Origin: Vescimonas coprocola
GTDB taxonomy: Bacteria > Bacillota > Clostridia > Oscillospirales > Oscillospiraceae
Assembly (NCBI RefSeq): GCF_018408575.1
Contig: NZ_AP023418.1
Location: 1,764,415-1,828,414 of the forward strand
DNA: 64,000 bases
Reading direction: 5' to 3'
Shown here: piece after piece, positions 1 through 64,000 of the stretch
Position numbering within the stretch: position 1 is the stretch's first letter
Layout of the letters: every line of letters begins with the position of its first letter
Program-made: the position numbers and the translations under genes
Notes under the pieces: model-generated
What the model was told of the DNA's origin: nothing
Seen by the model: the letters and a program-made list of their open reading frames with translations, nothing else
The model's database searches: none

Positions 1-1038
1 CACTATGCCGAGCTGAAAACCTTCGCCATGACCACGGCGGGGGTGGAGAACGCCAGCTGCGAGTTCGACGTACAGACCCTGCGGCCCACCTACCGGCTCC
101 TCATCGGCATCCCCGGAAAGTCCAACGCCTTCGCCATCTCCCGGCGGCTGGGGCTGGATGAGTCCGTCATTCAGGCGGCACAGGCCCAGATGGACAGCGA
201 CTCCGTTCGCTTCGAGGATGTGCTGACCCAGCTGGAGGAGAAGCGCCAGCGGCTGGAGAAGGCCCAGAACGAGGCCGACCGACTGTGGCGGCAGCGGGAG
301 GAGGACGCCCGGAAGGCCCGGACCTTCCGGGAGCAGATGGAAAAGGGCAAGGAAAGCGCACGGGCCAAGGGAGAGGCTGAGGCCAAGCGCATCGTCCGGC
401 AGGCCCAGCAGCAGGCGGAGGAGATCTTCGCCCAGCTGGATCAGCTGCGGAAGGAGCAGCAGAAGCAGGCCAACGTGCAGGCCCTCAACGACGCCAAGGC
501 CGCCGTGCGCCACCATCTGAAAACGGCGGAGGAGCAGCTGCACCTGCGGGACGAGGAGCAGGAGCCTGCCTATACGCCGCCCCGTCCCATCGCCGTGGAC
601 GATCAGGTGGAGCTGCCCGGCGTGAAGATGGCCGCCACGGTGCTGGCCGTCAACGGCGACGGCACCCTGCTGCTGCAGGCGGGCCGCATGAAGATGACCG
701 TCAAGGCCCAGCAGGTGCGCCTGCTGGAGGGCGCTCCCAAGAAGTCCAAGCCCGCACCCAGTCCCTCCGCCGCCACCCTGAACACCGTGTCCCGTGCCTC
801 CTCGGAGCTGGATATCCGGGGCTATGAGACGCTGGAGGCCGAGAGCGTGGTGGAAAACTATCTGGACAGTGCCGTCATGGCCAAGCTGGGCACCGTCACC
901 ATCATCCACGGAAAGGGTACCGGCGCTCTGCGAAAGGCCGTCCACGAGATCCTCAAGCGTAACAAGGCCGTCAAAAGCTTCCGGCTTGGCCGCTACGGCG
1001 AGGGTGAGGCCGGCGTCACCGTGGTGGAGCTGAAATAA
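1..1038 (+). CDS. mutS2: MutS2 / RqcU C-terminal part (5' end outside window)
   Basis: The frame is open from base 1, so this is the 3' part of a longer gene. The first residues cover the end of the MutS-type ATPase (PTYRLLIGIPGKSNA followed by AISRRLGL). A long Glu/Arg/Gln-rich coiled coil follows at about residues 60-190 of the visible part, then a KOW-like segment and a C-terminal Smr nuclease domain (LDIRGYE ... IIHGKGTGALR). That order is specific to MutS2. In Firmicutes MutS2 acts on branched DNA and on collided ribosomes (RqcU); which role dominates here is not visible. The stop at 1036-1038 is followed by 150 bp containing the next gene's promoter. Confidence 0.95.
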   Translation, partial: HYAELKTFAMTTAGVENASCEFDVQTLRPTYRLLIGIPGKSNAFAISRRLGLDESVIQAAQAQMDSDSVRFEDVLTQLEEKRQRLEKAQNEADRLWRQREEDARKARTFREQMEKGKESARAKGEAEAKRIVRQAQQQAEEIFAQLDQLRKEQQKQANVQALNDAKAAVRHHLKTAEEQLHLRDEEQEPAYTPPRPIAVDDQVELPGVKMAATVLAVNGDGTLLLQAGRMKMTVKAQQVRLLEGAPKKSKPAPSPSAATLNTVSRASSELDIRGYETLEAESVVENYLDSAVMAKLGTVTIIHGKGTGALRKAVHEILKRNKAVKSFRLGRYGEGEAGVTVVELK

Positions 1039-1112
1039 GCCGCTTTCGTGTAGAACGACGAATTTTTTCTTTGATTCTCTGCAATCGCCACAAATTTTTG
1101 TGGGATTGAATA

Positions 1113-1140
1113 TTGCTTTCTCCCCGTTATCCGTTATAAT
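1113..1140 (+). promoter_or_regulatory. Sigma-A promoter of the HPr gene
   Basis: A TTGCTT -35 box (1113-1118) lies 16 bp from a perfect TATAAT -10 box (1135-1140). Transcription would start near 1147, about 45 nt before the HPr start codon. Confidence 0.75.
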
Positions 1141-1191
1141 AGTATGTGTAGCAGTCGGCTTGAAGACTGCGAATAAAGGAGTGCTGGTTTG

Positions 1192-1455
1192 ATGTATACG
1201 CAGGAAATTACCGTTCAGAATGAGGTGGGGCTGCACGCACGTCCCGCTACGTATTTCATTCAGAAGGCCAACGAGTTCAAGAGCGGCATTTGGGTAGAGA
1301 AGGAAGAGCGCCGGGTCAACGCCAAGAGTCTGCTGGGCGTGCTGTCCCTGGGTATTGTGAAGGGAACCAACATCACCCTCATCGCTGACGGCTCTGATGA
1401 AAAGGAAGCCGTGGATGCTCTGGTATCTCTGATCCAGAACAACTTCGGTGAGTAA
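1192..1455 (+). CDS. ptsH: HPr-family phosphocarrier protein
   Basis: An 87-residue HPr protein, the usual family length. GLHARPAT places the phospho-accepting histidine at residue 15, and VNAKSLLG places the regulatory serine, the HPr-kinase target, at residue 46. Having both residues makes it a true Firmicutes HPr rather than Crh, which lacks His15. It should relay phosphate from Enzyme I to sugar EIIA domains and act with CcpA. The start at 1192 is chosen because it gives the canonical numbering and sits 10 nt after AAAGGAG (1175-1181); a TTG one codon upstream is possible. It is monocistronic, between its own promoter and a terminator. No other PTS genes are nearby. Confidence 0.95.
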   Translation: MYTQEITVQNEVGLHARPATYFIQKANEFKSGIWVEKEERRVNAKSLLGVLSLGIVKGTNITLIADGSDEKEAVDALVSLIQNNFGE

Positions 1456-1472
1456 CGACCGAACATGAAATG

Positions 1473-1517
1473 ACGCCGGTGTCTGCTGTCAGCAAGCACC
1501 GGCGTTGTTCTGCTTTT
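1473..1517 (+). terminator. Rho-independent terminator of HPr gene
   Basis: A 9-bp perfect stem, ACGCCGGTG (1473-1481) with CACCGGCGT (1497-1505), is followed by a T-rich tail. Confidence 0.75.
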
Positions 1518-1603
1518 ATCCTCTCGGCGGGCAAGCGCAAGCACGCCTGACAGCGTGTCCTTCCGGCACTTTTTTCCTTGCTCATCGATGGTACGATCTC
1601 TGC

Positions 1604-1637
1604 ACAAAAGGACGCCCCCGGCGTGGCCGGAGGCGTC
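1604..1637 (-). terminator. Terminator of the small Cys/Gly-rich gene
   Basis: A GC-rich hairpin at 1611-1637 (GACGCC/GGCGTC plus CCGGC/GCCGG arms) lies 40 bp past the stop of the minus-strand small gene. CTTTTG follows it on that strand. Confidence 0.55.
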
Positions 1638-1676
1638 CCTTTCATGTGTTCCGCTGCCCCCTATGGGGCCGCCCGG

Positions 1677-1817
1677 TCAGCAGCCGCAACCGCAGCCGTT
1701 GTTATTCTGGGTGTTGCCGCAGCCGCAGCCGTTGCCGCCCCAGAACAGGCACAGGATGATGATGGCGATGATGATCCAGCAGCCGCAGCCGCCGAAGCAG
1801 GAGTTCTGATTGCACAT
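1677..1817 (-). CDS. Small Cys/Gly-rich single-pass membrane protein (46 aa)
   Basis: The product has three parts. A short N-terminus contains CFGGCGCW, a hydrophobic Ile/Leu-rich helix lies at about residues 13-24, and a tail is made of Gly-Cys repeats (NGCGCGN ... NGCGCGC). Nine of the 46 residues are Cys. A consensus AGGAGGT lies nine bases upstream of the ATG at 1817, and a hairpin follows the stop, so the gene looks real despite its size. The overall build recalls the small YjcZ-type proteins of Firmicutes, but I cannot assign it to that family. A role in metal binding or at the spore/cell surface is a guess. It stands alone, converging with the HPr gene. Confidence 0.7.
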   Translation of the reverse strand: MCNQNSCFGGCGCWIIIAIIILCLFWGGNGCGCGNTQNNNGCGCGC

Positions 1818-1879
1818 AAGAACGTGACCTCCTATGAAAATTGGACCCGCAGGTCTCATTCCATAGTATGATCTGCCCC

Positions 1880-2521
1880 TTAATAGAGTTCCTCCGGCCG
1901 GGAGATACGGTAGCTGAGGGTCAGGAGGGTATCCACAAAGTGGATGTCCTCGAAGAATACCCCCTTGGTCTGGGTGGAGAGCTCCACATTGGTAAAGTTC
2001 CAGAAGCCCTTCACTCCCAGGGCAATGAGCCGGTCCGCCAGCGGCTGGGCCACGCTCTGAGGCACGGTCAGCACCGCCACGTTGGGGTGGTACTCCTCCA
2101 CATAGTGTTCCAGCTCCTCCATGGGCCGGATGGTCACGTCGTGGATCTTGGTACCGATCAGCGCCGGGGACACGTCGAAGGCGGTATCCACCTGAAAGCC
2201 CACCTTCTGAAAGTCGAAGTTCTGCAGCAGCGCATGGCCCAGATGGCCCGCTCCCACCACAATGAGCCGGTAGCCGGAGTCGATGCCCAGAATGTGGCCG
2301 ATCTCCGAGCGCAGCTCCGCCACGTTATAGCCGTAGCCTTGCTGGCCGAATTCACCGAAGCAGCTGAGATCCTGCCGGATCTGAGAGGCGGTGATGTCCA
2401 TTTTCTGCCCCAGCGAATTGGAGGAAATGCGTACCACGCCCTTGTTATGCAGCTCGTCCAGATAGCGGTAATAGCGGGGCAGACGATGGATCACCGCATC
2501 CGAGACCTTTTGTTTTTTCAT
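1880..2521 (-). CDS. rex: Redox-sensing transcriptional repressor Rex
   Basis: A 213-residue protein with the Rex layout: an N-terminal winged helix (IHRLPRYYRYLDEL ... ITASQIRQDLS) followed by an NAD(H)-binding Rossmann fold with VVGAGHLGHAL. FGQQGYGYNV links the domains, and a C-terminal swapped helix is present. Rex senses the NADH/NAD+ ratio and represses fermentation and electron-transport genes when NADH is low. The ATG at 2521 is preceded by GAAGGA and gives the normal start MKKQKVSDAVIHR; the frame is open further upstream but that part does not look like protein. No obvious Rex target operon is adjacent. Confidence 0.96.
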   Translation of the reverse strand: MKKQKVSDAVIHRLPRYYRYLDELHNKGVVRISSNSLGQKMDITASQIRQDLSCFGEFGQQGYGYNVAELRSEIGHILGIDSGYRLIVVGAGHLGHALLQNFDFQKVGFQVDTAFDVSPALIGTKIHDVTIRPMEELEHYVEEYHPNVAVLTVPQSVAQPLADRLIALGVKGFWNFTNVELSTQTKGVFFEDIHFVDTLLTLSYRISRPEELY

Positions 2522-2669
2522 ATGCGTCCTTCTTCTTTGCCGGCGGCAGGAGCCGGGCTGCAGCCTGCTTTCCCCTACCGCTTGTTTTCGTCTTTCTGAA
2601 TTGTACTCCAAATATCGCAAGTTGTCAACTTTTTTAACAATCTTTTTTGACTTTTGTGCAGTTTTCTTC

Positions 2670-2697
2670 TTTACATTCCCGAAAAAGATGGTATAAT
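2670..2697 (+). promoter_or_regulatory. Promoter of the tRNA-Arg locus
   Basis: TTTACA (2670-2675), a 16-bp spacer and TATAAT (2692-2697) lie 42 bp before the first tRNA-like sequence. Because of the two repeats downstream, this promoter now reads 380 bp before it reaches the intact tRNA. Confidence 0.75.
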
Positions 2698-2738
2698 AAA
2701 TTAGTCGCAAGGGGGGAAAGTCTCCCTCTGCTCCATAT

Positions 2739-3076
2739 GCGCCCGTAGCTCAGCTGGATAGAGTGACAGACTCCGACGTTTCAGGCGTTTCCAGTTGAGA
2801 TATGGCGCAAAGCATTGCCACACCTGCGTTTGCGGGAACGGCAGAGAAAAAATAGTTAGTTGTTGACTACTATTTGACTACTATCGCAGAAACCCACAAC
2901 CAAATATGTGCCCGTAGCTCAGTTGGATAGAGCGTCAGACTCCGACATTTCAGGCATCTCCAGTTGAGATATGGCGCAAAGCCTTGCCGCACCTGCGTTC
3001 GCGGGAACGGCAGAGGAAAAATGCGTGGTCGTTGACTACTATTTGACGACTATCGCAGAAACCCACAACCAAATAT
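2739..3076 (+). repeat. Two 169-bp tandem repeats, each a tRNA-Arg 5' half plus integrase-arm-like sites
   Basis: The unit starts are at 2739, 2908 and 3077 (the intact tRNA), exactly 169 bp apart. Each unit begins with the tRNA-Arg 5' half, through the anticodon loop ACTCCGAC (2739-2777, 2908-2946). It then switches to non-tRNA sequence that is nearly the same in both copies. Near its end each unit carries a doubled TTTGACTACTA-like motif followed by TCGCAG (2863-2889, 3032-3058). The same doubled motif lies about 120 bp before the attR at the other end of the mobile element (24667-24690). The halves cannot fold as tRNAs. The likeliest reading is footprints of successive integrations or deletions at this attB. 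Confidence 0.85.
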
Positions 3077-3153
3077 GCGCCCGTAGCTCAGTTGGATAGA
3101 GTGACAGACTCCGACTCTGTAGGCCGCTGGTTCGAATCCAGTCGGGCGTACCA
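3077..3153 (+). tRNA. tRNA-Arg(CCG)
   Basis: A full 77-nt cloverleaf. The acceptor GCGCCCG pairs with CGGGCGT, and the anticodon stem ACAGA/TCTGT encloses loop CTCCGAC, giving anticodon CCG. A normal TTCGAAT T-loop follows, and CCA is encoded. It is the attachment target of the mobile element: its 3' half is repeated at 24811-24856. Confidence 0.95.
3108..3153 (+). repeat. attL: direct repeat of the tRNA-Arg 3' half
   Basis: The 46 bp run from the anticodon loop to CCA. They match 24811-24856 with a single A/G difference in the anticodon loop (CCGAC here, CCGGC there). This copy completes the functional tRNA. Confidence 0.85.
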
Positions 3154-3189
3154 AATCCCTAAAAGCTGTATAGCTTTTGGGGATTTTTA
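3153..3189 (+). terminator. Terminator after tRNA-Arg
   Basis: An AT-rich hairpin (AAAAGCT/AGCTTTT extended by ATCCC/GGGGAT) ends in TTTTTA directly after the CCA end. Confidence 0.75.
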
Positions 3190-3286
3190 TTAGCAACAGA
3201 TGGAGGCGGTACCTGACTTGCGCGTTTAAGTGATTGAATAGCGGTATTATGCGCTTTGCCTGTTCATCAAGAGAAACGAATAATGG

Positions 3287-3315
3287 TTGCTGATAGATTA
3301 AAATAATGGTATACT
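3287..3315 (+). promoter_or_regulatory. Promoter of the helicase-nuclease/Type III operon
   Basis: TTGCTG (3287-3292), a 17-bp spacer and TATACT (3310-3315) lie about 60 bp before the helicase start. The surrounding bases are markedly AT-rich. Confidence 0.6.
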
Positions 3316-3380
3316 TTAACAATTATGTAGTATAGCTAAGCGCTTACGAATCATTCAATGAAGAATTGTGGTGATCAGCT

Positions 3381-6266
3381 ATGTTTGATTTTGGAAACGC
3401 AAATGACGGGCAGCGAAAAGCAATAGCGGCTGCAGACGGTCCTGTCCTCATAACGGCAGGTCCCGGAACCGGCAAAACATATACGCTCGTGCAGCGTGCA
3501 ATCTACCTCATAGAGGAATGCAATGTAAGGCCGGAGAGCATCTTCATTGCCACATTTACGGAAAAGGCTGCGAAGGAACTGGTAACACGTATTACAAACG
3601 AGCTTGCAAATCGAAACATCACGGCAAACATCAACGAAATGTATATCGGTACGTTCCACTCGCTCTGCCTTCGTATGCTGAAAGAGCATTTGGAATATAC
3701 ACGGCTTCGCCGAAACTACCGCTTGATGGATTCGTTTGACCAGCAGTATATGGTATTTCAGAATATCCATCGTTTCAGAAGTATTCCGGAGATTGAAATC
3801 GTCCTTCCGAACGGTGGCGCATGGAAGCAAGCCGAAACGATCTGTAACTTTGTAAACAACCTTTCCGAAGAATTGGTTTCGCCGGAGGAGCTGATGTCTG
3901 ACCATGACCCATCGATTGCATCACTCGGTCGGATGCTTCAGGAATATCGCACAATTCTTACGGAAGCGAATCTGATGGATTTCTCCTCCATCCAGATAGA
4001 GGCATATCGGCTTCTCTGCGATAACGAGGGCATTCTGAATGAGCTTCGCTCTGCGATCACGCATATCATGGTCGATGAATACCAGGACACGAACTATATT
4101 CAGGAGCAACTCGTGTTTCTCCTCGCCGGGGAAAGAAAGAATATCTGCGTGGTCGGAGACGATGACCAGGGCCTGTACCGTTTCCGCGGTGCAACCATCC
4201 GAAACATCCTGGAATTTCCGCAGAAGTTTGCCAATGGCGAATGCCGTATTATCCCGCTGGTCATCAACTATCGTTCCAACAGCGACATCGTTGATTTTTA
4301 TAACCGATGGATGGATACCACGGATGGTGCAAAGTTCAAGTTTCGCTGGGAAAATTTCAGATATGAAAAACGCATTGAACCTCATGAAAAATCCGCACTT
4401 CACAGCCCTGCGGTCGTGAAATTAGCCGGTGTGAATGACGAGGATGAATGGCATGAGAAGATCCTGCAGTTTATCAACAACCTGAAAACATCCGGCAAGC
4501 TGATGGACTATAATCAGATAGCGTTTCTCTTCAACTCAGTCAAACATCCGAGGGTGACTGCTCTTGCTCGTTTTCTTGAGGAGAACCATATCAATGTTTA
4601 CTCACCGCGTTCGGATATGTTTTTCCAGCGTGACGAAATACGACTGGCGCTCGGCTGCCTTATGCTGATGTTCCCGTTTTATGTGCAGGGGTTGGAAAAC
4701 GGGGAGTATACCTTTTTACAGCCTGAGCACCTGACTTATTATCGGAACTGTATCATGCTGGCGAATGAGTATCTGATGCAGCCGGAGCACACCGACCTGC
4801 TGAAATGGATACGCCGCCGAGGAAAAGACCATGTAAGCCTGACCGACGCAACGGACTACGCCTACTGTGGGCTCATGTATCAGATGTTTGAGTTTCAGCC
4901 TTTTGCCGGTATTCTGGATACAGATATGGATGTCGGCGTTGTCGATATCCGACCAGCTCGAAATCTGGCAAAGCTGACGCAGATCATCGGAAAATTTGAA
5001 TACCTCCACCGGGTGGATGTCTTATCGGCCGACAAGTATCGCGGGAAACGCGGCATTGATGCCAATACGGAACTGCTCTTTAATCTGTATCTCCGCCTGC
5101 TCTATGACGGCGGTATCACGGAGTATGAGGATGATTCCGAGTATGCGCCGAGCGGCTGCGTCTCATTCCTTACGATCCACCAGTCCAAAGGGATGGAGTT
5201 CCCGATTGTTTTTGTGGATTCTCTGACAAATGTGCCGAGAAAAACCACAAACGACCTTATGATGACGATAGAGGATCGCTACTTCAAGCGCCCGGCATTT
5301 GAACCGTATGAGGTCACAAAATTCTTTGATTTCTGGCGTCTGTACTACACGGCTTTCTCCCGTGCGCAGGATCTGTTGATACTGACCTGCAATGAGGACA
5401 AGCGGACACCCAGCGCTTACTTCAAAGAGGTTTATGACGAGCTTCAGTCCGTGGACAGCGAAGCATTTGATATCCGGGAGTTCAACTTCAAGTCCGTGAA
5501 GGCCGTGAACGTCAAGAGCACCTACTCGTTCACATCGCACATCACAGTGTATGAGACCTGCGCCCTGCAGTACAAGTTCTACCGCGAACTGGAGTTCATG
5601 CCCGTCCGTGCCAACGCTATGCTCTTCGGTACGCTTGTCCATGAGACGATAGAGGATGTTCACCGTGCTGCACTCAGGCACGAGGAGCAGACGATCACCG
5701 AGGAAAACGTGAACCGTTGGTTTGCCTCCAACTATGTGTCATTGACGAAAACCGAGCACACCTACCTCGCCGGTCCTCAGCGCGAGGCGGCATTGAAGCA
5801 AGTGCTCCGCTATGTAGAGCGGCAGCACGGCGACTGGTCTGCCATCCAGCAAGCAGAGGTGGATGTTTCTCTGGTGAAGCCGGATTATATCATTGAAGGC
5901 AAGGTCGACCTGATCCGGGGTGAGGGCGACACGGTCGAGATTGTGGATTTCAAAGCCGAACGGAAACCGGATATGGAGAAAATGCGGGATCGGCTTGAGC
6001 GGTACCGTCGGCAGCTTCATATCTATGCCCATCTCGTGGAGGAGCGTACCGGGCGGAAGGTCAGTAAGATGCACCTCTACTATACCGGAGAGGACGGCGG
6101 CGTCCCGACGATCACATATCCGTATACAAAGTCTGCCGTGGAAGGAACGCTGGCGTCATTCGATGATACGGTACATAAGATCATGAAGAAGGATTTCCGG
6201 CACTGTGCCGATGACCCGAAGGTCTGCGCTGGCTGTGACTTCCGTTTCTATTGCAGAAACAAATAA
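3381..6266 (+). CDS. UvrD/PcrA-type helicase fused to a Fe-S PD-(D/E)XK nuclease (961 aa)
   Basis: An SF1A helicase with every core motif: Walker A AGPGTGKT at 26-33, VDEYQDTN near 230, GDDDQGLYRFRGA, NYRSNSDIV, TIHQSKGMEF near 600 and YTAFSRAQD near 655. The last 240 residues form a Cas4/AddB-like nuclease: GTLVHE, EGKVDLI, then EIVDFKAE carrying the catalytic Asp/Lys. Four cysteines are placed to hold a 4Fe-4S cluster, one in YETCALQY near 727 and three in CAGCDFRFYC near 950. It should unwind and cut DNA from an end. It heads an operon with Type III mod and res (next ATG 21 bp on), which points to defence rather than housekeeping repair. It is not GajB, which lacks a nuclease domain. Confidence 0.85.
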   Translation: MFDFGNANDGQRKAIAAADGPVLITAGPGTGKTYTLVQRAIYLIEECNVRPESIFIATFTEKAAKELVTRITNELANRNITANINEMYIGTFHSLCLRMLKEHLEYTRLRRNYRLMDSFDQQYMVFQNIHRFRSIPEIEIVLPNGGAWKQAETICNFVNNLSEELVSPEELMSDHDPSIASLGRMLQEYRTILTEANLMDFSSIQIEAYRLLCDNEGILNELRSAITHIMVDEYQDTNYIQEQLVFLLAGERKNICVVGDDDQGLYRFRGATIRNILEFPQKFANGECRIIPLVINYRSNSDIVDFYNRWMDTTDGAKFKFRWENFRYEKRIEPHEKSALHSPAVVKLAGVNDEDEWHEKILQFINNLKTSGKLMDYNQIAFLFNSVKHPRVTALARFLEENHINVYSPRSDMFFQRDEIRLALGCLMLMFPFYVQGLENGEYTFLQPEHLTYYRNCIMLANEYLMQPEHTDLLKWIRRRGKDHVSLTDATDYAYCGLMYQMFEFQPFAGILDTDMDVGVVDIRPARNLAKLTQIIGKFEYLHRVDVLSADKYRGKRGIDANTELLFNLYLRLLYDGGITEYEDDSEYAPSGCVSFLTIHQSKGMEFPIVFVDSLTNVPRKTTNDLMMTIEDRYFKRPAFEPYEVTKFFDFWRLYYTAFSRAQDLLILTCNEDKRTPSAYFKEVYDELQSVDSEAFDIREFNFKSVKAVNVKSTYSFTSHITVYETCALQYKFYRELEFMPVRANAMLFGTLVHETIEDVHRAALRHEEQTITEENVNRWFASNYVSLTKTEHTYLAGPQREAALKQVLRYVERQHGDWSAIQQAEVDVSLVKPDYIIEGKVDLIRGEGDTVEIVDFKAERKPDMEKMRDRLERYRRQLHIYAHLVEERTGRKVSKMHLYYTGEDGGVPTITYPYTKSAVEGTLASFDDTVHKIMKKDFRHCADDPKVCAGCDFRFYCRNK

Positions 6267-6287
6267 CCGATGGAGGGTTTGATAACA

Positions 6288-8027
6288 ATGGATGAGCAGC
6301 TTACTTTTGAATTTGAACAGAGACCGACGATAAAGGGGTTCCCTGAACTTCGCTGGACGGGCAAGCGCCCCTACCGCTCCACGCAGTATTATCCTGCACA
6401 GCTGCGGGAGTCCTACGGTGAGGAGCAGAACGGCTGGATCAACAAGATTTTCTGGGGAGATAATCTCCAGGTTATGAGCCATCTGCTGAAGGAGTATCGT
6501 GGAAAAATCGACCTCATCTATATTGATCCTCCGTTCGACAGCAAGGCGGATTATAAGCGGAAAATCGAGGTGAAAAATGTTGGTAAAACTACATCTGATA
6601 GCTCCTCGTTTGAAGAAAAGCAGTATGGGGATATATGGACAAATGACGAATATCTCCAGTTTATGTACGAAAGATTTACGATTATGCGCGATTTGCTATC
6701 TGAAACGGGATGCATATATGTTCATTGCGATTGGCACAAGGTTCATCATCTTAGATTAATTATGGATGAAGTATTTGGACAAGATAATTTTCGAAACGAG
6801 ATTATTTGGTGGTACTTGTGGGGAGGTCGTGGAAAGGCCCAATGGAATAGCAAACATGATAACCTTTTATTTTATTCCAAATCGGGAAAATGGACATTCA
6901 ATTATATGGATGTTTTAGATGATCACACTCTAATGACCGAGGGATCAAAGAACAGGCTTAACTATGCCGGTGCTATGGTTACCACTAAAAGTGAGTCATC
7001 AGAAATACCGGAAGATAAAGTACTTCCATCAGATACATGGTATATTGCAACCATCAACGCAATGGCAAAAGAAAAGGCTAATTATCCCACTCAAAAGCCA
7101 GAGAAATTACTTGAGAAGATTATTATGGCATCCTCAAATCCCGGCGACCTTGTTTTTGACTGTTTCATGGGCAGCGGCACAACGCAGGCAGTTGCCATGA
7201 AGCTGGGCAGACGTTTTATCGGCGCAGACATCAACCTCGGTGCAGTCCAGACCACTACTAAACGTCTGCTCTCAGTGGGAAAAGAGCTGGAAGACAACCA
7301 GACCAGCATGGGATCGGCTGCTGACACGAAATACACCGGTTTCGAGGTCTACAACGTCAACAACTACGACTTCTTCCGCAACCCCGTGGAAGCCCGTGAC
7401 CTGCTGATTGCAGCGCTGGAGATCCAGCCGTTCCCGCAGAGCGATGTCTGGGACGGTGAACTTGACGGCAGGATGGTGAAGATCATGCCGGTCAACCGTA
7501 TCGCTACCAAGGCAGACTTGAAGGAACTCCTCGCCAATCTGCCCTACAAGACCTACGAGAAGCGCAAGGAAGAAAATCCGAATCAGCCCGTGGAGCGCAT
7601 CACCATCGTCTGCATGGGACACGAGCCTGACCTGAAGGGGGCAATGGAGCAGGAACTGACCGATTATAAGGTAGACATCCAGATCATGGACATCCTCCGC
7701 GATAAGGCAGACCTTCAGCTGAAGCGCGACTCCGAGGCGGAGATCGTCCGGGAAGGCGGCAAGCTGGTCATCCGTGCGTTCTATCCGATGAACCTGATGC
7801 AGAAGCTCTCCCTCCAGAAAGAGTACGTGGAGGACTGGCGTCAGATGGTCGATTCCGTTATGATCGACTGGAACTACGACGGCGTGGTGATGCAGCCTGC
7901 CGTGACCGATGTCCCCGGCAAGAGTGAACTGGTAAAGGGTATCTACGACATTCCGGAAGGTTCCGGCACCATCAAAGTCAAAATCACCGACCTACTCTCC
8001 GAGTCGCTGGAATTGGAGGTGCGTTAA
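6288..8027 (+). CDS. Type III restriction-modification DNA methyltransferase (Mod)
   Basis: A beta-class amino-methyltransferase: the catalytic motif DPPF (near residue 80) comes before the AdoMet-binding motif FDCFMGSGTT (near 290), with the target-recognition region between them. This is the order of Type III Mod proteins and of N6-adenine/N4-cytosine enzymes. The 579-residue length is normal for Mod. The ATG at 6288 is preferred over one at 6270 because GGAGGG (6272-6277) lies 10 nt before it. The segment at about 6570-7140 is visibly richer in A+T than both flanks and coincides with the recognition domain, which suggests allele exchange. The stop is followed immediately by the res start codon. 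Confidence 0.9.
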   Translation: MDEQLTFEFEQRPTIKGFPELRWTGKRPYRSTQYYPAQLRESYGEEQNGWINKIFWGDNLQVMSHLLKEYRGKIDLIYIDPPFDSKADYKRKIEVKNVGKTTSDSSSFEEKQYGDIWTNDEYLQFMYERFTIMRDLLSETGCIYVHCDWHKVHHLRLIMDEVFGQDNFRNEIIWWYLWGGRGKAQWNSKHDNLLFYSKSGKWTFNYMDVLDDHTLMTEGSKNRLNYAGAMVTTKSESSEIPEDKVLPSDTWYIATINAMAKEKANYPTQKPEKLLEKIIMASSNPGDLVFDCFMGSGTTQAVAMKLGRRFIGADINLGAVQTTTKRLLSVGKELEDNQTSMGSAADTKYTGFEVYNVNNYDFFRNPVEARDLLIAALEIQPFPQSDVWDGELDGRMVKIMPVNRIATKADLKELLANLPYKTYEKRKEENPNQPVERITIVCMGHEPDLKGAMEQELTDYKVDIQIMDILRDKADLQLKRDSEAEIVREGGKLVIRAFYPMNLMQKLSLQKEYVEDWRQMVDSVMIDWNYDGVVMQPAVTDVPGKSELVKGIYDIPEGSGTIKVKITDLLSESLELEVR

Positions 8028-10658
8028 ATGCCCGCAGGATTTGATCCGAATTTTTCCTTCAACGAGCAGCTGTGGTATTACTACTCTACGAACCGAGGAA
8101 AAATTCGCTCCCGTTATAATGACCTCACGAGAAAATTCCTCGCCTACAACGACGGCGAGGAGAATCCCCACGCCTTCCTGCGGAAGCCGCAGTTTGAGGC
8201 GTTGGAGATGTATGTTTTTGTGAAGGAATTCATGAATAACAAGCAGGTCTATGAGATGTTTGACGACTGGCGTCACAGACGGGATCACTTCTCCGATGCG
8301 TCCTATTATTCCATTGGTAAGGGCGGTCAGATTCGACTCTTTGACGCCCCGACTGAAAAGCAGACCGACACGCTCTTCAAGCAGATGAAGAAGTACCGTG
8401 AGAGCTATCCAAACTATATCTACGCACTTACGATGGGACTTGGAAAAACCATCCTCATGGCCACCTGCATCTTCTATGAATTCCTGCTTGCGAAAAAGTA
8501 TCCGAGGGACAAGCGTTTCTGCCACAATGCGCTGGTCTTCGCACCGGATAAGACCGTCCTCCAGTCGCTCCGTGAGATCATGACCTTTGACAAAACGAAG
8601 GTCGTGCCGCCGGAGTATGCCCGTGTGCTCGATTCCAACATCAAATTTCACTTTCTTGACGAGGCCGGAACGATTCTGCACACTATCGACGATTCGGATT
8701 TCAATATTATCATCTCCAATACGCAGAAGATCATCGTGAAGAAAAAGCGCAAGGAATCCACGCCTACGGAGACACTCTTTGCCGGAACCGGATCGCTGCT
8801 TTCTGCCGTATACGGTGCAGACAACGATGATGACGATGCGTGGGATGACACCACGCTGATGGACAACCAGCGTTTCAAGAAGCTCTGCCGCCTGCCGCAG
8901 CTCGGCGTCTATGTCGATGAGGCGCATCACCTTTTCGGTGCAGATTTGGAAAAGCAGATTAGGTCGAGCGGAGCCAATAAGACCAGCCTGCGCGACACCA
9001 TCAATCTGCTTGCGGAAAACACATCTATTGTGGCCTGCTATAACTACACCGGTACACCGTATGTCAAGAACCAGCTTCTACCGGAAGTCGTCTACGCATA
9101 CGGTCTGCGTGAATCTATCTGGAACGGCTTCCTGAAAGACGCTGATCCCATCGGTTTTGAAAATGTCAAGAATGAGGAGTTTCTGACCGCAGTAGTGAGA
9201 ACCTTCTGGGAACGGTATGGCGGAAAGACCTACGAAGGACTGAATCCGAAACTCGCTATCTATGCTTCCGGCGTAGAAGAGGCGGCAACGGAAGTCAAGC
9301 CGGTTCTGGAGAAAATCCTGGCTGACCTCGGCATTCCTGCCTCAAGGATTCTGCTGAATGTCGGCGATGCGAAGTACACGAAAAACGATGACATCAGAGA
9401 TTTCAACAATCTCGATGTTCCCAGCTCGGAAGGAAATGAAAAGCAGTTCATTATTCTTGTTGAAAAAGGCAAGGAAGGTTGGAACTGCCGTTCTCTCTTT
9501 GGCGTGGCTCTTTTCCGTAGTCCAAAGTCGAAAATATTTGTTCTCCAGGCTACGATGCGCTGTCTCCGTGCAATCACAGACGAGCGCTTGACTGCCGCTG
9601 TATTTCTCTCCAAGGAAAACTACGACACTCTGGATGATGAGCTCCACAAGAACTTTAATATGGAGATCAAAGACATCAAGAATCCATCCAAGGATGACCG
9701 ACACAAATACCAGGTACGGGTGCTTCCTCCTCCGAGAACAATCACGCTCAAGCGGGTATGGCACGAGTATACGCTCCACGAAAAGGAATACTCCGAGCCG
9801 GTAGATTTCAAGCTGGCAGATGCGGACTTCTCCAAGTATGCCAGCATCATGTACGAGAGAGACAGCCTCGCCCTTGACACCTCTGTTAAAGAGAAGAATA
9901 TCGACCATTTCAAGGAGAATATGCGTTATAGCGAATTTTCTCTCGCCGGAGAAGTGGCCCGTTATCTTAATATTTCCTGCATCCTCGCCGCCAGAATTCT
10001 TCGAGAATCCGTTGACGGGATCGATACGGTTCTCGAGGCGGTCAACCGCTATAACGCTGTTTTGGATGACTATATTATCCCTGCCGTATTTCATGCGCTG
10101 TTTGATGTCACTTCGGAATTGAAAACTGAGGACAAAGAACTGGTGCTGCTGCACGAGCCGAAGGATGCCGGATACTATGAGTTCTCCGCAAAGGATGACC
10201 TCGTGCTTACAAATCGTTATCCCGGTTTTAAACCTGAAGAAATCGCAAAGAGCTTCCACGCCGACACCTATTGTTTTGACTCAAAGCCGGAGAAGGAATG
10301 CTTCATGCAGTATATTACAAGCGGCAAAGTTGCGGAGGTGTACTTCACAGGTATGTTCACCTCCAATCAGGGCGATCTCTCTGTCCATTACTATGACCCG
10401 GAATCCGGCAGAATCCGCCAGTATTATCCTGACTTCCTTGCGAAGATGACAGACGGCTCCTATCAGCTTATCGAGGTCAAGGGTGACAACAAGATTGATG
10501 ATACTGTGGTTAAGGCAAAGCAGACAGCTGCTGAAGAGATGGCTGTGGCAAGTGGTATAAAGTATCTCATGTATGCTGGAAGTCAAATCATGAGTTCTCA
10601 CATTTTGGACGATTCGGAATCCGTTTATCCCCGTACTATAAGTTGCCAGCAATCATGA
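8028..10658 (+). CDS. Type III restriction Res-like helicase-nuclease
   Basis: An 876-residue SF2 translocase: MGLGKT near residue 134, VDEAHHLF near 297, the SAT-like motif YTGTPY, and QATMRCLRAI (motif VI) near 507. The C-terminus has a PD-(D/E)XK nuclease, YYPDF near 799 and LIEVKG near 815, as in Type III Res subunits. With Mod it should form a complex that translocates on or scans DNA and cuts unmodified sites. The ATG follows the mod stop with no gap, with GGAGGT at 8015-8020, so translation is coupled. The sequence looks diverged from classical EcoP1-type Res. The operon ends within 26 bp of the convergent integrase gene. Confidence 0.88.
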   Translation: MPAGFDPNFSFNEQLWYYYSTNRGKIRSRYNDLTRKFLAYNDGEENPHAFLRKPQFEALEMYVFVKEFMNNKQVYEMFDDWRHRRDHFSDASYYSIGKGGQIRLFDAPTEKQTDTLFKQMKKYRESYPNYIYALTMGLGKTILMATCIFYEFLLAKKYPRDKRFCHNALVFAPDKTVLQSLREIMTFDKTKVVPPEYARVLDSNIKFHFLDEAGTILHTIDDSDFNIIISNTQKIIVKKKRKESTPTETLFAGTGSLLSAVYGADNDDDDAWDDTTLMDNQRFKKLCRLPQLGVYVDEAHHLFGADLEKQIRSSGANKTSLRDTINLLAENTSIVACYNYTGTPYVKNQLLPEVVYAYGLRESIWNGFLKDADPIGFENVKNEEFLTAVVRTFWERYGGKTYEGLNPKLAIYASGVEEAATEVKPVLEKILADLGIPASRILLNVGDAKYTKNDDIRDFNNLDVPSSEGNEKQFIILVEKGKEGWNCRSLFGVALFRSPKSKIFVLQATMRCLRAITDERLTAAVFLSKENYDTLDDELHKNFNMEIKDIKNPSKDDRHKYQVRVLPPPRTITLKRVWHEYTLHEKEYSEPVDFKLADADFSKYASIMYERDSLALDTSVKEKNIDHFKENMRYSEFSLAGEVARYLNISCILAARILRESVDGIDTVLEAVNRYNAVLDDYIIPAVFHALFDVTSELKTEDKELVLLHEPKDAGYYEFSAKDDLVLTNRYPGFKPEEIAKSFHADTYCFDSKPEKECFMQYITSGKVAEVYFTGMFTSNQGDLSVHYYDPESGRIRQYYPDFLAKMTDGSYQLIEVKGDNKIDDTVVKAKQTAAEEMAVASGIKYLMYAGSQIMSSHILDDSESVYPRTISCQQS

Positions 10659-10683
10659 AGTGCCACGCAAAGATGTCAAATTA

Positions 10684-11856
10684 TTATATCTCAAGCCCTT
10701 TTTGTAGTTTTGCACTTGCGGTTTGCTTATTCTTGTCGAAAGCGTGGGTATAAATATCCAGCGTGGTGGAGGGCTGGCTGTGGCCGAGGATGCCCGCCAC
10801 CGTGGCCACATCCGTACCGCCCGCGATCATCAGACTGGCGGCGGTGTGCCGGAGAGAATGGACGTTCAGCTCTTGCGGCAGGCCGTTCTTCTTGAGGATC
10901 AGCTTGAAGCGGTAGGTGAAGGTGGTGGGCGTCATGGGGAGCTGCGCTCCTTGACGGCGGAACAGGAAGTCATCAGCGGTCAGCTGCCGCTGGTCATAGG
11001 TCTCGGTGATATACCGGCATTTTTTTTGGTACTCCCGCAGGAGACTTTCCATCTCGGCTGAGAAGTACACATAGCGGTCACCTGCGCGGGTCTTGGGTTC
11101 TTTGACGAAGATCTCCTCGTCCGTCACCTTGACCGCGTTGCGGCAGATGTGGATGGAACGCTGCTCCCAATCAATGTCGCACCACTTCAATCCGCAGCAC
11201 TCGCCCCGCCGCATCCCCGTGGCAATGATGAGCTTGAAGTAGGTTTCGTACTTGATGCTCTCGCCCTCCAGCGCGGCGATGATCTTCTGCGCCGTTTCCT
11301 CGTCCGCGATCTTCTTTTCACACTTTCGACCGGCGTAGCGGTAGGTGCGCCACGCCGGATTATGCGAAAGAAAGCCACCCTCCACGGCATCAGAGAGAAT
11401 GCTGCACAGCGTAGCGTGCACGCCCTCAATGGTGTACTCGGAGAGTGGCTTTTTTGTGTCGGGACGGATGACTTTTCGCAGTTCGGCGTAGAAATTCCGG
11501 AAGTGCTCCGGCCGCAGCTCGGTGAGCTTGTAGTGACCCAGCGCCGGGAGGATACGCTCGATGTCCTGCCGGTCGCGGCGGATGGTGGACTTCGCCAGCT
11601 TGCCGGGCGCGATGTCCGTCAGCCACAGGTCGATGTATTTTGCCAGCGTGAGCTGTTGGACGGGCTGCGGCGTGTGGCGGCATTCCCGTTCAAAGAGGAC
11701 CGCCTGTTCGTTGAGCCACTTTTCCACCTGCCTGGGTGTCAGCTCTGCGGGAGGATGGACGGTTTTCTGCTGCGGTCTGATGCGTTTGCCGTTGTAGTCA
11801 TAGCCCATGGAGACCACGATGAGATAGCTGCTGCCGCGCTTGCGGATGCTTGCCAT
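10684..11856 (-). CDS. Tyrosine recombinase/integrase (first copy, 390 aa)
   Basis: It has an N-terminal arm-binding region, a SAM-like core-binding domain and a complete catalytic domain: Arg in ATGMRRGE (near 217), Lys in EPKTRAGDR, HSLRH (near 331), GHSQPS and the nucleophile Tyr in DIYTHAF (near 369). All active-site residues are present. GAGAGGT lies upstream of the ATG. It lies 128 bp downstream of a second, clearly different integrase in the same orientation. Either could be responsible for the tRNA-Arg insertion; which one acts is not decidable from sequence alone. Confidence 0.93.
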   Translation of the reverse strand: MASIRKRGSSYLIVVSMGYDYNGKRIRPQQKTVHPPAELTPRQVEKWLNEQAVLFERECRHTPQPVQQLTLAKYIDLWLTDIAPGKLAKSTIRRDRQDIERILPALGHYKLTELRPEHFRNFYAELRKVIRPDTKKPLSEYTIEGVHATLCSILSDAVEGGFLSHNPAWRTYRYAGRKCEKKIADEETAQKIIAALEGESIKYETYFKLIIATGMRRGECCGLKWCDIDWEQRSIHICRNAVKVTDEEIFVKEPKTRAGDRYVYFSAEMESLLREYQKKCRYITETYDQRQLTADDFLFRRQGAQLPMTPTTFTYRFKLILKKNGLPQELNVHSLRHTAASLMIAGGTDVATVAGILGHSQPSTTLDIYTHAFDKNKQTASAKLQKGLEI

Positions 11857-11984
11857 AAAAATGACCTCTCTTTCATTTGACCTCGGTACAGTTGAGGCTT
11901 ATTTTGCAAGCACAACATACCGCAAGCACGGCGGTAAAGCTATCACGATTTCCTTGGAAAAATGAATTTCTACGAAAGCAACAA

Positions 11985-13193
11985 TCATGCACTGTGCCGT
12001 TTCGGAGAACAGGCGGCGGCGAGATTGAAAATCTGCTCGCCGTCCGGGCGGAGCATGGTGCGCATGGAGTCAGCCGCCTGCTCCTTCTGTGCCTGCTGGG
12101 GGTGGCAGTAGGTGCGCTCTAAGAAGCCGGTGTCAGCGTGCCCCACGAGGTCTGCCACCGTCTGCTTGTCCACGCCGCAGTGCAGCAGCGAGGTCACGAA
12201 GTAGTGCCGCAGGGTGTGAAGGTGGTATTCCCGCGGAAAGCCGATGGCTTCATAGATTTTCCGCAGCCGCTTGGTGAAGGTGTCCGGGTGGATGAGCTGC
12301 CCCTGCTCATCGGTGAAGAGGTAGGGACTGAGCCTGCGGCGCTGCTTGTCCGCCTCCATCTGCTTGCGGCGCTTGTAGGCGAGGAGGATACCCCGCAGGT
12401 CAGAGGAGAGATAGACTTCACGGCTCTTGCCGTTTTTGGTAGAGCCCTCCACGATGCCCTTGCCGGGAACGCTGCTGCGGGAGCGGCTGACGGTGAGCAG
12501 CAGACCGTTTTGCGTGCCGGCGAAGTCCGACCATTGCAGAGCGCACAGCTCGCCCCGGCGGCAACCGGTGTACATGGAGAGCAGATAGAACAGGCGGTAG
12601 TGCCGCGGCTCCTTTGCCAGCGCATCCAGCAGCTTTTCCACCTCGCCTCGCGTGGGAATGCGCTGCACCGTGCGCTGCGGTGTGGGCAGGTCTAACATCC
12701 GCGCGGGATTCTTTTCGATGATCTCATTGCGCTTAGCGTCGCTGAGTACGGCGGAGACCACAGAGAGGTATCGCTGCGCGGTGGATTCGTTGATGTGCTT
12801 TCCGTGGTGCTTGCGCTTGCGCAGCTCGGAGAGCATATTTTCCAGTGCCATCGGTCGGAGCTTATTGAGGCGGATGCCGCCGATCATGGGATACACCACC
12901 TCCAGCATCCGCCGGTATGCAGCGATGGTGCTGGGGGCGTATTTCGTCTGCCGCTTCAGCCAGCGGGAGGCGAATTCCTCAAAGGTCATCTCGCCGTCCT
13001 CGGCGTAGCCGGTCTTGAAGCTGCGCTCCAGTTCTTCGGCGGCGTGGGCGACATACTGCCCAATGCCGCGTTTGGGAACATTGGGCGGGACTTGGATGGT
13101 CTTTGCCTTGCTGATTTTTTTGCCGTTGGGTCGGTAGCCGTTGCTGACGGTGATCTTATATCGCCGCTCGTCCAGTTGCTTGATGCTTGCCAT
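11985..13193 (-). CDS. Tyrosine recombinase/integrase (second copy, 402 aa)
   Basis: A second full-length tyrosine recombinase, with Arg in TGCRRGE (near 213), STKNGKSR supplying the Lys, HTLRHY (near 327), GHADTGFLE and Tyr in ERTYCHP. It shares the MASI start and the fold with the first integrase but differs throughout, so this is not a recent duplication. Its ATG is 2 nt after the relaxase stop and its ribosome binding site GGGAGGG lies inside the relaxase 3' end, so it is translated as the last gene of the mob operon. That coupling ties excision/integration to mobilization functions. Confidence 0.93.
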   Translation of the reverse strand: MASIKQLDERRYKITVSNGYRPNGKKISKAKTIQVPPNVPKRGIGQYVAHAAEELERSFKTGYAEDGEMTFEEFASRWLKRQTKYAPSTIAAYRRMLEVVYPMIGGIRLNKLRPMALENMLSELRKRKHHGKHINESTAQRYLSVVSAVLSDAKRNEIIEKNPARMLDLPTPQRTVQRIPTRGEVEKLLDALAKEPRHYRLFYLLSMYTGCRRGELCALQWSDFAGTQNGLLLTVSRSRSSVPGKGIVEGSTKNGKSREVYLSSDLRGILLAYKRRKQMEADKQRRRLSPYLFTDEQGQLIHPDTFTKRLRKIYEAIGFPREYHLHTLRHYFVTSLLHCGVDKQTVADLVGHADTGFLERTYCHPQQAQKEQAADSMRTMLRPDGEQIFNLAAACSPKRHSA

Positions 13194-13195
13194 TT

Positions 13196-14608
13196 TTAGA
13201 ACCCTCCCATGGTTTGCTGCTGTTTTTCTTGCACAGCCTGCTCATCCAATTTTTCTTTCACCGCCAGAGCTGCGCCTGCGGCGAAGCCGATCACCGCACC
13301 GAAGTTCTCAGCGGCGATCTTCGCCTCCATGCGCCGCCGCTTTTCCTCGGCGTCCTCATCCTCGTCCAATAGCGCTCCCGCGGCAGCCAGTCCGGCCACA
13401 GCGGGCTTTAGAGGAACAGGCCGCGGATCGCCGCTGCGCCGATCACCAAAAGCAGTGCGATCCACTTGAGGGCCACCAGCAGGCTGAAGTCCGGCAGCCA
13501 GTCGATCCACTTGGAGGAATATTTCTCGCTCAGGTTCCCAACCCGTTCCAGCAGTTTGTTCATCTCCGTCAGTGATTTCTGGATATCTGTCAGAGACTGC
13601 TGCACCGGCGTCAGGTCGATGCGTGTTTTCAGCTCCGGCAGGGCCTTCCGAATTTCCTCCAGCTCCCAGTTTATTCCGTCTGCCTGCTCCGTCAGCTTGT
13701 TCATCGCCTGCGGCAGATCGCACCGGATCACGATGGGCTGGATCGGCTGTGCCGGTGTACTCGGCGGTGCGCTGTTCGACTGGTTCAACCGTTTCAATTC
13801 CTCCATCGGTTTCCTCTGTTCGCAATTTCCTCTTGATGAGTTCCGCCCGTATTCTGAATTCATGCTCCATGGCCTCCTTGCAATACTTTTCCTCGTGTAA
13901 TTTGTTGTCGCGGCACTTTAGTCCGTCCGGCGTGGCGTAGGTGATGTACTTGCGGGTGCTCTCCCACCTCACCTGATAGCCCTCGGACGCCATCAGGGAA
14001 ACGAAAGCGTCCTTGTCGGCGGCGTATTTCATGCACTCGTCGATGGTGTTCATGAGCCGCAGCTTCCAGCTTTGGCCCTTCAGAGCCGTGTGGTACTCCG
14101 CGCCGCCCATGCCGCGGGCCTGCTGCGTTGGCACGTCAAAGACCGGCAGGCCCATCTCCTGACAGATCATGTCATTGCGCCGCATCAGCTCCTGGATCTG
14201 CTCCTTCGCCATGTGCAGCTTTTTGCCGGTCTCGAAGTTGAGGGAGTTGATGACGCAGTGGGAGTGGATGTGCCCGCGGTCGACATGGGTGCAGACAAGC
14301 ACCTCACAGCCGTCGAAGTATTCCGCCAGCCGCCGCGCGGCTTCGTGGGCCTGTCGGGGATCGACTGCCGCGCCCTTCGGAAAGCTCTGCACCATGTGGT
14401 AGAACATCACGCCGCCGTCCTTGTGGTAGAGGAGTTTCGTGTTCAGGAAATCGTCGTAGACGCTCTGCGGCTGGCAGTTGATGCCGCTGACGAGCGGCCC
14501 GCCCTCCCATGCGGTTTTCTTTTCCTGCATGACGTAGAGCATCACGCCGCGCATGGCGGCGCGGGACTGTGTGCCCCGCTTGTAGTTCACGAAATGTACG
14601 ATGGCCAT
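13196..14608 (-). CDS. Relaxase / mobilization nuclease (MobA-like)
   Basis: The N-terminal ~230 residues form a relaxase domain. HVDRGHIHSHCVINS is the metal-binding three-histidine motif, and a Tyr near residue 25 (VMLYVMQ) is a candidate nucleophile. It should nick one strand at oriT and pilot it during conjugation. The middle (about residues 270-400) is Gly/Ala/Asp-rich low complexity. There a second open frame codes for a separate protein (13408-13806). The last 70 residues look protein-like again (LLDEDEDAEEKRRRMEAKI). Start: ATG 14608 gives MAIVHFVNY; a GTG at 14617 is an alternative. It overlaps or abuts mobC upstream and the integrase downstream. Confidence 0.88.
   Translation of the reverse strand: MAIVHFVNYKRGTQSRAAMRGVMLYVMQEKKTAWEGGPLVSGINCQPQSVYDDFLNTKLLYHKDGGVMFYHMVQSFPKGAAVDPRQAHEAARRLAEYFDGCEVLVCTHVDRGHIHSHCVINSLNFETGKKLHMAKEQIQELMRRNDMICQEMGLPVFDVPTQQARGMGGAEYHTALKGQSWKLRLMNTIDECMKYAADKDAFVSLMASEGYQVRWESTRKYITYATPDGLKCRDNKLHEEKYCKEAMEHEFRIRAELIKRKLRTEETDGGIETVEPVEQRTAEYTGTADPAHRDPVRSAAGDEQADGAGRRNKLGAGGNSEGPAGAENTHRPDAGAAVSDRYPEITDGDEQTAGTGWEPEREIFLQVDRLAAGLQPAGGPQVDRTAFGDRRSGDPRPVPLKPAVAGLAAAGALLDEDEDAEEKRRRMEAKIAAENFGAVIGFAAGAALAVKEKLDEQAVQEKQQQTMGGF
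13408..13806 (-). CDS. Nested out-of-frame gene in relaxase: coiled-coil, membrane-anchored MobB-like protein (132 aa)
   Basis: This frame lies wholly inside the relaxase gene. Its ATG at 13806 follows AGAGGAA with 6-nt spacing. The product is well formed: a short Pro/Gln-rich N-terminus, a heptad-like region (LTEQADGINWELEEIRKA ... IQKSLTEMNKLLERVG) and one C-terminal transmembrane helix (WIALLLVIGAAAI). The relaxase frame in the same stretch is low-complexity, as expected when a second frame constrains the DNA. In RSF1010, mobB is likewise encoded out of frame inside mobA and anchors the relaxase to the membrane. The similarity here is of architecture, not of sequence. Confidence 0.65.
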   Translation of the reverse strand: MEELKRLNQSNSAPPSTPAQPIQPIVIRCDLPQAMNKLTEQADGINWELEEIRKALPELKTRIDLTPVQQSLTDIQKSLTEMNKLLERVGNLSEKYSSKWIDWLPDFSLLVALKWIALLLVIGAAAIRGLFL

Positions 14609-14613
14609 ACGGC

Positions 14614-14919
14614 TCACCGACCTTCCATGACTGCCCGCAGCGCGGCGCTGACTTCGGACAGCTCACCGGCAGCTTTTTCCAGACCGATGACCTGCACCTT
14701 GCCTATGTTGGCGAGGACGGTGAGCCGGTTGATGTTGCTGCCGATGCCCTTGAGCTGGCGGAGCAGATCCTTCTGCTCGCCGATGACCACGATTCGCTTG
14801 CCGAGACAGCAGGCGGTGACGTAGTCGCTCATGGACATGTGGGCCTTCGCCGCCAGCGCCCTGATCTTCTCGCGGTCAGCGGACGCCATGCGCGTGCTGA
14901 ATTTGATATCTTTTTTCAT
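14614..14919 (-). CDS. MobC-like relaxosome accessory protein
   Basis: A 101-residue protein with the build of MobC/ribbon-helix-helix accessory factors: a basic N-terminus (MKKDIKFSTRMASADREKIR), MSMSDYV, then a helical region containing LLRQLKGIGSNINRL, the characteristic bacterial mobilization motif. It should bind oriT and help the relaxase open DNA. The start at 14919 has TTGGAGAA about 6 nt upstream. It comes first in the mobC-mobA-(nested gene)-int operon, and its stop overlaps the possible GTG start of mobA. Confidence 0.85.
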   Translation of the reverse strand: MKKDIKFSTRMASADREKIRALAAKAHMSMSDYVTACCLGKRIVVIGEQKDLLRQLKGIGSNINRLTVLANIGKVQVIGLEKAAGELSEVSAALRAVMEGR

Positions 14920-14939
14920 GTTTTTCTCCAATCGTAGCT

Positions 14940-15150
14940 AAAAGTGGGTCCGGGCTTCTGCCCGGAATTTGGGTGCAGGGCTTTGCCCGCCCAGTGCGTT
15001 TGGCAGGGCAGCGGCTTCGCCGCAGACCAGACAAATGCGATGCTGGCCGTCGTCCGAGCGGACGACGAATCCCTCGTCCCGCGCCGTGTGCGATAACCAG
15101 CTCTCGGCGGGTACACCACCACCCCGTCCCCAAACCGCGCACACAGCGGC
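14940..15150. other. Cluster of short hairpins upstream of mobC: candidate oriT region
   Basis: These 210 bp lie between the RepA-like ATPase stop and mobC. They contain at least four short inverted repeats: CCGGGC/GCCCGG, GGGC/GCCC, GCGGC/GCCGC and GTCGTCCG/CGGACGAC. Origins of transfer normally lie just upstream of mobC and are rich in such repeats. No nick site could be recognised. A 68-codon minus-strand open frame crosses the region but has no persuasive start signal. Confidence 0.35.
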
Positions 15151-16206
15151 TCACACGCCGAAACACGGCGGGTTCTCAGGGTCGATGGTGACGATGTTCT
15201 CGGCAGCGGGATCATCGACACCATCGACCCTTTTCAGGCAGATCAGCCGGTCGCCGTTGCTCTTGCGGAAGGACACCGTAATGCCGTTTCTCCTTAGAGC
15301 GTCAACGCTTTTACGGATTCGGTGGGAAAAGCTGTTGGGGGTCAGTCCCTCTGTACCGGCAGGGTCGATCTTTTCCAACAGCACCTTGGCAGAGGCGCTG
15401 ATCTCCGGCTGTCGGCGCAGCAGTTCAGAGAGAAGAAAAAGAATTCCCTCGTTGGGTTGCTCCGCCTGTTCACAGTTATCTGACAGCAGTTTCCAGACAT
15501 GATCCTCGCCATCGAACTCCAGTGCCAGTTCCCGGTAGGGGATGTCCCGCCCGGTGCAGTAGAGCGTGGCGGTGTTCTCTCTGCGCTTGCTCTTGCGGAG
15601 GACGAAGTTGCTGTCGGTAGCGCCGCTGAGTCCGGTGGTGCCGGAAATCATGTTTATGGGATCATCGTCACTCATCTTCCGCAGGTGATGCACCAGCAGA
15701 ATGGCGATGCGGTGCTTGTCCGCCAGCGCTTTCAGAACACCGATGTCCCGGTAGTCGTTGGCGTATGGATTCGCGTCGTTGCCCGCGGTGCGGATGCGCT
15801 GGAGCGTGTCGATGACGATGAGCCTGGTCTGCGGATGCTCCTTCAAAAATTGCTCGATCTGTTCCACCAGTCCATTGTGGAGCTGCTGGGACATGACGGC
15901 GAAGTGCAGCGTGGGCGGTGCGTCCTCCGTGAGATCGAAGAGGCGGCTTTGGATGCGCTGAAAGCTGTCCTCCAGGCAGAGATACAGCACCTCGCATGGG
16001 CGTGTGGCGAATGTCCAGAGCGGTTTGCCCTGTGCGGCGCAGAGACACAGCCACAGCGCCAGCCACGATTTGCCGATCTTCGGCGCGCCTGCCAGCAGGT
16101 GCAGCCCTTGCGGGAGCAGATCGTCGACCACGAAGGAGACCGGTTCGTAAGCGGTGCTTTGCAGCGTGTCCGCGTCGATGGTTTGCAGTCGTTTGATTTG
16201 AGACAT
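15151..16206 (-). CDS. RepA-like AAA ATPase (AAA_25 / KaiC-RecA fold)
   Basis: A 351-residue P-loop ATPase: Walker A GAPKIGKSW near residue 45 and Walker B LIVIDTLQR near 135, followed by LLVHHLRK, as in RepA-type hexameric helicases and plasmid/phage replication ATPases. The C-terminal ~90 residues resemble a winged helix (NSFSHRIRKSVDALRRNGI). It probably supports replication of the excised element or DNA handling during mobilization. The start at 16206 has GGAGG 7 nt upstream; the open frame continues upstream without a better site. It reads toward mobC and is divergent from the gene at 16353. Confidence 0.8.
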   Translation of the reverse strand: MSQIKRLQTIDADTLQSTAYEPVSFVVDDLLPQGLHLLAGAPKIGKSWLALWLCLCAAQGKPLWTFATRPCEVLYLCLEDSFQRIQSRLFDLTEDAPPTLHFAVMSQQLHNGLVEQIEQFLKEHPQTRLIVIDTLQRIRTAGNDANPYANDYRDIGVLKALADKHRIAILLVHHLRKMSDDDPINMISGTTGLSGATDSNFVLRKSKRRENTATLYCTGRDIPYRELALEFDGEDHVWKLLSDNCEQAEQPNEGILFLLSELLRRQPEISASAKVLLEKIDPAGTEGLTPNSFSHRIRKSVDALRRNGITVSFRKSNGDRLICLKRVDGVDDPAAENIVTIDPENPPCFGV

Positions 16207-16272
16207 AAAAAACCTCCAGATAAAAGGATAAGGGCAGAGACCTCGCTGCAGTCGAGGCTCTAACCCTTTCAC

Positions 16273-16300
16273 TTGATTATTCTGTATTTTTTGATAGAAT
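16273..16300 (+). promoter_or_regulatory. Promoter of the CxxC-protein/sigma-factor arm
   Basis: TTGATT (16273-16278), a 16-bp spacer and TAGAAT (16295-16300) lie in the AT-rich divergent region between the RepA-like ATPase and the gene at 16353. Confidence 0.5.
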
Positions 16301-16352
16301 GAGAATATCGCGGGACGGCTGCAAAACGGATATGGGACAGGAGGGCGATGCT

Positions 16353-17462
16353 ATGCCGCTGGGAATACAGCAGAACAACGATTTTACGCAGTTCACAATG
16401 GATGTCTGGAATGACAAGATCTTTTATCAGGAGCAGGAGTTTCCGGCGGGATTCATGGCGATGTCCATTCTGAACATTCCCGAAGAAGAACTGCCGGAGC
16501 TGATACAGGCCGGCGGCGCACCAACCTTCCTGTTCCCTGTGGTGGTACAGGGCAGCGATGAGGACGCTGCGGCGGTATTCCCGCAGCTGCGGGAACGGAT
16601 ACTGTATCTGACTGAACTGCTTTGGAAGTATCCGCCCTTTTGCTACAATGACTATGAGAAGGAAATGAGCCGGATCAATATCCTGTTTGACGAAAGAAAC
16701 CTCCTGCAAATACGGACGCCCAATTCAGAGCTCCAGACAGAGTTTCTGAGATTCTGCGTCGGGATTATACGCATCCCTATCGCCATGTACCACTTCTATG
16801 CAGCGGGGCGGTTCTTTGAGCTGGATTATCTGCGGCGTCTGAAAAAACGGAACGAAACACATTTCGCCGTGGCCGCGCATGACTGCTTCAACAGCGAGCA
16901 GTTTTGGGATGAGATGCGGAGTTTACAGAGCTTGAATATGGAGCCGTTCACGGTTTACCCGGAGCTGTCCTCCACCTATGTGTTTGCCCGCAGTCCTAAA
17001 AACGAAAAAGAAATGGTGTTTGTGGAACGGGTATCTTTCCTGCGGCTCACAGATTTTTACACCTACGACCTTTTGAACGGGTTGCACCACGGCCACGCGC
17101 CCAGCCAGTGCCAAGGCTGCGGGAAATATTTTCTGACCACCAACGGCCACATCCCAAAATACTGCGACGGCATCGCCCCGCAGGACAATCGTTATACCTG
17201 CCGGCAGTACGGTGCGATGATACACCAGAAGGAGCAGAACAAACAGCACCCGGTCTACCGCCTGTTCAATACCCGAACCGGGACGATCCGCAAGCATCAC
17301 CAGAGAGGAAAAATCTCCGATGACCTGCGGCGGGAGGCACTGTATCTGGCGGGGAGCTACCGGGACAAGGCGCTGATGGACAACGACTATGCCGCTGACG
17401 GATATGCGCGGGACATGGAATTGGAGCACATTTACGCGGAGGCAGAAAAGCGGCTGAAATGA
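16353..17462 (+). CDS. Element-encoded protein of unknown function with CxxC zinc-ribbon-like motif
   Basis: A 369-residue protein. The N-terminal two-thirds is helical without a recognisable catalytic motif. Near residue 255 it has CQGCGKYFLTTNGHIPKYC followed 15 residues later by another Cys (YTCRQYGA), a likely zinc-binding treble. A basic, helical C-terminus follows. The combination recalls the DUF6076-type proteins common in Clostridia mobile elements, but that assignment is from memory. The start at 16353 is chosen because AGGAGGG (16339-16345) is ideally spaced; earlier in-frame ATGs at 16299 and 16332 lack one. It is followed 16 nt later by a sigma factor, suggesting a two-gene regulatory unit. 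Confidence 0.7.
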   Translation: MPLGIQQNNDFTQFTMDVWNDKIFYQEQEFPAGFMAMSILNIPEEELPELIQAGGAPTFLFPVVVQGSDEDAAAVFPQLRERILYLTELLWKYPPFCYNDYEKEMSRINILFDERNLLQIRTPNSELQTEFLRFCVGIIRIPIAMYHFYAAGRFFELDYLRRLKKRNETHFAVAAHDCFNSEQFWDEMRSLQSLNMEPFTVYPELSSTYVFARSPKNEKEMVFVERVSFLRLTDFYTYDLLNGLHHGHAPSQCQGCGKYFLTTNGHIPKYCDGIAPQDNRYTCRQYGAMIHQKEQNKQHPVYRLFNTRTGTIRKHHQRGKISDDLRREALYLAGSYRDKALMDNDYAADGYARDMELEHIYAEAEKRLK

Positions 17463-17478
17463 GGAAGGGGGCGCTCCT

Positions 17479-18438
17479 GTGACGAAAAATATGTACACCG
17501 TTGCCGGGGACGGCCCCTGCAATGAAGAGCTTGCTTTGCGGATGCAAGCCGGAGACAAAAACGCCGCGGAACGCCTCATCGCACAGAACGAGGGTTACCT
17601 CACCGACCTGGCGCGGGCGTACACGCCGTGGTGTGAGATGGAGGATTTGAAGCAGGAGGCGGCGCTGGCGCTGCTGGACGCGGCAGGGCGCTTTGATCCC
17701 GCCTACGGAACAAAGCTGCTGACCTATGCGACACCCGCGATAGAAGCGGCGCTGCCCGACTATGCCGCGCGGTATTCTTCCTCTCTGTCCATTCCCATCA
17801 GCCGGTACAATCAACTGCGCAGGGTGGCATACCTCTGTGCCGAGGGATGGGACTCATCTGATGCTGAGTTGGTCAAGGTGGTGTACGGAGAACTGAATGT
17901 ATCTGCCAAGGTAGCTGGGGCGTTGATAAAAGAATACCGGACGCTGTTTTGCGTCCGGCAGTTAGGTGACGATGTGTTCTCCGTCAGCTGCGGCGGCGAT
18001 CCCGCCGTGGCCTATGACCGCCTGATGCGCCGGACGCTGCTGATGCAGCGGATGGAGCAAGTGTTGACGCCCAGGGAGTTGAATCTGGTGCGGAGTTATC
18101 TGGGCATCGGTCAGCCGGACGAGGTTGGCATGACCTTTCAGGAGCTGGCGATCCGGCTCAACTACAATGGCCCCAGCGGAGCGGAGAAGGCATACAAGGC
18201 CGCGCTGCGGAAGTTGAAAAAGGACTTGTATGGCGGGGCTTACGGCCGGTGGCTCGCCGCGCAGAAGGCCATCCGCGCCGCCAAAGCGGAGGCGGAGGCA
18301 GATCTTGGACATTATACAACACCCCAGATCACATGGCTGGATGAAGAGGAGTTAGCGGAGCGGTTTTTCTGTGAGGTCGCTGCGTTGATCCGTGTTCACG
18401 AGATATTCGGTGAGACATTAGAAAATGAAGAAAATTAG
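17479..18438 (+). CDS. Sigma-70 family RNA polymerase sigma factor of the element
   Basis: A 319-residue protein with a sigma region-2-like part (LARAYTPWCEMEDLKQEAALALLDAAGRFDP, then TYATPAIEAALPDY) and a region-4-like helix-turn-helix (LTPRELNLVRSYLG ... TFQELAIRLNYN). Start GTG at 17479 lies 8 nt after AGGAAGGGG; an ATG four codons later is weaker. Such sigma factors in Clostridia elements are thought to direct element-specific transcription; its target promoters are not evident. The stop (TAG, 18436-18438) is embedded in the terminator stem. Confidence 0.82.
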   Translation: MTKNMYTVAGDGPCNEELALRMQAGDKNAAERLIAQNEGYLTDLARAYTPWCEMEDLKQEAALALLDAAGRFDPAYGTKLLTYATPAIEAALPDYAARYSSSLSIPISRYNQLRRVAYLCAEGWDSSDAELVKVVYGELNVSAKVAGALIKEYRTLFCVRQLGDDVFSVSCGGDPAVAYDRLMRRTLLMQRMEQVLTPRELNLVRSYLGIGQPDEVGMTFQELAIRLNYNGPSGAEKAYKAALRKLKKDLYGGAYGRWLAAQKAIRAAKAEAEADLGHYTTPQITWLDEEELAERFFCEVAALIRVHEIFGETLENEEN

Positions 18439-18481
18439 CAGTACGGTACCGGGTGTCAGCCTGATACCGTACTGCTATTTG
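18438..18481 (+). terminator. Terminator of the sigma-factor operon
   Basis: An 11-bp perfect stem, GCAGTACGGTA with TACCGTACTGC, is followed by TATTTGCTT. It begins on the last base of the sigma-factor stop codon. Confidence 0.8.
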
Positions 18482-18491
18482 CTTATTCTGA

Positions 18492-18845
18492 ATCTTCCTT
18501 GTTGATGACCATGGAATAGATTTTATTGCAGAAAGCAAGAGAGGATTTTTGAAGTTTCAAGTTAAAACCATTCGCAAAGGAACAGGCTATGTTTTTATGC
18601 GGGAGGAATATTTTGATATTTCAGACCAATCACTTTACTTGTTCTTGCTTTTGCTAAATGATGGCGAACACCCCATAGAATATTTAATTCCTGCGACCAC
18701 ATGGGATAATGACAGTAGTAATATTTTTGTTTACCATTCATACAAGGGTAAAAAGTCGAAACCAGAATATGTCCTAAATATTTCCGCCAAGAACATTCCG
18801 CAGCTCGAAAGATTTAAGTTAGAAAATATGATAACGGCAATATAA
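18492..18845 (+). pseudogene. 5'-truncated DUF4365/PD-(D/E)XK-like gene
   Basis: The frame from a TTG at 18549 gives 98 residues. The same frame is open back to 18492 and reads DDHGIDFIAESKRGF before LKFQVKTIRK. The pair GIDF ... QVKT is the core of DUF4365-type restriction-endonuclease-fold domains, with Asp and Gln-x-Lys as active-site positions. No ATG, GTG or proper N-terminus exists: the 5' end is cut off by the terminator of the preceding operon. It is therefore read as a decayed defence-type gene. Base composition is AT-rich, unlike its neighbours. The TTG with AGAGAGG upstream could still yield a short product without the Asp motif. Confidence 0.55.
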
Positions 18846-18858
18846 TGAGGAACAAAAT

Positions 18859-19209
18859 ATGGCTTTAACCATACAAGAGCGATTGAAAGACCTGCGTGTG
18901 GAGTGTGGCTTGACGCTGGAACAACTTGCGGAGCAGACGCACCCCTCCAAGTCTGCGCTGGGCAGCTATGAAGCGGAGGACTTCAAGGACATCAGCCACT
19001 ATACGCTTTCCTCCGGCGAGATCCAGACGGAGAGCGCCGCCCAGACCGGCACAGTAAGTACGGGCATGGGTAATATGGGCGGCCCCGGCGGGCAGAAGCC
19101 GGACGGAGCGCTGCCCTCCGGCGGCGGCCCAAAGCCGGACGATGATACCCCACGGTCAAAGCCGACGGGCGAGATGCCGCAGAAGGATAGCGGCAACGCC
19201 AAAGCCTGA
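18859..19209 (+). pseudogene. Truncated XRE-type HTH fused to unrelated Gly/Pro-rich tail
   Basis: Residues 1-48 are the start of a common Clostridia XRE regulator (ERLKDLRVECGLTLEQLAEQ ... SKSALGSYEAEDFKDISHY). The next helix of the domain is missing. From residue 49 the sequence changes to a Ser/Gly/Pro/Lys-rich stretch (GGPGGQKPDGALPSGGGPKP) of the sort found as linkers or C-termini of membrane-fusion or permease proteins. The frame is intact across the junction, so a chimeric protein might be made, but it cannot be a normal repressor. It probably formed by an internal deletion between two genes of the element. Confidence 0.6.
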
Positions 19210-19227
19210 AAAAAGCCAACTGAACGC

Positions 19228-19268
19228 AAATCACCAAGCCGTTGTGATACAACAGCTTGGTGATTTTG
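19228..19268 (+). terminator. Terminator after the HTH chimera
   Basis: A 12-bp stem AAATCACCAAGC/GCTTGGTGATTT with a 15-nt loop ends in TTTTG. Confidence 0.7.
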
Positions 19269-19385
19269 CACAGTTATTGATCTGACAGCTCAAGTCTTGC
19301 GGCAGACACGGAAAAAAATCTGGACTTGTTGCAGTTCGAGTCCTATAATCAGCCTATTTTTTTGGTATGGAAGGAGCGTTTCCCC

Positions 19386-20384
19386 ATGAACAAAGCAAAT
19401 GCCCCTTTTCGCTATGACTACGTTGGCAGCTTTCTTCGCCCTGCCGGACTGAAGCAGGCGCGGGCAGACTTTCAAAACGGCAAGATCGGAGCCGATGAGC
19501 TGAAAGCAGCGGAGGATCAGGCGATCCGTGAGCTGGTTGCCAAGCAGCAGAGCGCTGGATACCACGTAATTACCGACGGCGAATTCCGCCGTGCCACCTG
19601 GCACCTCGACTTCATGTGGGGCTTTCACGGTGTGGGCCACAGCCGCACGGAGAAGGGGCTGCCGTTCCATGGAGAGAACGCAATGCTTGATGATACCTAC
19701 CTCACCGGAGAGGTGGGAGTGGACAGCCATCCCTTTGTGGAGCATTTCCGGTTTGTCAAGGCGCTGGAAGACGAGAACACCGTAGCCAAGCTGACGATTC
19801 CCGCACCCGCTCAGTTTCTGGAGCAGATGGTCATGCCCTTTGCAATGGAAAATACCAGCAAATACTACCCCAACATTGAAAAGCTGGTGGAGGATCTGGC
19901 AGCGGGCTACCGCAAGGTCATTGATGACGTATATGCCGCTGGGTGCCGCAACCTGCAATTTGACGATTGCAGCTGGGGTATGCTGGTAGACCCCCGTGCC
20001 TGTCTGATCTTTGATACCGACGAGAAGGGGCTGGAGGCCATCAAGGAGCAGATGCTCGCCGCCAACAATCTGGCCATTGAAGGCAAGCCGGAGGATCTGG
20101 TCATCAACACCCATGTCTGCCGGGGCAACTTCCACTCTACCTACGCCAGCTCCGGCGCTTATGACAGCGTGGCCAAGACCCTGCTGGCCCGTGAGAACGT
20201 GACTGCCTACTATCTGGAATTTGACGATGCCCGCAGCGGCGGCTTCGAGCCTTTGGCCACTGTCAGCGGTGAGAAGAAGGTGGTGCTGGGCCTCGTCACC
20301 ACCAAGCGTCCTGAGTTGGAGGATAAGGGGGTGTTCTTCGTCCGGCTCCGGTTCGGCAAATTGGATAAACTTCTCATTTGTTAG
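19386..20384 (+). pseudogene. 3'-truncated cobalamin-independent methionine synthase-like gene (YxjG/MetE C-domain family)
   Basis: Residues 1 to about 314 match the stand-alone MetE-like methyltransferase family (RYDYVGSFLRP, ITDGEFRRATWHLDFMWG, FDDCSWGMLVD, INTHVCRGNFHSTYA, LEFDDARSGGFEPL, VVLGLVTTKRPELEDK). The family continues for about 40-50 residues and ends with the last zinc-ligand Cys (as in SPQCGFAS). Here it breaks at about 20328, and the remaining 18 codons are antisense to a sigma-factor fragment. With the Cys missing, the enzyme should be inactive for homocysteine methylation. The start at 19386 has GAAGGAGCG upstream. Confidence 0.75.
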
Positions 20385-20521
20385 ATAATCAAGGGGAATT
20401 TCCCGTTCCCATTTCTGCCGCAGCCGTATGATTTTCCGATGGCGGCATAGCGAATGACAGCTTTACAAAAGGCGTTGTGCTTGCACCGGATATACTCTTG
20501 ATAGGCGTCAATCTCGGTCAT
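20329..20521 (-). pseudogene. Fragment of a Tn916/ICE-type sigma-70 family protein (frameshifted)
   Basis: From the ATG at 20521 (behind GAGGGGG) the frame reads TEIDAYQEYIRCKHNAFCKAVIRYAAI. A one-base deletion near 20437 then shifts the frame; in the next frame the text continues KIIRLRQKWEREIPLDYLTNEKFIQFAEPEP. This is the N-terminal half of a sigma-like protein frequent in Firmicutes conjugative elements. It ends abruptly at about 20329, where it joins the truncated methionine-synthase-like gene of the other strand. It is a deletion scar. Confidence 0.65.
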
Positions 20522-20550
20522 GGAAATTCCCCCTCTCTGAATGATAGTGC

Positions 20551-20579
20551 GGGGCGGCAGCACTCCGTGCTGTCGCCCC
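20551..20579. terminator. GC-rich hairpin downstream of the efflux operon
   Basis: A 13-bp stem GGGGCGGCAGCAC/GTGCTGTCGCCCC (one G-T) lies 57 bp past the last MATE stop. There is no clear T-tract on either strand. Confidence 0.35.
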
Positions 20580-20635
20580 TTGATTGCCTATCTGCAAAGG
20601 CAGACGGGGCTGTCAACGGCGGCACAAAGCAACGT

Positions 20636-21991
20636 TCATTTTACTGTTGACGGGCTCAGCTGGCTTTGTGCTATTGCCTTGTAGTAAACACAAATAGAAA
20701 TGATTGCTGTAATCGCTTCTGTGATCCAAAACGCATTCCAGACGCCAACCGCTCCGAAAAACCTGCTGAGTAAAAACGCAGCCGGAATGATAACCACTAC
20801 ATACCGGCAAAGGGAAATCAGTAATGAAGGAGCGCCTTTTCCAAGTCCCTCCAGTGCGCCGGAAGATGTAACGGAAACCGCCGAGACGATAAAACCGGCG
20901 CCGATGATACGCAGGGCTGTTTCCCCGGCCTGAATCGTCGCTTCTGTGTGGGTAAACAGCCCCATAAGCTGGCCGGGGATCAGCAGACATATCACTGTCC
21001 CAAGCACCATAATGATACCACTCATGCACAAAACGATCTTAAAGATCTGGCTGACCCGTTGGTGTTCCCCCGCGCCGTAGTTATAGCCGATCAGGGGGCG
21101 CATCCCCTGCACAATGCCATTCGCTGGAAGATAGACAAATGTCTGCAATTTGTAATAGATTCCCAAAACCAGAATATACACTTCGGAATATGCCGCCAAA
21201 ATCGCATTGAGCGCCGAAATCAAAAGAGACGGAAGCGCGAGATTCAGGGTTGCGGGAATGCCAATGGAGTACAGCTTTATTACCATCTTTTTGCTGGGGA
21301 GAATGTACTGCCTGCGGATATGCACGCGAATTGGCCGCGCAAGATAGACTACAAGGTAAATCGTCAGCGTCAGAGCCTGTCCGATGCCGGTCGCCAGCGC
21401 AGCGCCTTCGATTCCCATTTCCGGGAATGGGCCATAGCCAAAAATCAGAACGGGGTCTAAGACAATGTTTGTGATGCACCCGCACATCAGGCTTATCATG
21501 GTTGTTTTCATGTTTCCTACTGCCTGGAACAATTTCTCAAACGCCATGCTGACGGTAACAATGAGTGTAAAGGCGAACGCAACGACAGAATAGCGGACGC
21601 CAAGTTCAATGACCGCTTCGGATGAAGTAAACATCCGCAGGAAAACCGGCATGATCGTAATACAGCAGACTGTCATAACAACGCCATGAATCACGGCAAG
21701 CACAAGTCCCTGCGTGGCTGCCTGATCCGCTTTTTCATGATCCCCAGCGCCCAAATGAATGGCGATTACGGCGTTGATTCCAACGCCAAATCCAATTCCA
21801 ACAGCATTGATAAAATTTTGAACCGGGTAAACCAACGATAATGCCGTCATAGCCTCCTCGCTGATCTGCGCGACGAAAAAACTGTCCACAATGTTGTAGA
21901 GGGAATTGACCAGCATGGATAACACCATAGGCAGGGTCATGGATAAAATCAGCGGTAATACCGGTTTTTCTTTCATAAAAGTTTCATTCAT
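20636..21991 (-). CDS. MATE-family multidrug efflux transporter (last gene of operon)
   Basis: A 451-residue protein with 12 predicted membrane helices and MATE hallmarks in both halves: LPMVLSMLVNSLYNIVDSFFV near the N-terminus, GIGFGVGINA, FQAVGNMKTT and MRPLIGYNYGAGEH in the second half. MATE pumps export cationic drugs or toxic metabolites using Na+ or H+ gradients. It overlaps the acetyltransferase stop by 8 nt, so translation is coupled. It is the second MATE of the operon and differs clearly from the first (22426-23787), so the two may form different pumps. Confidence 0.93.
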   Translation of the reverse strand: MNETFMKEKPVLPLILSMTLPMVLSMLVNSLYNIVDSFFVAQISEEAMTALSLVYPVQNFINAVGIGFGVGINAVIAIHLGAGDHEKADQAATQGLVLAVIHGVVMTVCCITIMPVFLRMFTSSEAVIELGVRYSVVAFAFTLIVTVSMAFEKLFQAVGNMKTTMISLMCGCITNIVLDPVLIFGYGPFPEMGIEGAALATGIGQALTLTIYLVVYLARPIRVHIRRQYILPSKKMVIKLYSIGIPATLNLALPSLLISALNAILAAYSEVYILVLGIYYKLQTFVYLPANGIVQGMRPLIGYNYGAGEHQRVSQIFKIVLCMSGIIMVLGTVICLLIPGQLMGLFTHTEATIQAGETALRIIGAGFIVSAVSVTSSGALEGLGKGAPSLLISLCRYVVVIIPAAFLLSRFFGAVGVWNAFWITEAITAIISICVYYKAIAQSQLSPSTVK

Positions 21992-22403
21992 TCGTGATTG
22001 CCTCCGGTGTTTCTTTTCTTGTCATAAAACAGATCGGATCTTTTCGGAAGCCAAAGGGTTCATAAAACTGTTCAGCCTCTTCCGTGATCAGCATTCCCAG
22101 CAGGGAACGGTATGTGTCTTCTGCCGTAATCGCCTTTAGGAGAGAGGCGCCCACACCCCTGTGCCGGAAATCTGCATCCACAACAACATCACAAATATAA
22201 TACTGGGTGGCATAGTCTGTTATCACTCTTGCAAATCCGATTTGTTTTCCGTCGGCGGTATAGGCTCCATAGCAGATAGAGTGTTTCCATGACTCCATAA
22301 TTGCTTCTTTCTTTCTGTTGCATGCCCATACGGTCTGTGATAGAAGGCGAAGTACGGTTTCTGTTTGCAGAGCATCCAGCCCTTTTTTAATATGTATTTC
22401 CAT
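21984..22403 (-). CDS. GNAT-family N-acetyltransferase
   Basis: A 139-residue single GNAT domain. The acetyl-CoA loop is VVDADFRHRGVGASLL, matching the R/Q-x-x-G-x-G/A signature, preceded by strand YYICDVVV and followed by a FYEPFGF motif typical of this fold. The substrate is not predictable. Its place between two MATE pumps suggests modification of the exported compound or drug resistance. The start at 22403 follows AGGAGAGACG; it lies 22 nt downstream of the first MATE gene. Confidence 0.9.
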   Translation of the reverse strand: MEIHIKKGLDALQTETVLRLLSQTVWACNRKKEAIMESWKHSICYGAYTADGKQIGFARVITDYATQYYICDVVVDADFRHRGVGASLLKAITAEDTYRSLLGMLITEEAEQFYEPFGFRKDPICFMTRKETPEAITNE

Positions 22404-22425
22404 ATCGTCTCTCCTTTTCCTGTTC

Positions 22426-23787
22426 TTACTGTGTTTTTGTACCGCTGCAAAGCGTTTCTTTTTTTCTGCCTGCTCGGAAGATCAGAAGCGCCAGAACGAA
22501 TGTTGCCGTTTCTGTGACAGGGAAGGACAGCCAGATCCCTGTAATCTTCAGGAGTTTTTCCAGACCCCACATGAATGAAATGAGCAGCAGAAACTGACGC
22601 AGTAGCTGAATCAGTATACTTGGAAAGACCTGTTCTGTTGCCTGAAGATAGGTGGAGATCATGGTAGACCATCCGCAGAACAGGTAGCTGACCGCCATAA
22701 TCCGCATAGCGGATATTCCAAAGGAGCGCATGGCTTCCGACGCCGTAAATAATCCCAAAAGCTGCGCCGGAAAGAGGATGACGGTCAATGTTCCCAGTAT
22801 CATCATACCGGAGACCAAAGCGGTTCCGTAGCGGAAAGCAGAGTGCAGCCTATCTCTGTTTCCCGCACCGTAGTTGAACCGCATAATAGGAAGACAGCCC
22901 TGGATCAGCCCGTTGACCGTCATGACAATCAACTGCTGCACCTTAAAATACGCACCGAAGAAAGCGATTGCCGTATCGGAATAGGCGACCAGAAAAAAGT
23001 TTACAAAAGTCACCATAAAAGAACTAAGGGCATTCATAATAAAAGACGGCAGTCCAAGGGTGAAAATACGGCCAATCAGCCACTTTTGCAAATGAAAGCC
23101 TTTGATTTTTACCTGCACTTTCTGCTTTTTGCCCAGCAGTAAAGCAAATGCCAAAATCATGGACAGCAGATAGCCTGCAACGGTAGCTACCGCAGCGCCG
23201 CGGATTCCCATAGCCGGGAAAATACCAATCCCAAAAATCAGAATGGGGTCAAACACGAAGTTGACGACCACGCCCGCGATCTGGAACCACATGGGAGCGA
23301 CCATGTTCCCGGTGGCCTGTATCATCTTCTGGATGGCGATATGCACCATATTGGGAATTTGCATGAAGGAGCACACACTCATATAGGCGATGCTCAGCTG
23401 ATAAATTTCTTCATTATTGGTGAATGCCCGAAAATAGGGTTTCATAATCAGTAATGCCAGAAGATTGAGCAAAGCACCAATTCCAAAGGCCAGTAACAAT
23501 CCATGTGTGACAGTTGCATTTGCCTCATCCTGCTTTTTCTGTCCAAGATACCCTGCTATCAGCACATTCACGCCGACACCGATCCAGATAGACGCTGCAT
23601 TCATCAGTGTTGTAATGGGAAACGACAGGGAAACCGCCGTCAAAGCATTTTCACTCAGCCGCGCTACAAACGCGCTGTCTATCAGATTATAGGAATATTG
23701 CAGGAACACGGAAATCAGCGGCGGTATCGACATTTGCCAGATGAGCTTTCCAACAGGAGCGACCGCCATTTTATTATTGGTCTGCAT
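22426..23787 (-). CDS. MATE-family multidrug efflux transporter (first of two)
   Basis: A 453-residue MATE protein: QMSIPPLISVFLQYSYNLID, FIWIGVGVN-like helix 2, IQATGNMVAPMW and LPIMRFNYGAGNRDR. The start at 23787 (MQTNNKMAVAP) is chosen for GGAGGGAAAG directly upstream; the frame is open for 57 further codons that are not protein-like. It follows the nitroreductase by 59 nt. The pair nitroreductase plus pump suggests detoxification of a nitro- or quinone-type compound followed by export. Confidence 0.93.
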   Translation of the reverse strand: MQTNNKMAVAPVGKLIWQMSIPPLISVFLQYSYNLIDSAFVARLSENALTAVSLSFPITTLMNAASIWIGVGVNVLIAGYLGQKKQDEANATVTHGLLLAFGIGALLNLLALLIMKPYFRAFTNNEEIYQLSIAYMSVCSFMQIPNMVHIAIQKMIQATGNMVAPMWFQIAGVVVNFVFDPILIFGIGIFPAMGIRGAAVATVAGYLLSMILAFALLLGKKQKVQVKIKGFHLQKWLIGRIFTLGLPSFIMNALSSFMVTFVNFFLVAYSDTAIAFFGAYFKVQQLIVMTVNGLIQGCLPIMRFNYGAGNRDRLHSAFRYGTALVSGMMILGTLTVILFPAQLLGLFTASEAMRSFGISAMRIMAVSYLFCGWSTMISTYLQATEQVFPSILIQLLRQFLLLISFMWGLEKLLKITGIWLSFPVTETATFVLALLIFRAGRKKETLCSGTKTQ

Positions 23788-23846
23788 ACTTTCCCTCCTC
23801 TCCACAAAGCGTCCGGCGCAAAAAATTGCGCCGGACAGCAGGATCA

Positions 23847-24368
23847 TTAAATCCGAACGATATAGTTTTGTTTGCGTGCTGCGGGTTGACTGGCTTCCCG
23901 GGCTGGATACCCCAATGCAACCGCCCCGACACCGCGCAAGGTTTCCGGCAGCTTCCACTCCCGCAGGAGAGCCTTGCCACTTTCACTGTCAAAAATCTCA
24001 CGTTCCCGATGTACCCATACAGTTCCCAGTCCAAGGGCATGGGCGGCGAGCATCATGTTTTCGAGGACGCAGCTTCCGTCCTCCACAAAGGTACTTGCGG
24101 AGCCATCTGCCAAAACCAGGATCACGACAGGTGCGCCATAATAAGGGTCTGTGTTGCTCCCCATCACTTCTGCGTTTAGTTTTGCAATCTCCCGCCTATA
24201 TTTGGGGTCTGTAATTGCAATGATGGTTGGAGATTGATGTCCTCCGCCGGTAGGAGCGTAAGTCCCTGCTTCCAGTACAGCGTCCAAAGCCTTGGAAGGG
24301 ACAGGTTCCGATTTATAAGCCCGTACACTACGGCGCGTCTTGATAAGAGACAAAAAATTTTTTTCCAT
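23847..24368 (-). CDS. Nitroreductase-family FMN oxidoreductase
   Basis: A 173-residue nitroreductase: SLIKTRRSVRAYKSEPV (FMN phosphate contact), YAPTGGGHQSP, ENMMLAAHALGLGTVWV and VALGYPAREA, all standard positions of the fold. It reduces nitroaromatics, quinones or flavins with NAD(P)H. The start at 24368 follows GGAGG with 11-nt spacing; MEDYIC six codons earlier has no site. It heads the efflux operon and is separated from a consensus promoter by an intrinsic terminator (24412-24453), so expression likely depends on read-through. Confidence 0.9.
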   Translation of the reverse strand: MEKNFLSLIKTRRSVRAYKSEPVPSKALDAVLEAGTYAPTGGGHQSPTIIAITDPKYRREIAKLNAEVMGSNTDPYYGAPVVILVLADGSASTFVEDGSCVLENMMLAAHALGLGTVWVHREREIFDSESGKALLREWKLPETLRGVGAVALGYPAREASQPAARKQNYIVRI

Positions 24369-24411
24369 ACAGATATAGTCCTCCATTCTGCTAATACTTC
24401 CGAGATACAGG

Positions 24412-24453
24412 CAACAAAAAAGCCACACGGCTATCACAAGATAGCTGTGTGGC
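24412..24453 (-). terminator. Attenuator-like terminator in the leader of the nitroreductase operon
   Basis: On the minus strand GCCACAC(A)GCTATC pairs with GATAGC(C)GTGTGGC around a 4-nt loop and is followed by TTTTTT. It lies 50 nt after the -10 box and 44 nt before the nitroreductase start, so it separates a strong promoter from the operon. Confidence 0.7.
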
Positions 24454-24502
24454 AAAAAGATGACCGAATCCGGAAAAAGTCCACTCAAATTTTACGCATA
24501 TT

Positions 24503-24531
24503 ATTATAGCATTCTTTCAGGAGACTGTCAA
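24503..24531 (-). promoter_or_regulatory. Consensus promoter of the nitroreductase/efflux operon
   Basis: Perfect TTGACA (24531-24526), a 17-bp spacer and perfect TATAAT (24508-24503) on the minus strand. Confidence 0.85.
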
Positions 24532-24666
24532 GCATCAATCATTACGGAATTGTGGCGTCTATCTGTTGTTTTTTGTGTTACTTTATACACCTACATTGAA
24601 GACATGAAGGAGTTTATCGATAGGGCCACTCAGTTGAATCGAGCTGCGTGACGTGTGACCTGCTCA

Positions 24667-24690
24667 GACTACTATTTGACTACTATCGCA
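24667..24690 (+). repeat. Integrase-arm-like doubled motif near attR
   Basis: Two tandem GACTACTA motifs followed by TCGCA match the motif in both 169-bp repeats at the left end (2863-2889, 3032-3058). Position near each att end and doubling fit arm-type sites for a tyrosine recombinase. The preceding 24540-24660 contains only a short open tail (ending TQLNRAA) that I cannot identify. Confidence 0.55.
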
Positions 24691-24736
24691 AAAAACCTCG
24701 GAAGCCTTGCAAGGCAAGGCTTCCGAGGTTTTTTCT
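24691..24736. terminator. Strong bidirectional terminator near the right end of the element
   Basis: A 16-bp perfect stem, AACCTCGGAAGCCTTG with CAAGGCTTCCGAGGTT, has A and T tracts on its two sides. It insulates the right end of the element. Confidence 0.8.
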
Positions 24737-24810
24737 TCAAAATGGCGGAAATTTGTGCAATCTCAACCAAGCCCTTGCGCCGCAGGGCTTTCCGGCTTGA
24801 CGGTCTGATA

Positions 24811-24856
24811 ACTCCGGCTCTGTAGGCCGCTGGTTCGAATCCAGTCGGGCGTACCA
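24811..24856 (+). repeat. attR: second copy of the tRNA-Arg 3' half
   Basis: 46 bp identical to 3108-3153 except one base in the anticodon loop. It is not preceded by a tRNA 5' half, so it is the original 3' end displaced by integration. Downstream is a GC-rich terminator that probably belonged to the uninterrupted tRNA gene. Confidence 0.85.
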
Positions 24857-24857
24857 G

Positions 24858-24955
24858 AAAAGCGGCAAGCATCGCAGGATGCCTGCCGTTTTTCCTTTTG
24901 CCCCGACGGGCGGATCTTATCCGCGTCTGCTCCACATCGGCTCTTTACAAGGGCG
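24858..24955 (-). repeat. Dispersed ~98-bp repeat (copy 1), with a terminator hairpin
   Basis: The reverse complement matches 56149-56248 at roughly nine of ten positions. Shared blocks include GCCCTTGTAAAGAGCCGAT, GGATCAG/GATAAG before GTCCGCCC/ATCCGCCC, CGGGGCAAAAG, and AACGGCAGGCATCCTGCGAT. Both copies abut a tRNA 3' end, and the last block forms a hairpin with a T-tract. Confidence 0.75.
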
Positions 24956-25089
24956 GGGGTCCCGTCAAGATTTATGCGCAAAACTGTTTGCAGGCTCCGG
25001 CTGAGTGAAGTCAGCCGGCAATAGAGACGTCATCCAGAGCCGCCTCCAAATGCTTCCTGTTCATGTATTTCTTGCAGCCTCACTGGGCT

Positions 25090-25590
25090 TCGCCATGTGG
25101 CGGGCACAGGCCAGCATCAGGGAGACAAATTTGTTGCCCCCAGCCTGTGTGGTGCCGATGTAGAAGTTCATCAGTCTGTGAATCAGGGCGGAAAACGATA
25201 TATCGCCCACATTGCCCAGACATGGTATGAGGCCAATAAGAACAAGGGCATCATGTTCAGAATGCAGGATCGGGTAGAATCCGGGAAAAACGGAGAGCAC
25301 TGGGTGTCGTTCTATCAAACAGGCTTATCAAAACATTCTTATTTCCGGCAGCGCTGGAGATGTCCATGCATCAGGATGCTGGGCCAAAGGTGATTCCGTG
25401 CCGCTGACCTCCGGCACAAGCCGCAGATTCGGGATCGTGCTGCGTTTTTAGTATTCGGATGGTACGGAGGACGAGGAGATCGCCAACGTCAATCCGGATT
25501 GCAGCAGTCAGAACGACTGGCAGTATCTGTCCCTGCGGGCAGTTGCGAAAAAAAGCGTATACCTCCATGCGGATCGTGTTGCGTTATGAC
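25090..25590 (+). pseudogene. Decayed C-terminal piece of an RHS/DNRLRE-like surface protein
   Basis: Several frames carry recognisable pieces in order: AQTWYEANKNKGIMFRMQDR and GEHWVSFYQT (frame of 25097), then AYQNILISGSAGDVHASG, CWAKGDSVPLTSGTSRRFG and IVLRF, an in-frame TAG at about 25450, YSDGTEDEEIANVNPDC and WQYLSLRAVAKK. After a one-base shift in an A-run at about 25550 the frame reads YTSMRIVLRYDKY. Such modules (SGSAGD, AKG.., FGI.LRF, VAKKAY) occur in large wall-associated RHS/DNRLRE proteins of Clostridia. The gene body is absent, so this is a remnant, just outside the element's right end. A terminator follows. Confidence 0.6.
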
Positions 25591-25633
25591 AAGTACCCCC
25601 GTAACCGTCAGGTTACAGGGGTACTTCTTTTTT
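25591..25633 (+). terminator. Terminator between the RHS remnant and mgtE
   Basis: A stem AAGTACCCC/GGGGTACTT continued by GTAACC/GGTTAC is followed by CTTTTTT on the plus strand. It also follows the mgtE stop on the minus strand, where the T-tract is lacking. Confidence 0.75.
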
Positions 25634-27021
25634 CACAGATGGAACATATTCACCAGAAACAGCAGGGCCAGTCCATAGTAGGTCACCACGGCCACCAGAT
25701 CGTTGACCGTTGTGATCAGCGGGCCGGAGGCCACCGCCGGATCGATGTGGATCTTATGAAACAGCATGGGAACCATCGTCCCCACAAGGCTGGAGATCAC
25801 CATGGCCACCACCAGCGACACCCCAACGCAGCCGGAGATCAGAAAAGCCGGCCCCCACGCATAGCCCTTGCACGCATGGATGTAAACCCCCAGCACCGCC
25901 AGCGCCATGAGTCCCAGGCACCCGCCGTTGAGAAGACCCACCCGCATCTCCTTGCCCAGCAGGGCCAGTTCCTCCTTCAGGGTAAGGTTCTCGTCCATGA
26001 GGACCCGGATGGTGACGGCCAGCGACTGGGTGCCGACGTTGCCCGCCATATCCAGCACCAGCGACTGGAAGCAGATGACGATGGGCAGCACCGCCACCAC
26101 GGACTCGAAGATGCCCACCACCGATGAAACGCCCATGCCCAGAAACAGCAGCACGATGAGCCACGGCAGACGCTTTTTCATACTGACGGCGGCAGGCTCC
26201 CGGAGGTCCTCCTCCGAGGTCAGGCCGCCCAGCTTGGCGTAGTCGTCGCCCATGGCGTCATCCACCAGCTCCACCAGATCCTGAGCGGTGAGGATACCGG
26301 CGATCCTTCCGTCCTCCGTCAGCACCGGCAGGGAATCCTCCTCATACTCTGCGATCCGGTCGATGCAGTCCTCCACCCGCTCGTGGGCCAGCACATAGGG
26401 ATAGCTGCGGCGGATGATCCCGCTCAGCGGATCGTTTTCACGGGCGATGATCAGATCCTTCAGGTCGATGGCCCCGGCAAAGACGCCGCTGCCGTCCACC
26501 ACATACAGCGTGGAGATATTGTCGTGCTCACCGGCCTGCCGCACCAGCTCGTTCATGGCGCCGCAGACGGTCAGCGTATCCGGGATGCAGACGAAATTGC
26601 CGCTCATGCGGCTGCCGATCTCCTCCTGATGAAAGGCCAGCAGCCGCCGGACATCCTTCCGGGTATCGTCGTCCAGATGTGCGGCCAGGGTCTGTTTCTT
26701 CTCCTCCGGAAGCTCCCGCAGCATATCCAGCGCATCCGCCGTGTCCATGTCGGCTATCATTTCTGCCGCCAGCGCCGCCGGAAGCTCCGCCAGATAGCGG
26801 GAGGCATCGTCCAGATAGGGGAATATCTCTGCCAGCGTCCGGTCGTCCAACTGCCGGAACAACCGCTCCCGCTCCGCATCCGTCAGCAGGGTGACGGCCT
26901 TGGCCACATCTCGCTGGTGATAGTGCTTCAGCAGCTCCGGCAGACGGTCCCCGTTTTGGGCCGTGCGGATGACCGCTGCGATCTCCTGTGCGAACTCCTT
27001 GTTTACCATTCTGTTCATCAT
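25633..27021 (-). CDS. mgtE: MgtE-family magnesium transporter
   Basis: A 462-residue MgtE with the full layout. The N-terminal superhelical domain ends around residue 130 (PEEKKQTLAAHLDDD). Paired CBS domains follow (VCGAMNELVRQ ... DGRIAGILTAQDLVELVDDAM). Five C-terminal transmembrane helices carry the conserved VLDMAGNVGTQS and ISSLVGTMVPM. It is a Mg2+-gated Mg2+ channel of the inner membrane. The start at 27021 has AAGGAGG nine nt upstream. Between a consensus promoter at 27281-27309 and the start is a 250-nt leader that contains a short open frame with its own ribosome binding site, so translation-linked control is possible. I could not recognise an M-box. Confidence 0.95.
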   Translation of the reverse strand: MMNRMVNKEFAQEIAAVIRTAQNGDRLPELLKHYHQRDVAKAVTLLTDAERERLFRQLDDRTLAEIFPYLDDASRYLAELPAALAAEMIADMDTADALDMLRELPEEKKQTLAAHLDDDTRKDVRRLLAFHQEEIGSRMSGNFVCIPDTLTVCGAMNELVRQAGEHDNISTLYVVDGSGVFAGAIDLKDLIIARENDPLSGIIRRSYPYVLAHERVEDCIDRIAEYEEDSLPVLTEDGRIAGILTAQDLVELVDDAMGDDYAKLGGLTSEEDLREPAAVSMKKRLPWLIVLLFLGMGVSSVVGIFESVVAVLPIVICFQSLVLDMAGNVGTQSLAVTIRVLMDENLTLKEELALLGKEMRVGLLNGGCLGLMALAVLGVYIHACKGYAWGPAFLISGCVGVSLVVAMVISSLVGTMVPMLFHKIHIDPAVASGPLITTVNDLVAVVTYYGLALLFLVNMFHL

Positions 27022-27145
27022 ATTCTTGTCCTCCTTTGACGCTACTTTGGGCAAAATGGGCGCAAAAATACACCGCCTCAGAGATAGTTGCCACAGCAAG
27101 ACGTCTCCGGTGCGGTGCAGAAGGACACAACAAAACAGAATGTGG

Positions 27146-27229
27146 TCAGCTCCTGTCCATGGATGACCACACCCTGTGTCTCTGCGGGCCGCATACCCGG
27201 CTTCGTCCTGTACTTCCGCAGCTATCCAT
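27146..27229 (-). CDS. Candidate 27-aa leader peptide upstream of mgtE
   Basis: The ATG at 27229 follows GGAGGTGA with good spacing, and the frame runs 27 codons to TGA (27148-27146). The product MDSCGSTGRSRVCG... is Arg/Ser/Gly-rich and ends WSSMDRS. A hairpin TGTGGTC/GACCACA overlaps its end, so translating it to the stop would open that hairpin. It lies 125 nt before mgtE in the same transcript. Mg2+-transporter genes in enterobacteria use translated leaders; homology to those is not claimed. Confidence 0.5.
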   Translation of the reverse strand: MDSCGSTGRSRVCGPQRHRVWSSMDRS

Positions 27230-27280
27230 GAACATTCACCTCCGTTGATGGCTGAAATAGGTCTTTTTTGACCACAGCCC

Positions 27281-27309
27281 ATCATAGCAGAACCCATCGG
27301 CACTGTCAA
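27281..27309 (-). promoter_or_regulatory. Promoter of mgtE leader
   Basis: TTGACA (27309-27304), a 17-bp spacer and TATGAT (27286-27281) on the minus strand. Transcription would begin near 27274. Confidence 0.75.
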
Positions 27310-27331
27310 CCGTTTCTTTCCCCAGCATTTT

Positions 27332-27365
27332 GCAGCCCCGGAGGTCTTACGACCTCCGGGGCTGC
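27332..27365. terminator. Perfect 15-bp hairpin after the ABC fragment
   Basis: GCAGCCCCGGAGGTC and its exact complement are separated by TTAC. No T-tract follows on either strand, so termination is uncertain; it sits between the ABC remnant stop and the mgtE promoter. Confidence 0.45.
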
Positions 27366-27376
27366 GCTCCCAATAT

Positions 27377-27841
27377 TTACTGTCCCTGAGGCAGAATCTC
27401 CACAGTCCTGCCGCCAAGACTCTCATAGATGCGGTGGGAAACGGAGAGGGCGGTGCGCCCACGGGATGCCTGACGCAGGGCCTCCCGTACACGGGCCTCC
27501 GTCTCGGCATCCAGATTGGCAGTGATCTCATCCAGCAGCAGCACAGCGGGGTCTGCCGCTGCGGCCCGTGCAATGGACAGCAGCTGCCACTCCCCCTGAG
27601 AGAATATCCCGTCCGTACACACCGTGTCATACCCCTCCGGCAGCGCCTGGATGGCCTCGTCGATCTCCCGGACGATGGTGTCCGGCCCCTCTCCCTGCAC
27701 GATGTGGCGGAAGAGCTTGATGGCGGCGTAGTCCGGCACACTGCACGCCCCGCCGTCTGCGTGCCTCTCCACCACGCAGTAGGAGTCCTTGCCCAGATGC
27801 GGATCCTCCACATACTCGATGCGCTCCAGCTTCGTCACCAC
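27377..27841 (-). pseudogene. C-terminal fragment of an ABC exporter ATPase
   Basis: The second half of an ABC nucleotide-binding domain is clear: LPEGYDTVCTDGIFSQGEWQ (signature region), ARAAAADPAVLLLDEITANLD (Walker B and D-loop) and ALSVSHRIYE (H-loop). The Walker A half and membrane domain are missing. In their place are about 50 residues of unrelated sequence (LERIEYVEDPHLGKDSYCVV) with a stop codon just upstream. Without a P-loop it cannot hydrolyse ATP. It is read as a deletion remnant of a backbone exporter. Confidence 0.65.
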
Positions 27842-28153
27842 CTTGGCCGCATCCGCCAGCTCTCATCTGAGCGGAGAGAATTTTGTTGCACCGCTGCCAA
27901 GGATGCCCGCAAAATGGAGCACGCTGTCGGCGCGGCAGACAGAGCATCTGGTGTACTTTCTCTGCATCGGCAAGACCCTCCGCAAGGAGCCGGAGACGAC
28001 GGAGTCCTGAGCCGCTTCTTGCAAAATGTAAGGCTTCGGGTATATTTTCTTCTTCCTTTCGTTCCGTTTCTCTGCTATACTGGAGCCATACCAAGAAACA
28101 CACGGCGGAGGTTCTCCCCTTCTCTGCCGGAAAATCGTAAGGAGGATACCACC
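27842..28153. other. Intergenic stretch without a convincing gene
   Basis: These 312 bp lie between the ABC remnant and the AIM24-family gene. Short open frames exist on both strands but have no start signals or recognisable motifs. A weak TATACT (28076-28081) may be the -10 of the next gene. GTAAGGAGGA just before 28154 is its ribosome binding site. Confidence 0.5.
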
Positions 28154-28831
28154 ATGCGTTATGAAATCAAAGGCACTCCCTTCCCCGTGGTAATCTGTCA
28201 GCTGGAAGACGGCGAGCAGATGGTCACGGAGCGTGGCTCCATGGTCTGGATGAGCCCTAATATGGAGATGCAGACCCATGGCGGTGGACTGGGGCGGATG
28301 TTCTCTAAAATGTTCTCCGGCGAGAGTATGTTCCAGAACATCTACACCGCTCACGGCGCCGGGATGATCGCCTTCGGCTCCAGCTTCCCCGGCCAGATCA
28401 AGGAGATCGCCATCACTCCCGGCCACGATATGATCCTCCAGAAGAGTGCCTTTCTGGCCGCCGTGCCGGGAGTAGAGCTGTCCATCCACTTCAACCAGCG
28501 GCTGGGCGCAGGCCTCTTCGGCGGCGAGGGCTTCATCATGCAGCGCCTCAGCGGCAGCGGCATGGCTTTTGCCGAGATCGACGGCACGCTGGTGGAGTAC
28601 GACCTCCAGCCGGGTCAGCAGATCGTGGTGGACACCGGCAACGTGGCGGGCTTCACCGCCGGGGTGCAGATGGAGATCCGGCAGGTTCCCGGCATGAAGA
28701 ACAAGCTGCTGGGCGGCGAGGGCCTGTTCAACACCGTTCTCACCGGCCCCGGCCGCATCTGGCTGCAGACCATGCCCATCTCCGGCGTGGCCGCCGCCCT
28801 GCTGCCCTATATCCCCACCGGCAACAATTAA
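28154..28831 (+). CDS. AIM24 / TIGR00266-family protein
   Basis: A 225-residue beta-rich protein of the AIM24 family. Diagnostic segments are MVTERGSMVWMSPNMEM near the N-terminus, the Gly-rich GLGRMFSKMFSGESMF, HFNQRLGAGLFGGEGF, and a C-terminal repeat of the same kind (KNKLLGGEGLFNTVLTGPGRIWLQT). Family members are cytosolic in bacteria; their function is not established (yeast Aim24 is mitochondrial). The start at 28154 is preceded by GGAGGATACC. It is transcribed alone, ending at a hairpin (28843-28886). Confidence 0.9.
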   Translation: MRYEIKGTPFPVVICQLEDGEQMVTERGSMVWMSPNMEMQTHGGGLGRMFSKMFSGESMFQNIYTAHGAGMIAFGSSFPGQIKEIAITPGHDMILQKSAFLAAVPGVELSIHFNQRLGAGLFGGEGFIMQRLSGSGMAFAEIDGTLVEYDLQPGQQIVVDTGNVAGFTAGVQMEIRQVPGMKNKLLGGEGLFNTVLTGPGRIWLQTMPISGVAAALLPYIPTGNN

Positions 28832-28842
28832 GCTGTCTGTCA

Positions 28843-28886
28843 GGCCCGCAGAGTCCCTCTTTGCGGGCTTGGCAAATTTTTTTATT
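28843..28886 (+). terminator. Terminator after the AIM24-family gene
   Basis: The stem GCCCGCA/TGCGGGC with an 11-nt loop is followed a few bases later by TTTTTTT. Confidence 0.65.
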
Positions 28887-28944
28887 TTTCACGCAATAAA
28901 ACCGCATCTCCACGCATTACAGGGATGACAGGAGATAAAAGCCT

Positions 28945-29520
28945 ATGACTGCATGGCCCGCCACAACCGAATATGCCGGCAGCAGTGCTCATCTGACGGA
29001 GCTGCTGGCCGCCATCGCCGCCGGGCAGCAGGATGCGCTGGCGCAGCTCTACCATCTCACCCGAACGGCGGTGTATGGTCTGTCGCTGTCGTACCTGAAA
29101 AACACCCACGACGCACAGGATATCACGCAGGATGTATTCGTTCATGTGTGGGATCACGCCCCGCAGTATCGCCCCACCGGCTCTCCCATGGGCTGGTTGC
29201 TGACGGTCTGCCGGAATCTGTGCCTGATGCGTCTGCGGCGCACGGAGCGCCACGCCGTTCTCAGCGAGGCAGAATGGGACGCCATTCCCCAGCAGGAGAC
29301 CGGTCTGACCACAGAGGAGCGAACGCTGCTGCAGCACGTTCTGTCCCGTCTGGGGGAGGAGGAGCGGCGCATCGTACTGCTCCATGCCGTCACCGGGCTA
29401 AAACACCGGGAGATCGCCGCTCTGCTGGAGCTGCCCCTCCCCACCGTCCTGTCGAAGTATCACCGAGCAATCCGAAAAATGCGTGCTGATCTGGAAGGAG
29501 ATAACGCCCATGACAAATGA
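28945..29520 (+). CDS. ECF-type RNA polymerase sigma factor
   Basis: A 191-residue two-domain sigma factor. Sigma-2 has LYHLTRTAVYGLSLSYLKN then AQDITQDVFVHVWDHAPQY, and sigma-4 has LGEEERRIVLLHAVTGLKHREIAALLELP, a clear helix-turn-helix. There is no region 1 or 3, so it is an ECF factor. It overlaps the next gene by 11 nt; that gene encodes a single-pass protein with an RsgI-like domain, its presumed cognate anti-sigma factor. The preceding leader is AT-rich, and I cannot name its autoregulated promoter. Confidence 0.93.
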   Translation: MTAWPATTEYAGSSAHLTELLAAIAAGQQDALAQLYHLTRTAVYGLSLSYLKNTHDAQDITQDVFVHVWDHAPQYRPTGSPMGWLLTVCRNLCLMRLRRTERHAVLSEAEWDAIPQQETGLTTEERTLLQHVLSRLGEEERRIVLLHAVTGLKHREIAALLELPLPTVLSKYHRAIRKMRADLEGDNAHDK

Positions 29521-30742
29521 AAAGCTGGAACAGTGCCTTGCACAAGCGCTGGAAAAAACAGCCCCCCATGACGTGGACGGCGTTCTCTCCCGCTGTGAGA
29601 AGCGGAAAGGAACGGAAATCCCCATGAAAACAAAACCTCACTCCCTGAAAAAATGGATGGCGATGGCGGCCTGTCTGGCCCTTCTGCTGCTGTGCGGCGG
29701 CGGACTGTTTCTGCGGCAGGCCAATGCTGTGGCCTCCGTGGTCTCCATCGACGTCAACCCCAGCATCGAGCTGCGGGTCAACCAAAATGAAAAGGTTCTG
29801 GCCTGCGTGCCTATGAACGACGACGCCCATGCCATTCTGGCGGATATGGGCGACGGCGAGGATCTGAAGGGGGCCAAGCTGGATGTGGCAGTAAACGCCA
29901 TCGTCGGCAGTCTGGTCCGCAACGGCTATCTGGAGAGCATCTCCTCCGCCATCATGATCTCCGTAGAGGATCGGGATCAGAGCCGGGCTCACCGACTGCA
30001 GCAGGACCTCTCCGCCGCCGTGGACGGCATCCTGCGGGACAGCGCCTCTCAGGCCTCCGTATTGACCCAGACGGTCACGCAGGACACGTCTCTGGAGAAG
30101 CAGGCCAAGGACCACCACATCTCCACCGGCAAGGCGGCGCTGGTGAACCGTATCCTCGCCCTGAACAACAGTCTGTCCTTTGAGGAGCTGTCCAGGCTCT
30201 CCATCGGTGAGCTGAAGGATCTGGCCGAGACCGGCGCTCCTGCCATGCCCATCGGCATGGAGCGAGCACTGGAGATCGCCCTGCTCACCTGCGGGCAGTC
30301 CGCCGACCAGCTGACCAAGCAGGAGGTGGACGCTGAGCTGGACGAGGTTCCCGCCCACTACGAGGTGGAGCTGGAGGACCGCAGCGGTACGGAGTACGAG
30401 TATCGCATCGATGCCTATACCGGCGCTGTGCTCACCTCCTATGTGGAGCCGGACGGTCACGACGATGCGGATGACCACGATGACCATGATGATGACTACG
30501 ACGATGACGACGATGATGCCCAGCCCACCGGGCAGATCGGCCACGCCGCAGCCAAGGCCGCTGCCCTGACCCACGCCGGTGTGTCAGAGAGTCGGGCCTA
30601 CGACATGGATGTGGAGCTGGATGACGAGGATGGCCGCTGGGTATACGAGGTGGAATTCAAGGCGGATGGCATGGAGTACGAATATGTCATCGATGCCTAT
30701 ACCAGCGCTGTACTGGAATACGATATGGAGCAGGACGATTGA
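29510..30742 (+). CDS. RsgI-like anti-sigma factor with two PepSY-type repeats and an Asp/His-rich linker
   Basis: A 410-residue bitopic protein. The first ~45 residues are cytoplasmic and would bind the sigma factor. A transmembrane helix follows (MAMAACLALLLLCGGGLF), then an RsgI-type extracytoplasmic domain (SVVSIDVNPSIELRVNQNEKV ... DVAVNAIVGSLVRNGYL). Two PepSY-like modules end in near-identical text (EYEYRIDAYTGAVL and EYEYVIDAYTSAVL). Between them lies an acidic run of Asp and His (DDADDHDDHDDDYDDDDDD), a plausible metal-binding segment. The start at 29510 overlaps the sigma gene, giving translational coupling. The protein probably senses a surface signal and releases the sigma factor. 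Confidence 0.85.
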   Translation: MTNEKLEQCLAQALEKTAPHDVDGVLSRCEKRKGTEIPMKTKPHSLKKWMAMAACLALLLLCGGGLFLRQANAVASVVSIDVNPSIELRVNQNEKVLACVPMNDDAHAILADMGDGEDLKGAKLDVAVNAIVGSLVRNGYLESISSAIMISVEDRDQSRAHRLQQDLSAAVDGILRDSASQASVLTQTVTQDTSLEKQAKDHHISTGKAALVNRILALNNSLSFEELSRLSIGELKDLAETGAPAMPIGMERALEIALLTCGQSADQLTKQEVDAELDEVPAHYEVELEDRSGTEYEYRIDAYTGAVLTSYVEPDGHDDADDHDDHDDDYDDDDDDAQPTGQIGHAAAKAAALTHAGVSESRAYDMDVELDDEDGRWVYEVEFKADGMEYEYVIDAYTSAVLEYDMEQDD

Positions 30743-30753
30743 CCCCTTATAGC

Positions 30754-30788
30754 AAAAGAGGCAGGCACAAAAGTGCCTGCCTCTTTGT
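30754..30788. terminator. Bidirectional terminator
   Basis: The stem AAAGAGGCAGGCAC/GTGCCTGCCTCTTT lies between the convergent anti-sigma and membrane-protein genes. Confidence 0.8.
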
Positions 30789-30790
30789 CG

Positions 30791-31648
30791 TTATTCCGAT
30801 TCCGGCGGCGCTCCGGGGTCTCCCTCCGGCAGCGATGTCTCCTTGTCCTCGTCCTCCGACAGGGTGGGGATAAATGCCTGCGCCAGCTTTCCCTTGCCCC
30901 GGTGCTTGATGTAGAAGTAGCCGATGACGCTGAAGATCACGGCACCGATGAAGTTGACGAACAGATCCTCCATGGTATCGTACAGCCCGATATCCAGATA
31001 CCCGTCAAAGCCCAGATCCGTGCCGTTGACGGCCACCGAGTGGATGCCGTCGATGGTGATGGGGGTGTTGCTGTTGGTGGGGTCCAGCATCACGGAGGTA
31101 ATGCTCTGCACCACGGTGTCCTTCTGCATATCCAGATGGAACACCCGGTCCATGCCGAACTCGAAAAACTCCCACAGCACCCCCACGGTCATGGAGAAGC
31201 AGAAGGCCGCCAGCGCCACATATACCGGCGACAGCTGGAACTTGATGCGGCTGTTGCGGTTCAGGATGTCGATAAGGGCAAAGCCCGTGGCGGCACAGAG
31301 GAAGCCCGTGGTGGTGTGGAGCATGGAGTCCCAGTTGGGGTAGGTGATGAAGTAACACTCCAGCTCCCCCAGTATCTCCGCTGCGAAGATGAACAGCAGG
31401 ATAATGATCTCCAGCACCGACGGCAGTTGGATACCGAAGTTCTGCTGAATGAAAAACGGCAGGATGAACAGCGCCAGCACCAGCAGGCAGATGAAAGCGC
31501 TTTCATATTCGCCCCGGATGATGGACATTACCAGCTCCGCCAGCACGATCAACCGCAGGGCCACATATACGGCGAACACCGCTGGCTGCTTATGAATGGT
31601 CTCCTTCAGCCGCTGGACCGTATCTCTGGGTTTGGGCGTTTTTTTCAT
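30791..31648 (-). CDS. YjdF-like (DUF2238-type) integral membrane protein
   Basis: A 285-residue protein with six or more hydrophobic helices and a charged C-terminal tail (LSEDEDKETSLPEGD). The motif GVLWEFFEFGMDRVFHLD, DTMEDLFVNFIGA and HTTTGFLCA are the conserved segments of the YjdF family, whose function is unknown. A predicted soluble insert of about 50 residues lies between helices (SVMLDPTNSNTPITIDG). The start at 31648 is preceded by GGAAGGAGCC. It is divergent from the pyr operon with about 170 bp between them. Confidence 0.8.
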   Translation of the reverse strand: MKKTPKPRDTVQRLKETIHKQPAVFAVYVALRLIVLAELVMSIIRGEYESAFICLLVLALFILPFFIQQNFGIQLPSVLEIIILLFIFAAEILGELECYFITYPNWDSMLHTTTGFLCAATGFALIDILNRNSRIKFQLSPVYVALAAFCFSMTVGVLWEFFEFGMDRVFHLDMQKDTVVQSITSVMLDPTNSNTPITIDGIHSVAVNGTDLGFDGYLDIGLYDTMEDLFVNFIGAVIFSVIGYFYIKHRGKGKLAQAFIPTLSEDEDKETSLPEGDPGAPPESE

Positions 31649-31757
31649 AAAGGCTCCTTCCCGGCACAGCACTGCGCCGCTGTGGTTTTTTCTGCATGGT
31701 ATCATATCCCCGGTCAAAACGCAACGAAAAATGTGACAAAAATCGTGGCGGCCCGTC

Positions 31758-31786
31758 TTGACAAGCGGCCCGCTGTGTGATAATCT
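31758..31786 (+). promoter_or_regulatory. Promoter of the pyrimidine operon
   Basis: TTGACA (31758-31763), a 17-bp spacer and TAATCT (31781-31786), or GATAAT with a 15-bp spacer. The leader to the pyrC start is only about 25 nt, too short for a PyrR attenuator. Confidence 0.7.
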
Positions 31787-31817
31787 AAGAAAAATTTGCC
31801 ATGCGGAGGTGATGACC

Positions 31818-33092
31818 GTGACCGTCGTTTTTCAGGATGCCCAGATATTCCGCCGAGGTGTTCTCACCCGTGGGGATGCTGTTTTTTCTTTTGAGATCCA
31901 ACACGGCACCAGTGTTTCTCCCGTTCATATTCCCGCCTCTTCTTTTGTGATATGTCCCGGTTTCGTTGATGTACACGTACATCTTCGTGAGCCGGGCTTT
32001 TCTTATAAGGAGACCATGTCCAGCGGCACCCAAGCCGCCGCTCACGGCGGATACACCACGGTGTGTGCCATGCCCAATCTGGACCCGGTGCCGGACAGCC
32101 TGCCCCATCTGGAGCAGCAGCTGGCCCTGATCCGCCGGGATGCCGCCATCCGGGTGCTGCCCTATGGCTCCATCACCCGTGGCCAGCTGGGGGAGGAGCT
32201 GTCGGACATGGCGGCCATGGCCCCCTATGTGGCGGCCTTCTCCGACGACGGGCGAGGTGTGCAGAGCGAGGCGCAGATGCGCCTTGCCATGGAGACCGCC
32301 AAGGGGCTTCATAAGCTCATCGTGGCCCACTGCGAGGACAATTCCCTCCTCCACGGGGGCTACATCCACGACGGGGCTTACGCCCGCACCCACGGCCACC
32401 GGGGCATCTGCTCCGAAAGCGAGTGGGGGCAGATCCGGCGGGATTTAGAGCTGGTGCGCCAGACCGGCTGCGGCTACCACGTCTGCCACATCTCCACCAA
32501 GGAGAGCGTGGCCCTGATCCGCCGGGCCAAGGCCGAGGGGCTGGACGTCACCTGTGAGACGGCCCCCCACTATCTGCTGATGGACGAAACCATGCTGCAG
32601 GAGGACGGCCGCTTCAAGATGAATCCCCCTCTCCGCAGTCCCGCCGACCGGGAGGCCCTGCTGGAGGGGCTGGCCGACGGCACCATCGACATGATCGCCA
32701 CCGATCACGCCCCCCACAGCACCGAGGAGAAGTCCCGTGGGCTGGAGAAGAGCGCCATGGGCATCGTGGGGCTGGAGACCGCCTTCCCCCTGCTGTATAC
32801 CTATCTGGTAAAGCCGGGCCTGCTCTCCTTCCCCCGTCTGATGGAGCTGCTCCACGATGCTCCCTGCCGCCGCTTCGGCCTCCCGCAGGGGGAGATGGAT
32901 GGCCCCCACGCCGATTTCACGGTCTTTGACCTGTCGGCCTCGTATCCCATCGACCCGGCGGACTTCCTCTCTCAGGGGAAGGCCACCCCCTTCACCGGCT
33001 GGCCGGTACAGGCCCGCTGCCTGCTGACGGTCTGCAACGGCCGCCTCGTCTGGCAGGACGGTGATCTCTTTTCCAAGGAGGACCACACATGA
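31818..33092 (+). CDS. pyrC: Dihydroorotase
   Basis: A 424-residue class I dihydroorotase. The metal site reads DVHVHLREPGFSYKE, the catalytic loop follows AAHGGYTTVCAMPN, and further ligands lie in VAHCEDNSL, VCHISTKE and ATDHAPHSTEEK. It closes carbamoyl-aspartate to dihydroorotate. I start it at the GTG 31818: GGAGGT (31805-31810) is 7 nt from it but only 1 nt from the ATG at 31812. It is the first gene of the pyr operon and overlaps pyrK by 4 nt. Confidence 0.95.
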   Translation: MTVVFQDAQIFRRGVLTRGDAVFSFEIQHGTSVSPVHIPASSFVICPGFVDVHVHLREPGFSYKETMSSGTQAAAHGGYTTVCAMPNLDPVPDSLPHLEQQLALIRRDAAIRVLPYGSITRGQLGEELSDMAAMAPYVAAFSDDGRGVQSEAQMRLAMETAKGLHKLIVAHCEDNSLLHGGYIHDGAYARTHGHRGICSESEWGQIRRDLELVRQTGCGYHVCHISTKESVALIRRAKAEGLDVTCETAPHYLLMDETMLQEDGRFKMNPPLRSPADREALLEGLADGTIDMIATDHAPHSTEEKSRGLEKSAMGIVGLETAFPLLYTYLVKPGLLSFPRLMELLHDAPCRRFGLPQGEMDGPHADFTVFDLSASYPIDPADFLSQGKATPFTGWPVQARCLLTVCNGRLVWQDGDLFSKEDHT

Positions 33093-33820
33093 AGCAGGTC
33101 ACATGGACCATTACGGAAAATACGCCCCTGACGCCGGACACCTACCGCCTACGTCTCACCGGCGACACGGAGGCCATCACGGCCCCCGGTCAGTTCGTAA
33201 ACCTGAGGCTCTCCGGCTTCTACCTGCGCCGCCCCATCTCCGTCTGCGACTGGGAGCCCGGTGCCGCCACCCTTATCTATAAGGTGCTGGGCCACGGCAC
33301 GGCGGCCATGACCCATCTCCCCGCCGGAACGGAGTTGGATGTGCTGACAGGGCTGGGCAACGGCTACGACACGTCTCTCGCCGGGGAGCGCCCCCTGCTG
33401 GTGGGCGGCGGCGTCGGCATCCCGCCCCTGTACGGACTGGCCCGCCGCCTGACGGCGGAGCATCGTCAGGTCACGGCGGTGCTGGGCTACAACCGGGCGT
33501 CAGATATTTTTCTGGTGGAGGAGCTCCATGCGCTGGGCGTCACCGTCCGCCTCCTCACCGCCGACGGCAGCGCCGGGATCTGCGGTCTTGTCACCGACGG
33601 TATGGAGGGCGTGAATTACACCCACCTCTATACCTGCGGGCCGGAGGCCATGCTCCACGCCGTGTGGCAGCGCTGCCGCACCGATGGGCAGTTCAGCTTT
33701 GAAGAGCGCATGGGCTGCGGCTTCGGGGCCTGCATGGGCTGCACCTGCCGCACCAAGTACGGCCACAAGCGCATCTGCAAGGACGGCCCCGTCCTGCGAA
33801 GGGAGGAGATCGTATGGTAA
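33089..33820 (+). CDS. pyrK: Dihydroorotate dehydrogenase electron-transfer subunit
   Basis: A 243-residue FNR-like flavoprotein: RRPISVCDWE is the FAD site and LVGGGVGIPPLYGLA the NAD-binding start. Near the C-terminus MGCGFGACMGCTC ... RICKDGP provides four cysteines for a 2Fe-2S cluster. It passes electrons from dihydroorotate-reduced PyrD to NAD+. Overlap with pyrC (ATGA) and with pyrD (7 nt) indicates coupled translation and a stoichiometric complex. Confidence 0.95.
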   Translation: MKQVTWTITENTPLTPDTYRLRLTGDTEAITAPGQFVNLRLSGFYLRRPISVCDWEPGAATLIYKVLGHGTAAMTHLPAGTELDVLTGLGNGYDTSLAGERPLLVGGGVGIPPLYGLARRLTAEHRQVTAVLGYNRASDIFLVEELHALGVTVRLLTADGSAGICGLVTDGMEGVNYTHLYTCGPEAMLHAVWQRCRTDGQFSFEERMGCGFGACMGCTCRTKYGHKRICKDGPVLRREEIVW

Positions 33821-34731
33821 ATACCGCCGTCACCCTCTGCGGCCTGCCGCTGGAGAATCCCGTCATCCCCGCCAGCGGCACCTTCGGCTATGGGTATGAA
33901 TTTGCACAGATCTACGACATCAACTGTCTGGGGACCTTCTCCTTCAAGGGGACGACGCTCGCCCCCCGGTACGGAAACCCCACCCCCCGCATCGCTGAGT
34001 ACGCCGGAGGGCTGCTGAACGCCGTAGGACTGCAAAATCCCGGCGTAGAGGCCGTCATCCGGGAGGAGCTGCCCCGTCTGCGGGAGGTCTTTCACAAGCC
34101 GGTGATGGCCAACGTCAGCGGCTTTTCCGTAGAGGAATACGCTCAGGTCTGCCGACAGCTGGACGGTGAGGATCAGGTGGGCTGGCTGGAGGTGAACATC
34201 TCCTGCCCCAACGTCCACGGCGGCGGAGCCGCCTTCGGAGCCGAGCCCCAGACGGCAGCTGCCGTCACACGGGCCGTCCGTGACGTGACGAAAAAGCCGG
34301 TCATCATGAAGCTCTCCCCGGCCGCGGCGGATATCGCTGCCGTGGCACGGGCCTGTCAGGAGGCCGGGGCCGACGGCGTCAGCCTCATCAACACCCTGCC
34401 GGGGATGCGGATCGACCTGAAACATCGCCGCCCCCTGCTGGCCAACGGTACCGGCGGAATGTCCGGCCCCGGCATCTTTCCGCTGGCGGTGCGGATGGTG
34501 TATCAGGTCTACGAGGCCGTGGACATTCCCATCGTGGGCATGGGCGGCGTCAGCACCGCCGAAGACGTGCTGGAACTGATGCTGGCCGGGGCCACCGCCG
34601 TGGGCGTGGGAGCCGCCAATCTGGTGGAACCCTGCGCCTGCCGGAAAATCATACAGGACCTGCCTGCCGCCATGGAGCGGTACGGCATTCAGCAGCTTAC
34701 GGATATCATAGGAGGAGCACATCATGGGTAA
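33814..34731 (+). CDS. pyrD: Dihydroorotate dehydrogenase, class 1B catalytic subunit
   Basis: A 305-residue FMN TIM barrel. VIPASGTFGYGYEF is the N-terminal FMN region, and NISCPNVHGGGAAFG supplies the catalytic Cys that marks class 1 enzymes. VKLSP-like IMKLSPAA and GGVSTAEDVLELMLAGATAVGVG form the C-terminal phosphate site. Presence of pyrK upstream makes it class 1B (NAD+-linked). It overlaps pyrF by 8 nt. Confidence 0.95.
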   Translation: MVNTAVTLCGLPLENPVIPASGTFGYGYEFAQIYDINCLGTFSFKGTTLAPRYGNPTPRIAEYAGGLLNAVGLQNPGVEAVIREELPRLREVFHKPVMANVSGFSVEEYAQVCRQLDGEDQVGWLEVNISCPNVHGGGAAFGAEPQTAAAVTRAVRDVTKKPVIMKLSPAAADIAAVARACQEAGADGVSLINTLPGMRIDLKHRRPLLANGTGGMSGPGIFPLAVRMVYQVYEAVDIPIVGMGGVSTAEDVLELMLAGATAVGVGAANLVEPCACRKIIQDLPAAMERYGIQQLTDIIGGAHHG

Positions 34732-35422
34732 AGACGTTATCATTGCACTGGACTTCGACAGCCGGGAGAAAACACTGGCTTTTCTGGACCGCTTCACAGA
34801 GGAGAAGCCCTTCGTCAAGGTGGGCATGGAGCTGTTTTACGCCGAGGGTCCCGCCATCGTCCGGGAGATCCGCCGCCGGGGCCACCGCATCTTTCTGGAT
34901 CTGAAGCTCCACGACATCCCCAACACGGTAAAAAAGGCCATGGCCGCCCTGTCGGCGCTGGACGTGGACATCATCAACCTCCACGCCGCCGGTACCGCCG
35001 CCATGATGACCGCCGCTCTGGAGGGCCTCACCCGCCCCGACGGCACCCGCCCTCTGCTCATCGCCGTCACCCAGTTGACCTCCACCGATCAGGAACGCAT
35101 GGAGCGGGAGCTTCTGATCCACGCCCCGCTGGAGGAGGTGGTGCTTAGCTATGCCTCCAACGCCGCTGCGGCAGGGCTGGACGGTGTGGTCTGTTCCCCG
35201 CTGGAGGCCGGAGCCATCCATCGGCGCTGCGGGGCCAGCTTTCTGACGGTGACCCCCGGTGTACGGTTCGCCGGAGGGGATGCCGGAGATCAGAAGCGGG
35301 TCACTACCCCCGCCAAGGCCCGTGAACTGGGCTCTGACTACATCGTGGTGGGCCGCCCCATCACGCAGGCGGAGAACCCCGTGGCTGCCTATCGCCGCTG
35401 CGTGAGGGAGTTTGTGGACTGA
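34724..35422 (+). CDS. pyrF: Orotidine 5'-phosphate decarboxylase
   Basis: A 232-residue decarboxylase: IIALDFDSREKTLAF at the N-terminus, the catalytic Asp-Lys-Asp tetrad in FLDLKLHDIPNTV, and VTPGVRFAGGDAGDQKRV with YIVVGRPITQAENP at the phosphate-binding end. It makes UMP from OMP. The stop TGA shares its last base with the next ATG. Confidence 0.96.
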   Translation: MGKDVIIALDFDSREKTLAFLDRFTEEKPFVKVGMELFYAEGPAIVREIRRRGHRIFLDLKLHDIPNTVKKAMAALSALDVDIINLHAAGTAAMMTAALEGLTRPDGTRPLLIAVTQLTSTDQERMERELLIHAPLEEVVLSYASNAAAAGLDGVVCSPLEAGAIHRRCGASFLTVTPGVRFAGGDAGDQKRVTTPAKARELGSDYIVVGRPITQAENPVAAYRRCVREFVD

Positions 35423-36069
35423 TGCGCTGGAACACGGTACTTTTCGACTTAGACGGCACGGTGACGGACCCCAAGGAGGGCATCACCTGCGCCGTGGCCT
35501 ACGCCCTGCGGCAGCAGGGCATCATCGCTGACCCAGATACCCTCACCCCTTTCATCGGCCCGCCCCTCCACGAGAGTTTCCCGGAGCTGTTCGGCCTGAC
35601 GGAGGAGCAGACGGATCGGGCCATCCGGGATTTCCGAGTGTACTTCTCCCGGCAGGGCTGGGCGGAGAACATCCCCTACCAGGGCATGGCAGAATTTCTG
35701 GAAAGCCTGCAAAAGGCCGGGCAGAAGCTGGTCATCGCCACCTCCAAGCCGGAGGAATTCGCCCTGCGCATCATGGAGCACTTCGGTCTGGCCGCTTACT
35801 TCCACCGCATCTGCGGCGCACAGAGGGAGGACCGGGCCAGCGCCCGGAAGGGCAGCGTGGTGGCCGATGCCCTGCGCCGCAGCGGCACGGACGGCCCCGC
35901 CGTCATGGTGGGCGACCGCCGCTTCGACGTCGCCGGCGCCCATGAAAACGGTCTGCCCGCCATCGGCGTTCTCTACGGCTACGGCGGCCGGGAGGAACTG
36001 GAAAACGCCGGAGTCGACTATCTGGCCGCCGATCTTCACGAGCTCAAGCAGCTTCTGCTGCAGGAATAG
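35422..36069 (+). CDS. HAD-family phosphatase embedded in the pyr operon
   Basis: A 215-residue HAD hydrolase of the phosphoglycolate-phosphatase type: motif I LFDLDGTVTDPKEG, motif II VIATSKP with the Thr/Ser, and motif III-IV near KGSVVADALRR ... MVGDRRFDVAGAHENG. The cap is the small helical C1 type. Substrate is not predictable. Its position between pyrF and pyrE, coupled by a 1-nt overlap, suggests that it handles a pyrimidine nucleotide or a damaged pyrimidine intermediate. That is inference. Confidence 0.88.
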   Translation: MRWNTVLFDLDGTVTDPKEGITCAVAYALRQQGIIADPDTLTPFIGPPLHESFPELFGLTEEQTDRAIRDFRVYFSRQGWAENIPYQGMAEFLESLQKAGQKLVIATSKPEEFALRIMEHFGLAAYFHRICGAQREDRASARKGSVVADALRRSGTDGPAVMVGDRRFDVAGAHENGLPAIGVLYGYGGREELENAGVDYLAADLHELKQLLLQE

Positions 36070-36078
36070 GAGGAACTT

Positions 36079-36726
36079 ATGGACAACATCCGCACCCACA
36101 TTGCCCGGCACCTGCTCTCCATCGGAGCGGTGTTTCTGCGACCCGACGAGCCTTTTGTCTGGGCCAGCGGCATCAAAAGCCCCATCTACTGCGACAACCG
36201 CCTGATCCTCACCGCTCCGGAGGCCCGGAATGAGGTGGAGCAGGCCATTGCCGACACCGTCCGCCGGGAGTACCCGGAGGCGCAGGTGCTTATGGGGACC
36301 GCCACCGCCGGTATCGCCCATGCCGCCATCGCCGCCCATCTGCTGGGCCTGCCCATGGGCTACGTCCGCTCCGGCAGCAAGGATCACGGCCGCAGGAACC
36401 AGATCGAGGGCAAGCTGACCCCCGGCGAGAGGGTGGTGGTCATCGAGGACCTGATCTCCACCGGCGGCAGCGTGCTGGACACTGTGGCCGCCCTGCGGGC
36501 CGCCGGAGCGGAGGTGCTGGGCGTCATCAGCATCTTCACCTACGGCATGGCCAAGGGCCGCCAGCGGCTGGCAGAGGCCGGTGTCAAGTGCGTCAGCCTC
36601 ACCGATCTGGACACCATCGCTCAGGTGGGCGTCCAGCAGGGATACATCACGCAGGGAGACGTGGCCCGGCTGCTGGCCTTCCGGGATGACCCCTCCGACG
36701 AAAACTGGATCAGAAAAGGAGAATGA
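36079..36726 (+). CDS. pyrE: Orotate phosphoribosyltransferase
   Basis: A 215-residue PRTase: [16 protein letters not shown] near the N-terminus, the flexible-loop [11 protein letters not shown], and the PRPP-binding signature [18 protein letters not shown]. It converts orotate plus PRPP to OMP. GGAGGAACTT precedes the ATG. The stop lies inside the ribosome-binding region of pyrB. Confidence 0.95.
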
Positions 36727-36731
36727 ACCGT

Positions 36732-37646
36732 ATGAACCATCTCATTGACATTTTGCAGCTGTCCCCGGAGGAGATCATGGAGCTGGTGAACACCGCCTGC
36801 GACATCATCGACCATCCTGCCGCCTATGCCCACAAGTGTGACGGCAAAATTCTGGCCACTCTGTTCTTTGAGCCCTCCACCCGCACCCGTCTCAGCTTCG
36901 AGAGCGCCATGCTGAGTCTGGGCGGGCAGGTGCTGGGCTTCTCCTCCGCCAGCAGCTCCTCCGCCGCCAAGGGCGAGAGCGTGTCCGACACCATCCGCAC
37001 CGTCAGCTGTTACAGCGATATCATCGCTATGCGCCACCCCAAGGAGGGCGCTCCGCTGGTGGCCTCCCGCCACTCGCTGGTACCCATCATCAACGCCGGA
37101 GACGGTGGACACAACCACCCCACCCAGACCTTGACGGATCTGCTGACCATCCACCGGGAGAAGGGCCGCTTCGACGATCTGACCATCGGCCTGTGCGGTG
37201 ACCTGAAATTCGGCCGCACCGTCCACTCTCTGGTGGCCGCCATGAGCCGCTATACCGGCATCCGCTTCGTGCTGATCTCCCCGGAGGAGCTGAAGCTGCC
37301 CCGCTACGTCAAGGAGCAGTACATCAAGAGCAGGAACATCCCCTACATCCAGTCCACCTCTCTGGATGAGGTGATGCCGGAGCTGGATATCCTCTACATG
37401 ACCCGTGTCCAGCGGGAGCGGTTTTTCAACGAGGAGGACTACCTGCGCCTGAAGGACAGCTACATCCTCACCCCGGAGAAGCTGAAAAACGCCAAGCCGG
37501 ACCTGCGGATCCTGCATCCCCTGCCCCGTGTCAATGAGATCTCTGTGGCGGTGGATGAGGACCCCCGTGCCTGCTACTTCAAGCAGGTGCAGTACGGCAA
37601 GTACATCCGCATGGCGCTGATCCTGAAGCTGCTGAACATCGCTTGA
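36732..37646 (+). CDS. pyrB: Aspartate carbamoyltransferase catalytic subunit
   Basis: A 304-residue ATCase: the carbamoyl-phosphate loop is [27 protein letters not shown] is the mobile 80s loop, and HPTQTLTDL and MTRVQRERF are further active-site segments. The start at 36732 is 10 nt after GGAG; an ATG at 36723 is only 1 nt from it. The regulatory subunit follows 16 nt downstream, so this is the allosteric dodecameric type of enzyme, less usual in Firmicutes than the unregulated trimer of Bacillus. Confidence 0.95.
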
Positions 37647-37662
37647 AAGGGAGGGCATCATC

Positions 37663-38082
37663 ATGATTATTGATTCCATTCAGAACGGCATCGTCATCGA
37701 CCATATCTCCGCCGGAAAGGCCATGGAGCTGTATCGCATTCTGGGGCTGGACAAGCTGGACTGCACCGTGGCCATCCTGAAAAACGTCACCAGCGGCAAG
37801 CTGGGCCGCAAGGACATCATCAAGATCGACCGTGAGATGGAGCTGGACTGGGATCTCATCGGCTACGTGGACCCCAGCATCACCGTCAACAGTATCCGGG
37901 ACGGCCAGCTGGTGGAAAAGCGCACCCTGAAGCTGCCGGAGCGCATCCGGGGCGTGCTGCGCTGCAAGAATCCCCGGTGCATCACCTCCGTGGAGCAGGA
38001 GCTGCCCCAGGAGTTCGTGCTCACCGACCAGGAAAAGCGGGTCTACCGCTGCATCTACTGTGAGACGCAGGCGGAAAAATAA
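37663..38082 (+). CDS. pyrI: Aspartate carbamoyltransferase regulatory subunit
   Basis: A 139-residue PyrI. The N-terminal nucleotide-binding domain begins NGIVIDHISAGKAMELY, and the C-terminal zinc domain has the two Cys pairs CKNPRC and CIYC. It binds CTP/ATP and controls PyrB, providing feedback control in an operon with no visible PyrR attenuator. It is the last gene of the operon; a strong terminator follows. Confidence 0.95.
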   Translation: MIIDSIQNGIVIDHISAGKAMELYRILGLDKLDCTVAILKNVTSGKLGRKDIIKIDREMELDWDLIGYVDPSITVNSIRDGQLVEKRTLKLPERIRGVLRCKNPRCITSVEQELPQEFVLTDQEKRVYRCIYCETQAEK

Positions 38083-38092
38083 GGTTGCACAG

Positions 38093-38123
38093 AGGAGCGC
38101 CCCGATGGGGCGCTCTTTTTTTG
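38093..38123 (+). terminator. Terminator of the pyr operon
   Basis: GAGCGCCCC and GGGGCGCTC around a 3-nt loop, then TTTTTTT. Confidence 0.9.
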
Positions 38124-38179
38124 CGGCGGCCCGCCATGGGGGTCTCACTCCCCCTTTTATCGCCGTGTGCCTCCGGCAT

Positions 38180-38400
38180 ATCGTAATACAATTTTGTATA
38201 CATAATTTGAATCGAAAACACCGATAGCACGGCCTTATCTCCTGAAATCGCTATTTGCCACTGGTGGAGGCTGATGGTAGAATCTCTGTTGCAAAGTGCT
38301 TCGGCAGATCGCTGCCAGTGGGTGAACCATGCGATCAGGACGGTTATTCCGAAGCTTTGAAGATATCGTGCCGTCAAGGCACAACAGGAGGCAGGCAAAA
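38180..38400 (+). promoter_or_regulatory. Promoter/operator and structured leader of the dehydratase activase operon
   Basis: An inverted repeat ATACAA-TT-TTGTAT overlaps TTGTATACAT at about 38186-38203, resembling GntR-family operators and a possible -10. A leader of roughly 170 nt follows. It has a long-range stem CCACTGG/CCAGTGG (about 38261-38325) closing a branched region and a second stem GACGG/CCGTC near 38338-38377. AGGAGG at 38386-38391 serves the TTG start at 38401. I could not match it to a known riboswitch class. Confidence 0.45.
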
Positions 38401-39165
38401 TTGCTCACTATGGGAATCGATTCCGGCTCCGCCATGACCAAGGCGGTGCTGTTTGACGGACAGGAGATCGTGGACTTTCGGATGGAGCCCAGCGGCTCCA
38501 CCCCCGGCCGGGTCATCCATCGGCTCTATGAGGAACTGAGGACCCCCGACACCGCCTTTGTGGTGGCCACCGGCTATGGCCGGGCGCTGCTGCCGGAGGC
38601 GGACAAGTCCATCACGGAGATCACCTGCCACGGAGCCGGGGCCGCTTTTCTCTGCCCCGGCTGCGACACGGTCATCGACATCGGCGGGCAGGACAGCAAG
38701 GTGATCCTGCTGGATCCCGCCGGCGGACAGGTGAAGGACTTCCTGATGAATGACAAGTGCGCCGCTGGAACGGGCCGGTTTCTGGAAATGACTATGAGCC
38801 GGGTGGGCAGCGACATCGCCTCCATCGACACCTTTGTGGAGGGGGCGGAGCCGGTGACCATCAACAGTATGTGCGCCGTGTTTGCCGAGAGCGAGATCAT
38901 CGGTCTGCTGGCACAGGAGACGCCTCCCGGCAGCATCGCTCTGGGGTGCATCTACTCCATCTGCCGCCGCACCGCTATTTTTGCCCAGAAGCTGGCCCCG
39001 GAGCACCCCAAGGTGTTCTTCTCCGGCGGACTGGCTCAGTCGCAGGTGGTGCGGGAGGTGCTGGCCCGGTATCTGGGGGTAGAGAGCGTCACTGCCCATC
39101 CCCTGTGCCAGTATAACGGCGCCATCGGCGCTGCAGTGCTGGGCTGGAAGCGGATCAATCGGTAA
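38401..39165 (+). CDS. 2-Hydroxyacyl-CoA dehydratase-type activase (BcrA/BadF/HgdC family)
   Basis: A 254-residue ASKHA ATPase with MGIDSGSAMTKAVLFDG (phosphate 1), VIDIGGQDSKVI (phosphate 2) and FSGGLAQSQVV (adenosine). The cysteines in MNDKCAAGTGRFLE and NSMCAVFAESEI hold the 4Fe-4S cluster shared by a homodimer. It uses ATP to push one electron into a partner iron-sulfur enzyme. The TTG start at 38401 is preferred for its AGGAGG spacing; ATG 38410 is the alternative. The next gene, 57 nt on, is the partner. Confidence 0.9.
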   Translation: MLTMGIDSGSAMTKAVLFDGQEIVDFRMEPSGSTPGRVIHRLYEELRTPDTAFVVATGYGRALLPEADKSITEITCHGAGAAFLCPGCDTVIDIGGQDSKVILLDPAGGQVKDFLMNDKCAAGTGRFLEMTMSRVGSDIASIDTFVEGAEPVTINSMCAVFAESEIIGLLAQETPPGSIALGCIYSICRRTAIFAQKLAPEHPKVFFSGGLAQSQVVREVLARYLGVESVTAHPLCQYNGAIGAAVLGWKRINR

Positions 39166-39222
39166 ATGAACAGGACCGGCTCCAACCGGTCAGGATATAT
39201 GTGAAAAGAAAGGATCAAGCAT

Positions 39223-40374
39223 ATGGTTGAACTGAAAAAGGATCTGCCGGAAATTTTTGAAGAGTTTGCCGATCAGCGGAGAAACTCCTTTCTGGCCATC
39301 AAGAAGCTGAAGGAGCAGGGCGTGCCTGTGGTGGGTGCCTTCTGCACCTACCTCCCCAAGGAACTGCCCCGTGCCATGGGCGCCGCGGTGGTGGGCCTGT
39401 GCTCCGTGTCGGATGAGACCATCCCCGACGCCGAGAAGGATCTGCCCCGGAACCTGTGTCCCCTCATCAAGTCCAGCTACGGCTTCGCCAAGACGGACAA
39501 GTGTCCCTTCTTCTACTTCTCCGATCTGGTGGTGGGCGAGACCACCTGCGACGGCAAGAAGAAGATGTATGAGATGCTGGCGGATTTCAAGCCCGTCTAC
39601 GTCATCGAGCTGCCCAACCGGCAGTCCGAGGAGGGCATCGCCATGTACCGCCGGGAGATCATTCGGTTCAAGGAGGAGCTGGAGCGGCGCTTCGAGACCA
39701 CCATCACCGAGGAGGCCATCCGCCACGAGATCCACCTGAACAACGAGATCACCAAGTCCCTGCTGCGGCTGCAGTACCTCATGGCCAACGATCCCGCCCC
39801 CGTCAGCGGTCTGAACATCGTCAATACCGCCTACGGCAGCGGCTTCAACATGGACGTGGAGTCCCTGCCTGCCCGCATCAACGATCTGGCGGACCAGATC
39901 GAGGCGGAGTACGCCGCCGGCAAAAACGAGGGCAAGAAGCCCCGTATCCTGGTGACGGGCTCCCCCTCCGGCGGCGCAGCCCTGAAGGTCATCCGGGCCA
40001 TTGAGGACGCCGGCGCTGTGGTGGTGGCCTTTGAGAATTGCAGCGGCCTGAAATCCATGCTCCTCACCGACGAGGAGAATCCCGACGTCTACGACGCTCT
40101 GGCCCGGCGGTATCTGGGCATCGGCTGCTCCTGCATGTCCCCCAACCCCAACCGGTTGGCCATGCTGGATAAGCTCATTGACGAGTTCCATGTGGACGGC
40201 GTGGTGGATATCATCCTGCAGGCCTGCCACACCTACAACGTGGAGACGGCGCTGGTGGGCAAGCTGGTGAAGGAGAAGAAGGGCATCCCCTACACCGTGG
40301 TGGAGACTGACTACTCTCAGTCTGACGTAGGCCAGATCCAGACCCGCATGGCCGCCTTCGTAGAAATGCTATGA
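39223..40374 (+). CDS. Single-subunit HgdB-like protein, candidate double-cubane cluster reductase
   Basis: A 383-residue protein of the 2-hydroxyglutaryl-CoA dehydratase D-component family. Cysteines suited to cluster binding occur in VVGAFCTYLP, NLCPLIKSSYG, KTDKCPFFYFSDL, GETTCDGKKK and GCSCMSPNPNR. True dehydratases need two different subunits; here there is one subunit plus its activase. That is the arrangement of the YjiM/YjiL pair and of the double-cubane (8Fe-9S) proteins, which reduce small molecules such as acetylene in vitro. The physiological substrate is unknown. The next gene, an aminotransferase, starts 13 nt after its stop. Confidence 0.8.
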   Translation: MVELKKDLPEIFEEFADQRRNSFLAIKKLKEQGVPVVGAFCTYLPKELPRAMGAAVVGLCSVSDETIPDAEKDLPRNLCPLIKSSYGFAKTDKCPFFYFSDLVVGETTCDGKKKMYEMLADFKPVYVIELPNRQSEEGIAMYRREIIRFKEELERRFETTITEEAIRHEIHLNNEITKSLLRLQYLMANDPAPVSGLNIVNTAYGSGFNMDVESLPARINDLADQIEAEYAAGKNEGKKPRILVTGSPSGGAALKVIRAIEDAGAVVVAFENCSGLKSMLLTDEENPDVYDALARRYLGIGCSCMSPNPNRLAMLDKLIDEFHVDGVVDIILQACHTYNVETALVGKLVKEKKGIPYTVVETDYSQSDVGQIQTRMAAFVEML

Positions 40375-40387
40375 GGCGGAGCGGCAT

Positions 40388-41587
40388 ATGAAATTCGACT
40401 TTACCACCATCTATGACCGCCGGGGGAAGGATGCCATGGCGGTGGACGCCGTGGAAAAAATTCCGGTGTTCCAGCCCAACGAGGGCTTCGACGCCATCCC
40501 CATGTGGGTGGCGGATATGAACTTCGCCACGGCCCCCGCCGTGACGGAGACCATCCGGAAACGGCTGGAGCATCCCCTGTTCGGCTACTTTATGCCCAGC
40601 GACGAGTACTTTGACTCCATCATCCGCTGGCAGCAGCGCCGCAATGGCGTCACCGGGCTGGAGAAGGACCACATCGGCTACGAAAACGGCGTACTGGGCG
40701 GGCTCATGAGTGCCTTGGCCGCCGTATGCGCCAGAGGCGACAATGTGCTGGTCCACTCCCCCACCTACATCGGCTTCACCCGTTCCATTGAAAACGGCGG
40801 CTATCACGTCATCACCAGCCCCCTGAAGCCGGACCGCTACGGCGTGCAGCGCATGGACTTCTTCGACATGGAGACTAAGATCAAGCGCAATGACATCCGT
40901 GCGGTGGTATTCTGCTCCCCCCACAATCCCACGGGACGTGTGTGGGAGCAGGAAGAGCTGGAGCACTTCATGGACATGGCCCGACGACTGAACGTAACGG
41001 TGATCTCCGACGAGATCTGGTCGGACCTGACCCTTCGTGGCCATCAGCATATCCCCCTGCAATCCGTGTCCGACGACGCCCGACAGCGCACCGTGGCCCT
41101 GTACGCCCCCTCCAAGACCTTCAATTTGGCGGGGCTCATCGGCAGCTATCACATCGTGTATAACGAAGCTCTCCACAAACGGATGAAGAAGGAGAGCAGC
41201 CTCAGCCACTACAACAGTATGAACGTGCTGTCCATGCACGCCCTCATCGGCGCTTACAGCGACGAGGGCAGCCAGTGGGTGGATGAGCTGCGGGAGGTAC
41301 TGACGGAGAACGTCAAGTACGCCTGCAAGTTTATCCGCAAGAATCTGCCGGGGGTCAGCGTGCAGCAGCCGGAGGGCACCTATATGCTGTTTCTGGACTG
41401 CGAGGAGTACTGCCGCCGCAGCGGCCGCACGCTGGATGAGGTAAAAAAGGCCGGGTACGAGGTGGGTGTTGTGTGGCAGGACGGCCGTCCCTTCCACGGG
41501 GCGCACCACATCCGCATGAATCTGGCCCTGCCCATGGAGAAGGTCGTCATCGCCATGGATCGGCTGAAGGAATACGTGTTCATCTGA
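40388..41587 (+). CDS. PatB/MalY-like PLP aminotransferase or cystathionine beta-lyase
   Basis: A 399-residue fold-type I PLP enzyme: IPMWVADMNFATAPAV is the distinctive MalY/PatB N-terminus, FCSPHNPTGRVW and ISDEIWSDL hold PLP contacts, the Schiff-base lysine is in APSKTFNLAG, and HHIRMNLALP supplies the carboxylate-binding Arg. Members act as C-S lyases on cystathionine or cysteine conjugates, or as aminotransferases. Placement directly after the dehydratase-like pair and before a peptide-type transporter suggests amino-acid catabolism. That link is inference. Confidence 0.9.
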   Translation: MKFDFTTIYDRRGKDAMAVDAVEKIPVFQPNEGFDAIPMWVADMNFATAPAVTETIRKRLEHPLFGYFMPSDEYFDSIIRWQQRRNGVTGLEKDHIGYENGVLGGLMSALAAVCARGDNVLVHSPTYIGFTRSIENGGYHVITSPLKPDRYGVQRMDFFDMETKIKRNDIRAVVFCSPHNPTGRVWEQEELEHFMDMARRLNVTVISDEIWSDLTLRGHQHIPLQSVSDDARQRTVALYAPSKTFNLAGLIGSYHIVYNEALHKRMKKESSLSHYNSMNVLSMHALIGAYSDEGSQWVDELREVLTENVKYACKFIRKNLPGVSVQQPEGTYMLFLDCEEYCRRSGRTLDEVKKAGYEVGVVWQDGRPFHGAHHIRMNLALPMEKVVIAMDRLKEYVFI

Positions 41588-41650
41588 TAGATCTCCCGGC
41601 AACGGGCTTCTATACATAACAATCATTAAAATCACAAAAGGAGAAAAGAC

Positions 41651-43225
41651 ATGAAGAAGCTTTCCAAAGTCATTTGCCTCGTTCTCTCCGCACTGATGCT
41701 GCTGAGCCTTGCGGCCTGCGGCAAGCAGGGTGACGGGGCGGACGATGCTCAGGGTAAGCCCATCGAGGGCGGCACCTTCGTCTACGCCATCGAGGAGCCC
41801 ATCACCTCCCTGAACTGGTACAACAACAGCTCCACAGACCTGGGCAAGCAGGTATTCCAGAATCTGTACGATCCCATGTGGAAGTCCAACACCGATGGCT
41901 CTCTGGACTATCGTCTGGCGAAGAGTGTGGACATCAGCGAGGACGGTACCACCTACACCCTGACCCTGCGGGACGATATCTTCTGGAGCGACGGTGAGAA
42001 GATCACCACCGATGACATCGTGTTCACTCTGGATACGCTGACTGTTCCCGAGGTGGCTCCCAGCACCGCTGCCGCCTACAAGGTGGACGGCGAGTTCTGC
42101 ACCTATGAAAAGCAGAGCGACACCGTCATCGTGTTCAAGGTCGGCCGGGCCTCCAACCTGTTCAAGAAGGCTCTGGGCGCCCTGTATATCCTGCCTGCCC
42201 ACTGCTTCGAGGGGGTACCCGCCACTGAGGTACTGACCTGTGAGCAGAACGCCAACATTGCCACCAGCGGCGCTTTCGTGGTAGATAGCTTCAACGTGGG
42301 CGAGAAGCTGGTGTGCCTGAAGAATCCCAACTACTACCGCACGGCTGCCCATATCGATGGCTTCGAGGTTCGTTGCGTCTCCGACGCCAGCACCCAGGAG
42401 ATTGCCTTCCGCAATAAGGAGCTCTCCATCTTCACCATCAGCAATGCCGAGACGCTGGCCAACTATAAGGATAACGACGAGTATCAGGTGGTGTCCTACC
42501 CCGACGGCCGCATCACCTTCATGGAGATCAACCCCAACAGTGAGGCCATGTCCACCATGGAGGCCCGTCAGGCCGTGATCTATGCGCTGGATCTGGACGC
42601 TCTGGTGTACGGTACCTACGGCGACGAGGCCCTGTGCCGTACCGCCACCAGCATCCTGTCCACCGTTTCCATGTTCTATAACCCTGAGATCACCAACTAC
42701 AAGCAGGACCTGGACAAGGCCGCCCAGCTCATCGAGCAGACCGGTCTGAAGGACAAGACCATCAAGATCATCTACAACTCCGCCCGTGTGGGTCAGGAGG
42801 AGCTGGCCACCATGATCAAGAGCCAGCTGGACGCTGCGGGTCTTAACGCCCAGATCGATTCCATGGAGACCGCCGCCTACTTCAAGTCCTACTTCTATGC
42901 CACCGATTCCTATGACATTGCTCTCATGGGCAATGGTATGCTGGACGACCCCAGCGGCTTCGTGGGTCTGTTCGCCCACACCCGCTCCGGTGCCAATATG
43001 TACACCACCGACGAGGTGGATAACATGTGGAAGCAGCTGGACCGTGAGATGGATCCCGCTGTCCGTCAGGACATCATGAATCAGGCTCTGCAGGCCCTGA
43101 AGGACTGCTGGTCCTGCGTGCCCGTGCTGGATACCAACTATGTCTGCGCCGCCCAGAAGAACATCGGCGGCTTCGAGGCCAGCGACCGTCTCACTGACCT
43201 GACCCAGATCTACTTCATCGGCTAA
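41651..43225 (+). CDS. Solute-binding lipoprotein of a peptide/nickel-type ABC transporter
   Basis: A 524-residue family-5 binding protein. A lipoprotein signal ends in LSLAACGK, so Cys is lipidated. WYNNSSTDLGKQVFQNLYD, KSVDISEDGTTYTLTLRDDIFWSDGEKITTDDIVFTL and NPNYYRTAAHIDGFEV are standard for DppA/OppA-like proteins. It delivers peptides, or possibly other ligands of this versatile family, to the permease encoded next. It has AAAGGAGAAAAG upstream. A large hairpin follows its stop before the permease genes, possibly letting the binding protein be made in excess. Confidence 0.92.
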   Translation: MKKLSKVICLVLSALMLLSLAACGKQGDGADDAQGKPIEGGTFVYAIEEPITSLNWYNNSSTDLGKQVFQNLYDPMWKSNTDGSLDYRLAKSVDISEDGTTYTLTLRDDIFWSDGEKITTDDIVFTLDTLTVPEVAPSTAAAYKVDGEFCTYEKQSDTVIVFKVGRASNLFKKALGALYILPAHCFEGVPATEVLTCEQNANIATSGAFVVDSFNVGEKLVCLKNPNYYRTAAHIDGFEVRCVSDASTQEIAFRNKELSIFTISNAETLANYKDNDEYQVVSYPDGRITFMEINPNSEAMSTMEARQAVIYALDLDALVYGTYGDEALCRTATSILSTVSMFYNPEITNYKQDLDKAAQLIEQTGLKDKTIKIIYNSARVGQEELATMIKSQLDAAGLNAQIDSMETAAYFKSYFYATDSYDIALMGNGMLDDPSGFVGLFAHTRSGANMYTTDEVDNMWKQLDREMDPAVRQDIMNQALQALKDCWSCVPVLDTNYVCAAQKNIGGFEASDRLTDLTQIYFIG

Positions 43226-43234
43226 CTCCGCCGC

Positions 43235-43281
43235 TGAGAGTGCAATTGCGTGGAGCAAGTCTCCACGCAATTGCACTCTCA
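43235..43281. repeat. Long perfect inverted repeat between the binding-protein and permease genes
   Basis: Arms of 21 bp (43235-43255 and 43261-43281, starting TGAGAGTGCA) are exact complements around the loop CAAGT, extended outward by CCGC/GCGG. No T-tract follows. It lies in the transcript between the SBP stop and the permease ribosome binding site. Confidence 0.9.
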
Positions 43282-43301
43282 CGGCGGTATGAGGAGAACA
43301 C

Positions 43302-44264
43302 ATGAAAAAATACTTTCTGACCAGACTGGCGCTGGCCCTGCCGGTGATCCTGCTGGTATCCGTCTTTTCCTTTGCGCTGGTGTTTCTGGCTCCCGGCGAC
43401 CCCGCCGCCCAGTACCGGACGCTGGAGATGACCGACGAGGAGTACGAGCAGTTGAAAACGGAACTGGGCTACAACGATCCGGTCATCGTGCAGTATGGCC
43501 GGTGGCTGGGGAAGGTCCTCCAAGGGGACTTCGGCGTCTCCACCAGCAGCCACACCGGCGTGTGGCCCCTCATCAAGGCCAAGCTCCCGGCTACCGTGGG
43601 GCTCATGGCCGCCTCCATCGTCTTTTCCCTGCTGGTATCTATCCCACTGGGAATGCTGGCGGGCTACTTTGAAAACTCATGGTTCGACCGCATCACCAAC
43701 GGCCTGCACTATGTGGCCATCTCCATTCCCTCCTTCTGGTTTGCCATCATGCTCATCATCCTGTTCTCCCTGAATCTGGGCTGGCTGCCCAGCTCCGGGA
43801 TGCGGACCACCGGCGTACACACCTTTTGGGATCTGTCCCGCCACGCCATCATGCCGGTGCTGGTGCTGAGCATCGGGAAGATCTCCATCTACGCCCGGTA
43901 CGTCCGGGCCGCCACCATCCAGCAGCTGTCGGAGGACTACGTGCTCTTCGCCATCTCCAAGGGGGCCAGCCGGGTCTATATCCTGCTGCGCCACGTGCTG
44001 AAGAACTGCCTGCTGCCGGTCATCACACTGGTGGGCATGAATCTGGGCAGTCTGGTGTCCGGTGCCTACATCGTGGAGACCATCTTCGGCTGGCCGGGAC
44101 TGGGTACCACTGGCATGAGCGCCATCTACTCCCGTGATTACAACATGATTATGGGAACCACCATGCTCTCGTGCCTGCTGCTGGTGGGCGGAAATCTGCT
44201 GGCGGATCTGTGCTACTGTCTGGCCGATCCCCGCATCAAGGCCATGCGAGGTGACAAGCGATGA
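43302..44264 (+). CDS. Peptide-type ABC transporter permease (DppB-like)
   Basis: A 320-residue permease with six membrane helices. The N-terminal helix reads RLALALPVILLVSVFSFALV, FLAPGDPAAQYR follows as in all DppB-type proteins, and the coupling motif is ARYVRAATIQQLSEDYVLFAISKGAS. The C-terminus SGAYIVETIFGWPGLGTTG is the family signature. It has GAGGAGAAC upstream and overlaps the second permease by 4 nt. Confidence 0.95.
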   Translation: MKKYFLTRLALALPVILLVSVFSFALVFLAPGDPAAQYRTLEMTDEEYEQLKTELGYNDPVIVQYGRWLGKVLQGDFGVSTSSHTGVWPLIKAKLPATVGLMAASIVFSLLVSIPLGMLAGYFENSWFDRITNGLHYVAISIPSFWFAIMLIILFSLNLGWLPSSGMRTTGVHTFWDLSRHAIMPVLVLSIGKISIYARYVRAATIQQLSEDYVLFAISKGASRVYILLRHVLKNCLLPVITLVGMNLGSLVSGAYIVETIFGWPGLGTTGMSAIYSRDYNMIMGTTMLSCLLLVGGNLLADLCYCLADPRIKAMRGDKR

Positions 44265-45079
44265 AAAAGAATCATAAGCTGCCCCTCTCCATGGTTCTCA
44301 GCGGCGGTGTGCTGCTGCTGATTCTTCTGGCCGCCCTGCTGGCGCCCCTGTCCCCCTACGACCCCATCGCCGTGGAGACCGGGCAGAAGTTCCTGCCCCC
44401 CTCCGCCCAGCACCTGCTGGGAACGGATAACTTCGGCCGGGACACCTTCACCCGCCTGCTCTACGGCGGACGGGTCTCCCTGCTGGTGGGCTTTCTGTCC
44501 ATGCTCATCTCCATTGTGTTCGGCACGGTGTACGGCATCGTCAGCGGCTCCTCCGGCAAGCTGGTGGACGGCTTCATGATGCGTATCGTGGACATCCTCA
44601 TGTCGGTGCCCAGCTTCCTCATTATCATCACTCTGAACATCTACATGAACGCCGGCATCCGGACGCTGGTGGTGACCATCGGTCTGTTCTCGTGGATGGG
44701 CGTGGCCCGCATCGTCCGGGCGGAGGTACTGAGTCTGCGGGAGCGGGACTTCATTCTGGCCTCCGAGGGGCTGGGCGCCCGGAAGAGCTGGGTCATCACC
44801 CGGCACTTCGCCCGCAACGTCTTTTCCCCGGTGCTGGTGGCCTCCACCAACAGCATCGCCTCCGCCATCCTGACGGAGTCGTCCCTGAGCTATCTGGGCT
44901 TCGGCATCTCCATCCCCAACCCTTCCTGGGGCGGTATGCTGGAGGGGGCCCAGACCTACATTCTCACCCACCCCTCACTGGCGGTCTATCCGGGCGTGTG
45001 CATCCTGCTGACCGTTCTGTGCTTCAATGTGCTGGGCAACGGCTTCCGCCGCCGCTTCAGCCCCAATTCTGGGAGGTAA
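44261..45079 (+). CDS. Peptide-type ABC transporter permease (DppC-like)
   Basis: A 272-residue permease: LLGTDNFGRDTFTRLLYGGR is the invariant DppC periplasmic segment, and the coupling loop is IVRAEVLSLRERDFILASEGLGAR. ESSLSYLGFGISIPNPSWG is the C-terminal signature. It pairs with the DppB-like protein to form the membrane channel. The first ATPase starts 3 nt after its stop. Confidence 0.95.
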   Translation: MKKNHKLPLSMVLSGGVLLLILLAALLAPLSPYDPIAVETGQKFLPPSAQHLLGTDNFGRDTFTRLLYGGRVSLLVGFLSMLISIVFGTVYGIVSGSSGKLVDGFMMRIVDILMSVPSFLIIITLNIYMNAGIRTLVVTIGLFSWMGVARIVRAEVLSLRERDFILASEGLGARKSWVITRHFARNVFSPVLVASTNSIASAILTESSLSYLGFGISIPNPSWGGMLEGAQTYILTHPSLAVYPGVCILLTVLCFNVLGNGFRRRFSPNSGR

Positions 45080-45082
45080 GCC

Positions 45083-46066
45083 ATGCATCAATATGATATC
45101 CGTGACCTCCGTATCCACTTTCCCACCCGCCGTGGCGTGGTGGAAGCAGTGCGGGGCGTCAGCTTCTACATGGATCAGGGCGAGTGCGTGGCGCTGGTGG
45201 GGGAATCCGGCTGCGGCAAATCCGTGACAGCCCGCTCCCTCATGGGCCTGACGGAGGTCACCGGCGGGCGCTGTCAGCCCGGCAGCCAAATCCTCTGCCA
45301 CGGGGAGAACATCCTCGATTACGGCAAAAAACAGTGGCAAAGCTATCGGGGCCGGGAGGCCGCCATGATCTTTCAGGACGCCATGACCTCCCTGAATCCC
45401 ACCATGCAGATCGGCCATCAGATCGCTGAGTGCTACCGTTTTCACCAGAAGATCGGCCGCAAGGAGGCGCTGGAGAAGGCGGCGGAGATGCTGACACTGG
45501 TAGGCATCTCCGACCCAGAGACGGCCTTGCGCCGGTATCCCCACGAGTTCTCCGGCGGTATGCGCCAGCGGGTGATGATTGCCTCTGCTCTGGCCTGCCA
45601 GCCGGAACTGCTGATTGCCGACGAGCCCACCACGGCGCTGGACGTGACCATTCAGGCCCAGATCCTGGACCTGATCCGCCAAATGAAGGAGCGCAGCGGC
45701 ACCACGGTGCTGCTCATCACCCACGACATGGGTGTGGTGGCGGGACTGGCCCAGCGCATCGTCATCCTCTACGCCGGATGCGTCATGGAGACCGGCACCA
45801 CCGATGAAATTTTCTATCAGCCCGCCCATCCCTACACCAAGGGTCTGCAAAAGGCCTCTCCCCGTCTGGACGAAATGGGCGGCGGACGGCTCTACACCAT
45901 CGAGGGGACGCCCCCGGAGCTGATCGCACCGGAGCCGGGCTGCCCCTTCGCCCCCCGCTGCCCCCACGCCACGGAGCAGTGCCGCCGGGAGATGCCGGAT
46001 CTGCGGGATCTGGGCGGTGGCCATCTGGTGGCCTGCCACCACGCAGAACAGGAGGTGACGGCATGA
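45083..46066 (+). CDS. Peptide-type ABC transporter ATPase (DppD-like)
   Basis: A 327-residue ATPase: Walker [12 protein letters not shown]-loop [14 protein letters not shown], signature FSGGMRQRV, Walker [16 protein letters not shown]-loop LITHDMGVV. The C-terminal oligopeptide/dipeptide extension has [14 protein letters not shown], the four-Cys segment that can hold an Fe-S cluster. It forms a heterodimer with the next protein and overlaps it by 4 nt. Confidence 0.95.
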
Positions 46067-47022
46067 GTCAGCCCATCCTTCAGGTGGAGCACCTGAAAAA
46101 ATACTTTCCCGCCGGGGGCCGCAAGGTGCTGCGGGCGGTAGATGACGTGAGCTTCTCCGTGCAGGAGGGAGAAATTCTCGGCATCGTGGGCGAGTCCGGC
46201 TGCGGCAAGACCACCTGCGGCCGTACCGCCATCGGCCTGTACAGCAAAACCGACGGCGTCTCCCTGTACCGTGGGGAGGACATCCACCGGATGCGTGGTG
46301 CCAAGCGCCGTGCCTTCTGCTGTCAGGTGCAGACGGTCTTTCAGGACCCCTACGCCTCACTGGACCCCAAAAACAAGGTCATTGACCTCATTGCCGAGGG
46401 CATGGACATCCACCACCTGTACACCAGTCAGGCGGAGCGCCGGGAGAAGGTGCAGGCCCTGATGGAGCAGGTGGGTCTGAATCCCTCCGGCATCGACCGC
46501 TATCCCTACGAGTTCTCCGGCGGTATGCGCCAGCGCATCGGCATCGCCCGTGCGCTGGCGGTGGAGCCCCGGCTGCTGCTGTGCGACGAGCCCATTTCGG
46601 CGCTGGATGTGTCCATTCAGGCCCAGATCGTCAATCTGCTGCTGGACCTGCGGGAACAGAAGTCCCTGACCTATCTGCTGATCTCCCATGATCTGTCCAT
46701 GGTGCGGCACCTGTCGGACCGTATTCTGGTGATGTATCTGGGGGAGGTGGTGGAGGAGAGTACGGCGCAGGAGCTGTACACCCACCCCCTGCACCCCTAC
46801 ACCAAGGCCCTCATCGCCGCCATCCCCATTCCCGATCCCAAGGTGGAACGGGCCCGCCCCCGCAGCGTGCTGCAAGGACAGGTCCCCAGTCCCGTGGACC
46901 CGCCTTCCGGCTGCCGGTTCGCCGGGCGCTGCCCCTACGCCACGGACCGATGCCGGATGGAGAAGCCGGCGCTCTGCGACATGGGCGGCGGCCACCGGGT
47001 AGCCTGCCATCTGTGCCGGTAA
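46063..47022 (+). CDS. Peptide-type ABC transporter ATPase (DppF-like)
   Basis: A 319-residue ATPase: Walker A GESGCGKTTCG, VFQDPYASLDPK, signature [15 protein letters not shown], Walker B LLLCDEPISALDVS and H-loop LISHDLSMV. The Cys-rich tail reads CRFAGRCPYATDRC. The start at 46063 ([15 protein letters not shown]) has GGAGGTGAC upstream. It completes a five-gene importer operon. No terminator is obvious immediately after it. Confidence 0.95.
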   Translation: MSQPILQVEHLKKYFPAGGRKVLRAVDDVSFSVQEGEILGIVGESGCGKTTCGRTAIGLYSKTDGVSLYRGEDIHRMRGAKRRAFCCQVQTVFQDPYASLDPKNKVIDLIAEGMDIHHLYTSQAERREKVQALMEQVGLNPSGIDRYPYEFSGGMRQRIGIARALAVEPRLLLCDEPISALDVSIQAQIVNLLLDLREQKSLTYLLISHDLSMVRHLSDRILVMYLGEVVEESTAQELYTHPLHPYTKALIAAIPIPDPKVERARPRSVLQGQVPSPVDPPSGCRFAGRCPYATDRCRMEKPALCDMGGGHRVACHLCR

Positions 47023-47078
47023 CGGACTGATGCATCGCATTTCCCTATGAAATGCCGGCCATCATCGTTTTTTGCCGT

Positions 47079-47107
47079 TTTACCTGCCCCTATCGGGGCG
47101 GTATAAT
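47079..47107 (+). promoter_or_regulatory. Promoter of yedF
   Basis: TTTACC (47079-47084), a 17-bp spacer and TATAAT (47102-47107), about 60 bp before the start codon. Confidence 0.7.
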
Positions 47108-47164
47108 GATCCCAGAACAAAGGATCCTGCCCCCAGCGGGCAGCCTGATAGGAGGTAACATCAC

Positions 47165-47782
47165 ATGAGCAAAATTTTAGTCAACGCCGTGGGCGACGCC
47201 TGCCCCATTCCCGTCACGAAAACCATCCACGCCCTGTCCGGCATGACCGAGGCCGGTACGGTGGAGGTCCATGTGGACAACGAGACCGCCGTGCAGAATC
47301 TGAACCGTCTGGCCACCGGCAAGGGCCTGAAGTTCAGCGCCGAGAAGCGGGAGGAGAAGCTATTCGTGGTGACCCTGACGGTGGACGACCCCGCCGCCGT
47401 GTCCGGCACCGCCCCGGAGGAGGCAGCCTGCACCCCGGATAACCGGGACAACACCGTGGTGGTCATCGGTACCAGCTGCCTCGGCTCCGGTGACGATACG
47501 CTGGGTGCCACGCTGATGAAGGGCTTTCTCTACGCCCTGAGCCAGCAGGAACACTTGCCCCGCACCATCCTGTTCTATAATGGAGGCGCCAAGATCACCA
47601 CCGAGGGTTCCGTCTCCATCGAGGACCTGAAGAACATGGAGGCACAGGGTGTGGAGATCCGCACCTGCGGCACCTGCCTGAACTACTACGGTCTCACCGA
47701 CAAGCTGGCCGTTGGCTCCGTCACCAATATGTATGACATCGTGGAGACCATGACCTCCGCCGGTAAGGTCATCCGCCCGTAA
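47165..47782 (+). CDS. yedF: YedF-like sulfurtransferase-type selenium-metabolism protein
   Basis: A 205-residue two-domain protein. Residues 1-70 are TusA-like, with the conserved Cys13-Pro in DACPIPVTK. The rest is a DsrE-like fold (VVIGTSCLGSGDDTLGATLMKGF ... RTCGTCLNYYGL). This pairing is the YedF form found near selenium-utilisation genes in Clostridia, where the TusA cysteine is thought to carry S or Se. No selD, selA or selB is in the window, so the selenium link rests on family context alone. Ribosome binding site GGAGGT lies upstream; a terminator follows. Confidence 0.85.
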   Translation: MSKILVNAVGDACPIPVTKTIHALSGMTEAGTVEVHVDNETAVQNLNRLATGKGLKFSAEKREEKLFVVTLTVDDPAAVSGTAPEEAACTPDNRDNTVVVIGTSCLGSGDDTLGATLMKGFLYALSQQEHLPRTILFYNGGAKITTEGSVSIEDLKNMEAQGVEIRTCGTCLNYYGLTDKLAVGSVTNMYDIVETMTSAGKVIRP

Positions 47783-47805
47783 TTTTTCCCCAACAGCATA
47801 ATCAA

Positions 47806-47838
47806 ACAGGGAAGCGCTGTGCGCTTCCCTGTTTTTTG
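47806..47838 (+). terminator. Terminator after yedF
   Basis: AACAGGGAAGCGC/GCGCTTCCCTGTT around a 2-nt loop, then TTTTG; it may also serve the convergent antiporter gene. Confidence 0.85.
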
Positions 47839-47859
47839 TCGGCCACGGACGAGACGGTG

Positions 47860-49596
47860 TCAGCGGTGCAGCAGCTGCTGACTGGCCTGTGCCATCTCCT
47901 GGAAGATACCTGCGTGACGGCGGGACACAATGGCCCGGATCACCAGCAGTGTGCCGATCATCAGCGCCACGGCAATGGCCAGACACAGCCACACCGACTG
48001 CACGAGTCCTGCGATGATGAAGCTGACGAAGGCCACACCGGAGGCGGTGAGGGCATAGGGCAACTGGGTGAACACATGGTTCAGGTGGAAGCAGTGAGCG
48101 CCCGCCGAGGCCATGATGGTGGTGTCGGAAATGGGCGAGCAGTGGTCGCCCATAACGCCGCCGGAGCAGGCTGCCGCCAAACCGATGGTACACAGCACCG
48201 GCTCCACGTCGTAGTTGAACACGGACACCACGATAGGGGCCATGATGCCGATGGTCCCCCAGGAGGTGCCGGTGGCAAAGCCGATGGCGCAGCCGATGAG
48301 GAAGATCACCGCCGGCAGGAACACCTTCAGATCCCCGGCCCCTGCCATGGCGTTCTTCACGAACACGGCGGAGTACATCCCGAAGCGGGTGAAAGAGCAC
48401 AGGGTCCATGCAAAGGTCAGAATGAGGATGGGAGCGATCATCTGGATAAAGCCCTGCGGCACAGACTCCATAGACTTTTCAAAGGAGATGGCCCCCCGCA
48501 GCCAGAAGTACACCACCGTGAACAGCATCCCCATAAGGCCACCCAAGGCCAGCGCCATGCCGGAGGAGGAGTTGGAGAAGGCCCCCACGAAGTCGTGGAA
48601 GTACTCGCTCTCGCCGTCATAGTAGCCGCCGGACCAGATCAGGGACACGATGCACACCACGATCAGCGCCACCACCGGCAGCAGCAGATCCAGCACAGAG
48701 GAGCGGCCACGGGCGGGCTTTTCATAGTCGTCGGCCCCCTCAAAGGGGCGCTCCGGCGTGGTAAAGAGATCGTCCTTCACCTGAGCGTTATACTCATGGG
48801 TCAGCATGGAGCCGTAGTCGATGTTCATCACCGACAGCACCACGATCATCACCAACGTCAGTAGACAGTAGTAGTTCCACGGGATCTGCTTGATGAACAT
48901 CTCGATGCCGTTGACGGCGTCGGACTGTACATAGCCGGATACCGCCGCCGCCCACGAGGACACTGGGGCGATCATGCACACCGGGGCCGCCGTGGCGTCG
49001 ATGAGGTAGGCCAGCTTGGCACGGGAAATCTTGTGGCTCTCGGTGACGGGCCGCATCACAGCGCCCACCGTCAGGCAGTTGAAGTAGTCGTCGATGAAGA
49101 TCAGCACACCCAGCAGCATGGTCAGCAGCTGTGCGGCGCACCGGGTCTTTACGGTCTTGGAGGCCCAGCGTCCGAAGGCCTCCGATCCGCCGCCCTTGTT
49201 CATCAGATCCACCATGATGCCCAGCGTCACCAGAAAGACGATGATGCCCATGTTGCCGCTGTCGGCCAGTACGGAGACGATGCCGTAGTCTGCGCCTACC
49301 AGCGCCACAATGGTGTCCCATGGGGCAAACTGGGCGTACAGCAGAGCGCCCACCAAACACCCCAGAAACAGGGACGAGTAGACCTCCTTACTGATCAGGG
49401 CCAGCACGATGGCCACGATGGGCGGCAGCAGGGACCAGAAGGTACCGGCAAAGGGCGTGTCGGCCAGCACCGGCTCCCCCTCTACCTCCAGCGTGGGCAG
49501 GGGCGTCTCCCGGTATGTAAGGCCCAGCACCACCAGCAAAACGAGGAATACACCGACGGCTGTAAAGTATGCGATTTTTGTGCGTTTCTTTTCCAT
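47860..49596 (-). CDS. NhaC-family Na+/H+ (or amino-acid) antiporter
   Basis: A 578-residue polytopic protein of the NhaC family: SKEVYSSLFLGCLVGALLY, FLVTLGIMVDLMNKGGGSEAFG, GVLIFIDDYFNCLTVGAVMRPV, APVCMIAPVSSWAAAVSGY, FATGTSWGTIGIMAPI and GDHCSPISDTTIMASAGA. Family members exchange Na+/H+, or move lysine, methionine or tyrosine; sequence alone does not settle which. The start at 49596 lies 11 nt after AGGAGGT. The ~250 nt upstream look structured, suggesting RNA-level control. Confidence 0.9.
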   Translation of the reverse strand: MEKKRTKIAYFTAVGVFLVLLVVLGLTYRETPLPTLEVEGEPVLADTPFAGTFWSLLPPIVAIVLALISKEVYSSLFLGCLVGALLYAQFAPWDTIVALVGADYGIVSVLADSGNMGIIVFLVTLGIMVDLMNKGGGSEAFGRWASKTVKTRCAAQLLTMLLGVLIFIDDYFNCLTVGAVMRPVTESHKISRAKLAYLIDATAAPVCMIAPVSSWAAAVSGYVQSDAVNGIEMFIKQIPWNYYCLLTLVMIVVLSVMNIDYGSMLTHEYNAQVKDDLFTTPERPFEGADDYEKPARGRSSVLDLLLPVVALIVVCIVSLIWSGGYYDGESEYFHDFVGAFSNSSSGMALALGGLMGMLFTVVYFWLRGAISFEKSMESVPQGFIQMIAPILILTFAWTLCSFTRFGMYSAVFVKNAMAGAGDLKVFLPAVIFLIGCAIGFATGTSWGTIGIMAPIVVSVFNYDVEPVLCTIGLAAACSGGVMGDHCSPISDTTIMASAGAHCFHLNHVFTQLPYALTASGVAFVSFIIAGLVQSVWLCLAIAVALMIGTLLVIRAIVSRRHAGIFQEMAQASQQLLHR

Positions 49597-49699
49597 TGCG
49601 TGATTCGACCTCCTTATAGGATATTCCGTGGCTCCTAACGGCACCGATTATGGGCCCGGAAGCTTAATAAACCGACAGGGTGTTTCTTAAGTTTTCTGA

Positions 49700-49860
49700 A
49701 GACGGAAAACCCTCTCTCCCGTCAGCACCTCCCGCCGTGTGCCGTTCTTCACCGGATAAAGCGCAGCCGCCGGATGTTGTCCGGCGGCTGCGTTCACCAA
49801 ATTTGAGGGGTCTATCCCCGTCACCCCTTCCGGGAGGATGATCCCATTCTACCGGTGCCT
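49700..49860 (-). promoter_or_regulatory. Structured 5' leader of the NhaC-family gene (candidate riboswitch)
   Basis: On the minus strand CCTCCCG (about 49831) pairs with CGGGAGG (about 49734), closing a multi-branch region. Inside are a GGGG/CCCC hairpin (GGGGATAGACCCC) and a perfect 12-bp hairpin GCAGCCGCCGGA/TCCGGCGGCTGC. A further stem GACGG/CCGTC follows. The sequence GTTTCTTAAG flanks the region at both ends on the plus strand (about 49682 and 49892). It does not match lysine or SAM-I consensus that I can recall. Confidence 0.45.
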
Positions 49861-50052
49861 CCTTAATATTTCGTAGCAAAAAGTATGAAGGTTTCTTAAG
49901 GCTCTGCTAAAAAAGCCCTCAGGGGATTGACGGCGGCGGCAGAATCGCTATCATAAGGTCACAGATTATTTTCAGCACTATATTCTTTTGTATATATAGT
50001 TTTTATCAAGTTTTGTCGAATTTTCTGCACTATTTGTCAAGGAGGAGATATC

Positions 50053-50742
50053 ATGCAGCAGCGATGTATTCTGTGTGCCGATCCGGATCCGGAGCTGCGC
50101 TCCAATCTGGGGTTCCTGCTGGCAGGGGAGAACTGCGTGCTGGAGGAGACCGCCGGTGGAGCCACCCTGCTGACCCAGCTGCGGCGGAATACAGACCTTG
50201 TCATCCTGCCCCAGCAGCTGCCGGATATGAGCGGCTTCGGCGCCTGCACCGCTCTGCGGCGGCAGTCCGCTGCGCCGGTGCTGTTCTTGCTGGAGAAGGC
50301 GGACGAGAGCGCCAGGACCCTGTCCTTCTCCGTGGGAGGGGATGACTGCCTGGAAAAGCCCGTCTCCTGCCATGAGCTGGCGGTGCGGGTGAAGGCACTC
50401 CTGCGGCGCTATTGCGTCTACGGCGCCCGGCCCACCGGTCTGGAGCGGCGGCTGCGGTGCGGCGGGCTGGAGGTAGATACCGCCGCCGGCACCGTGTGGC
50501 AGGCGGGACAGGAGGTACCGCTGACGGAGCTGGAGTATCGCATCGTCCTGCTGCTGGCCTCCTATCCCAACAAAATCTTCTCGGCGGAGAACCTCTACGA
50601 GAGCATCTGGGAGGAGCCGTACTTTTACAGCTGTAAGAACACCGTCATGGTCCACATCCGCAACATCCGCCAGAAAGTAGGCAGCGGTGCCATCTGCACC
50701 GTGTGGGGTAAGGGATATCGCATGGGTCCGTCCAAGCCCTGA
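50053..50742 (+). CDS. OmpR-family response regulator with degenerate receiver
   Basis: A 229-residue protein: receiver at 1-118 and a winged-helix output domain at about 130-226 (LTELEYRIVLLLASYPNKIFSAENLYESIW ... VMVHIRNIRQKVG ... YRMGP). In the receiver the acidic pocket is present (ADPDPE) and the Lys is present (LEKPVS), but the phospho-acceptor position reads DLVILPQQLPDMSG: Pro53 replaces Asp. It therefore cannot be phosphorylated normally. No histidine kinase is adjacent. It may be a constitutive or ligand-controlled regulator. GGAGGAG lies upstream of the ATG. Confidence 0.9.
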   Translation: MQQRCILCADPDPELRSNLGFLLAGENCVLEETAGGATLLTQLRRNTDLVILPQQLPDMSGFGACTALRRQSAAPVLFLLEKADESARTLSFSVGGDDCLEKPVSCHELAVRVKALLRRYCVYGARPTGLERRLRCGGLEVDTAAGTVWQAGQEVPLTELEYRIVLLLASYPNKIFSAENLYESIWEEPYFYSCKNTVMVHIRNIRQKVGSGAICTVWGKGYRMGPSKP

Positions 50743-50764
50743 CATCCCCCTGTCCACCGGCCGC

Positions 50765-50793
50765 TTGACAGTCCCTCCGCTTTTGCGTAAAAT
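50765..50793 (+). promoter_or_regulatory. Promoter of the aldo/keto reductase gene
   Basis: TTGACA (50765-50770), a 17-bp spacer and TAAAAT (50788-50793), 44 bp before the start. Confidence 0.75.
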
Positions 50794-50836
50794 AAAGGCG
50801 GAAAATACCGCAAAACGCCGTTGAGGAGGGATATTT

Positions 50837-51952
50837 ATGGACCGTATCAAGAAAAATTTCGGTTTCGGCTGTATGCGCCTGCCCATGTCAGGCGACGAGG
50901 TAGACAAGGTCCAGATGTGTCAGATGGTGGACGCATTTCTGGAGGCGGGCTTTAACTACTTCGACACCGCCCACGGCTATCTGCAGGGCAAGAGCGAGAC
51001 GGCCCTGCGGGACTGTCTCACCAGCCGCTACCCCAGAGACCGCTATGTGCTGACGGATAAGCTCACCGGCAGCTACTTCAAGACCGAGGCAGACATCCGC
51101 CTCTTCTTTCAGCGCCAGCTGGAGGCCTGCGGCGTGGAGTACTTCGATTTCTACCTGATGCACTCTCAGCACGCCGGGAACTTCGGCCACTTCCGGGATT
51201 GCCGGGCCTATGAGACGGCCTTCGCCCTGAAGGCCGAGGGCAAGGTCCGCCATGTGGGCATCTCCTTCCATGACCGGGCGGAGGTGTTGGAGGAGATCCT
51301 CACCACCTATCCCCAAATCGAGGTGGTGCAGATCCAGTTCAACTACGCCGACTATGACGACCCCGGTGTCCAGAGCCGCCTGTGCTACGAGGTGTGCCGC
51401 CGCCACAACAAGCCCGTGCTGGTGATGGAGCCGGTGAAGGGCGGGCATCTGTCCAACCTGCCGCCCCAGGCCAAGGCTGTGCTGGATGAGCTCCACGGCG
51501 GCAGCCCCGCCAGCTATGCCATCCGCTTCGCCGCCGGCTTCGAGGGCATCCTGATGGTGCTCTCCGGCATGAGCACGTTGGAGCAGATGAAGGACAACAT
51601 CGCCTTTATGAAGGACTTCCGGCCGCTGGATCCGCAGGAGCGGGCCGCCGTGGATCGGGTACAGGCGATCTTCCATGGGATGCACCTGATCCCCTGCACC
51701 TCCTGCCGCTACTGCGTGGATGGATGTCCCCAGCACATCGCCATCCCCAATCTGTTCGCCCTGATGAACACCAAGCAACTCTACCACGACTGGAACGCCG
51801 ACTTTTACTATGAGGACGTCCACACCGGGCCGGGCCGCAAGGCATCGGACTGCATCCGCTGCGGCCAGTGTGAGCGCATCTGTCCCCAGCACCTGCCCAT
51901 CCGGCAGCTGTTGGTGGACGTGGCCAAGGAGTTTGAAAAGCCTCAGGCGTGA
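50837..51952 (+). CDS. Aldo/keto reductase with C-terminal 4Fe-4S ferredoxin domain
   Basis: A 371-residue protein. Residues 1-270 form the AKR barrel (FGCMRLPM, FNYFDTAHGYLQGKSE with the catalytic Asp/Tyr, LTDKLTG with the Lys, YLMHSQ with the His position). The C-terminus has two cluster motifs, CTSCRYCVDGCPQ and CIRCGQCERICPQHLP. This fusion is common in anaerobes, and the clusters probably couple substrate reduction to ferredoxin-type electron flow. Substrate unknown. It has its own promoter, GAGGAGGG upstream and two terminators downstream. Confidence 0.93.
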   Translation: MDRIKKNFGFGCMRLPMSGDEVDKVQMCQMVDAFLEAGFNYFDTAHGYLQGKSETALRDCLTSRYPRDRYVLTDKLTGSYFKTEADIRLFFQRQLEACGVEYFDFYLMHSQHAGNFGHFRDCRAYETAFALKAEGKVRHVGISFHDRAEVLEEILTTYPQIEVVQIQFNYADYDDPGVQSRLCYEVCRRHNKPVLVMEPVKGGHLSNLPPQAKAVLDELHGGSPASYAIRFAAGFEGILMVLSGMSTLEQMKDNIAFMKDFRPLDPQERAAVDRVQAIFHGMHLIPCTSCRYCVDGCPQHIAIPNLFALMNTKQLYHDWNADFYYEDVHTGPGRKASDCIRCGQCERICPQHLPIRQLLVDVAKEFEKPQA

Positions 51953-51975
51953 GGGCATCGAAAAAGCGTATCATG

Positions 51976-52015
51976 AAGCCCCCTGCTCCCCCTTGGGGCC
52001 GCAGGGGGCTTTTTC
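51976..52015 (+). terminator. Terminator after the aldo/keto reductase
   Basis: AAGCCCCCTGC/GCAGGGGGCTT followed by TTTC. Confidence 0.8.
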
Positions 52016-52021
52016 TTCCGA

Positions 52022-52069
52022 CAACAAAAAGGGATGCTGATACTCTGTATCAGCATCCCTTTTTGTTGA
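52022..52069. terminator. Bidirectional terminator between the reductase and the TIR remnant
   Basis: Perfect stem AAAAAGGGATGCTGATAC/GTATCAGCATCCCTTTTT with a 3-nt loop; T-tracts on both strands. Confidence 0.85.
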
Positions 52070-52077
52070 CGTAGGTA

Positions 52078-52634
52078 TCAGCTAAAGCTGATCTCTCCCC
52101 GCATAGTCTTTGACAGCAGCTCATCGCTCTGCACCGGCAGCTCCGTGGCGTACTCCACCCGATTCTCAAGTGCCGTGCGCACGGCTACCTGCCGATCCAG
52201 CGGGCAGTCCAGCACCGTGAATTGATAGGTATTGCAGGCCCCCAGCGTCTCCCAATCCATGGTCGCCTGATAGCTCAGGATGAGATCGTGATAGCTTGCC
52301 TCTGTCAGGGTGCGGATATCCGTCACCGCCGTATGGCTGATATCCAGTAGGCGGATGCGCTCCGGCAGCTGCTGCCATGCGGCGATGCCGCTGATATCCA
52401 GCGACCGCAGCTTGGGGAAGCCTGTCAGGTCAAGGCTCTCCGCCTGTGCCTCCGTCAGAGTGCAGCCCGGCAGCTCCGGATGGCCTGTGGGATCTCCGTG
52501 GCATAGCTGGCACCGCCGGTGATGCTGTTCGGTGCCATCCAGCAGCTGATACCGCCGCTCTCCAGCTGCTGCCGGACCCAATCCGCCTCTTGAAATTCCT
52601 CGGATTTATAGCTGATGAACACGTCCTGTCCCAT
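52078..52634 (-). pseudogene. TIR-domain gene with internal deletion and frameshift
   Basis: From ATG 52634 the frame reads GQDVFISYKSEEFQEADWVR, QQLESGGISCWMAPNSITGG and YATEIPQAIRSCRAAL, the first half of a bacterial TIR domain. It then stops. The neighbouring frame continues as LTEAQAESLDLTGFPKL, LLDISHTAVTDIRTL and onward to TMRGEISFS, a leucine-rich-repeat-like tail. The middle of the TIR domain, including its catalytic Glu region, is missing. The parent probably was a TIR-plus-repeat protein of the type seen in immune or signalling genes. The remnant should be inactive. Confidence 0.65.
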
Positions 52635-52721
52635 AGCGGTCGCCTCCGTTTTATGTCTTGTCATGGGCGATTATACCATGCAGACGCCGCTATTTCAACG
52701 GGTCAAGCCCCGGAAATTTCC

Positions 52722-53701
52722 CTACTCCTTATACGCCCCAATGGTAACGTCGGCATAGTACCAGTGTATGATCTCCTGCCACGTCTTGCCCTGACGGGCC
52801 AGCAGCTCAGCTCCGTACTGGCTCATGCCCACGCCGTGACCGAAGCCCGTGACCCGAAAGGCAACGCCCTCCTCACCCGTATCCACGGTGAAGCACGCTG
52901 AGCGCAGGGAGAACAGCCGCCGCACCTCCGTCCCCTCCACGCTGACACCGCCGATGGTCACACGCTCCACCCGGCCGGAGTCGTTGACCGTCCGATCCCG
53001 GAACCACTCCGCCGGGTCGCCGGAGAGATCGGCATCCCCATGGGCCGCCAGAAAGATCTCCCGGAACTCCTCCGGGGAGAAGGTGCTGACGCTGTAATAG
53101 TTGGGGACGCTGTCCTCCCCCTCCGGGGTCTCCACGCTGTGCAGATACGGCAGCGAGGAGGACCACACATCCCCGGAATCTGCTGTGACCCCGGCGGAGG
53201 AGGAGTGGAAGGCCGCCAGAATGGGCGAGCCGTCATAGAGGATGATCTGCCCGTCGGTATCCCGCACTGCCTGCTGCACCTTGGTCTCGTACTCCTCCGC
53301 CTTGTCCCCCCACCGGGCCGCTGCGTCCTCCTGCGCCACATAGGCGCTGCAGCAGGCCGGGGAGGTACAGACATCCGCCTCCGGGTGGGCATCCTTACGT
53401 CCGCCCGCCATGTGGTAGCAGATGAAGGTGCGCTCCGCCACAGCCTGAGCGTCCAGCGCCTGCTGGGAGAAGGCGGCGGGCATCTCCCCCCCCGCACCAC
53501 CCCCGGCAGATACTCCGCCATGGTCATCTGCCGCAGCTCCTGCCCGTCCCACACGGTGAGGGCAATGTCCGCATCCGCCCGCTGCTCCTCAGCGGCGAGC
53601 GGCTCCGGCTGGGCCTGTCCCCCCTCCGGAGCCTCCGCCAGCCACGGGATGCCAAACAGCAAAAGCATCAGCACAAGTGTCACCGCCGCACAGGAACGCA
53701 T
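52722..53701 (-). pseudogene. spoIID: SpoIID-like protein, frame broken at a G8 tract
   Basis: The first frame (ATG 53701, behind GGAGGT) gives a signal/anchor helix (AVTLVLMLLLFGIPWLAEA) and ALTVWDGQELRQMTMAEYLPGVV. The second frame continues GEMPAAFSQQALDAQAVAERTF, through FHSSSAGVTADSGDVWSSSL, to FGHGVGMSQYGAELLARQGKTW at the C-terminus. Together they form a complete SpoIID peptidoglycan lytic transglycosylase for engulfment, or a SpoIID/LytB-domain relative. The frames meet at eight G residues (53486-53493, C on the plus strand). Six or nine Gs would restore the frame. Sequencing error, slippage switching or true loss are all possible. Confidence 0.8.
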
Positions 53702-53792
53702 GGGACATACCTCCTTCTCCTCTGTACCGTCCATGGGAATTTGTCCCTTCATGGTATGCACCGGCGGTGGGAAATAGACCTGCTAAAACCAC

Positions 53793-53822
53793 AAGGCGGA
53801 GAACCTCTCGGTTCTCCGCCTT
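53793..53822. terminator. Hairpin between ftsH and spoIID
   Basis: AAGGCGGAGAACC/GGTTCTCCGCCTT around TCTC. The T-tract is weak (GTGGTTTT on the minus strand). Nothing else is seen in 53702-53950. Confidence 0.5.
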
Positions 53823-53950
53823 CATGGTGGGAAGATTGATGAAAAAAGTTATTTGTCTCTTGCAAGTATAGGATACCCAAGGGATGTTACAAAAATTCGG
53901 GGGTAATTATTACAAAAGTCTTAAATGTTTTTCGGCGGAAAATCAGCTGC

Positions 53951-55765
53951 TCACTCCCCCAGAATGTGCATGAATTCCTCGCCGGTGATGGTCTCCTTCT
54001 CATAGAGGAAGGCTGCCAGACGGTCCAACTTCTCCCGGTTCGCCGTAAGGATGTCCACCGCCTTGTCATGCTCCCGCTTCACCAGCTCCACCACCTGTTG
54101 GTCGATCTTGGTCTGGGTATCGGCGGAGCAGGCCAACGAGGCGTCACCCCCCAGATACTGGTTGGTGACGGTCTCCAGTGCCACCATACCGAAGTCGTCG
54201 CTCATGCCATAGCGGGTAATCATGGCACGGGCCAGCTCGGTGGCCTGCTCGATGTCGTTGGAGGCCCCGGTGGTAACGGAGCCGAACACCACCTCCTCGG
54301 CAGCCCGGCCGCCGGTAAGGGTAGCGATCTTGTTCTCCATCTCCTCCTTGGTCATGAGGTAGTGGTTGCCCTCCTCCACCTGCATCGTGTAGCCCAAGGC
54401 CCCGGAGGTACGGGGTACGATGGTGATCTTCTGCACCGGGGCGGAGTGGGTCTGCATGGCCGCCACCAGCGCATGGCCGATCTCATGGTAGGAGACGATC
54501 TTCTTCTCGTGGTCAGTCATGATGGCGTTCTTCTTCTGATACCCGGCGATGACCACCTCGATGCTCTCCTCCAGATCCGCCTGCGTGGCGAAGCGGCGAC
54601 CGTCCCGGACGGCCCGCAGGGCCGCCTCGTTGACGATGTTGGCCAGCTCTGCGCCGGAAGCGCCGGAGGCCATGCGGGCCACCTTGTTGAAATCCACATC
54701 CTCGGCGATCTTGATCTTCTTGGCATGGACCTTTAGAATTTCCTCACGACCCTTCAGATCCGGCAGCTCCACCGGCACCCGGCGGTCAAAACGGCCGGGA
54801 CGGGTCAGTGCCGGATCCAGCGACTCCGGACGGTTGGTAGCCGCCAGGATGATGACGCCGGTGTTGCCCTCGAAGCCGTCCATCTCCGTTAGCAGCTGAT
54901 TCAGGGTCTGCTCCCGCTCGTCGTTGCCTCCCAGCTGTCCGTCACGTTTCTTGCCGATGGCGTCGATCTCGCCGATGAACACGATGCAAGGGGCCTTCTC
55001 CTTGGCCTGACGGAACAGGTCACGGACCTTGCTGGCACCCATGCCCACGAACATCTCCACAAATTCGGAGCCGGACATGGAGAAAAACGGCACGTTGGCC
55101 TCACCGGCCACAGCCTTGGCCAGCATGGTCTTACCGGTGCCCGGAGGGCCCACCAGCAGGATGCCCTTGGGCATGGAGGCACCGATGTCCTGATACTTGC
55201 TGGGGTCATGGAGGTAGTTGACCACCTCCTGCAAATTCTCCTTGGCCTCATCCTCTCCGGCCACATCGTCAAACTTGATGCCCTCGGCGGACTTGACGTA
55301 GACCTTGGCGTTGGACTTGCCCATATTGAACATCATGGAGTTTCCGCCGCCCATTTTCTTCATGAGACTGCGGGACAGCATCTGCCCCAGTCCAATGAAG
55401 ATGATCAGCGGCAGCACCCAACCCAGAATACTCACCAGCAGCGAGGTCTGCTGGATCTCCGTGCCGCTGGTGGAGATGCCCGCCTCCAGCAGCCGGGACA
55501 CCAGATCGTCGTCCGGCACCATGGCGGTCTTGTAGATGCTCTTTTCTTCGGTGTCGGTGAACAGGATGCGGTTATCCTGCTCCTGAATGTCCACCTTGCC
55601 GATTTCCTTCTTCTCCACCATGCTGACGAAGGTGTTGTAGTCCACCTCCTTGATCTGGTGCTCGGAGATCCACGGCATGGCCAACAGATTGAACAGCAGC
55701 AGCACCAGCATCACCAGCAGGTAGTAGTACAGCAGGGGCTTTTTCGGTGATTTGACCTCATTCAT
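53951..55765 (-). CDS. ftsH: ATP-dependent zinc metalloprotease FtsH
   Basis: A 604-residue FtsH. Two N-terminal membrane helices (residues ~12-32 and 108-128) flank an extracytoplasmic loop. The AAA module has Walker A GPPGTGKT (206-213) and an [23 protein letters not shown]. The zinc protease motif is HEIGH (427-431) with a downstream Asp in [13 protein letters not shown]. It degrades misfolded membrane proteins and regulators. Unusual: Walker B reads [11 protein letters not shown], with Gly265 where FtsH normally has the Mg2+-binding Asp (FIDEID). The catalytic Glu remains. Family length is normal. Confidence 0.95.
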
Positions 55766-55858
55766 AGGCGTTTCCTCCGTTTCGTCCGGACCACTGAAGG
55801 CCTCCGGCGGCCCGCAAATTTTGATACCATCGATGGTATTGAAAAATAGTTGTTACAT

Positions 55859-55888
55859 AGTGTAGCACAAGCTCTCGTAAATAGTAAA
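55859..55888 (-). promoter_or_regulatory. Promoter of ftsH
   Basis: TTTACT (55888-55883), an 18-bp spacer and TACACT (55864-55859) on the minus strand, about 90 bp before the ftsH start. Confidence 0.5.
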
Positions 55889-55891
55889 CGG

Positions 55892-56113
55892 CTAAATTGT
55901 AAATTTCCCACCGCAAACGGCACTTTTTGCGTTTTTCAGGTCGCAGCAATAGGCCGCCGTATCGTTCATGCACAGGGTGTTGTACATCTGCCGCTTCCGC
56001 TCCAGATCGCTCTGGTCGGGCATGACCGTTCCCTGCTCTGTCTGTCCGTTTTCTGTTCCATGCCGCAGTATTTCTCCGGTCAGGATCTGTGATAGACACT
56101 GTATCTGCTCCAT
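55892..56113 (-). CDS. Possible small protein of unknown function (73 aa)
   Basis: The frame MEQIQCLSQILTGEIL ... LERKRQMYNTLCMNDTA ... has the GC-rich third positions typical of this genome and four Cys in its second half. It has no clear ribosome binding site and no recognised domain. It lies between the tRNA-Ser(GCT) terminator and the ftsH promoter. It could be a real small gene or a remnant. Confidence 0.35.
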   Translation of the reverse strand: MEQIQCLSQILTGEILRHGTENGQTEQGTVMPDQSDLERKRQMYNTLCMNDTAAYCCDLKNAKSAVCGGKFTI

Positions 56114-56148
56114 ATCGTCTGTTTGTCCCGATTATATGCCAAGAGCCC

Positions 56149-56248
56149 CGCCCTTGTAAAGAGCCGATATGGGGCAGACGTGGATCAGGTCCGCCCTTCG
56201 GGGCAAAAGAAAAAACGGCAGGCATCCTGCGATGCTTGCCGTTTTTTT
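56149..56248 (+). repeat. Dispersed ~98-bp repeat (copy 2), including the tRNA-Ser terminator
   Basis: It matches the reverse complement of 24858-24955. The part at 56212-56248 (GGCAGGCATC/GATGCTTGCC) is a hairpin with a T-tract on the minus strand just past the tRNA-Ser CCA end. The rest has no coding sign. Confidence 0.75.
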
Positions 56249-56340
56249 TGGCGCGGAAGGAGGGATTTGAACCCTCGCACGCGGTTTAGGCGTCTACTCC
56301 CTTAGCAGGGGAGCCCCTTCGGCCACTTGGGTACTTCCGC
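56249..56340 (-). tRNA. tRNA-Ser(GCT)
   Basis: A 92-nt tRNA with a long variable arm. The acceptor GCGGAAG pairs with CTTCCGC, and stem CTCCC/GGGAG encloses CTGCTAA, giving anticodon GCT. It has TTCAAAT in the T-loop and an encoded CCA. It is transcribed with the next tRNA-Ser. Confidence 0.93.
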
Positions 56341-56356
56341 AGGCCGGTGATAAAGC

Positions 56357-56444
56357 TGGCGGAGAGAGTGGGATTCGAACCCACGGATGCTTTCACATCG
56401 CCGGTTTTCAAGACCGGTGCTTTCGACCACTCAGCCATCTCTCC
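56357..56444 (-). tRNA. tRNA-Ser(TGA)
   Basis: An 88-nt tRNA with a long variable arm. The acceptor GGAGAGA pairs with TCTCTCC, and stem CCGGT/ACCGG encloses CTTGAAA, giving anticodon TGA. CCA is encoded. It is first in the two-tRNA transcript. Confidence 0.93.
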
Positions 56445-56480
56445 GTGCGTAAAAGCAAACCTCTGCCAGAAGCAGATATG

Positions 56481-56509
56481 ATTCTACCATCCCCGGAGCC
56501 ATTTGTCAA
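56481..56509 (-). promoter_or_regulatory. Promoter of the tRNA-Ser pair
   Basis: TTGACA (56509-56504), a 17-bp spacer and TAGAAT (56486-56481) on the minus strand. Confidence 0.8.
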
Positions 56510-56530
56510 CACAAAATACACGCTCCCTGT

Positions 56531-56567
56531 GAAAAAGAGGGGGCGCAGCCACGCTGCGGCCCCCTCC
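56531..56567 (-). terminator. Terminator of the sugar ABC ATPase gene
   Basis: GGGGGCCGCAGC/GCTGCGCCCCC with a 3-nt loop, then CTTTTTC on the minus strand. Confidence 0.8.
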
Positions 56568-56586
56568 CGTCATAGACAAAGCGGTG

Positions 56587-57747
56587 TTACCACTCCAGAT
56601 TCTTCTCCGTCTCCTTGCTGAACACATGGGCCACATTGCCGCCGAAGATCATATTGACCTCGCTGCCGGCGGGGAAATGGGCCGCTGCGCCGTTGGTGGG
56701 GACGATGACGATGACGTCCTTGCCCTCCGCCGTAACATGGAGGTGGACCGACGAGCCCATCATCTCGGACACATCCACCTTGCCCTTCACGCCGTCGGCG
56801 CACAGCATGATGTGATCCGGACGCACGCCCAGCACCACGTCCTGCTCCGCCACGTCCTTGGCGGCCAGACGCTGCTGCTTCTCCTCCGACAGCTCCACGG
56901 TGACGCTGCCCACGGTGACGGTGTACTTGCCGTCCTTACGGGCCAGATGTGCGTCAAAGAGGTTCATCTGGGGCGTGCCGATGAAGCCCGCCACGAACAG
57001 GTTGGCCGGGTGGTCGAACACCTCCTGCGGCGTGCCGATCTGCTGGATGAATCCGTCCTTCATGATGACGATGCGGTCGCCCAGGGTCATGGCCTCGGTC
57101 TGATCGTGGGTGACGTAGATAAACGTGGTGTCGATGCGCTCCCGCAGCTTGATAAGCTCGGCCCGCATCTGATTGCGGAGCTTGGCGTCCAGATTGGACA
57201 GAGGCTCATCCATCAGGAACACGGCGGGGTCACGGACAATGGCACGACCGATGGCCACACGCTGGCGCTGACCGCCGGACAAAGCCTTGGGCTTACGGTC
57301 CAGATACTGGGTGATGTCCAAAATCTCCGCCGCCTGACGCACCCGCCGGTCGATCTCATCCTTGGGTACCTTCTTCAGCTTCAGGGAGAAGGCCATGTTC
57401 CCGTATACCGTCATATGGGGATACAGGGCGTAGCTCTGGAACACCATGGCGATGTCCCGGTCCTTGGGCTCCACGTCGTTCATCAGCTTGCCGTCGATGT
57501 ACAGCTCGCCGCCGGAGATATCCTCCAGCCCGGCGATCATCCGCAGGGTGGTGGACTTGCCGCAGCCGGAGGGACCCACCAGCACGATGAACTCCTTGTC
57601 GGCAATGTGCAGGTTGAAGTCCTGCACCGCCACCACGCCCTCGTCGGTGATCTGAAGATCGTTTTTCTTCTCCGGCTCGCCCTTTTTCTTTTTCTTCTCG
57701 GTGTTGGGATAGATTTTCTTGAGGTTTTTCAGTACGACCTCTGCCAT
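56587..57747 (-). CDS. Stand-alone sugar ABC importer ATPase (MsmK/UgpC/MalK type)
   Basis: A 386-residue ATPase: Walker [29 protein letters not shown], signature [15 protein letters not shown], Walker [16 protein letters not shown]-loop VTHDQTEA. The C-terminal regulatory MOP/TOBE domain contains [11 protein letters not shown] and VHLHVTAEG. An extra Lys-rich insert near residue 20 ([17 protein letters not shown]) is unusual for the family. No permease or binding protein is nearby, so it probably energises several sugar importers. [11 protein letters not shown] at 57747 gives the usual start; no strong ribosome binding site is adjacent. Confidence 0.9.
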
Positions 57748-57936
57748 ATGCATCTGACTGTGACCGCCCTGCCTCCGCATGGAGCGGCCTCACGCCCGGC
57801 TCAGCCGGCACGCCTTGCGACAGGTCTCCACACTGCCGCACCGCCAGTCACAGCGGACCTTGTTCCTCCTTTTTTAAGCCGTGCGGCACCATAGTGAGAA
57901 GTGGAGTGAATACCGCCGGTGGGAATAAGATACTTT

Positions 57937-57965
57937 ATCTTACCGCATTTTTGCAGAAAAATCAA
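57937..57965 (-). promoter_or_regulatory. Promoter of the sugar ABC ATPase gene
   Basis: TTGATT (57965-57960), a 17-bp spacer and TAAGAT (57942-57937) on the minus strand. The 5' leader is about 180 nt; no known riboswitch was recognised in it. Confidence 0.6.
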
Positions 57966-57993
57966 CCATCCGCAGCGTCCTTTATAGGAAAAA

Positions 57994-58037
57994 TCTACAA
58001 AAAGGCTGTGTGCCGCAGATCTGCGGCACACAGCCTT
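57994..58037 (-). terminator. Terminator of the aminotransferase operon
   Basis: An 18-bp perfect palindromic stem, AAGGCTGTGTGCCGCAGA with its complement, is followed on the minus strand by TTTTTG. Confidence 0.85.
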
Positions 58038-58059
58038 CCTTCTTACGCAGCCCAACGCA

Positions 58060-59331
58060 TCACACGCCCAGCTTCTCCAGCGCCGCCAGACGCAGGCATG
58101 TACACAGCACCTGCGCCGCCTGCTCCAGCTCCGCCACCGGCGGCAGGGACGGGGCGATGCGGATATTGCTGTCCGCCGGGTCCACGCCGTAGGGGTAGGT
58201 AGCCCCGGCGCCGGTCATAGTGACTCCCGCCTCCCGGCACAGCTCCAGCGCCCGCCGTGCGGTGCCGGGCATGGCGTCCAGCGAGATGAAGTAGCCGCCG
58301 GTGGGCCTCGTCCATTGAGCGATGTCCAGCGGGGCCAGCTGCTCCAGCGCCGTCAGCACCGCCCGGAACTTGGGGGCCAGCACGGCGGCGTGGCGCTGCA
58401 TCAGCGCCAGCGTATGGCTGCGATCCTTCAGATAGCGCACATGTCGCAGCTGGTTGATCTTATCATAGCCGATGGTCTGCACGCCGATGAGGGACAGCAT
58501 ATGGGCCATATTGGCCTCGCTGCACGCCATCACCGCCACCCCTGCGCCGGGGAAGGTGATCTTGCTGGTGGATGCGAACTCATAGACCATGTCGCCGTTT
58601 CCGGCCTGCCGGCACAGGCTCAGAATATCCGGGAAGGGGACGAACTCCCCCTCCAGCTCATGGATACAGTAGGCATTGTCCCACATCAGCATGAAGTCCG
58701 GGGCGGCGGGCCTCATAGCCGCCAGACGCTGCACCGTCTCCGCCGAATAAATGATGCCCTGGGGATTGGAGCACTTGGGAACGTTCCACATTCCCTTCAC
58801 CGCCGGGTCCTGCACCAGCCGCTCCACCATGTCCATGTCCGGCCCCTCCTCCGTCATGGGTACGGTGATCAGCTCCATACCGAAGGACTGGCAGATACGG
58901 AAGTGGCGGTCATAGCCCGGTGCAGGGCAGAGCCACTTCACCGTCTCCAGCTTGCCCCACGGCTTCTCGCTGTGGAGCATCCCATGGGTATACGCCTTGG
59001 AGATGGCGTCGTACATCAGCTGCAAGCTGGCGTTGCCGCCGACGAACACCTGCTCCGCCCGGCAGCCCAGTATCTCGGCAAACAGCGCCCGTGCCTCCGG
59101 GATGCCCGCCAGCTCGCCATAGTTCCGGGTATCCAGCCCACCCGCCAGATAGTCCTCCGGTCGGGTCAGCTGCGCCATCTCCCGTGCCACCATGTCCAGC
59201 TGCTCCGTGCCGGGCTTACCACGGGCCATGTTCAGCTTCAGGCCCAGTGCCTTCTGTGCCTCATAGGCCTTTCGCACGGCGGCGTATTCCTCCCGCCGCT
59301 GGTCGGCGGTCATATCCTCATATCGTTTCAT
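58060..59331 (-). CDS. PLP-dependent aspartate aminotransferase (type 1c-like)
   Basis: A 423-residue aminotransferase of the separate aspartate-aminotransferase branch (Pfam Asp_aminotransf): KLNMARGKPGTEQLDM at the N-terminus, GGNASLQLMYDAIS for phosphate binding, VPKCSNPQGIIYS, WDNAYCIHEL with the PLP Asp/Tyr, FASTSKITFPGAGVA with the Schiff-base Lys, and NIRIAPSLPP with the substrate Arg. It likely transaminates aspartate/oxaloacetate. It lies 31 nt downstream of the nitrilase-family gene in a three-gene operon with the Smr protein. Confidence 0.9.
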   Translation of the reverse strand: MKRYEDMTADQRREEYAAVRKAYEAQKALGLKLNMARGKPGTEQLDMVAREMAQLTRPEDYLAGGLDTRNYGELAGIPEARALFAEILGCRAEQVFVGGNASLQLMYDAISKAYTHGMLHSEKPWGKLETVKWLCPAPGYDRHFRICQSFGMELITVPMTEEGPDMDMVERLVQDPAVKGMWNVPKCSNPQGIIYSAETVQRLAAMRPAAPDFMLMWDNAYCIHELEGEFVPFPDILSLCRQAGNGDMVYEFASTSKITFPGAGVAVMACSEANMAHMLSLIGVQTIGYDKINQLRHVRYLKDRSHTLALMQRHAAVLAPKFRAVLTALEQLAPLDIAQWTRPTGGYFISLDAMPGTARRALELCREAGVTMTGAGATYPYGVDPADSNIRIAPSLPPVAELEQAAQVLCTCLRLAALEKLGV

Positions 59332-59362
59332 ATTCTCGCTCCTCTCAGGAAAGTCTATTCTC

Positions 59363-60187
59363 TTACCGTACCTCGTACAGATCCGTTCTCCGGGCCGACA
59401 GAATGGGCAGCTGACGGCGGATGGCGTCGATGCGGGAAAGCTCCAGCTCCGTCACGGCGACCTCCTCCCCCGTGCCGCACTGGTGAACGATGCCGCCCCA
59501 CGGTTCGCAGACCATGGAGTGGCCCCACGCCACATAGCTGCCGCTCTCGTCACGGGCCGGGGCGGTACCCACGGTGAACAGCTGGTTATCCACCGCCCGC
59601 TGCCGCAGCAGCAGCTCCCAGTGGGCGGGGCCGGTGGTCATGTTGAAGGCCGCCGGGGCCAGGATCATCCGGGCGCCCCGCAGGGTCATCACCCGGCAAA
59701 GTTCCTCGAACCGCAGGTCAAAGCACACGCACAGCCCCAGCCTGCCCCACGGGGTATCCAGCAGGGTGATGTCGTTTCCGGGGGCGAAGGTGTCGGACTC
59801 CATGAAGTACTGTCCCCCCTCCACGTTGACATCGAAGAGGTGTATCTTCCGGTGCCGGGCCGCCTGCCGCCCCTGATCGTCGTAGACGTAGCAGGTGTTG
59901 TAAAGCCTCTCCCCCTCCCGCTCCGGGATGGTGCCGCCTACGATCCAGATACCCAGCTCCCGGCTCAGAGCCGACAGGGCCTGCTGGGCCGGGCCGCCCT
60001 GCTCCTCGCTGTTGGGACGGAACATCTCGTTTTCATAGGGGCAGCAGAACATCTCCGGCAGCATCACCAGCTGCGCCCCCTGCTCCGCCGCCCGGCGGAT
60101 GAGTACACAGGCCCGGCGGAGGTTCTCCGCCTTGTCCCGGCCCACCATCAGCTGAACCTGCCCCAGCTTCAGCGTCATACTGTCCAT
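59363..60187 (-). CDS. Nitrilase-superfamily carbon-nitrogen hydrolase (omega-amidase-like)
   Basis: A 274-residue hydrolase with the Glu-Lys-Cys triad: VMLPEMFCCPY (Glu), HRKIHLFDVNVEGG (Lys) and LGLCVCFDLRFEEL (Cys). It resembles omega-amidases and Nit2-type enzymes that hydrolyse alpha-ketoglutaramate or ketosuccinamate. That fits its operon with an aminotransferase, since glutamine or asparagine transamination creates such keto-amides. The pairing is an inference from neighbourhood. GGAAGGGGG lies upstream of the ATG. Confidence 0.9.
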   Translation of the reverse strand: MDSMTLKLGQVQLMVGRDKAENLRRACVLIRRAAEQGAQLVMLPEMFCCPYENEMFRPNSEEQGGPAQQALSALSRELGIWIVGGTIPEREGERLYNTCYVYDDQGRQAARHRKIHLFDVNVEGGQYFMESDTFAPGNDITLLDTPWGRLGLCVCFDLRFEELCRVMTLRGARMILAPAAFNMTTGPAHWELLLRQRAVDNQLFTVGTAPARDESGSYVAWGHSMVCEPWGGIVHQCGTGEEVAVTELELSRIDAIRRQLPILSARRTDLYEVR

Positions 60188-60202
60188 ATGTGACCCCCTT
60201 CC

Positions 60203-60445
60203 TTAAAACTCCCGCAGTACCAGCTCCGTCACGCCGGGGCCTGCCGCCTCCAGCCGCAGCACCTGCGGGTGTCTGCCGTATTCCCGGCGCACCAGCTCCC
60301 GCAGGGCCGTGCCGCCGTGGTGTCCGTGGATGACACGGATGCGATAGGTACCGGGCCGTACCCGGCGCAGGGCGGCGTCCAGCGTCACCCGTGCCTGATA
60401 TTCGTTTTTCCCGTGGAGATCGATCTCCCAGATCCCTGCGTACAT
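60203..60445 (-). CDS. Stand-alone small Smr-domain protein (80 aa)
   Basis: The whole protein is one Smr domain: WEIDLHGKNEYQARVTLDAAL, then IRVIHGHHGGTALRELVRREY and a short C-terminus VTELVLREF. Smr domains bind or nick RNA or branched DNA. Mini-Smr proteins of this size are known but uncharacterised. It is the first gene of the minus-strand operon. The MutS2 Smr domain at the window start shares LHG/RG and HGxGTGALR-type positions but is otherwise different. Confidence 0.85.
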   Translation of the reverse strand: MYAGIWEIDLHGKNEYQARVTLDAALRRVRPGTYRIRVIHGHHGGTALRELVRREYGRHPQVLRLEAAGPGVTELVLREF

Positions 60446-60491
60446 CCCGTGGCCTCCTGCTTCAGTATGCTGCTATTGTACGGCAAAGCCG

Positions 60492-60520
60492 TTGAACTTT
60501 CAACCGCTTTCTGCTATGAT
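60492..60520 (+). promoter_or_regulatory. Promoter of the VanZ-like/YfcE/Nfo operon
   Basis: TTGAAC (60492-60497), a 17-bp spacer and TATGAT (60515-60520). Confidence 0.7.
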
Positions 60521-60596
60521 AAGGAAAGAAAGCGTGTTTTCGCCACTCTCGACGCTGCGGCGCTTTTGCCGCCGCTGTGATACGAAAGGAATGTCT

Positions 60597-61166
60597 ATGA
60601 AAAAATATCAGAAGCAGCTGCTCTCCCTGTTAGCCGGAGCCGTTCTGGGATATCTGGTATATTACTTTTTTCTGATAAACACACTATCGTTGTTCTTCAC
60701 GACCGGGCTGCTGAGTATCGTCTCTTCCGCCCTGTTCCTGCTCCTGTCCATCGTTGGCTGTGCCGCCATCATCTATCTGCTTCTGGAAAAACGGGTCAGT
60801 AGGTGGATGCTGGTGCTGCTGAGCGTCACCTACTTCATAGCGCTGTTCATCATCCTGTTCTGCCGCCACCGGGTGGGGCGCATCGCCATTCTGGATCCGT
60901 TGGTGGGGCTCTCGCAGCTGGGAGACTGGGAGATGCTGATGCAGAGCCTGCTGAACCTCCTGATGTTCCTGCCCATGGGCTTTTTCTTCCGGAACCGGAA
61001 GCCATGGCAGGTGCTGCTGGGGGCATTGGGCATCTCGCTCTTCATCGAGGGGATGCAGTACCTCACCATGCGGGGGATGTTCGACACGCTGGATATCCTT
61101 CTGTACATTCTGGGCATCAGTCTGGGAGCGCTGCTGTTCCGGCTGCTGCGCCTGAAAATCGAGTAA
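60597..61166 (+). CDS. VanZ-like membrane protein
   Basis: A 189-residue protein with five hydrophobic helices. The VanZ signature is [15 protein letters not shown] followed by [34 protein letters not shown]. VanZ in its original context lowers teicoplanin susceptibility; most homologues are of unknown function. The start at 60597 is 6 nt after GAAAGGA; an ATG at 60591 is too close to it. First gene of a four-gene plus-strand operon. Confidence 0.85.
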
Positions 61167-61181
61167 CCAAAGGAGCATTTC

Positions 61182-61658
61182 ATGGAGATTCTGGTTCTTT
61201 CCGATTCCCACGGCAGGGTGGATCACATGGTCCGTGCCGTGGAGCAGTTCCACCCCCGGCAGGTACTGCATCTGGGGGACTGCGTCCGGGACGCTCAGGC
61301 GCTGGAGCGGCAATTCCCCCAGCTGCCGGTGACCATGGTTCCCGGCAACTGCGACTGGGGCCAGACCGGAGAGCCGGAGCGCCTGCTGGAGATAGAGGGT
61401 GTCCGCATCCTCATGATGCACGGACACACCCGCCACGTCAAGTCCTCCCCCATGGCCGCCGTCTACGCCGCCAGGGAGTACGGGGCCGACGTGCTGCTGT
61501 TCGGCCACACCCACGTCCCTCTGGTGGACTACGACGGCACCCTGTGGGTGATGAATCCCGGCGCCGCCGGGGACTACACCCGTCCCACCTGTGGTCTTCT
61601 CACCATCCGGAAGGGGGCCGTCATCTGCTCCGTGCAGAATATTTCTCTGGGGAGGTAA
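61182..61658 (+). CDS. YfcE/MJ0936-type metallophosphoesterase
   Basis: A 158-residue calcineurin-like phosphodiesterase: [13 protein letters not shown] (D-x-H), LHLGDCV (GD), VPGNCDW (GNCD), MMHGHTR and [15 protein letters not shown] (GHTH). MNPGAAGDY is typical of the YfcE subgroup, which cleaves bis-pNPP-type model substrates; the natural substrate is unknown. It lies 15 nt after the VanZ-like gene and 5 nt before nfo. Confidence 0.92.
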
Positions 61659-61663
61659 GCATC

Positions 61664-62500
61664 ATGCGCTATATCGGCTGTCATCTCTCCTCCTCGGTGG
61701 GCTTTGCCGCCATGGGACGGACGGCGCTGTCCATCGGCGCCAACACCTTTCAGTTCTTCACCCGCAATCCACGGGGCAGCCGGGCCAAGCCCGTGGATCC
61801 GGCGGACGTAGCCGCCTATCTGGCGCTGGCGGCGAAGGCGGGGCTGGGGACCATTCTGGCCCACGCCCCCTATACCATCAACCCCTGCTCCAAGGATGAG
61901 CGCACCAGAGAGTTCGCCCGGCTGACGCTGGCCGATGACCTGCGGCGGATGGAATATCTGCCGGGGAATCTCTATAACTTCCACCCCGGCAGCCACACCG
62001 GTCAGGGGCTGGAAACCGGCATCACCCAGATCGCAGACACCCTCAACGCCATCCTCACCCCGGCGATGCACACCACCGTCCTGCTGGAGACCATGTCCGG
62101 CAAGGGAACAGAGGTAGGTAGCCGCTTCGAGGAGCTGCGGGAGATTCTGGACCGGGTGACACTGACGGAGCAGATGGGGGTCTGTCTGGATACCTGCCAC
62201 GTCTCCGACGCCGGATACGACGTGGCCGGGGACTTGGATGGCGTCCTGACGGAGTTTGACCGGGTCATCGGCCTGCACCGTCTGAAGGCCCTCCACCTGA
62301 ACGACAGCCTGAACCCCGTGGGCGCCCACAAGGACCGCCACGCCCGCATCGGAGAGGGGACTCTGGGAGCGGAGACCTTCCGCCGCATCGTGAACCACCC
62401 GGCCCTCCGGCGGCTCCCCATGCTGCTGGAGACACCCAACGAGCTGCCGGGCTACGCCGCCGAGATCGCCCTGCTGCGGGGCTTCGAGGAGGCGGAGTAA
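61664..62500 (+). CDS. nfo: Endonuclease IV (AP endonuclease)
   Basis: A 278-residue Nfo. It starts [15 protein letters not shown] and continues [86 protein letters not shown] and [10 protein letters not shown]. All zinc ligands of the three-metal site are present. It cleaves abasic sites in base-excision repair. The ATG at 61664 has GGGGAGGT upstream; its stop overlaps the next ATG by one base. Confidence 0.96.
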
Positions 62501-63153
62501 TGGTACTGCGACTGTCTGCGTGGGGTATTTTCCTGCTGGGTGCGGTGGGCCTGCTGATCTACTCCACCCTGCTGCAAACGGGACACATCCGTGCCGGGAT
62601 GTTCTGCTTTTACACCAATCTCAGCAACCTTCTGGTGCTGGTGTATGAGCTGGCGCTGGCCATTGCCGCCGGCCTCCCCCACAGCGCCGCTCTGCGTCTG
62701 CTGACGGGCAGTACCCTCAGCTTCTCCATGGCGCTGTGCATCCTCGTGACCCATCTGGTATATCAGTTCGTTCTGGTGCCGGACGCCAAGCGAAATGGCA
62801 AGCGCTTTGCCGACTTCGGTGCCAGCTTCGGCAACCTCTGCGTCCATTATCTGACGCCCCTGCTGGTGGTAGCCCAGTGGCTGCTGCTGGCAGATAAATC
62901 CTCCCTCGGCTGGCGCAGCGCCCTATGGTGGTTGACGCTGCCGCTGGCCTACTTCGCCTTTGCCATGCTCCGAGGCCGCAGCGGCAAACCCATCGGCCAC
63001 ACCCATCTGGTGTATCCCTACCCGTTTCTGGACCTGCCCCGGCTGGGCTGGCGGAAATTCACCGGATATGTGATGGGGATGCTGCTGAGCTTCTTTCTGC
63101 TGGGCTATGGCATGATGTGGCTGGGCCGGCTGGTAGGAACGCCTCTGGCATGA
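62500..63153 (+). CDS. Pr6Pr-type six-helix integral membrane protein
   Basis: A 217-residue protein with about six transmembrane helices and conserved polar spots characteristic of the Pr6Pr family: FYTNLSNLLVLVYEL, HYLTPLLVVAQWLL and LVYPYPFLDLPRLGW. Function is unknown. It is coupled to nfo by a 1-nt overlap and is the last gene before a strong terminator. Confidence 0.8.
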   Translation: MVLRLSAWGIFLLGAVGLLIYSTLLQTGHIRAGMFCFYTNLSNLLVLVYELALAIAAGLPHSAALRLLTGSTLSFSMALCILVTHLVYQFVLVPDAKRNGKRFADFGASFGNLCVHYLTPLLVVAQWLLLADKSSLGWRSALWWLTLPLAYFAFAMLRGRSGKPIGHTHLVYPYPFLDLPRLGWRKFTGYVMGMLLSFFLLGYGMMWLGRLVGTPLA

Positions 63154-63154
63154 A

Positions 63155-63198
63155 AAAGAGGACAGGGACAAGCCGTTTCGCTTGTCCCTGTCCTTTTC
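63155..63198. terminator. Bidirectional terminator
   Basis: AAAGAGGACAGGGACAAGC pairs with GCTTGTCCCTGTCCTTTTC between the convergent Pr6Pr and YgiQ genes; a T-tract is present in both directions. Confidence 0.85.
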
Positions 63199-63202
63199 TA
63201 TG

Positions 63203-64000
63203 TCACTTCTTCCGCTTCTTGGCAAAAGCAGCTTTCTTGGCCGGGGACATCTTCCCCTTCTGGCCGGAAGCCGCTCCGCCATTGCGGCGGGACGCATCAG
63301 GCCGCTTACCGCCTCTATGCTCCGAACGTCCTCCGTGATGCACCTCCCGGCGGAGATTTCCCTCTCCGCCGTGCTGTCCGGGGCGCCGCTTTTCCCCGGA
63401 GGGCTGCTGCTCCGGCTGCTTGCCGAAGTACTTCTCCCCCTTCTGGGGTCGAATGAGGCACTCCGGCGTATAGCCGATGAGATCGGTGCGGCCTGCCTTC
63501 TCCAGCGCCTCTATGACCAGCCCCCGCAGCTCTGGCCGCTTCCACTGGAGCAACGCCCGCTGAAGGGCCTTTTCATGGGGGTCACGGGCCACATACACCG
63601 GCGTCATATCCCGTGGATCGATGCCGGTATAGTACATACAGGTAGAGAGGGTACCGGGGGTGGGATAGAAGTCCTGTACCTGCTGAGGCTGGTGGCCGGT
63701 GCGGTGCAGAAACTCTGCCAGCCGGACGGAATCCTCCAGCGTGCAGCCGGGGTGAGAGGACATGAGGTACGGCACCAGATACTGCTGCTTGCCCTCCTTC
63801 TCGTTGAGCTTCTGATACTGCCGCCAGAATCGCTCAAACACGTCGAAGTGGGGCTTTCCCATATAGTCCAGCACCGAGGCCACGCAGTGCTCCGGGGCCA
63901 CCTTCAGCTGTCCGCTGATGTGGTAGTCCACCAGTTCCCGGAAAAAATCCTGATTTTTGTCCTGCAAAAGATAATCGTAGCGAATGCCACTGCGGACGAA
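63203..64000 (-). CDS. YgiQ-family radical SAM protein, C-terminal part (5' end outside window)
   Basis: The frame is open to base 64000, so the gene continues beyond the window; the radical SAM CxxxCxxC motif lies outside. Visible segments are FVRSGIRYDYLL, LKVAPEHCVASVLDYMGKP, YLVPYLMSSHPGCTLEDS, QVQDFYPTPGTLSTCMYYTG, VARDPHEKALQRALLQW and IGYTPECLIRP, all typical of YgiQ (DUF3362 end). The last ~75 residues are a basic Gly/Arg/Lys-rich tail ending KKAAFAKKRKK, which may bind nucleic acid. Function of the family is not established. Confidence 0.93.
   Translation of the reverse strand, partial: FVRSGIRYDYLLQDKNQDFFRELVDYHISGQLKVAPEHCVASVLDYMGKPHFDVFERFWRQYQKLNEKEGKQQYLVPYLMSSHPGCTLEDSVRLAEFLHRTGHQPQQVQDFYPTPGTLSTCMYYTGIDPRDMTPVYVARDPHEKALQRALLQWKRPELRGLVIEALEKAGRTDLIGYTPECLIRPQKGEKYFGKQPEQQPSGEKRRPGQHGGEGNLRREVHHGGRSEHRGGKRPDASRRNGGAASGQKGKMSPAKKAAFAKKRKK

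Follow-up and report, generated by a model that had tools for sequence, protein, structure and literature searches.

A candidate type III-like restriction-modification system with its own helicase-nuclease on a mobile element of Vescimonas coprocola

We analysed a stretch of 64,000 nucleotides from the Vescimonas coprocola genome (NZ_AP023418.1, positions 1,764,415 to 1,828,414), referred to here as the window. It carries a tRNA-Arg gene, a three-gene operon whose genes we call H, M and R, and the parts of a mobile element, as follows (positions count from the first letter of the window):

3077..3153, + strand: tRNA-Arg (CCG), integration site
3115..3153, + strand: attL, 39-bp exact repeat
3381..6266, + strand: H, UvrD-type SF1 helicase with a Cas4/AddB-like Fe-S PD-(D/E)XK nuclease, 961 aa
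5535..6257, + strand: nuclease domain of H (PDDEXK_1, residues 719-959; H754, D843, D856-K858, Cys 727/949/952/958)
6288..8027, + strand: M, beta-class DNA methyltransferase, type III Mod-like (listed ORF from 6270, 585 aa)
6780..7073, + strand: target-recognition region of M, variable and exchanged among relatives (residues 171-268, numbered from 6270)
8028..10658, + strand: R, Res-like SF2 motor with a C-terminal TnsA-like PD-(D/E)XK nuclease, 876 aa
10245..10577, + strand: nuclease domain of R, about residues 740-850 (E755, D802, E816, K818)
10684..11856, - strand: tyrosine integrase of the element
11985..13193, - strand: second tyrosine integrase
13196..14617, - strand: MobA/VirD2-type relaxase
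14614..14931, - strand: NikA/MobC-like mobilization protein
24818..24856, + strand: attR, 39-bp exact repeat

The original prediction for this locus described three tightly spaced genes, and the open reading frames were confirmed where it had placed them, all on the + strand across 3381-10658, with gaps of 3 nt between H and M (as listed from 6270) and 0 nt between M and R. M probably starts at 6288 rather than 6270, because GGAGGG lies upstream and homologues align from 6288. That the genes sit behind one promoter was not established: two weak sigma-70-like matches (9/12) were observed in 3100-3420, one per strand, with the + strand match at 3256-3284, while shuffled sequences gave 0.6 +/- 0.9. 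The operon is cargo of a 21.7-kb mobilizable element integrated at tRNA-Arg and bounded by the 39-bp att repeats. The predicted mobile element was found, but the genes lie inside it, between the tRNA-Arg attL and the integrase, and not merely at its edge. In one related element, the cargo slot of H-M-R holds AbiEii together with type I-like M and S genes instead.

H was found to match the Pfam families UvrD-helicase (253.5 bits), UvrD_C (66.7) and PDDEXK_1 (79.7, cut-off 22). Across 28 loci carrying all three genes, hereafter triplets, DEYQD, H754, D843, D856, K858 and Cys 727/949/952/958 are present in 28/28, and the Walker A residues G29/K32/T33 in 27/28, the remaining row being a truncated contig. 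The nuclease and Cys residues were intact in all 45 H proteins examined. Together, the Pfam matches and the residue check over the triplets bear out the prediction of an SF1 helicase fused to an Fe-S PD-(D/E)XK nuclease with its motifs intact. The host genome encodes its own AddA, so H is probably dispensable for end degradation in the host.

M matches Pfam N6_N4_Mtase with a score of 171.7. Its motifs stand in beta-class order, with DPPF before FxGxG and the recognition region between them; DPP and F299/G301/G303 were observed in 28/28 triplets, with DPPY in one. A profile built from 15 M proteins matched 6k0w_B ('Mod', 5e-29), 4zcf_A (EcoP15I Mod, 6e-28) and 7dsu_A (Mbo45V, 7e-20), and the top Foldseek rows were likewise 6k0w and 4zcf, though at TM 0.32-0.35 by query and for a middling model (pLDDT 66.9). 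The motif layout and the profile matches to 6k0w_B and EcoP15I Mod agree with the earlier assignment of M as a type III Mod-like methyltransferase.

For R, the Pfam match to Tn7_TnsA-like_N scored 29.9 (cut-off 26.5), while ResIII, at 21.6, fell slightly below its cut-off of 22.5. The GxGKT and DEAH motifs and the residues E755, D802, E816 and K818 are kept in 28/28 triplets. RE_endonuc, the canonical Res nuclease domain, was not found in R by Pfam at E up to 0.1; it was found in a distant sub-type (L051). The motor aligned to a canonical Res profile with probability 99.3, and the first Foldseek match of the R model, also middling (pLDDT 75.1), was EcoP15I Res, E 2.1e-8. With PADLOC 2023, 12 of 15 R proteins matched REase_III (best E 8.4e-8), and none of the 15 matched any other family at 1e-3. 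A PDB sequence search with a single R protein gave no match, and one with the R profile gave a single weak match, to an unrelated kinase (E 0.55). The VIA list for R consisted mostly of general SF2 helicases and was silent on the nuclease domain. R had been described as a Res-like SF2 translocase with a PD-(D/E)XK end; the residues uphold the SF2 motor and the nuclease end, but R is no textbook Res, and a classical type III assignment was set aside because its nuclease is TnsA-like.

The 28 triplets were collected on plasmids, contigs and MAGs and span four phyla or more, with records from Pseudomonadota, Bacillota, Bacteroidota and Poribacteria. They were chosen for containing all three genes, regardless of order. 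The window itself (L001) was left out, as were L129 (the same sequence as L128), L204-L216 and L218 (R-anchored, on contigs already counted), L002/L039 (deletions leave only remnants of M and R), L139 (M and R distant and separated by other genes), L203 (a contig that begins in M) and L233 (a split H with a distant M). Order and strand of H, M and R were identical in 28/28 triplets. Genes lying between H and M in three loci (L036, L044 and L130) had no Pfam match, and in L231 two genes lie between H and M, one of them a DUF6615 match below the cut-off. Pairwise distances of H correlated with those of R at r=0.98 and with those of the M C-terminus at r=0.96 (0/1000 permutations in each case). 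Since H distances track both R and the M C-terminus, H belongs to the unit, though simple operon linkage alone would also produce this co-inheritance. The search for the same triplet in other genomes, proposed with the original prediction, thus returned the three genes as one unit. By computation, this is a single conserved operon with conserved motifs, a co-inherited H, R and M scaffold, an exchanged M cassette and residence in a mobile element.

The recognition region of M behaves differently. Its distances correlated with those of H at only r=0.14 (42/1000 permutations, 28 triplets), and among M pairs with C-termini at least 80% alike, pairs which overlap in lineage, the recognition regions were at most 45% alike in 31/34. 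The identity between the window and L036 in this region is about 36-40%, depending on alignment. Between an Enterococcus plasmid and a gut phage contig, the recognition/SAM part of M is 76% alike, while the scaffolds are more diverged, at 64%. Because the recognition region is nearly decoupled from H and differs in 31 of 34 close pairs, specificity appears to reside in a swappable M cassette, and a little-changed R therefore pairs with many recognition regions.

We also examined how often H and M-R occur together. All 14 plasmid records with R over at least 80% of its length have H likewise (14/14, one H being in two pieces). H is also present on 14/18 R-anchored viral contigs, two of which are the same sequence. 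M-R relatives without H were seen in L202, L217 and L225, where R is divergent; L226 is a contig end. In the viral scan, counted for H above 1100 bits only, with L133, L139 (distant H and distant M) and low scorers outside the count, M-R stood beside 14/15 high-scoring full-length H (13/14 without the duplicate). Among the matches listed for an order sample of 295 genomes, full-length H was found in three: the own genome, G214 and G007. R matched three of 398 genomes in a phylum sample: the own genome; G345, whose R is divergent and has no H within 18 kb; and G452, where R lies at two contig ends and the absence of H cannot be judged. The 24 other genomes of the genus, many of them incomplete drafts, gave no DNA match over the operon, the best being 1.26 kb of H at 68% in G694.

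The genome scan with H is a weak census, as its patterns landed on general helicase motifs and it covers the best 80 of 582 relatives. Thirteen long H matches were flagged, and the low scorers L059 and L120 were left out; L046 and L053 are partial, and L050 (Nitrosomonas) stands outside the tally although tblastn joined residues 5-961. Of the resulting 11 full-length H among the best 80 of 582, three have a close M-R, three a distant M and five neither. H thus does not always travel with M-R. H without M/R was observed in an Annamia locus (L037), in a Fusobacterium copy (L038) adjoining genes that resemble sbcCD by eye, and in operons with a DUF1351 protein and an RNase_T exonuclease (by Pfam in L045 and L040; L047 and L135 look similar). 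Such homologues retain the nuclease, so H can act outside restriction. In L039, H is retained while an in-frame deletion has fused the remnants of M and R. A distant H (22.5% identity, L237) adjoins Dcm, Vsr and MspI-type genes. On the H tree, the M-R label changes 5 times, compared with 13.3 in shuffles (0/500 as low), which tests label clustering only.

On the sequence evidence, the likeliest reading, to which we give an even chance, is that the operon encodes a type III-like restriction-modification system on a mobile element, with H as its dedicated helicase-nuclease. M would recognise a short DNA sequence with its exchangeable region and methylate the copies in the host. R, guided by M and powered by its SF2 motor, would cut DNA without the M mark. 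H may then enter the R-made ends, unwind them 3'-5' and degrade the DNA with its Fe-S nuclease, which would make restriction independent of host AddAB/RecBCD. Methylation, cleavage, an M-R complex, the action of H on R-made ends and phage defence are what we infer from these genes; that H degrades DNA once R has cut it is plausible. A further reading, possible but less probable than not, is a self-contained 'cut and shred' machine, in which M-R would make the first break and the product would be destroyed by a private RecBCD-like enzyme that has co-evolved with it.

Two other roles for H have to be weighed against this. H might belong inside the cutting machine, in an M-R-H complex that its motor remodels or loads and whose cleavage needs both nucleases. 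The strict operon order fits such a complex, and so does the fact that H is very tightly co-inherited with R and the M C-terminus, which are potential contacts, but hardly with the recognition region; in another type III family, moreover, an additional ATPase is conserved 5' of mod (Murray 2021, PMC8259958). The full RecB/AddB-type end-processing architecture of H and its occurrence without M/R in several lineages speak against it, and the extra ATPase of Eco86II, albeit a different protein, gave no peptides in the active preparation described there, leaving this reading doubtful. Those same solitary copies, beside sbcCD-like genes (by eye, L038), beside DUF1351 and RNase_T, or alone, would suit an accessory repair or recombination helicase-nuclease that accompanies nucleases, for example by mending self-inflicted breaks, with no role in attack, and a partial redundancy with RecB was considered by Hudaiberdiev et al. 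(2017, PMC5704561). We regard this as unlikely, given that the close family is mostly found with M-R (14/15 in the viral scan) and that even the distant H again stands beside restriction partners. Accidental adjacency of the three genes is scarcely credible: nothing was found in its favour beyond sister H genes that lack M/R and so make the linkage less than absolute, while it is contradicted by the identical order and strand in 28/28 triplets across phyla, the distance correlations (0.98 and 0.96) and the label clustering on the H tree.

The usual assumption is that, once restriction enzymes have made breaks, host RecBCD or AddAB completes the destruction. If a restriction system brings along an end-processing enzyme of its own across phyla, this would show that selection acts on the second step as a part of immunity. 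If the 'cut and shred' reading is true, phage inhibitors of host RecBCD/AddAB would not rescue the phage, the mobile element could work in any host, and diversification would proceed by swapping the M recognition cassette only, with H, R and the M scaffold kept as a set. The M cassettes also offer matched systems whose main difference is specificity, useful for testing which part recognises DNA.

AddAB and RecBCD join an SF1 helicase to an Fe-S RecB-family nuclease for DNA ends; H differs from them as a single polypeptide in a restriction operon, without an AddA/AddB partner there. Gabija places GajA, an OLD-type TOPRIM nuclease, beside the nuclease-less GajB. H matched the PADLOC GajB model at E 8.5e-57 (best stretch residues 7-309), its top row being the DRT helicase RTasHel (1.8e-57), yet it has a nuclease and is partnered by a methyltransferase and an SF2 protein, not by GajA. 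PADLOC 2023 showed no model dedicated to H-M-R among the best 25 of 65 rows for H and the best 25 of 73 for M. ARMADA/DISARM, as defined in PMC12458937, combines a YprA-like helicase, a BrxHII-like helicase and a PglX-like methyltransferase, and none of these components is among the Pfam matches of H, M and R. The Pfam content of the three proteins fits neither system, as had been predicted.

The operon resembles type III systems (EcoP15I, EcoPI) in its Mod-like M with the recognition region between motifs IV and I, its SF2 R with a C-terminal PD-(D/E)XK domain, and the M-R order. The occurrence of one R type with many M recognition regions follows type III logic, in which specificity comes from Mod. 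The operon differs in the TnsA-like nuclease in place of RE_endonuc and in the presence of H. The m4C type III systems Eco86II and BspHIV, as described by Murray (2021, PMC8259958), have a conserved ATPase gene directly 5' of mod and res; that third protein has SF2 motifs without a nuclease, whereas H is SF1 with PDDEXK_1.

A helicase-nuclease in front of Mod-Res had been thought new, but the set was already described by Hudaiberdiev et al. (2017, PMC5704561), in whose account type III Mod and Res form the commonest neighbourhood of UvrD-Cas4 fusions and an ancillary DNA-processing role is proposed for them. No experimental test of the H-M-R gene set was found in open-licence PMC papers, where 'UvrD-Cas4' appeared only in PMC5704561. 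Like H, the fusions of 2017 combine a UvrD SF1 helicase with a pfam12705 Cas4-like nuclease beside Mod and Res, and they share the Dcm/Vsr context seen here in L237. Section 8 of that paper presents the set without measured H/Mod/Res co-inheritance, cassette exchange or experiment; the first two are measured here and, with a cargo slot open to other defence genes as well, are what the present analysis adds.

Three co-directional genes, called H, M and R here, form an operon in the window, and they are as tightly spaced as the original prediction had it, with intergenic gaps of 3 nt and 0 nt.

3381-10658, all in one direction: the operon H-M-R
First gene, H, 961 aa: UvrD-type SF1 helicase fused to a PDDEXK_1/Cas4-like nuclease
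Second gene, M, 585 aa as listed, probable start 6288: N6/N4 methyltransferase
Third gene, R, 876 aa: Res-like SF2 protein with a TnsA-like nuclease at its end

Motif residues of the helicase, the nuclease, the Cys positions and the methyltransferase were checked in 28 loci that carry all three genes (triplets). They were identical in 28/28 with two exceptions: Walker A of H is missing from one truncated contig, and one triplet has DPPY in place of DPPF. The claim that all motifs of H are intact held for these residues, with Walker A kept in 27/28, and all 17 further H proteins examined retained the nuclease and Cys residues. A single promoter ahead of the operon, which had also been claimed, could not be established: two weak promoter-like matches lie in 3100-3420, one per strand, versus 0.6 ± 0.9 in shuffles.

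To search for the same triplet elsewhere had been the proposed check on the three genes being one unit, and its outcome agrees with that idea. The 28 triplets, assembled from plasmid, phage-collection, genome and viral loci, all have H, M and R in that order on one strand. Pairwise distances correlated at r = 0.98 for H and R, 0.96 for H and the M C-terminus, 0.95 for R and the M C-terminus and 0.73 for H and the M N-terminus, values reached in 0/1000 permutations each. For H and the recognition region of M, r was 0.14 (reached in 42/1000), and for H and the SAM part it was 0.04 (363/1000). Judged by these comparisons, the reading of H, M and R as a single unit is well supported. Four loci carry extra gene(s) between H and M (L036 11889-12629, L044 12889-13656, L130 12898-13761 and L231 11915-13496), for which Pfam gave no match above cut-off; in L044 and L130 they include hydrophobic runs which by eye resemble membrane segments. 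One further locus, L132, has a long gap between H and M.

M itself was compared in 30 proteins (the 28 triplets plus L217 and L219; 435 pairs). C-termini were at least 80% identical in 34 pairs, a non-independent set drawn from a small number of lineages, and in 31/34 the recognition regions were at most 45% identical. The exceptions were L123/L124 (97%), L032/L227 (97%) and L031/L126 (53%). The reverse case, an Enterococcus plasmid and a gut phage contig (L034/L219), has 76% identity in the recognition/SAM part and 64% in the C-terminus, and is the sole pair of 435 in which the former leads by more than 10 points. These patterns indicate that the recognition cassette of M is exchanged and the remainder kept together. 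Since a nearly unchanged R occurs with many cassettes, sequence specificity most likely resides in M.

How regularly H accompanies M-R depended on the anchor used. All 14 plasmid records in which R is covered to 80% or more also have H covered to 80% or more, one H being in two pieces (neighbourhoods were examined in ten of the 14). H was present in 14/18 R-anchored viral contigs, two of which (L210, L211) are identical in sequence. Among the viral contigs, L203, which has no H, starts inside M; L217 has a divergent R and lacks H throughout the upstream 7.9 kb; L219 has an intact M, a truncated R and no H found; and L220 (the same contig as L138) has the N-terminal part of H closely before the C-terminal part of R, with the middle of the operon missing. 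With H as the anchor, 22 plasmid records covered 80% or more of it, and 14 of these had close M-R. Six of the other eight were examined: two (L035, and L233 with a split H) show the same gene order with a methyltransferase and a DEAD/DEAH protein that are either distant or identifiable from annotation alone; in L237 H adjoins Dcm, Vsr and MspI-type genes; and neither M nor R was seen in L037, L038 or L236. The viral scan placed M-R with 14/15 H above 1100 bits (13/14 without the duplicate), while the genome scan counted 11 H among the matches listed, 3 with close M-R, 3 with distant M and 5 with neither. On the H tree (45 rows), the close M-R label takes 5 changes versus 13.3 when shuffled, a comparison that asks solely whether the label is clustered and that counts in L039, where deletion has left only remnants of M and R. 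Nested within the tree are H lacking M-R: L037, L043 and a clade made up of L040, L045, L047 and L135, from Bacillota and one viral contig. This clade has a DUF1351-type gene before H and a TPR/RNase_T exonuclease after it (Pfam identified DUF1351 in L045 and RNase_T in L040 only), with no M or R seen beside H. Homologues of H occurring mostly without mod/res would argue against one system; in the close family H mostly occurs with M-R, but 8 of the 11 listed H in the chromosome scan lack close M-R. By its neighbourhoods, H is not exclusive to restriction.

Several side loci were also observed. In L039 (4816-5592, genome G214), an in-frame deletion has left ~54 codons from the start of M fused to ~180 from the end of R, with H untouched. 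As the two matches share just 2 nt, the junction has no long repeat. Eleven of 15 Enterococcus plasmid records carry only a shortened R (9-71% of the query covered), and the operon seems to decay in these plasmids. In L043 (8639-12877, Synergistaceae), the stop-to-stop frame containing H is 1413 aa long and extends the protein at its N-terminus by a few hundred residues. In L225, the gene between divergent M and R (6321-7529) gave a weak EVE match that fell short of its cut-off (21.9 versus 23 bits), and no H was found within its 18-kb stretch. A RadC gene lies upstream of a distant H in L048 (Pfam) and L139 (by eye), and in L048 a DUF4062/HATPase_c_4 protein precedes type III-like mod and res; these surroundings recall the Schlafen-like context described by Hudaiberdiev et al. 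2017 (PMC5704561).

The operon lies directly downstream of a tRNA gene, within a mobile element.

2735-2903 and 2904-3072: two 169-bp tandem units upstream of the element
3077-3153: tRNA-Arg
24818-24856: exact 39-bp copy of the 3' end of tRNA-Arg

The exact repeat sets the span of the element at about 3115 to 24856. Ten proteins scanned inside it and just beyond include two tyrosine integrases, a MobA relaxase and a NikA/MobC protein, which make it mobilizable, as well as an AAA ATPase and two MATE transporters. In each 169-bp unit, the tRNA-Arg gene's 5' half comes first, and each bears an arm-type repeat present also near the right end of the element (24667); the units are probably left over from previous integrations here. 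Two fecal contigs of a phage collection, MT836674 (L240) and MT837126 (L241), have the element's right end and att. Between these and the integrase region (matched over 2.5 kb at 93% in L240, and over only 224 bp at 96%, at the region's start, in L241) they hold 6.5 kb (173-6694) and 6.4 kb (4760-11138) of other genes, which identifies this place as a cargo slot. The genes include AbiEii, N6_Mtase, a type I specificity subunit and DUF6414 in L240; the two scanned in L241 gave a CAAX protease and a TetR-like match just below its cut-off. The slot thus holds other defence-type genes in one of the two relatives (L240). No DNA match to the operon was seen in 24 other genomes of the genus, many of them incomplete.

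As to function, the best reading is that M would mark DNA, M-R would cut unmarked DNA, and H would degrade DNA from the ends made. Degradation of ends by H is favoured by the known activity of UvrD/AddB-type proteins and by its restriction partners; residence in a mobile element, which would encounter hosts differing in AddAB/RecBCD, may favour it too. Counted against it are the AddA of the host genome and the occurrence of H outside the M-R context. H acting as part of the cutting complex would explain the tight H-R co-inheritance just as well as end degradation does.

The observation of an H-M-R operon was right, but the novelty of the gene set did not survive at the level of gene content: Hudaiberdiev et al. 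2017 (PMC5704561) already give Mod + Res as the commonest neighbourhood of the UvrD-Cas4 fusion, with Dcm/Vsr as a second context, and propose an ancillary role for it. What is new here, as far as open-licence PMC searches go, is that co-inheritance was measured, that cassettes are exchanged and that the element has a cargo slot; no test of the H-M-R unit was found in these papers.

A profile built from M matched MboIIA (1.8e-29), 6k0w_B, named Mod (5e-29), and EcoP15I Mod (6e-28), and Foldseek with its model placed 6k0w and EcoP15I Mod in the top rows. R had no relevant match in PDB by sequence. Its motor aligns to a canonical Res profile (probability 99.3%), and the first Foldseek row for its model was EcoP15I Res (E 2.1e-8), while VIA-align put RadD above EcoP15I Res (15.9 versus 14.1). 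The nuclease of R is TnsA-like, whereas a distant H sub-type (L051) has ResIII + RE_endonuc. L048 belongs to this sub-type as well. Because of its TnsA-like nuclease in R, we call the system type III-like, not type III. Some type III systems have a third protein encoded 5' of mod, which, as described by Murray et al. 2021 (PMC8259958), differs from H in being an SF2 ATPase without a nuclease.
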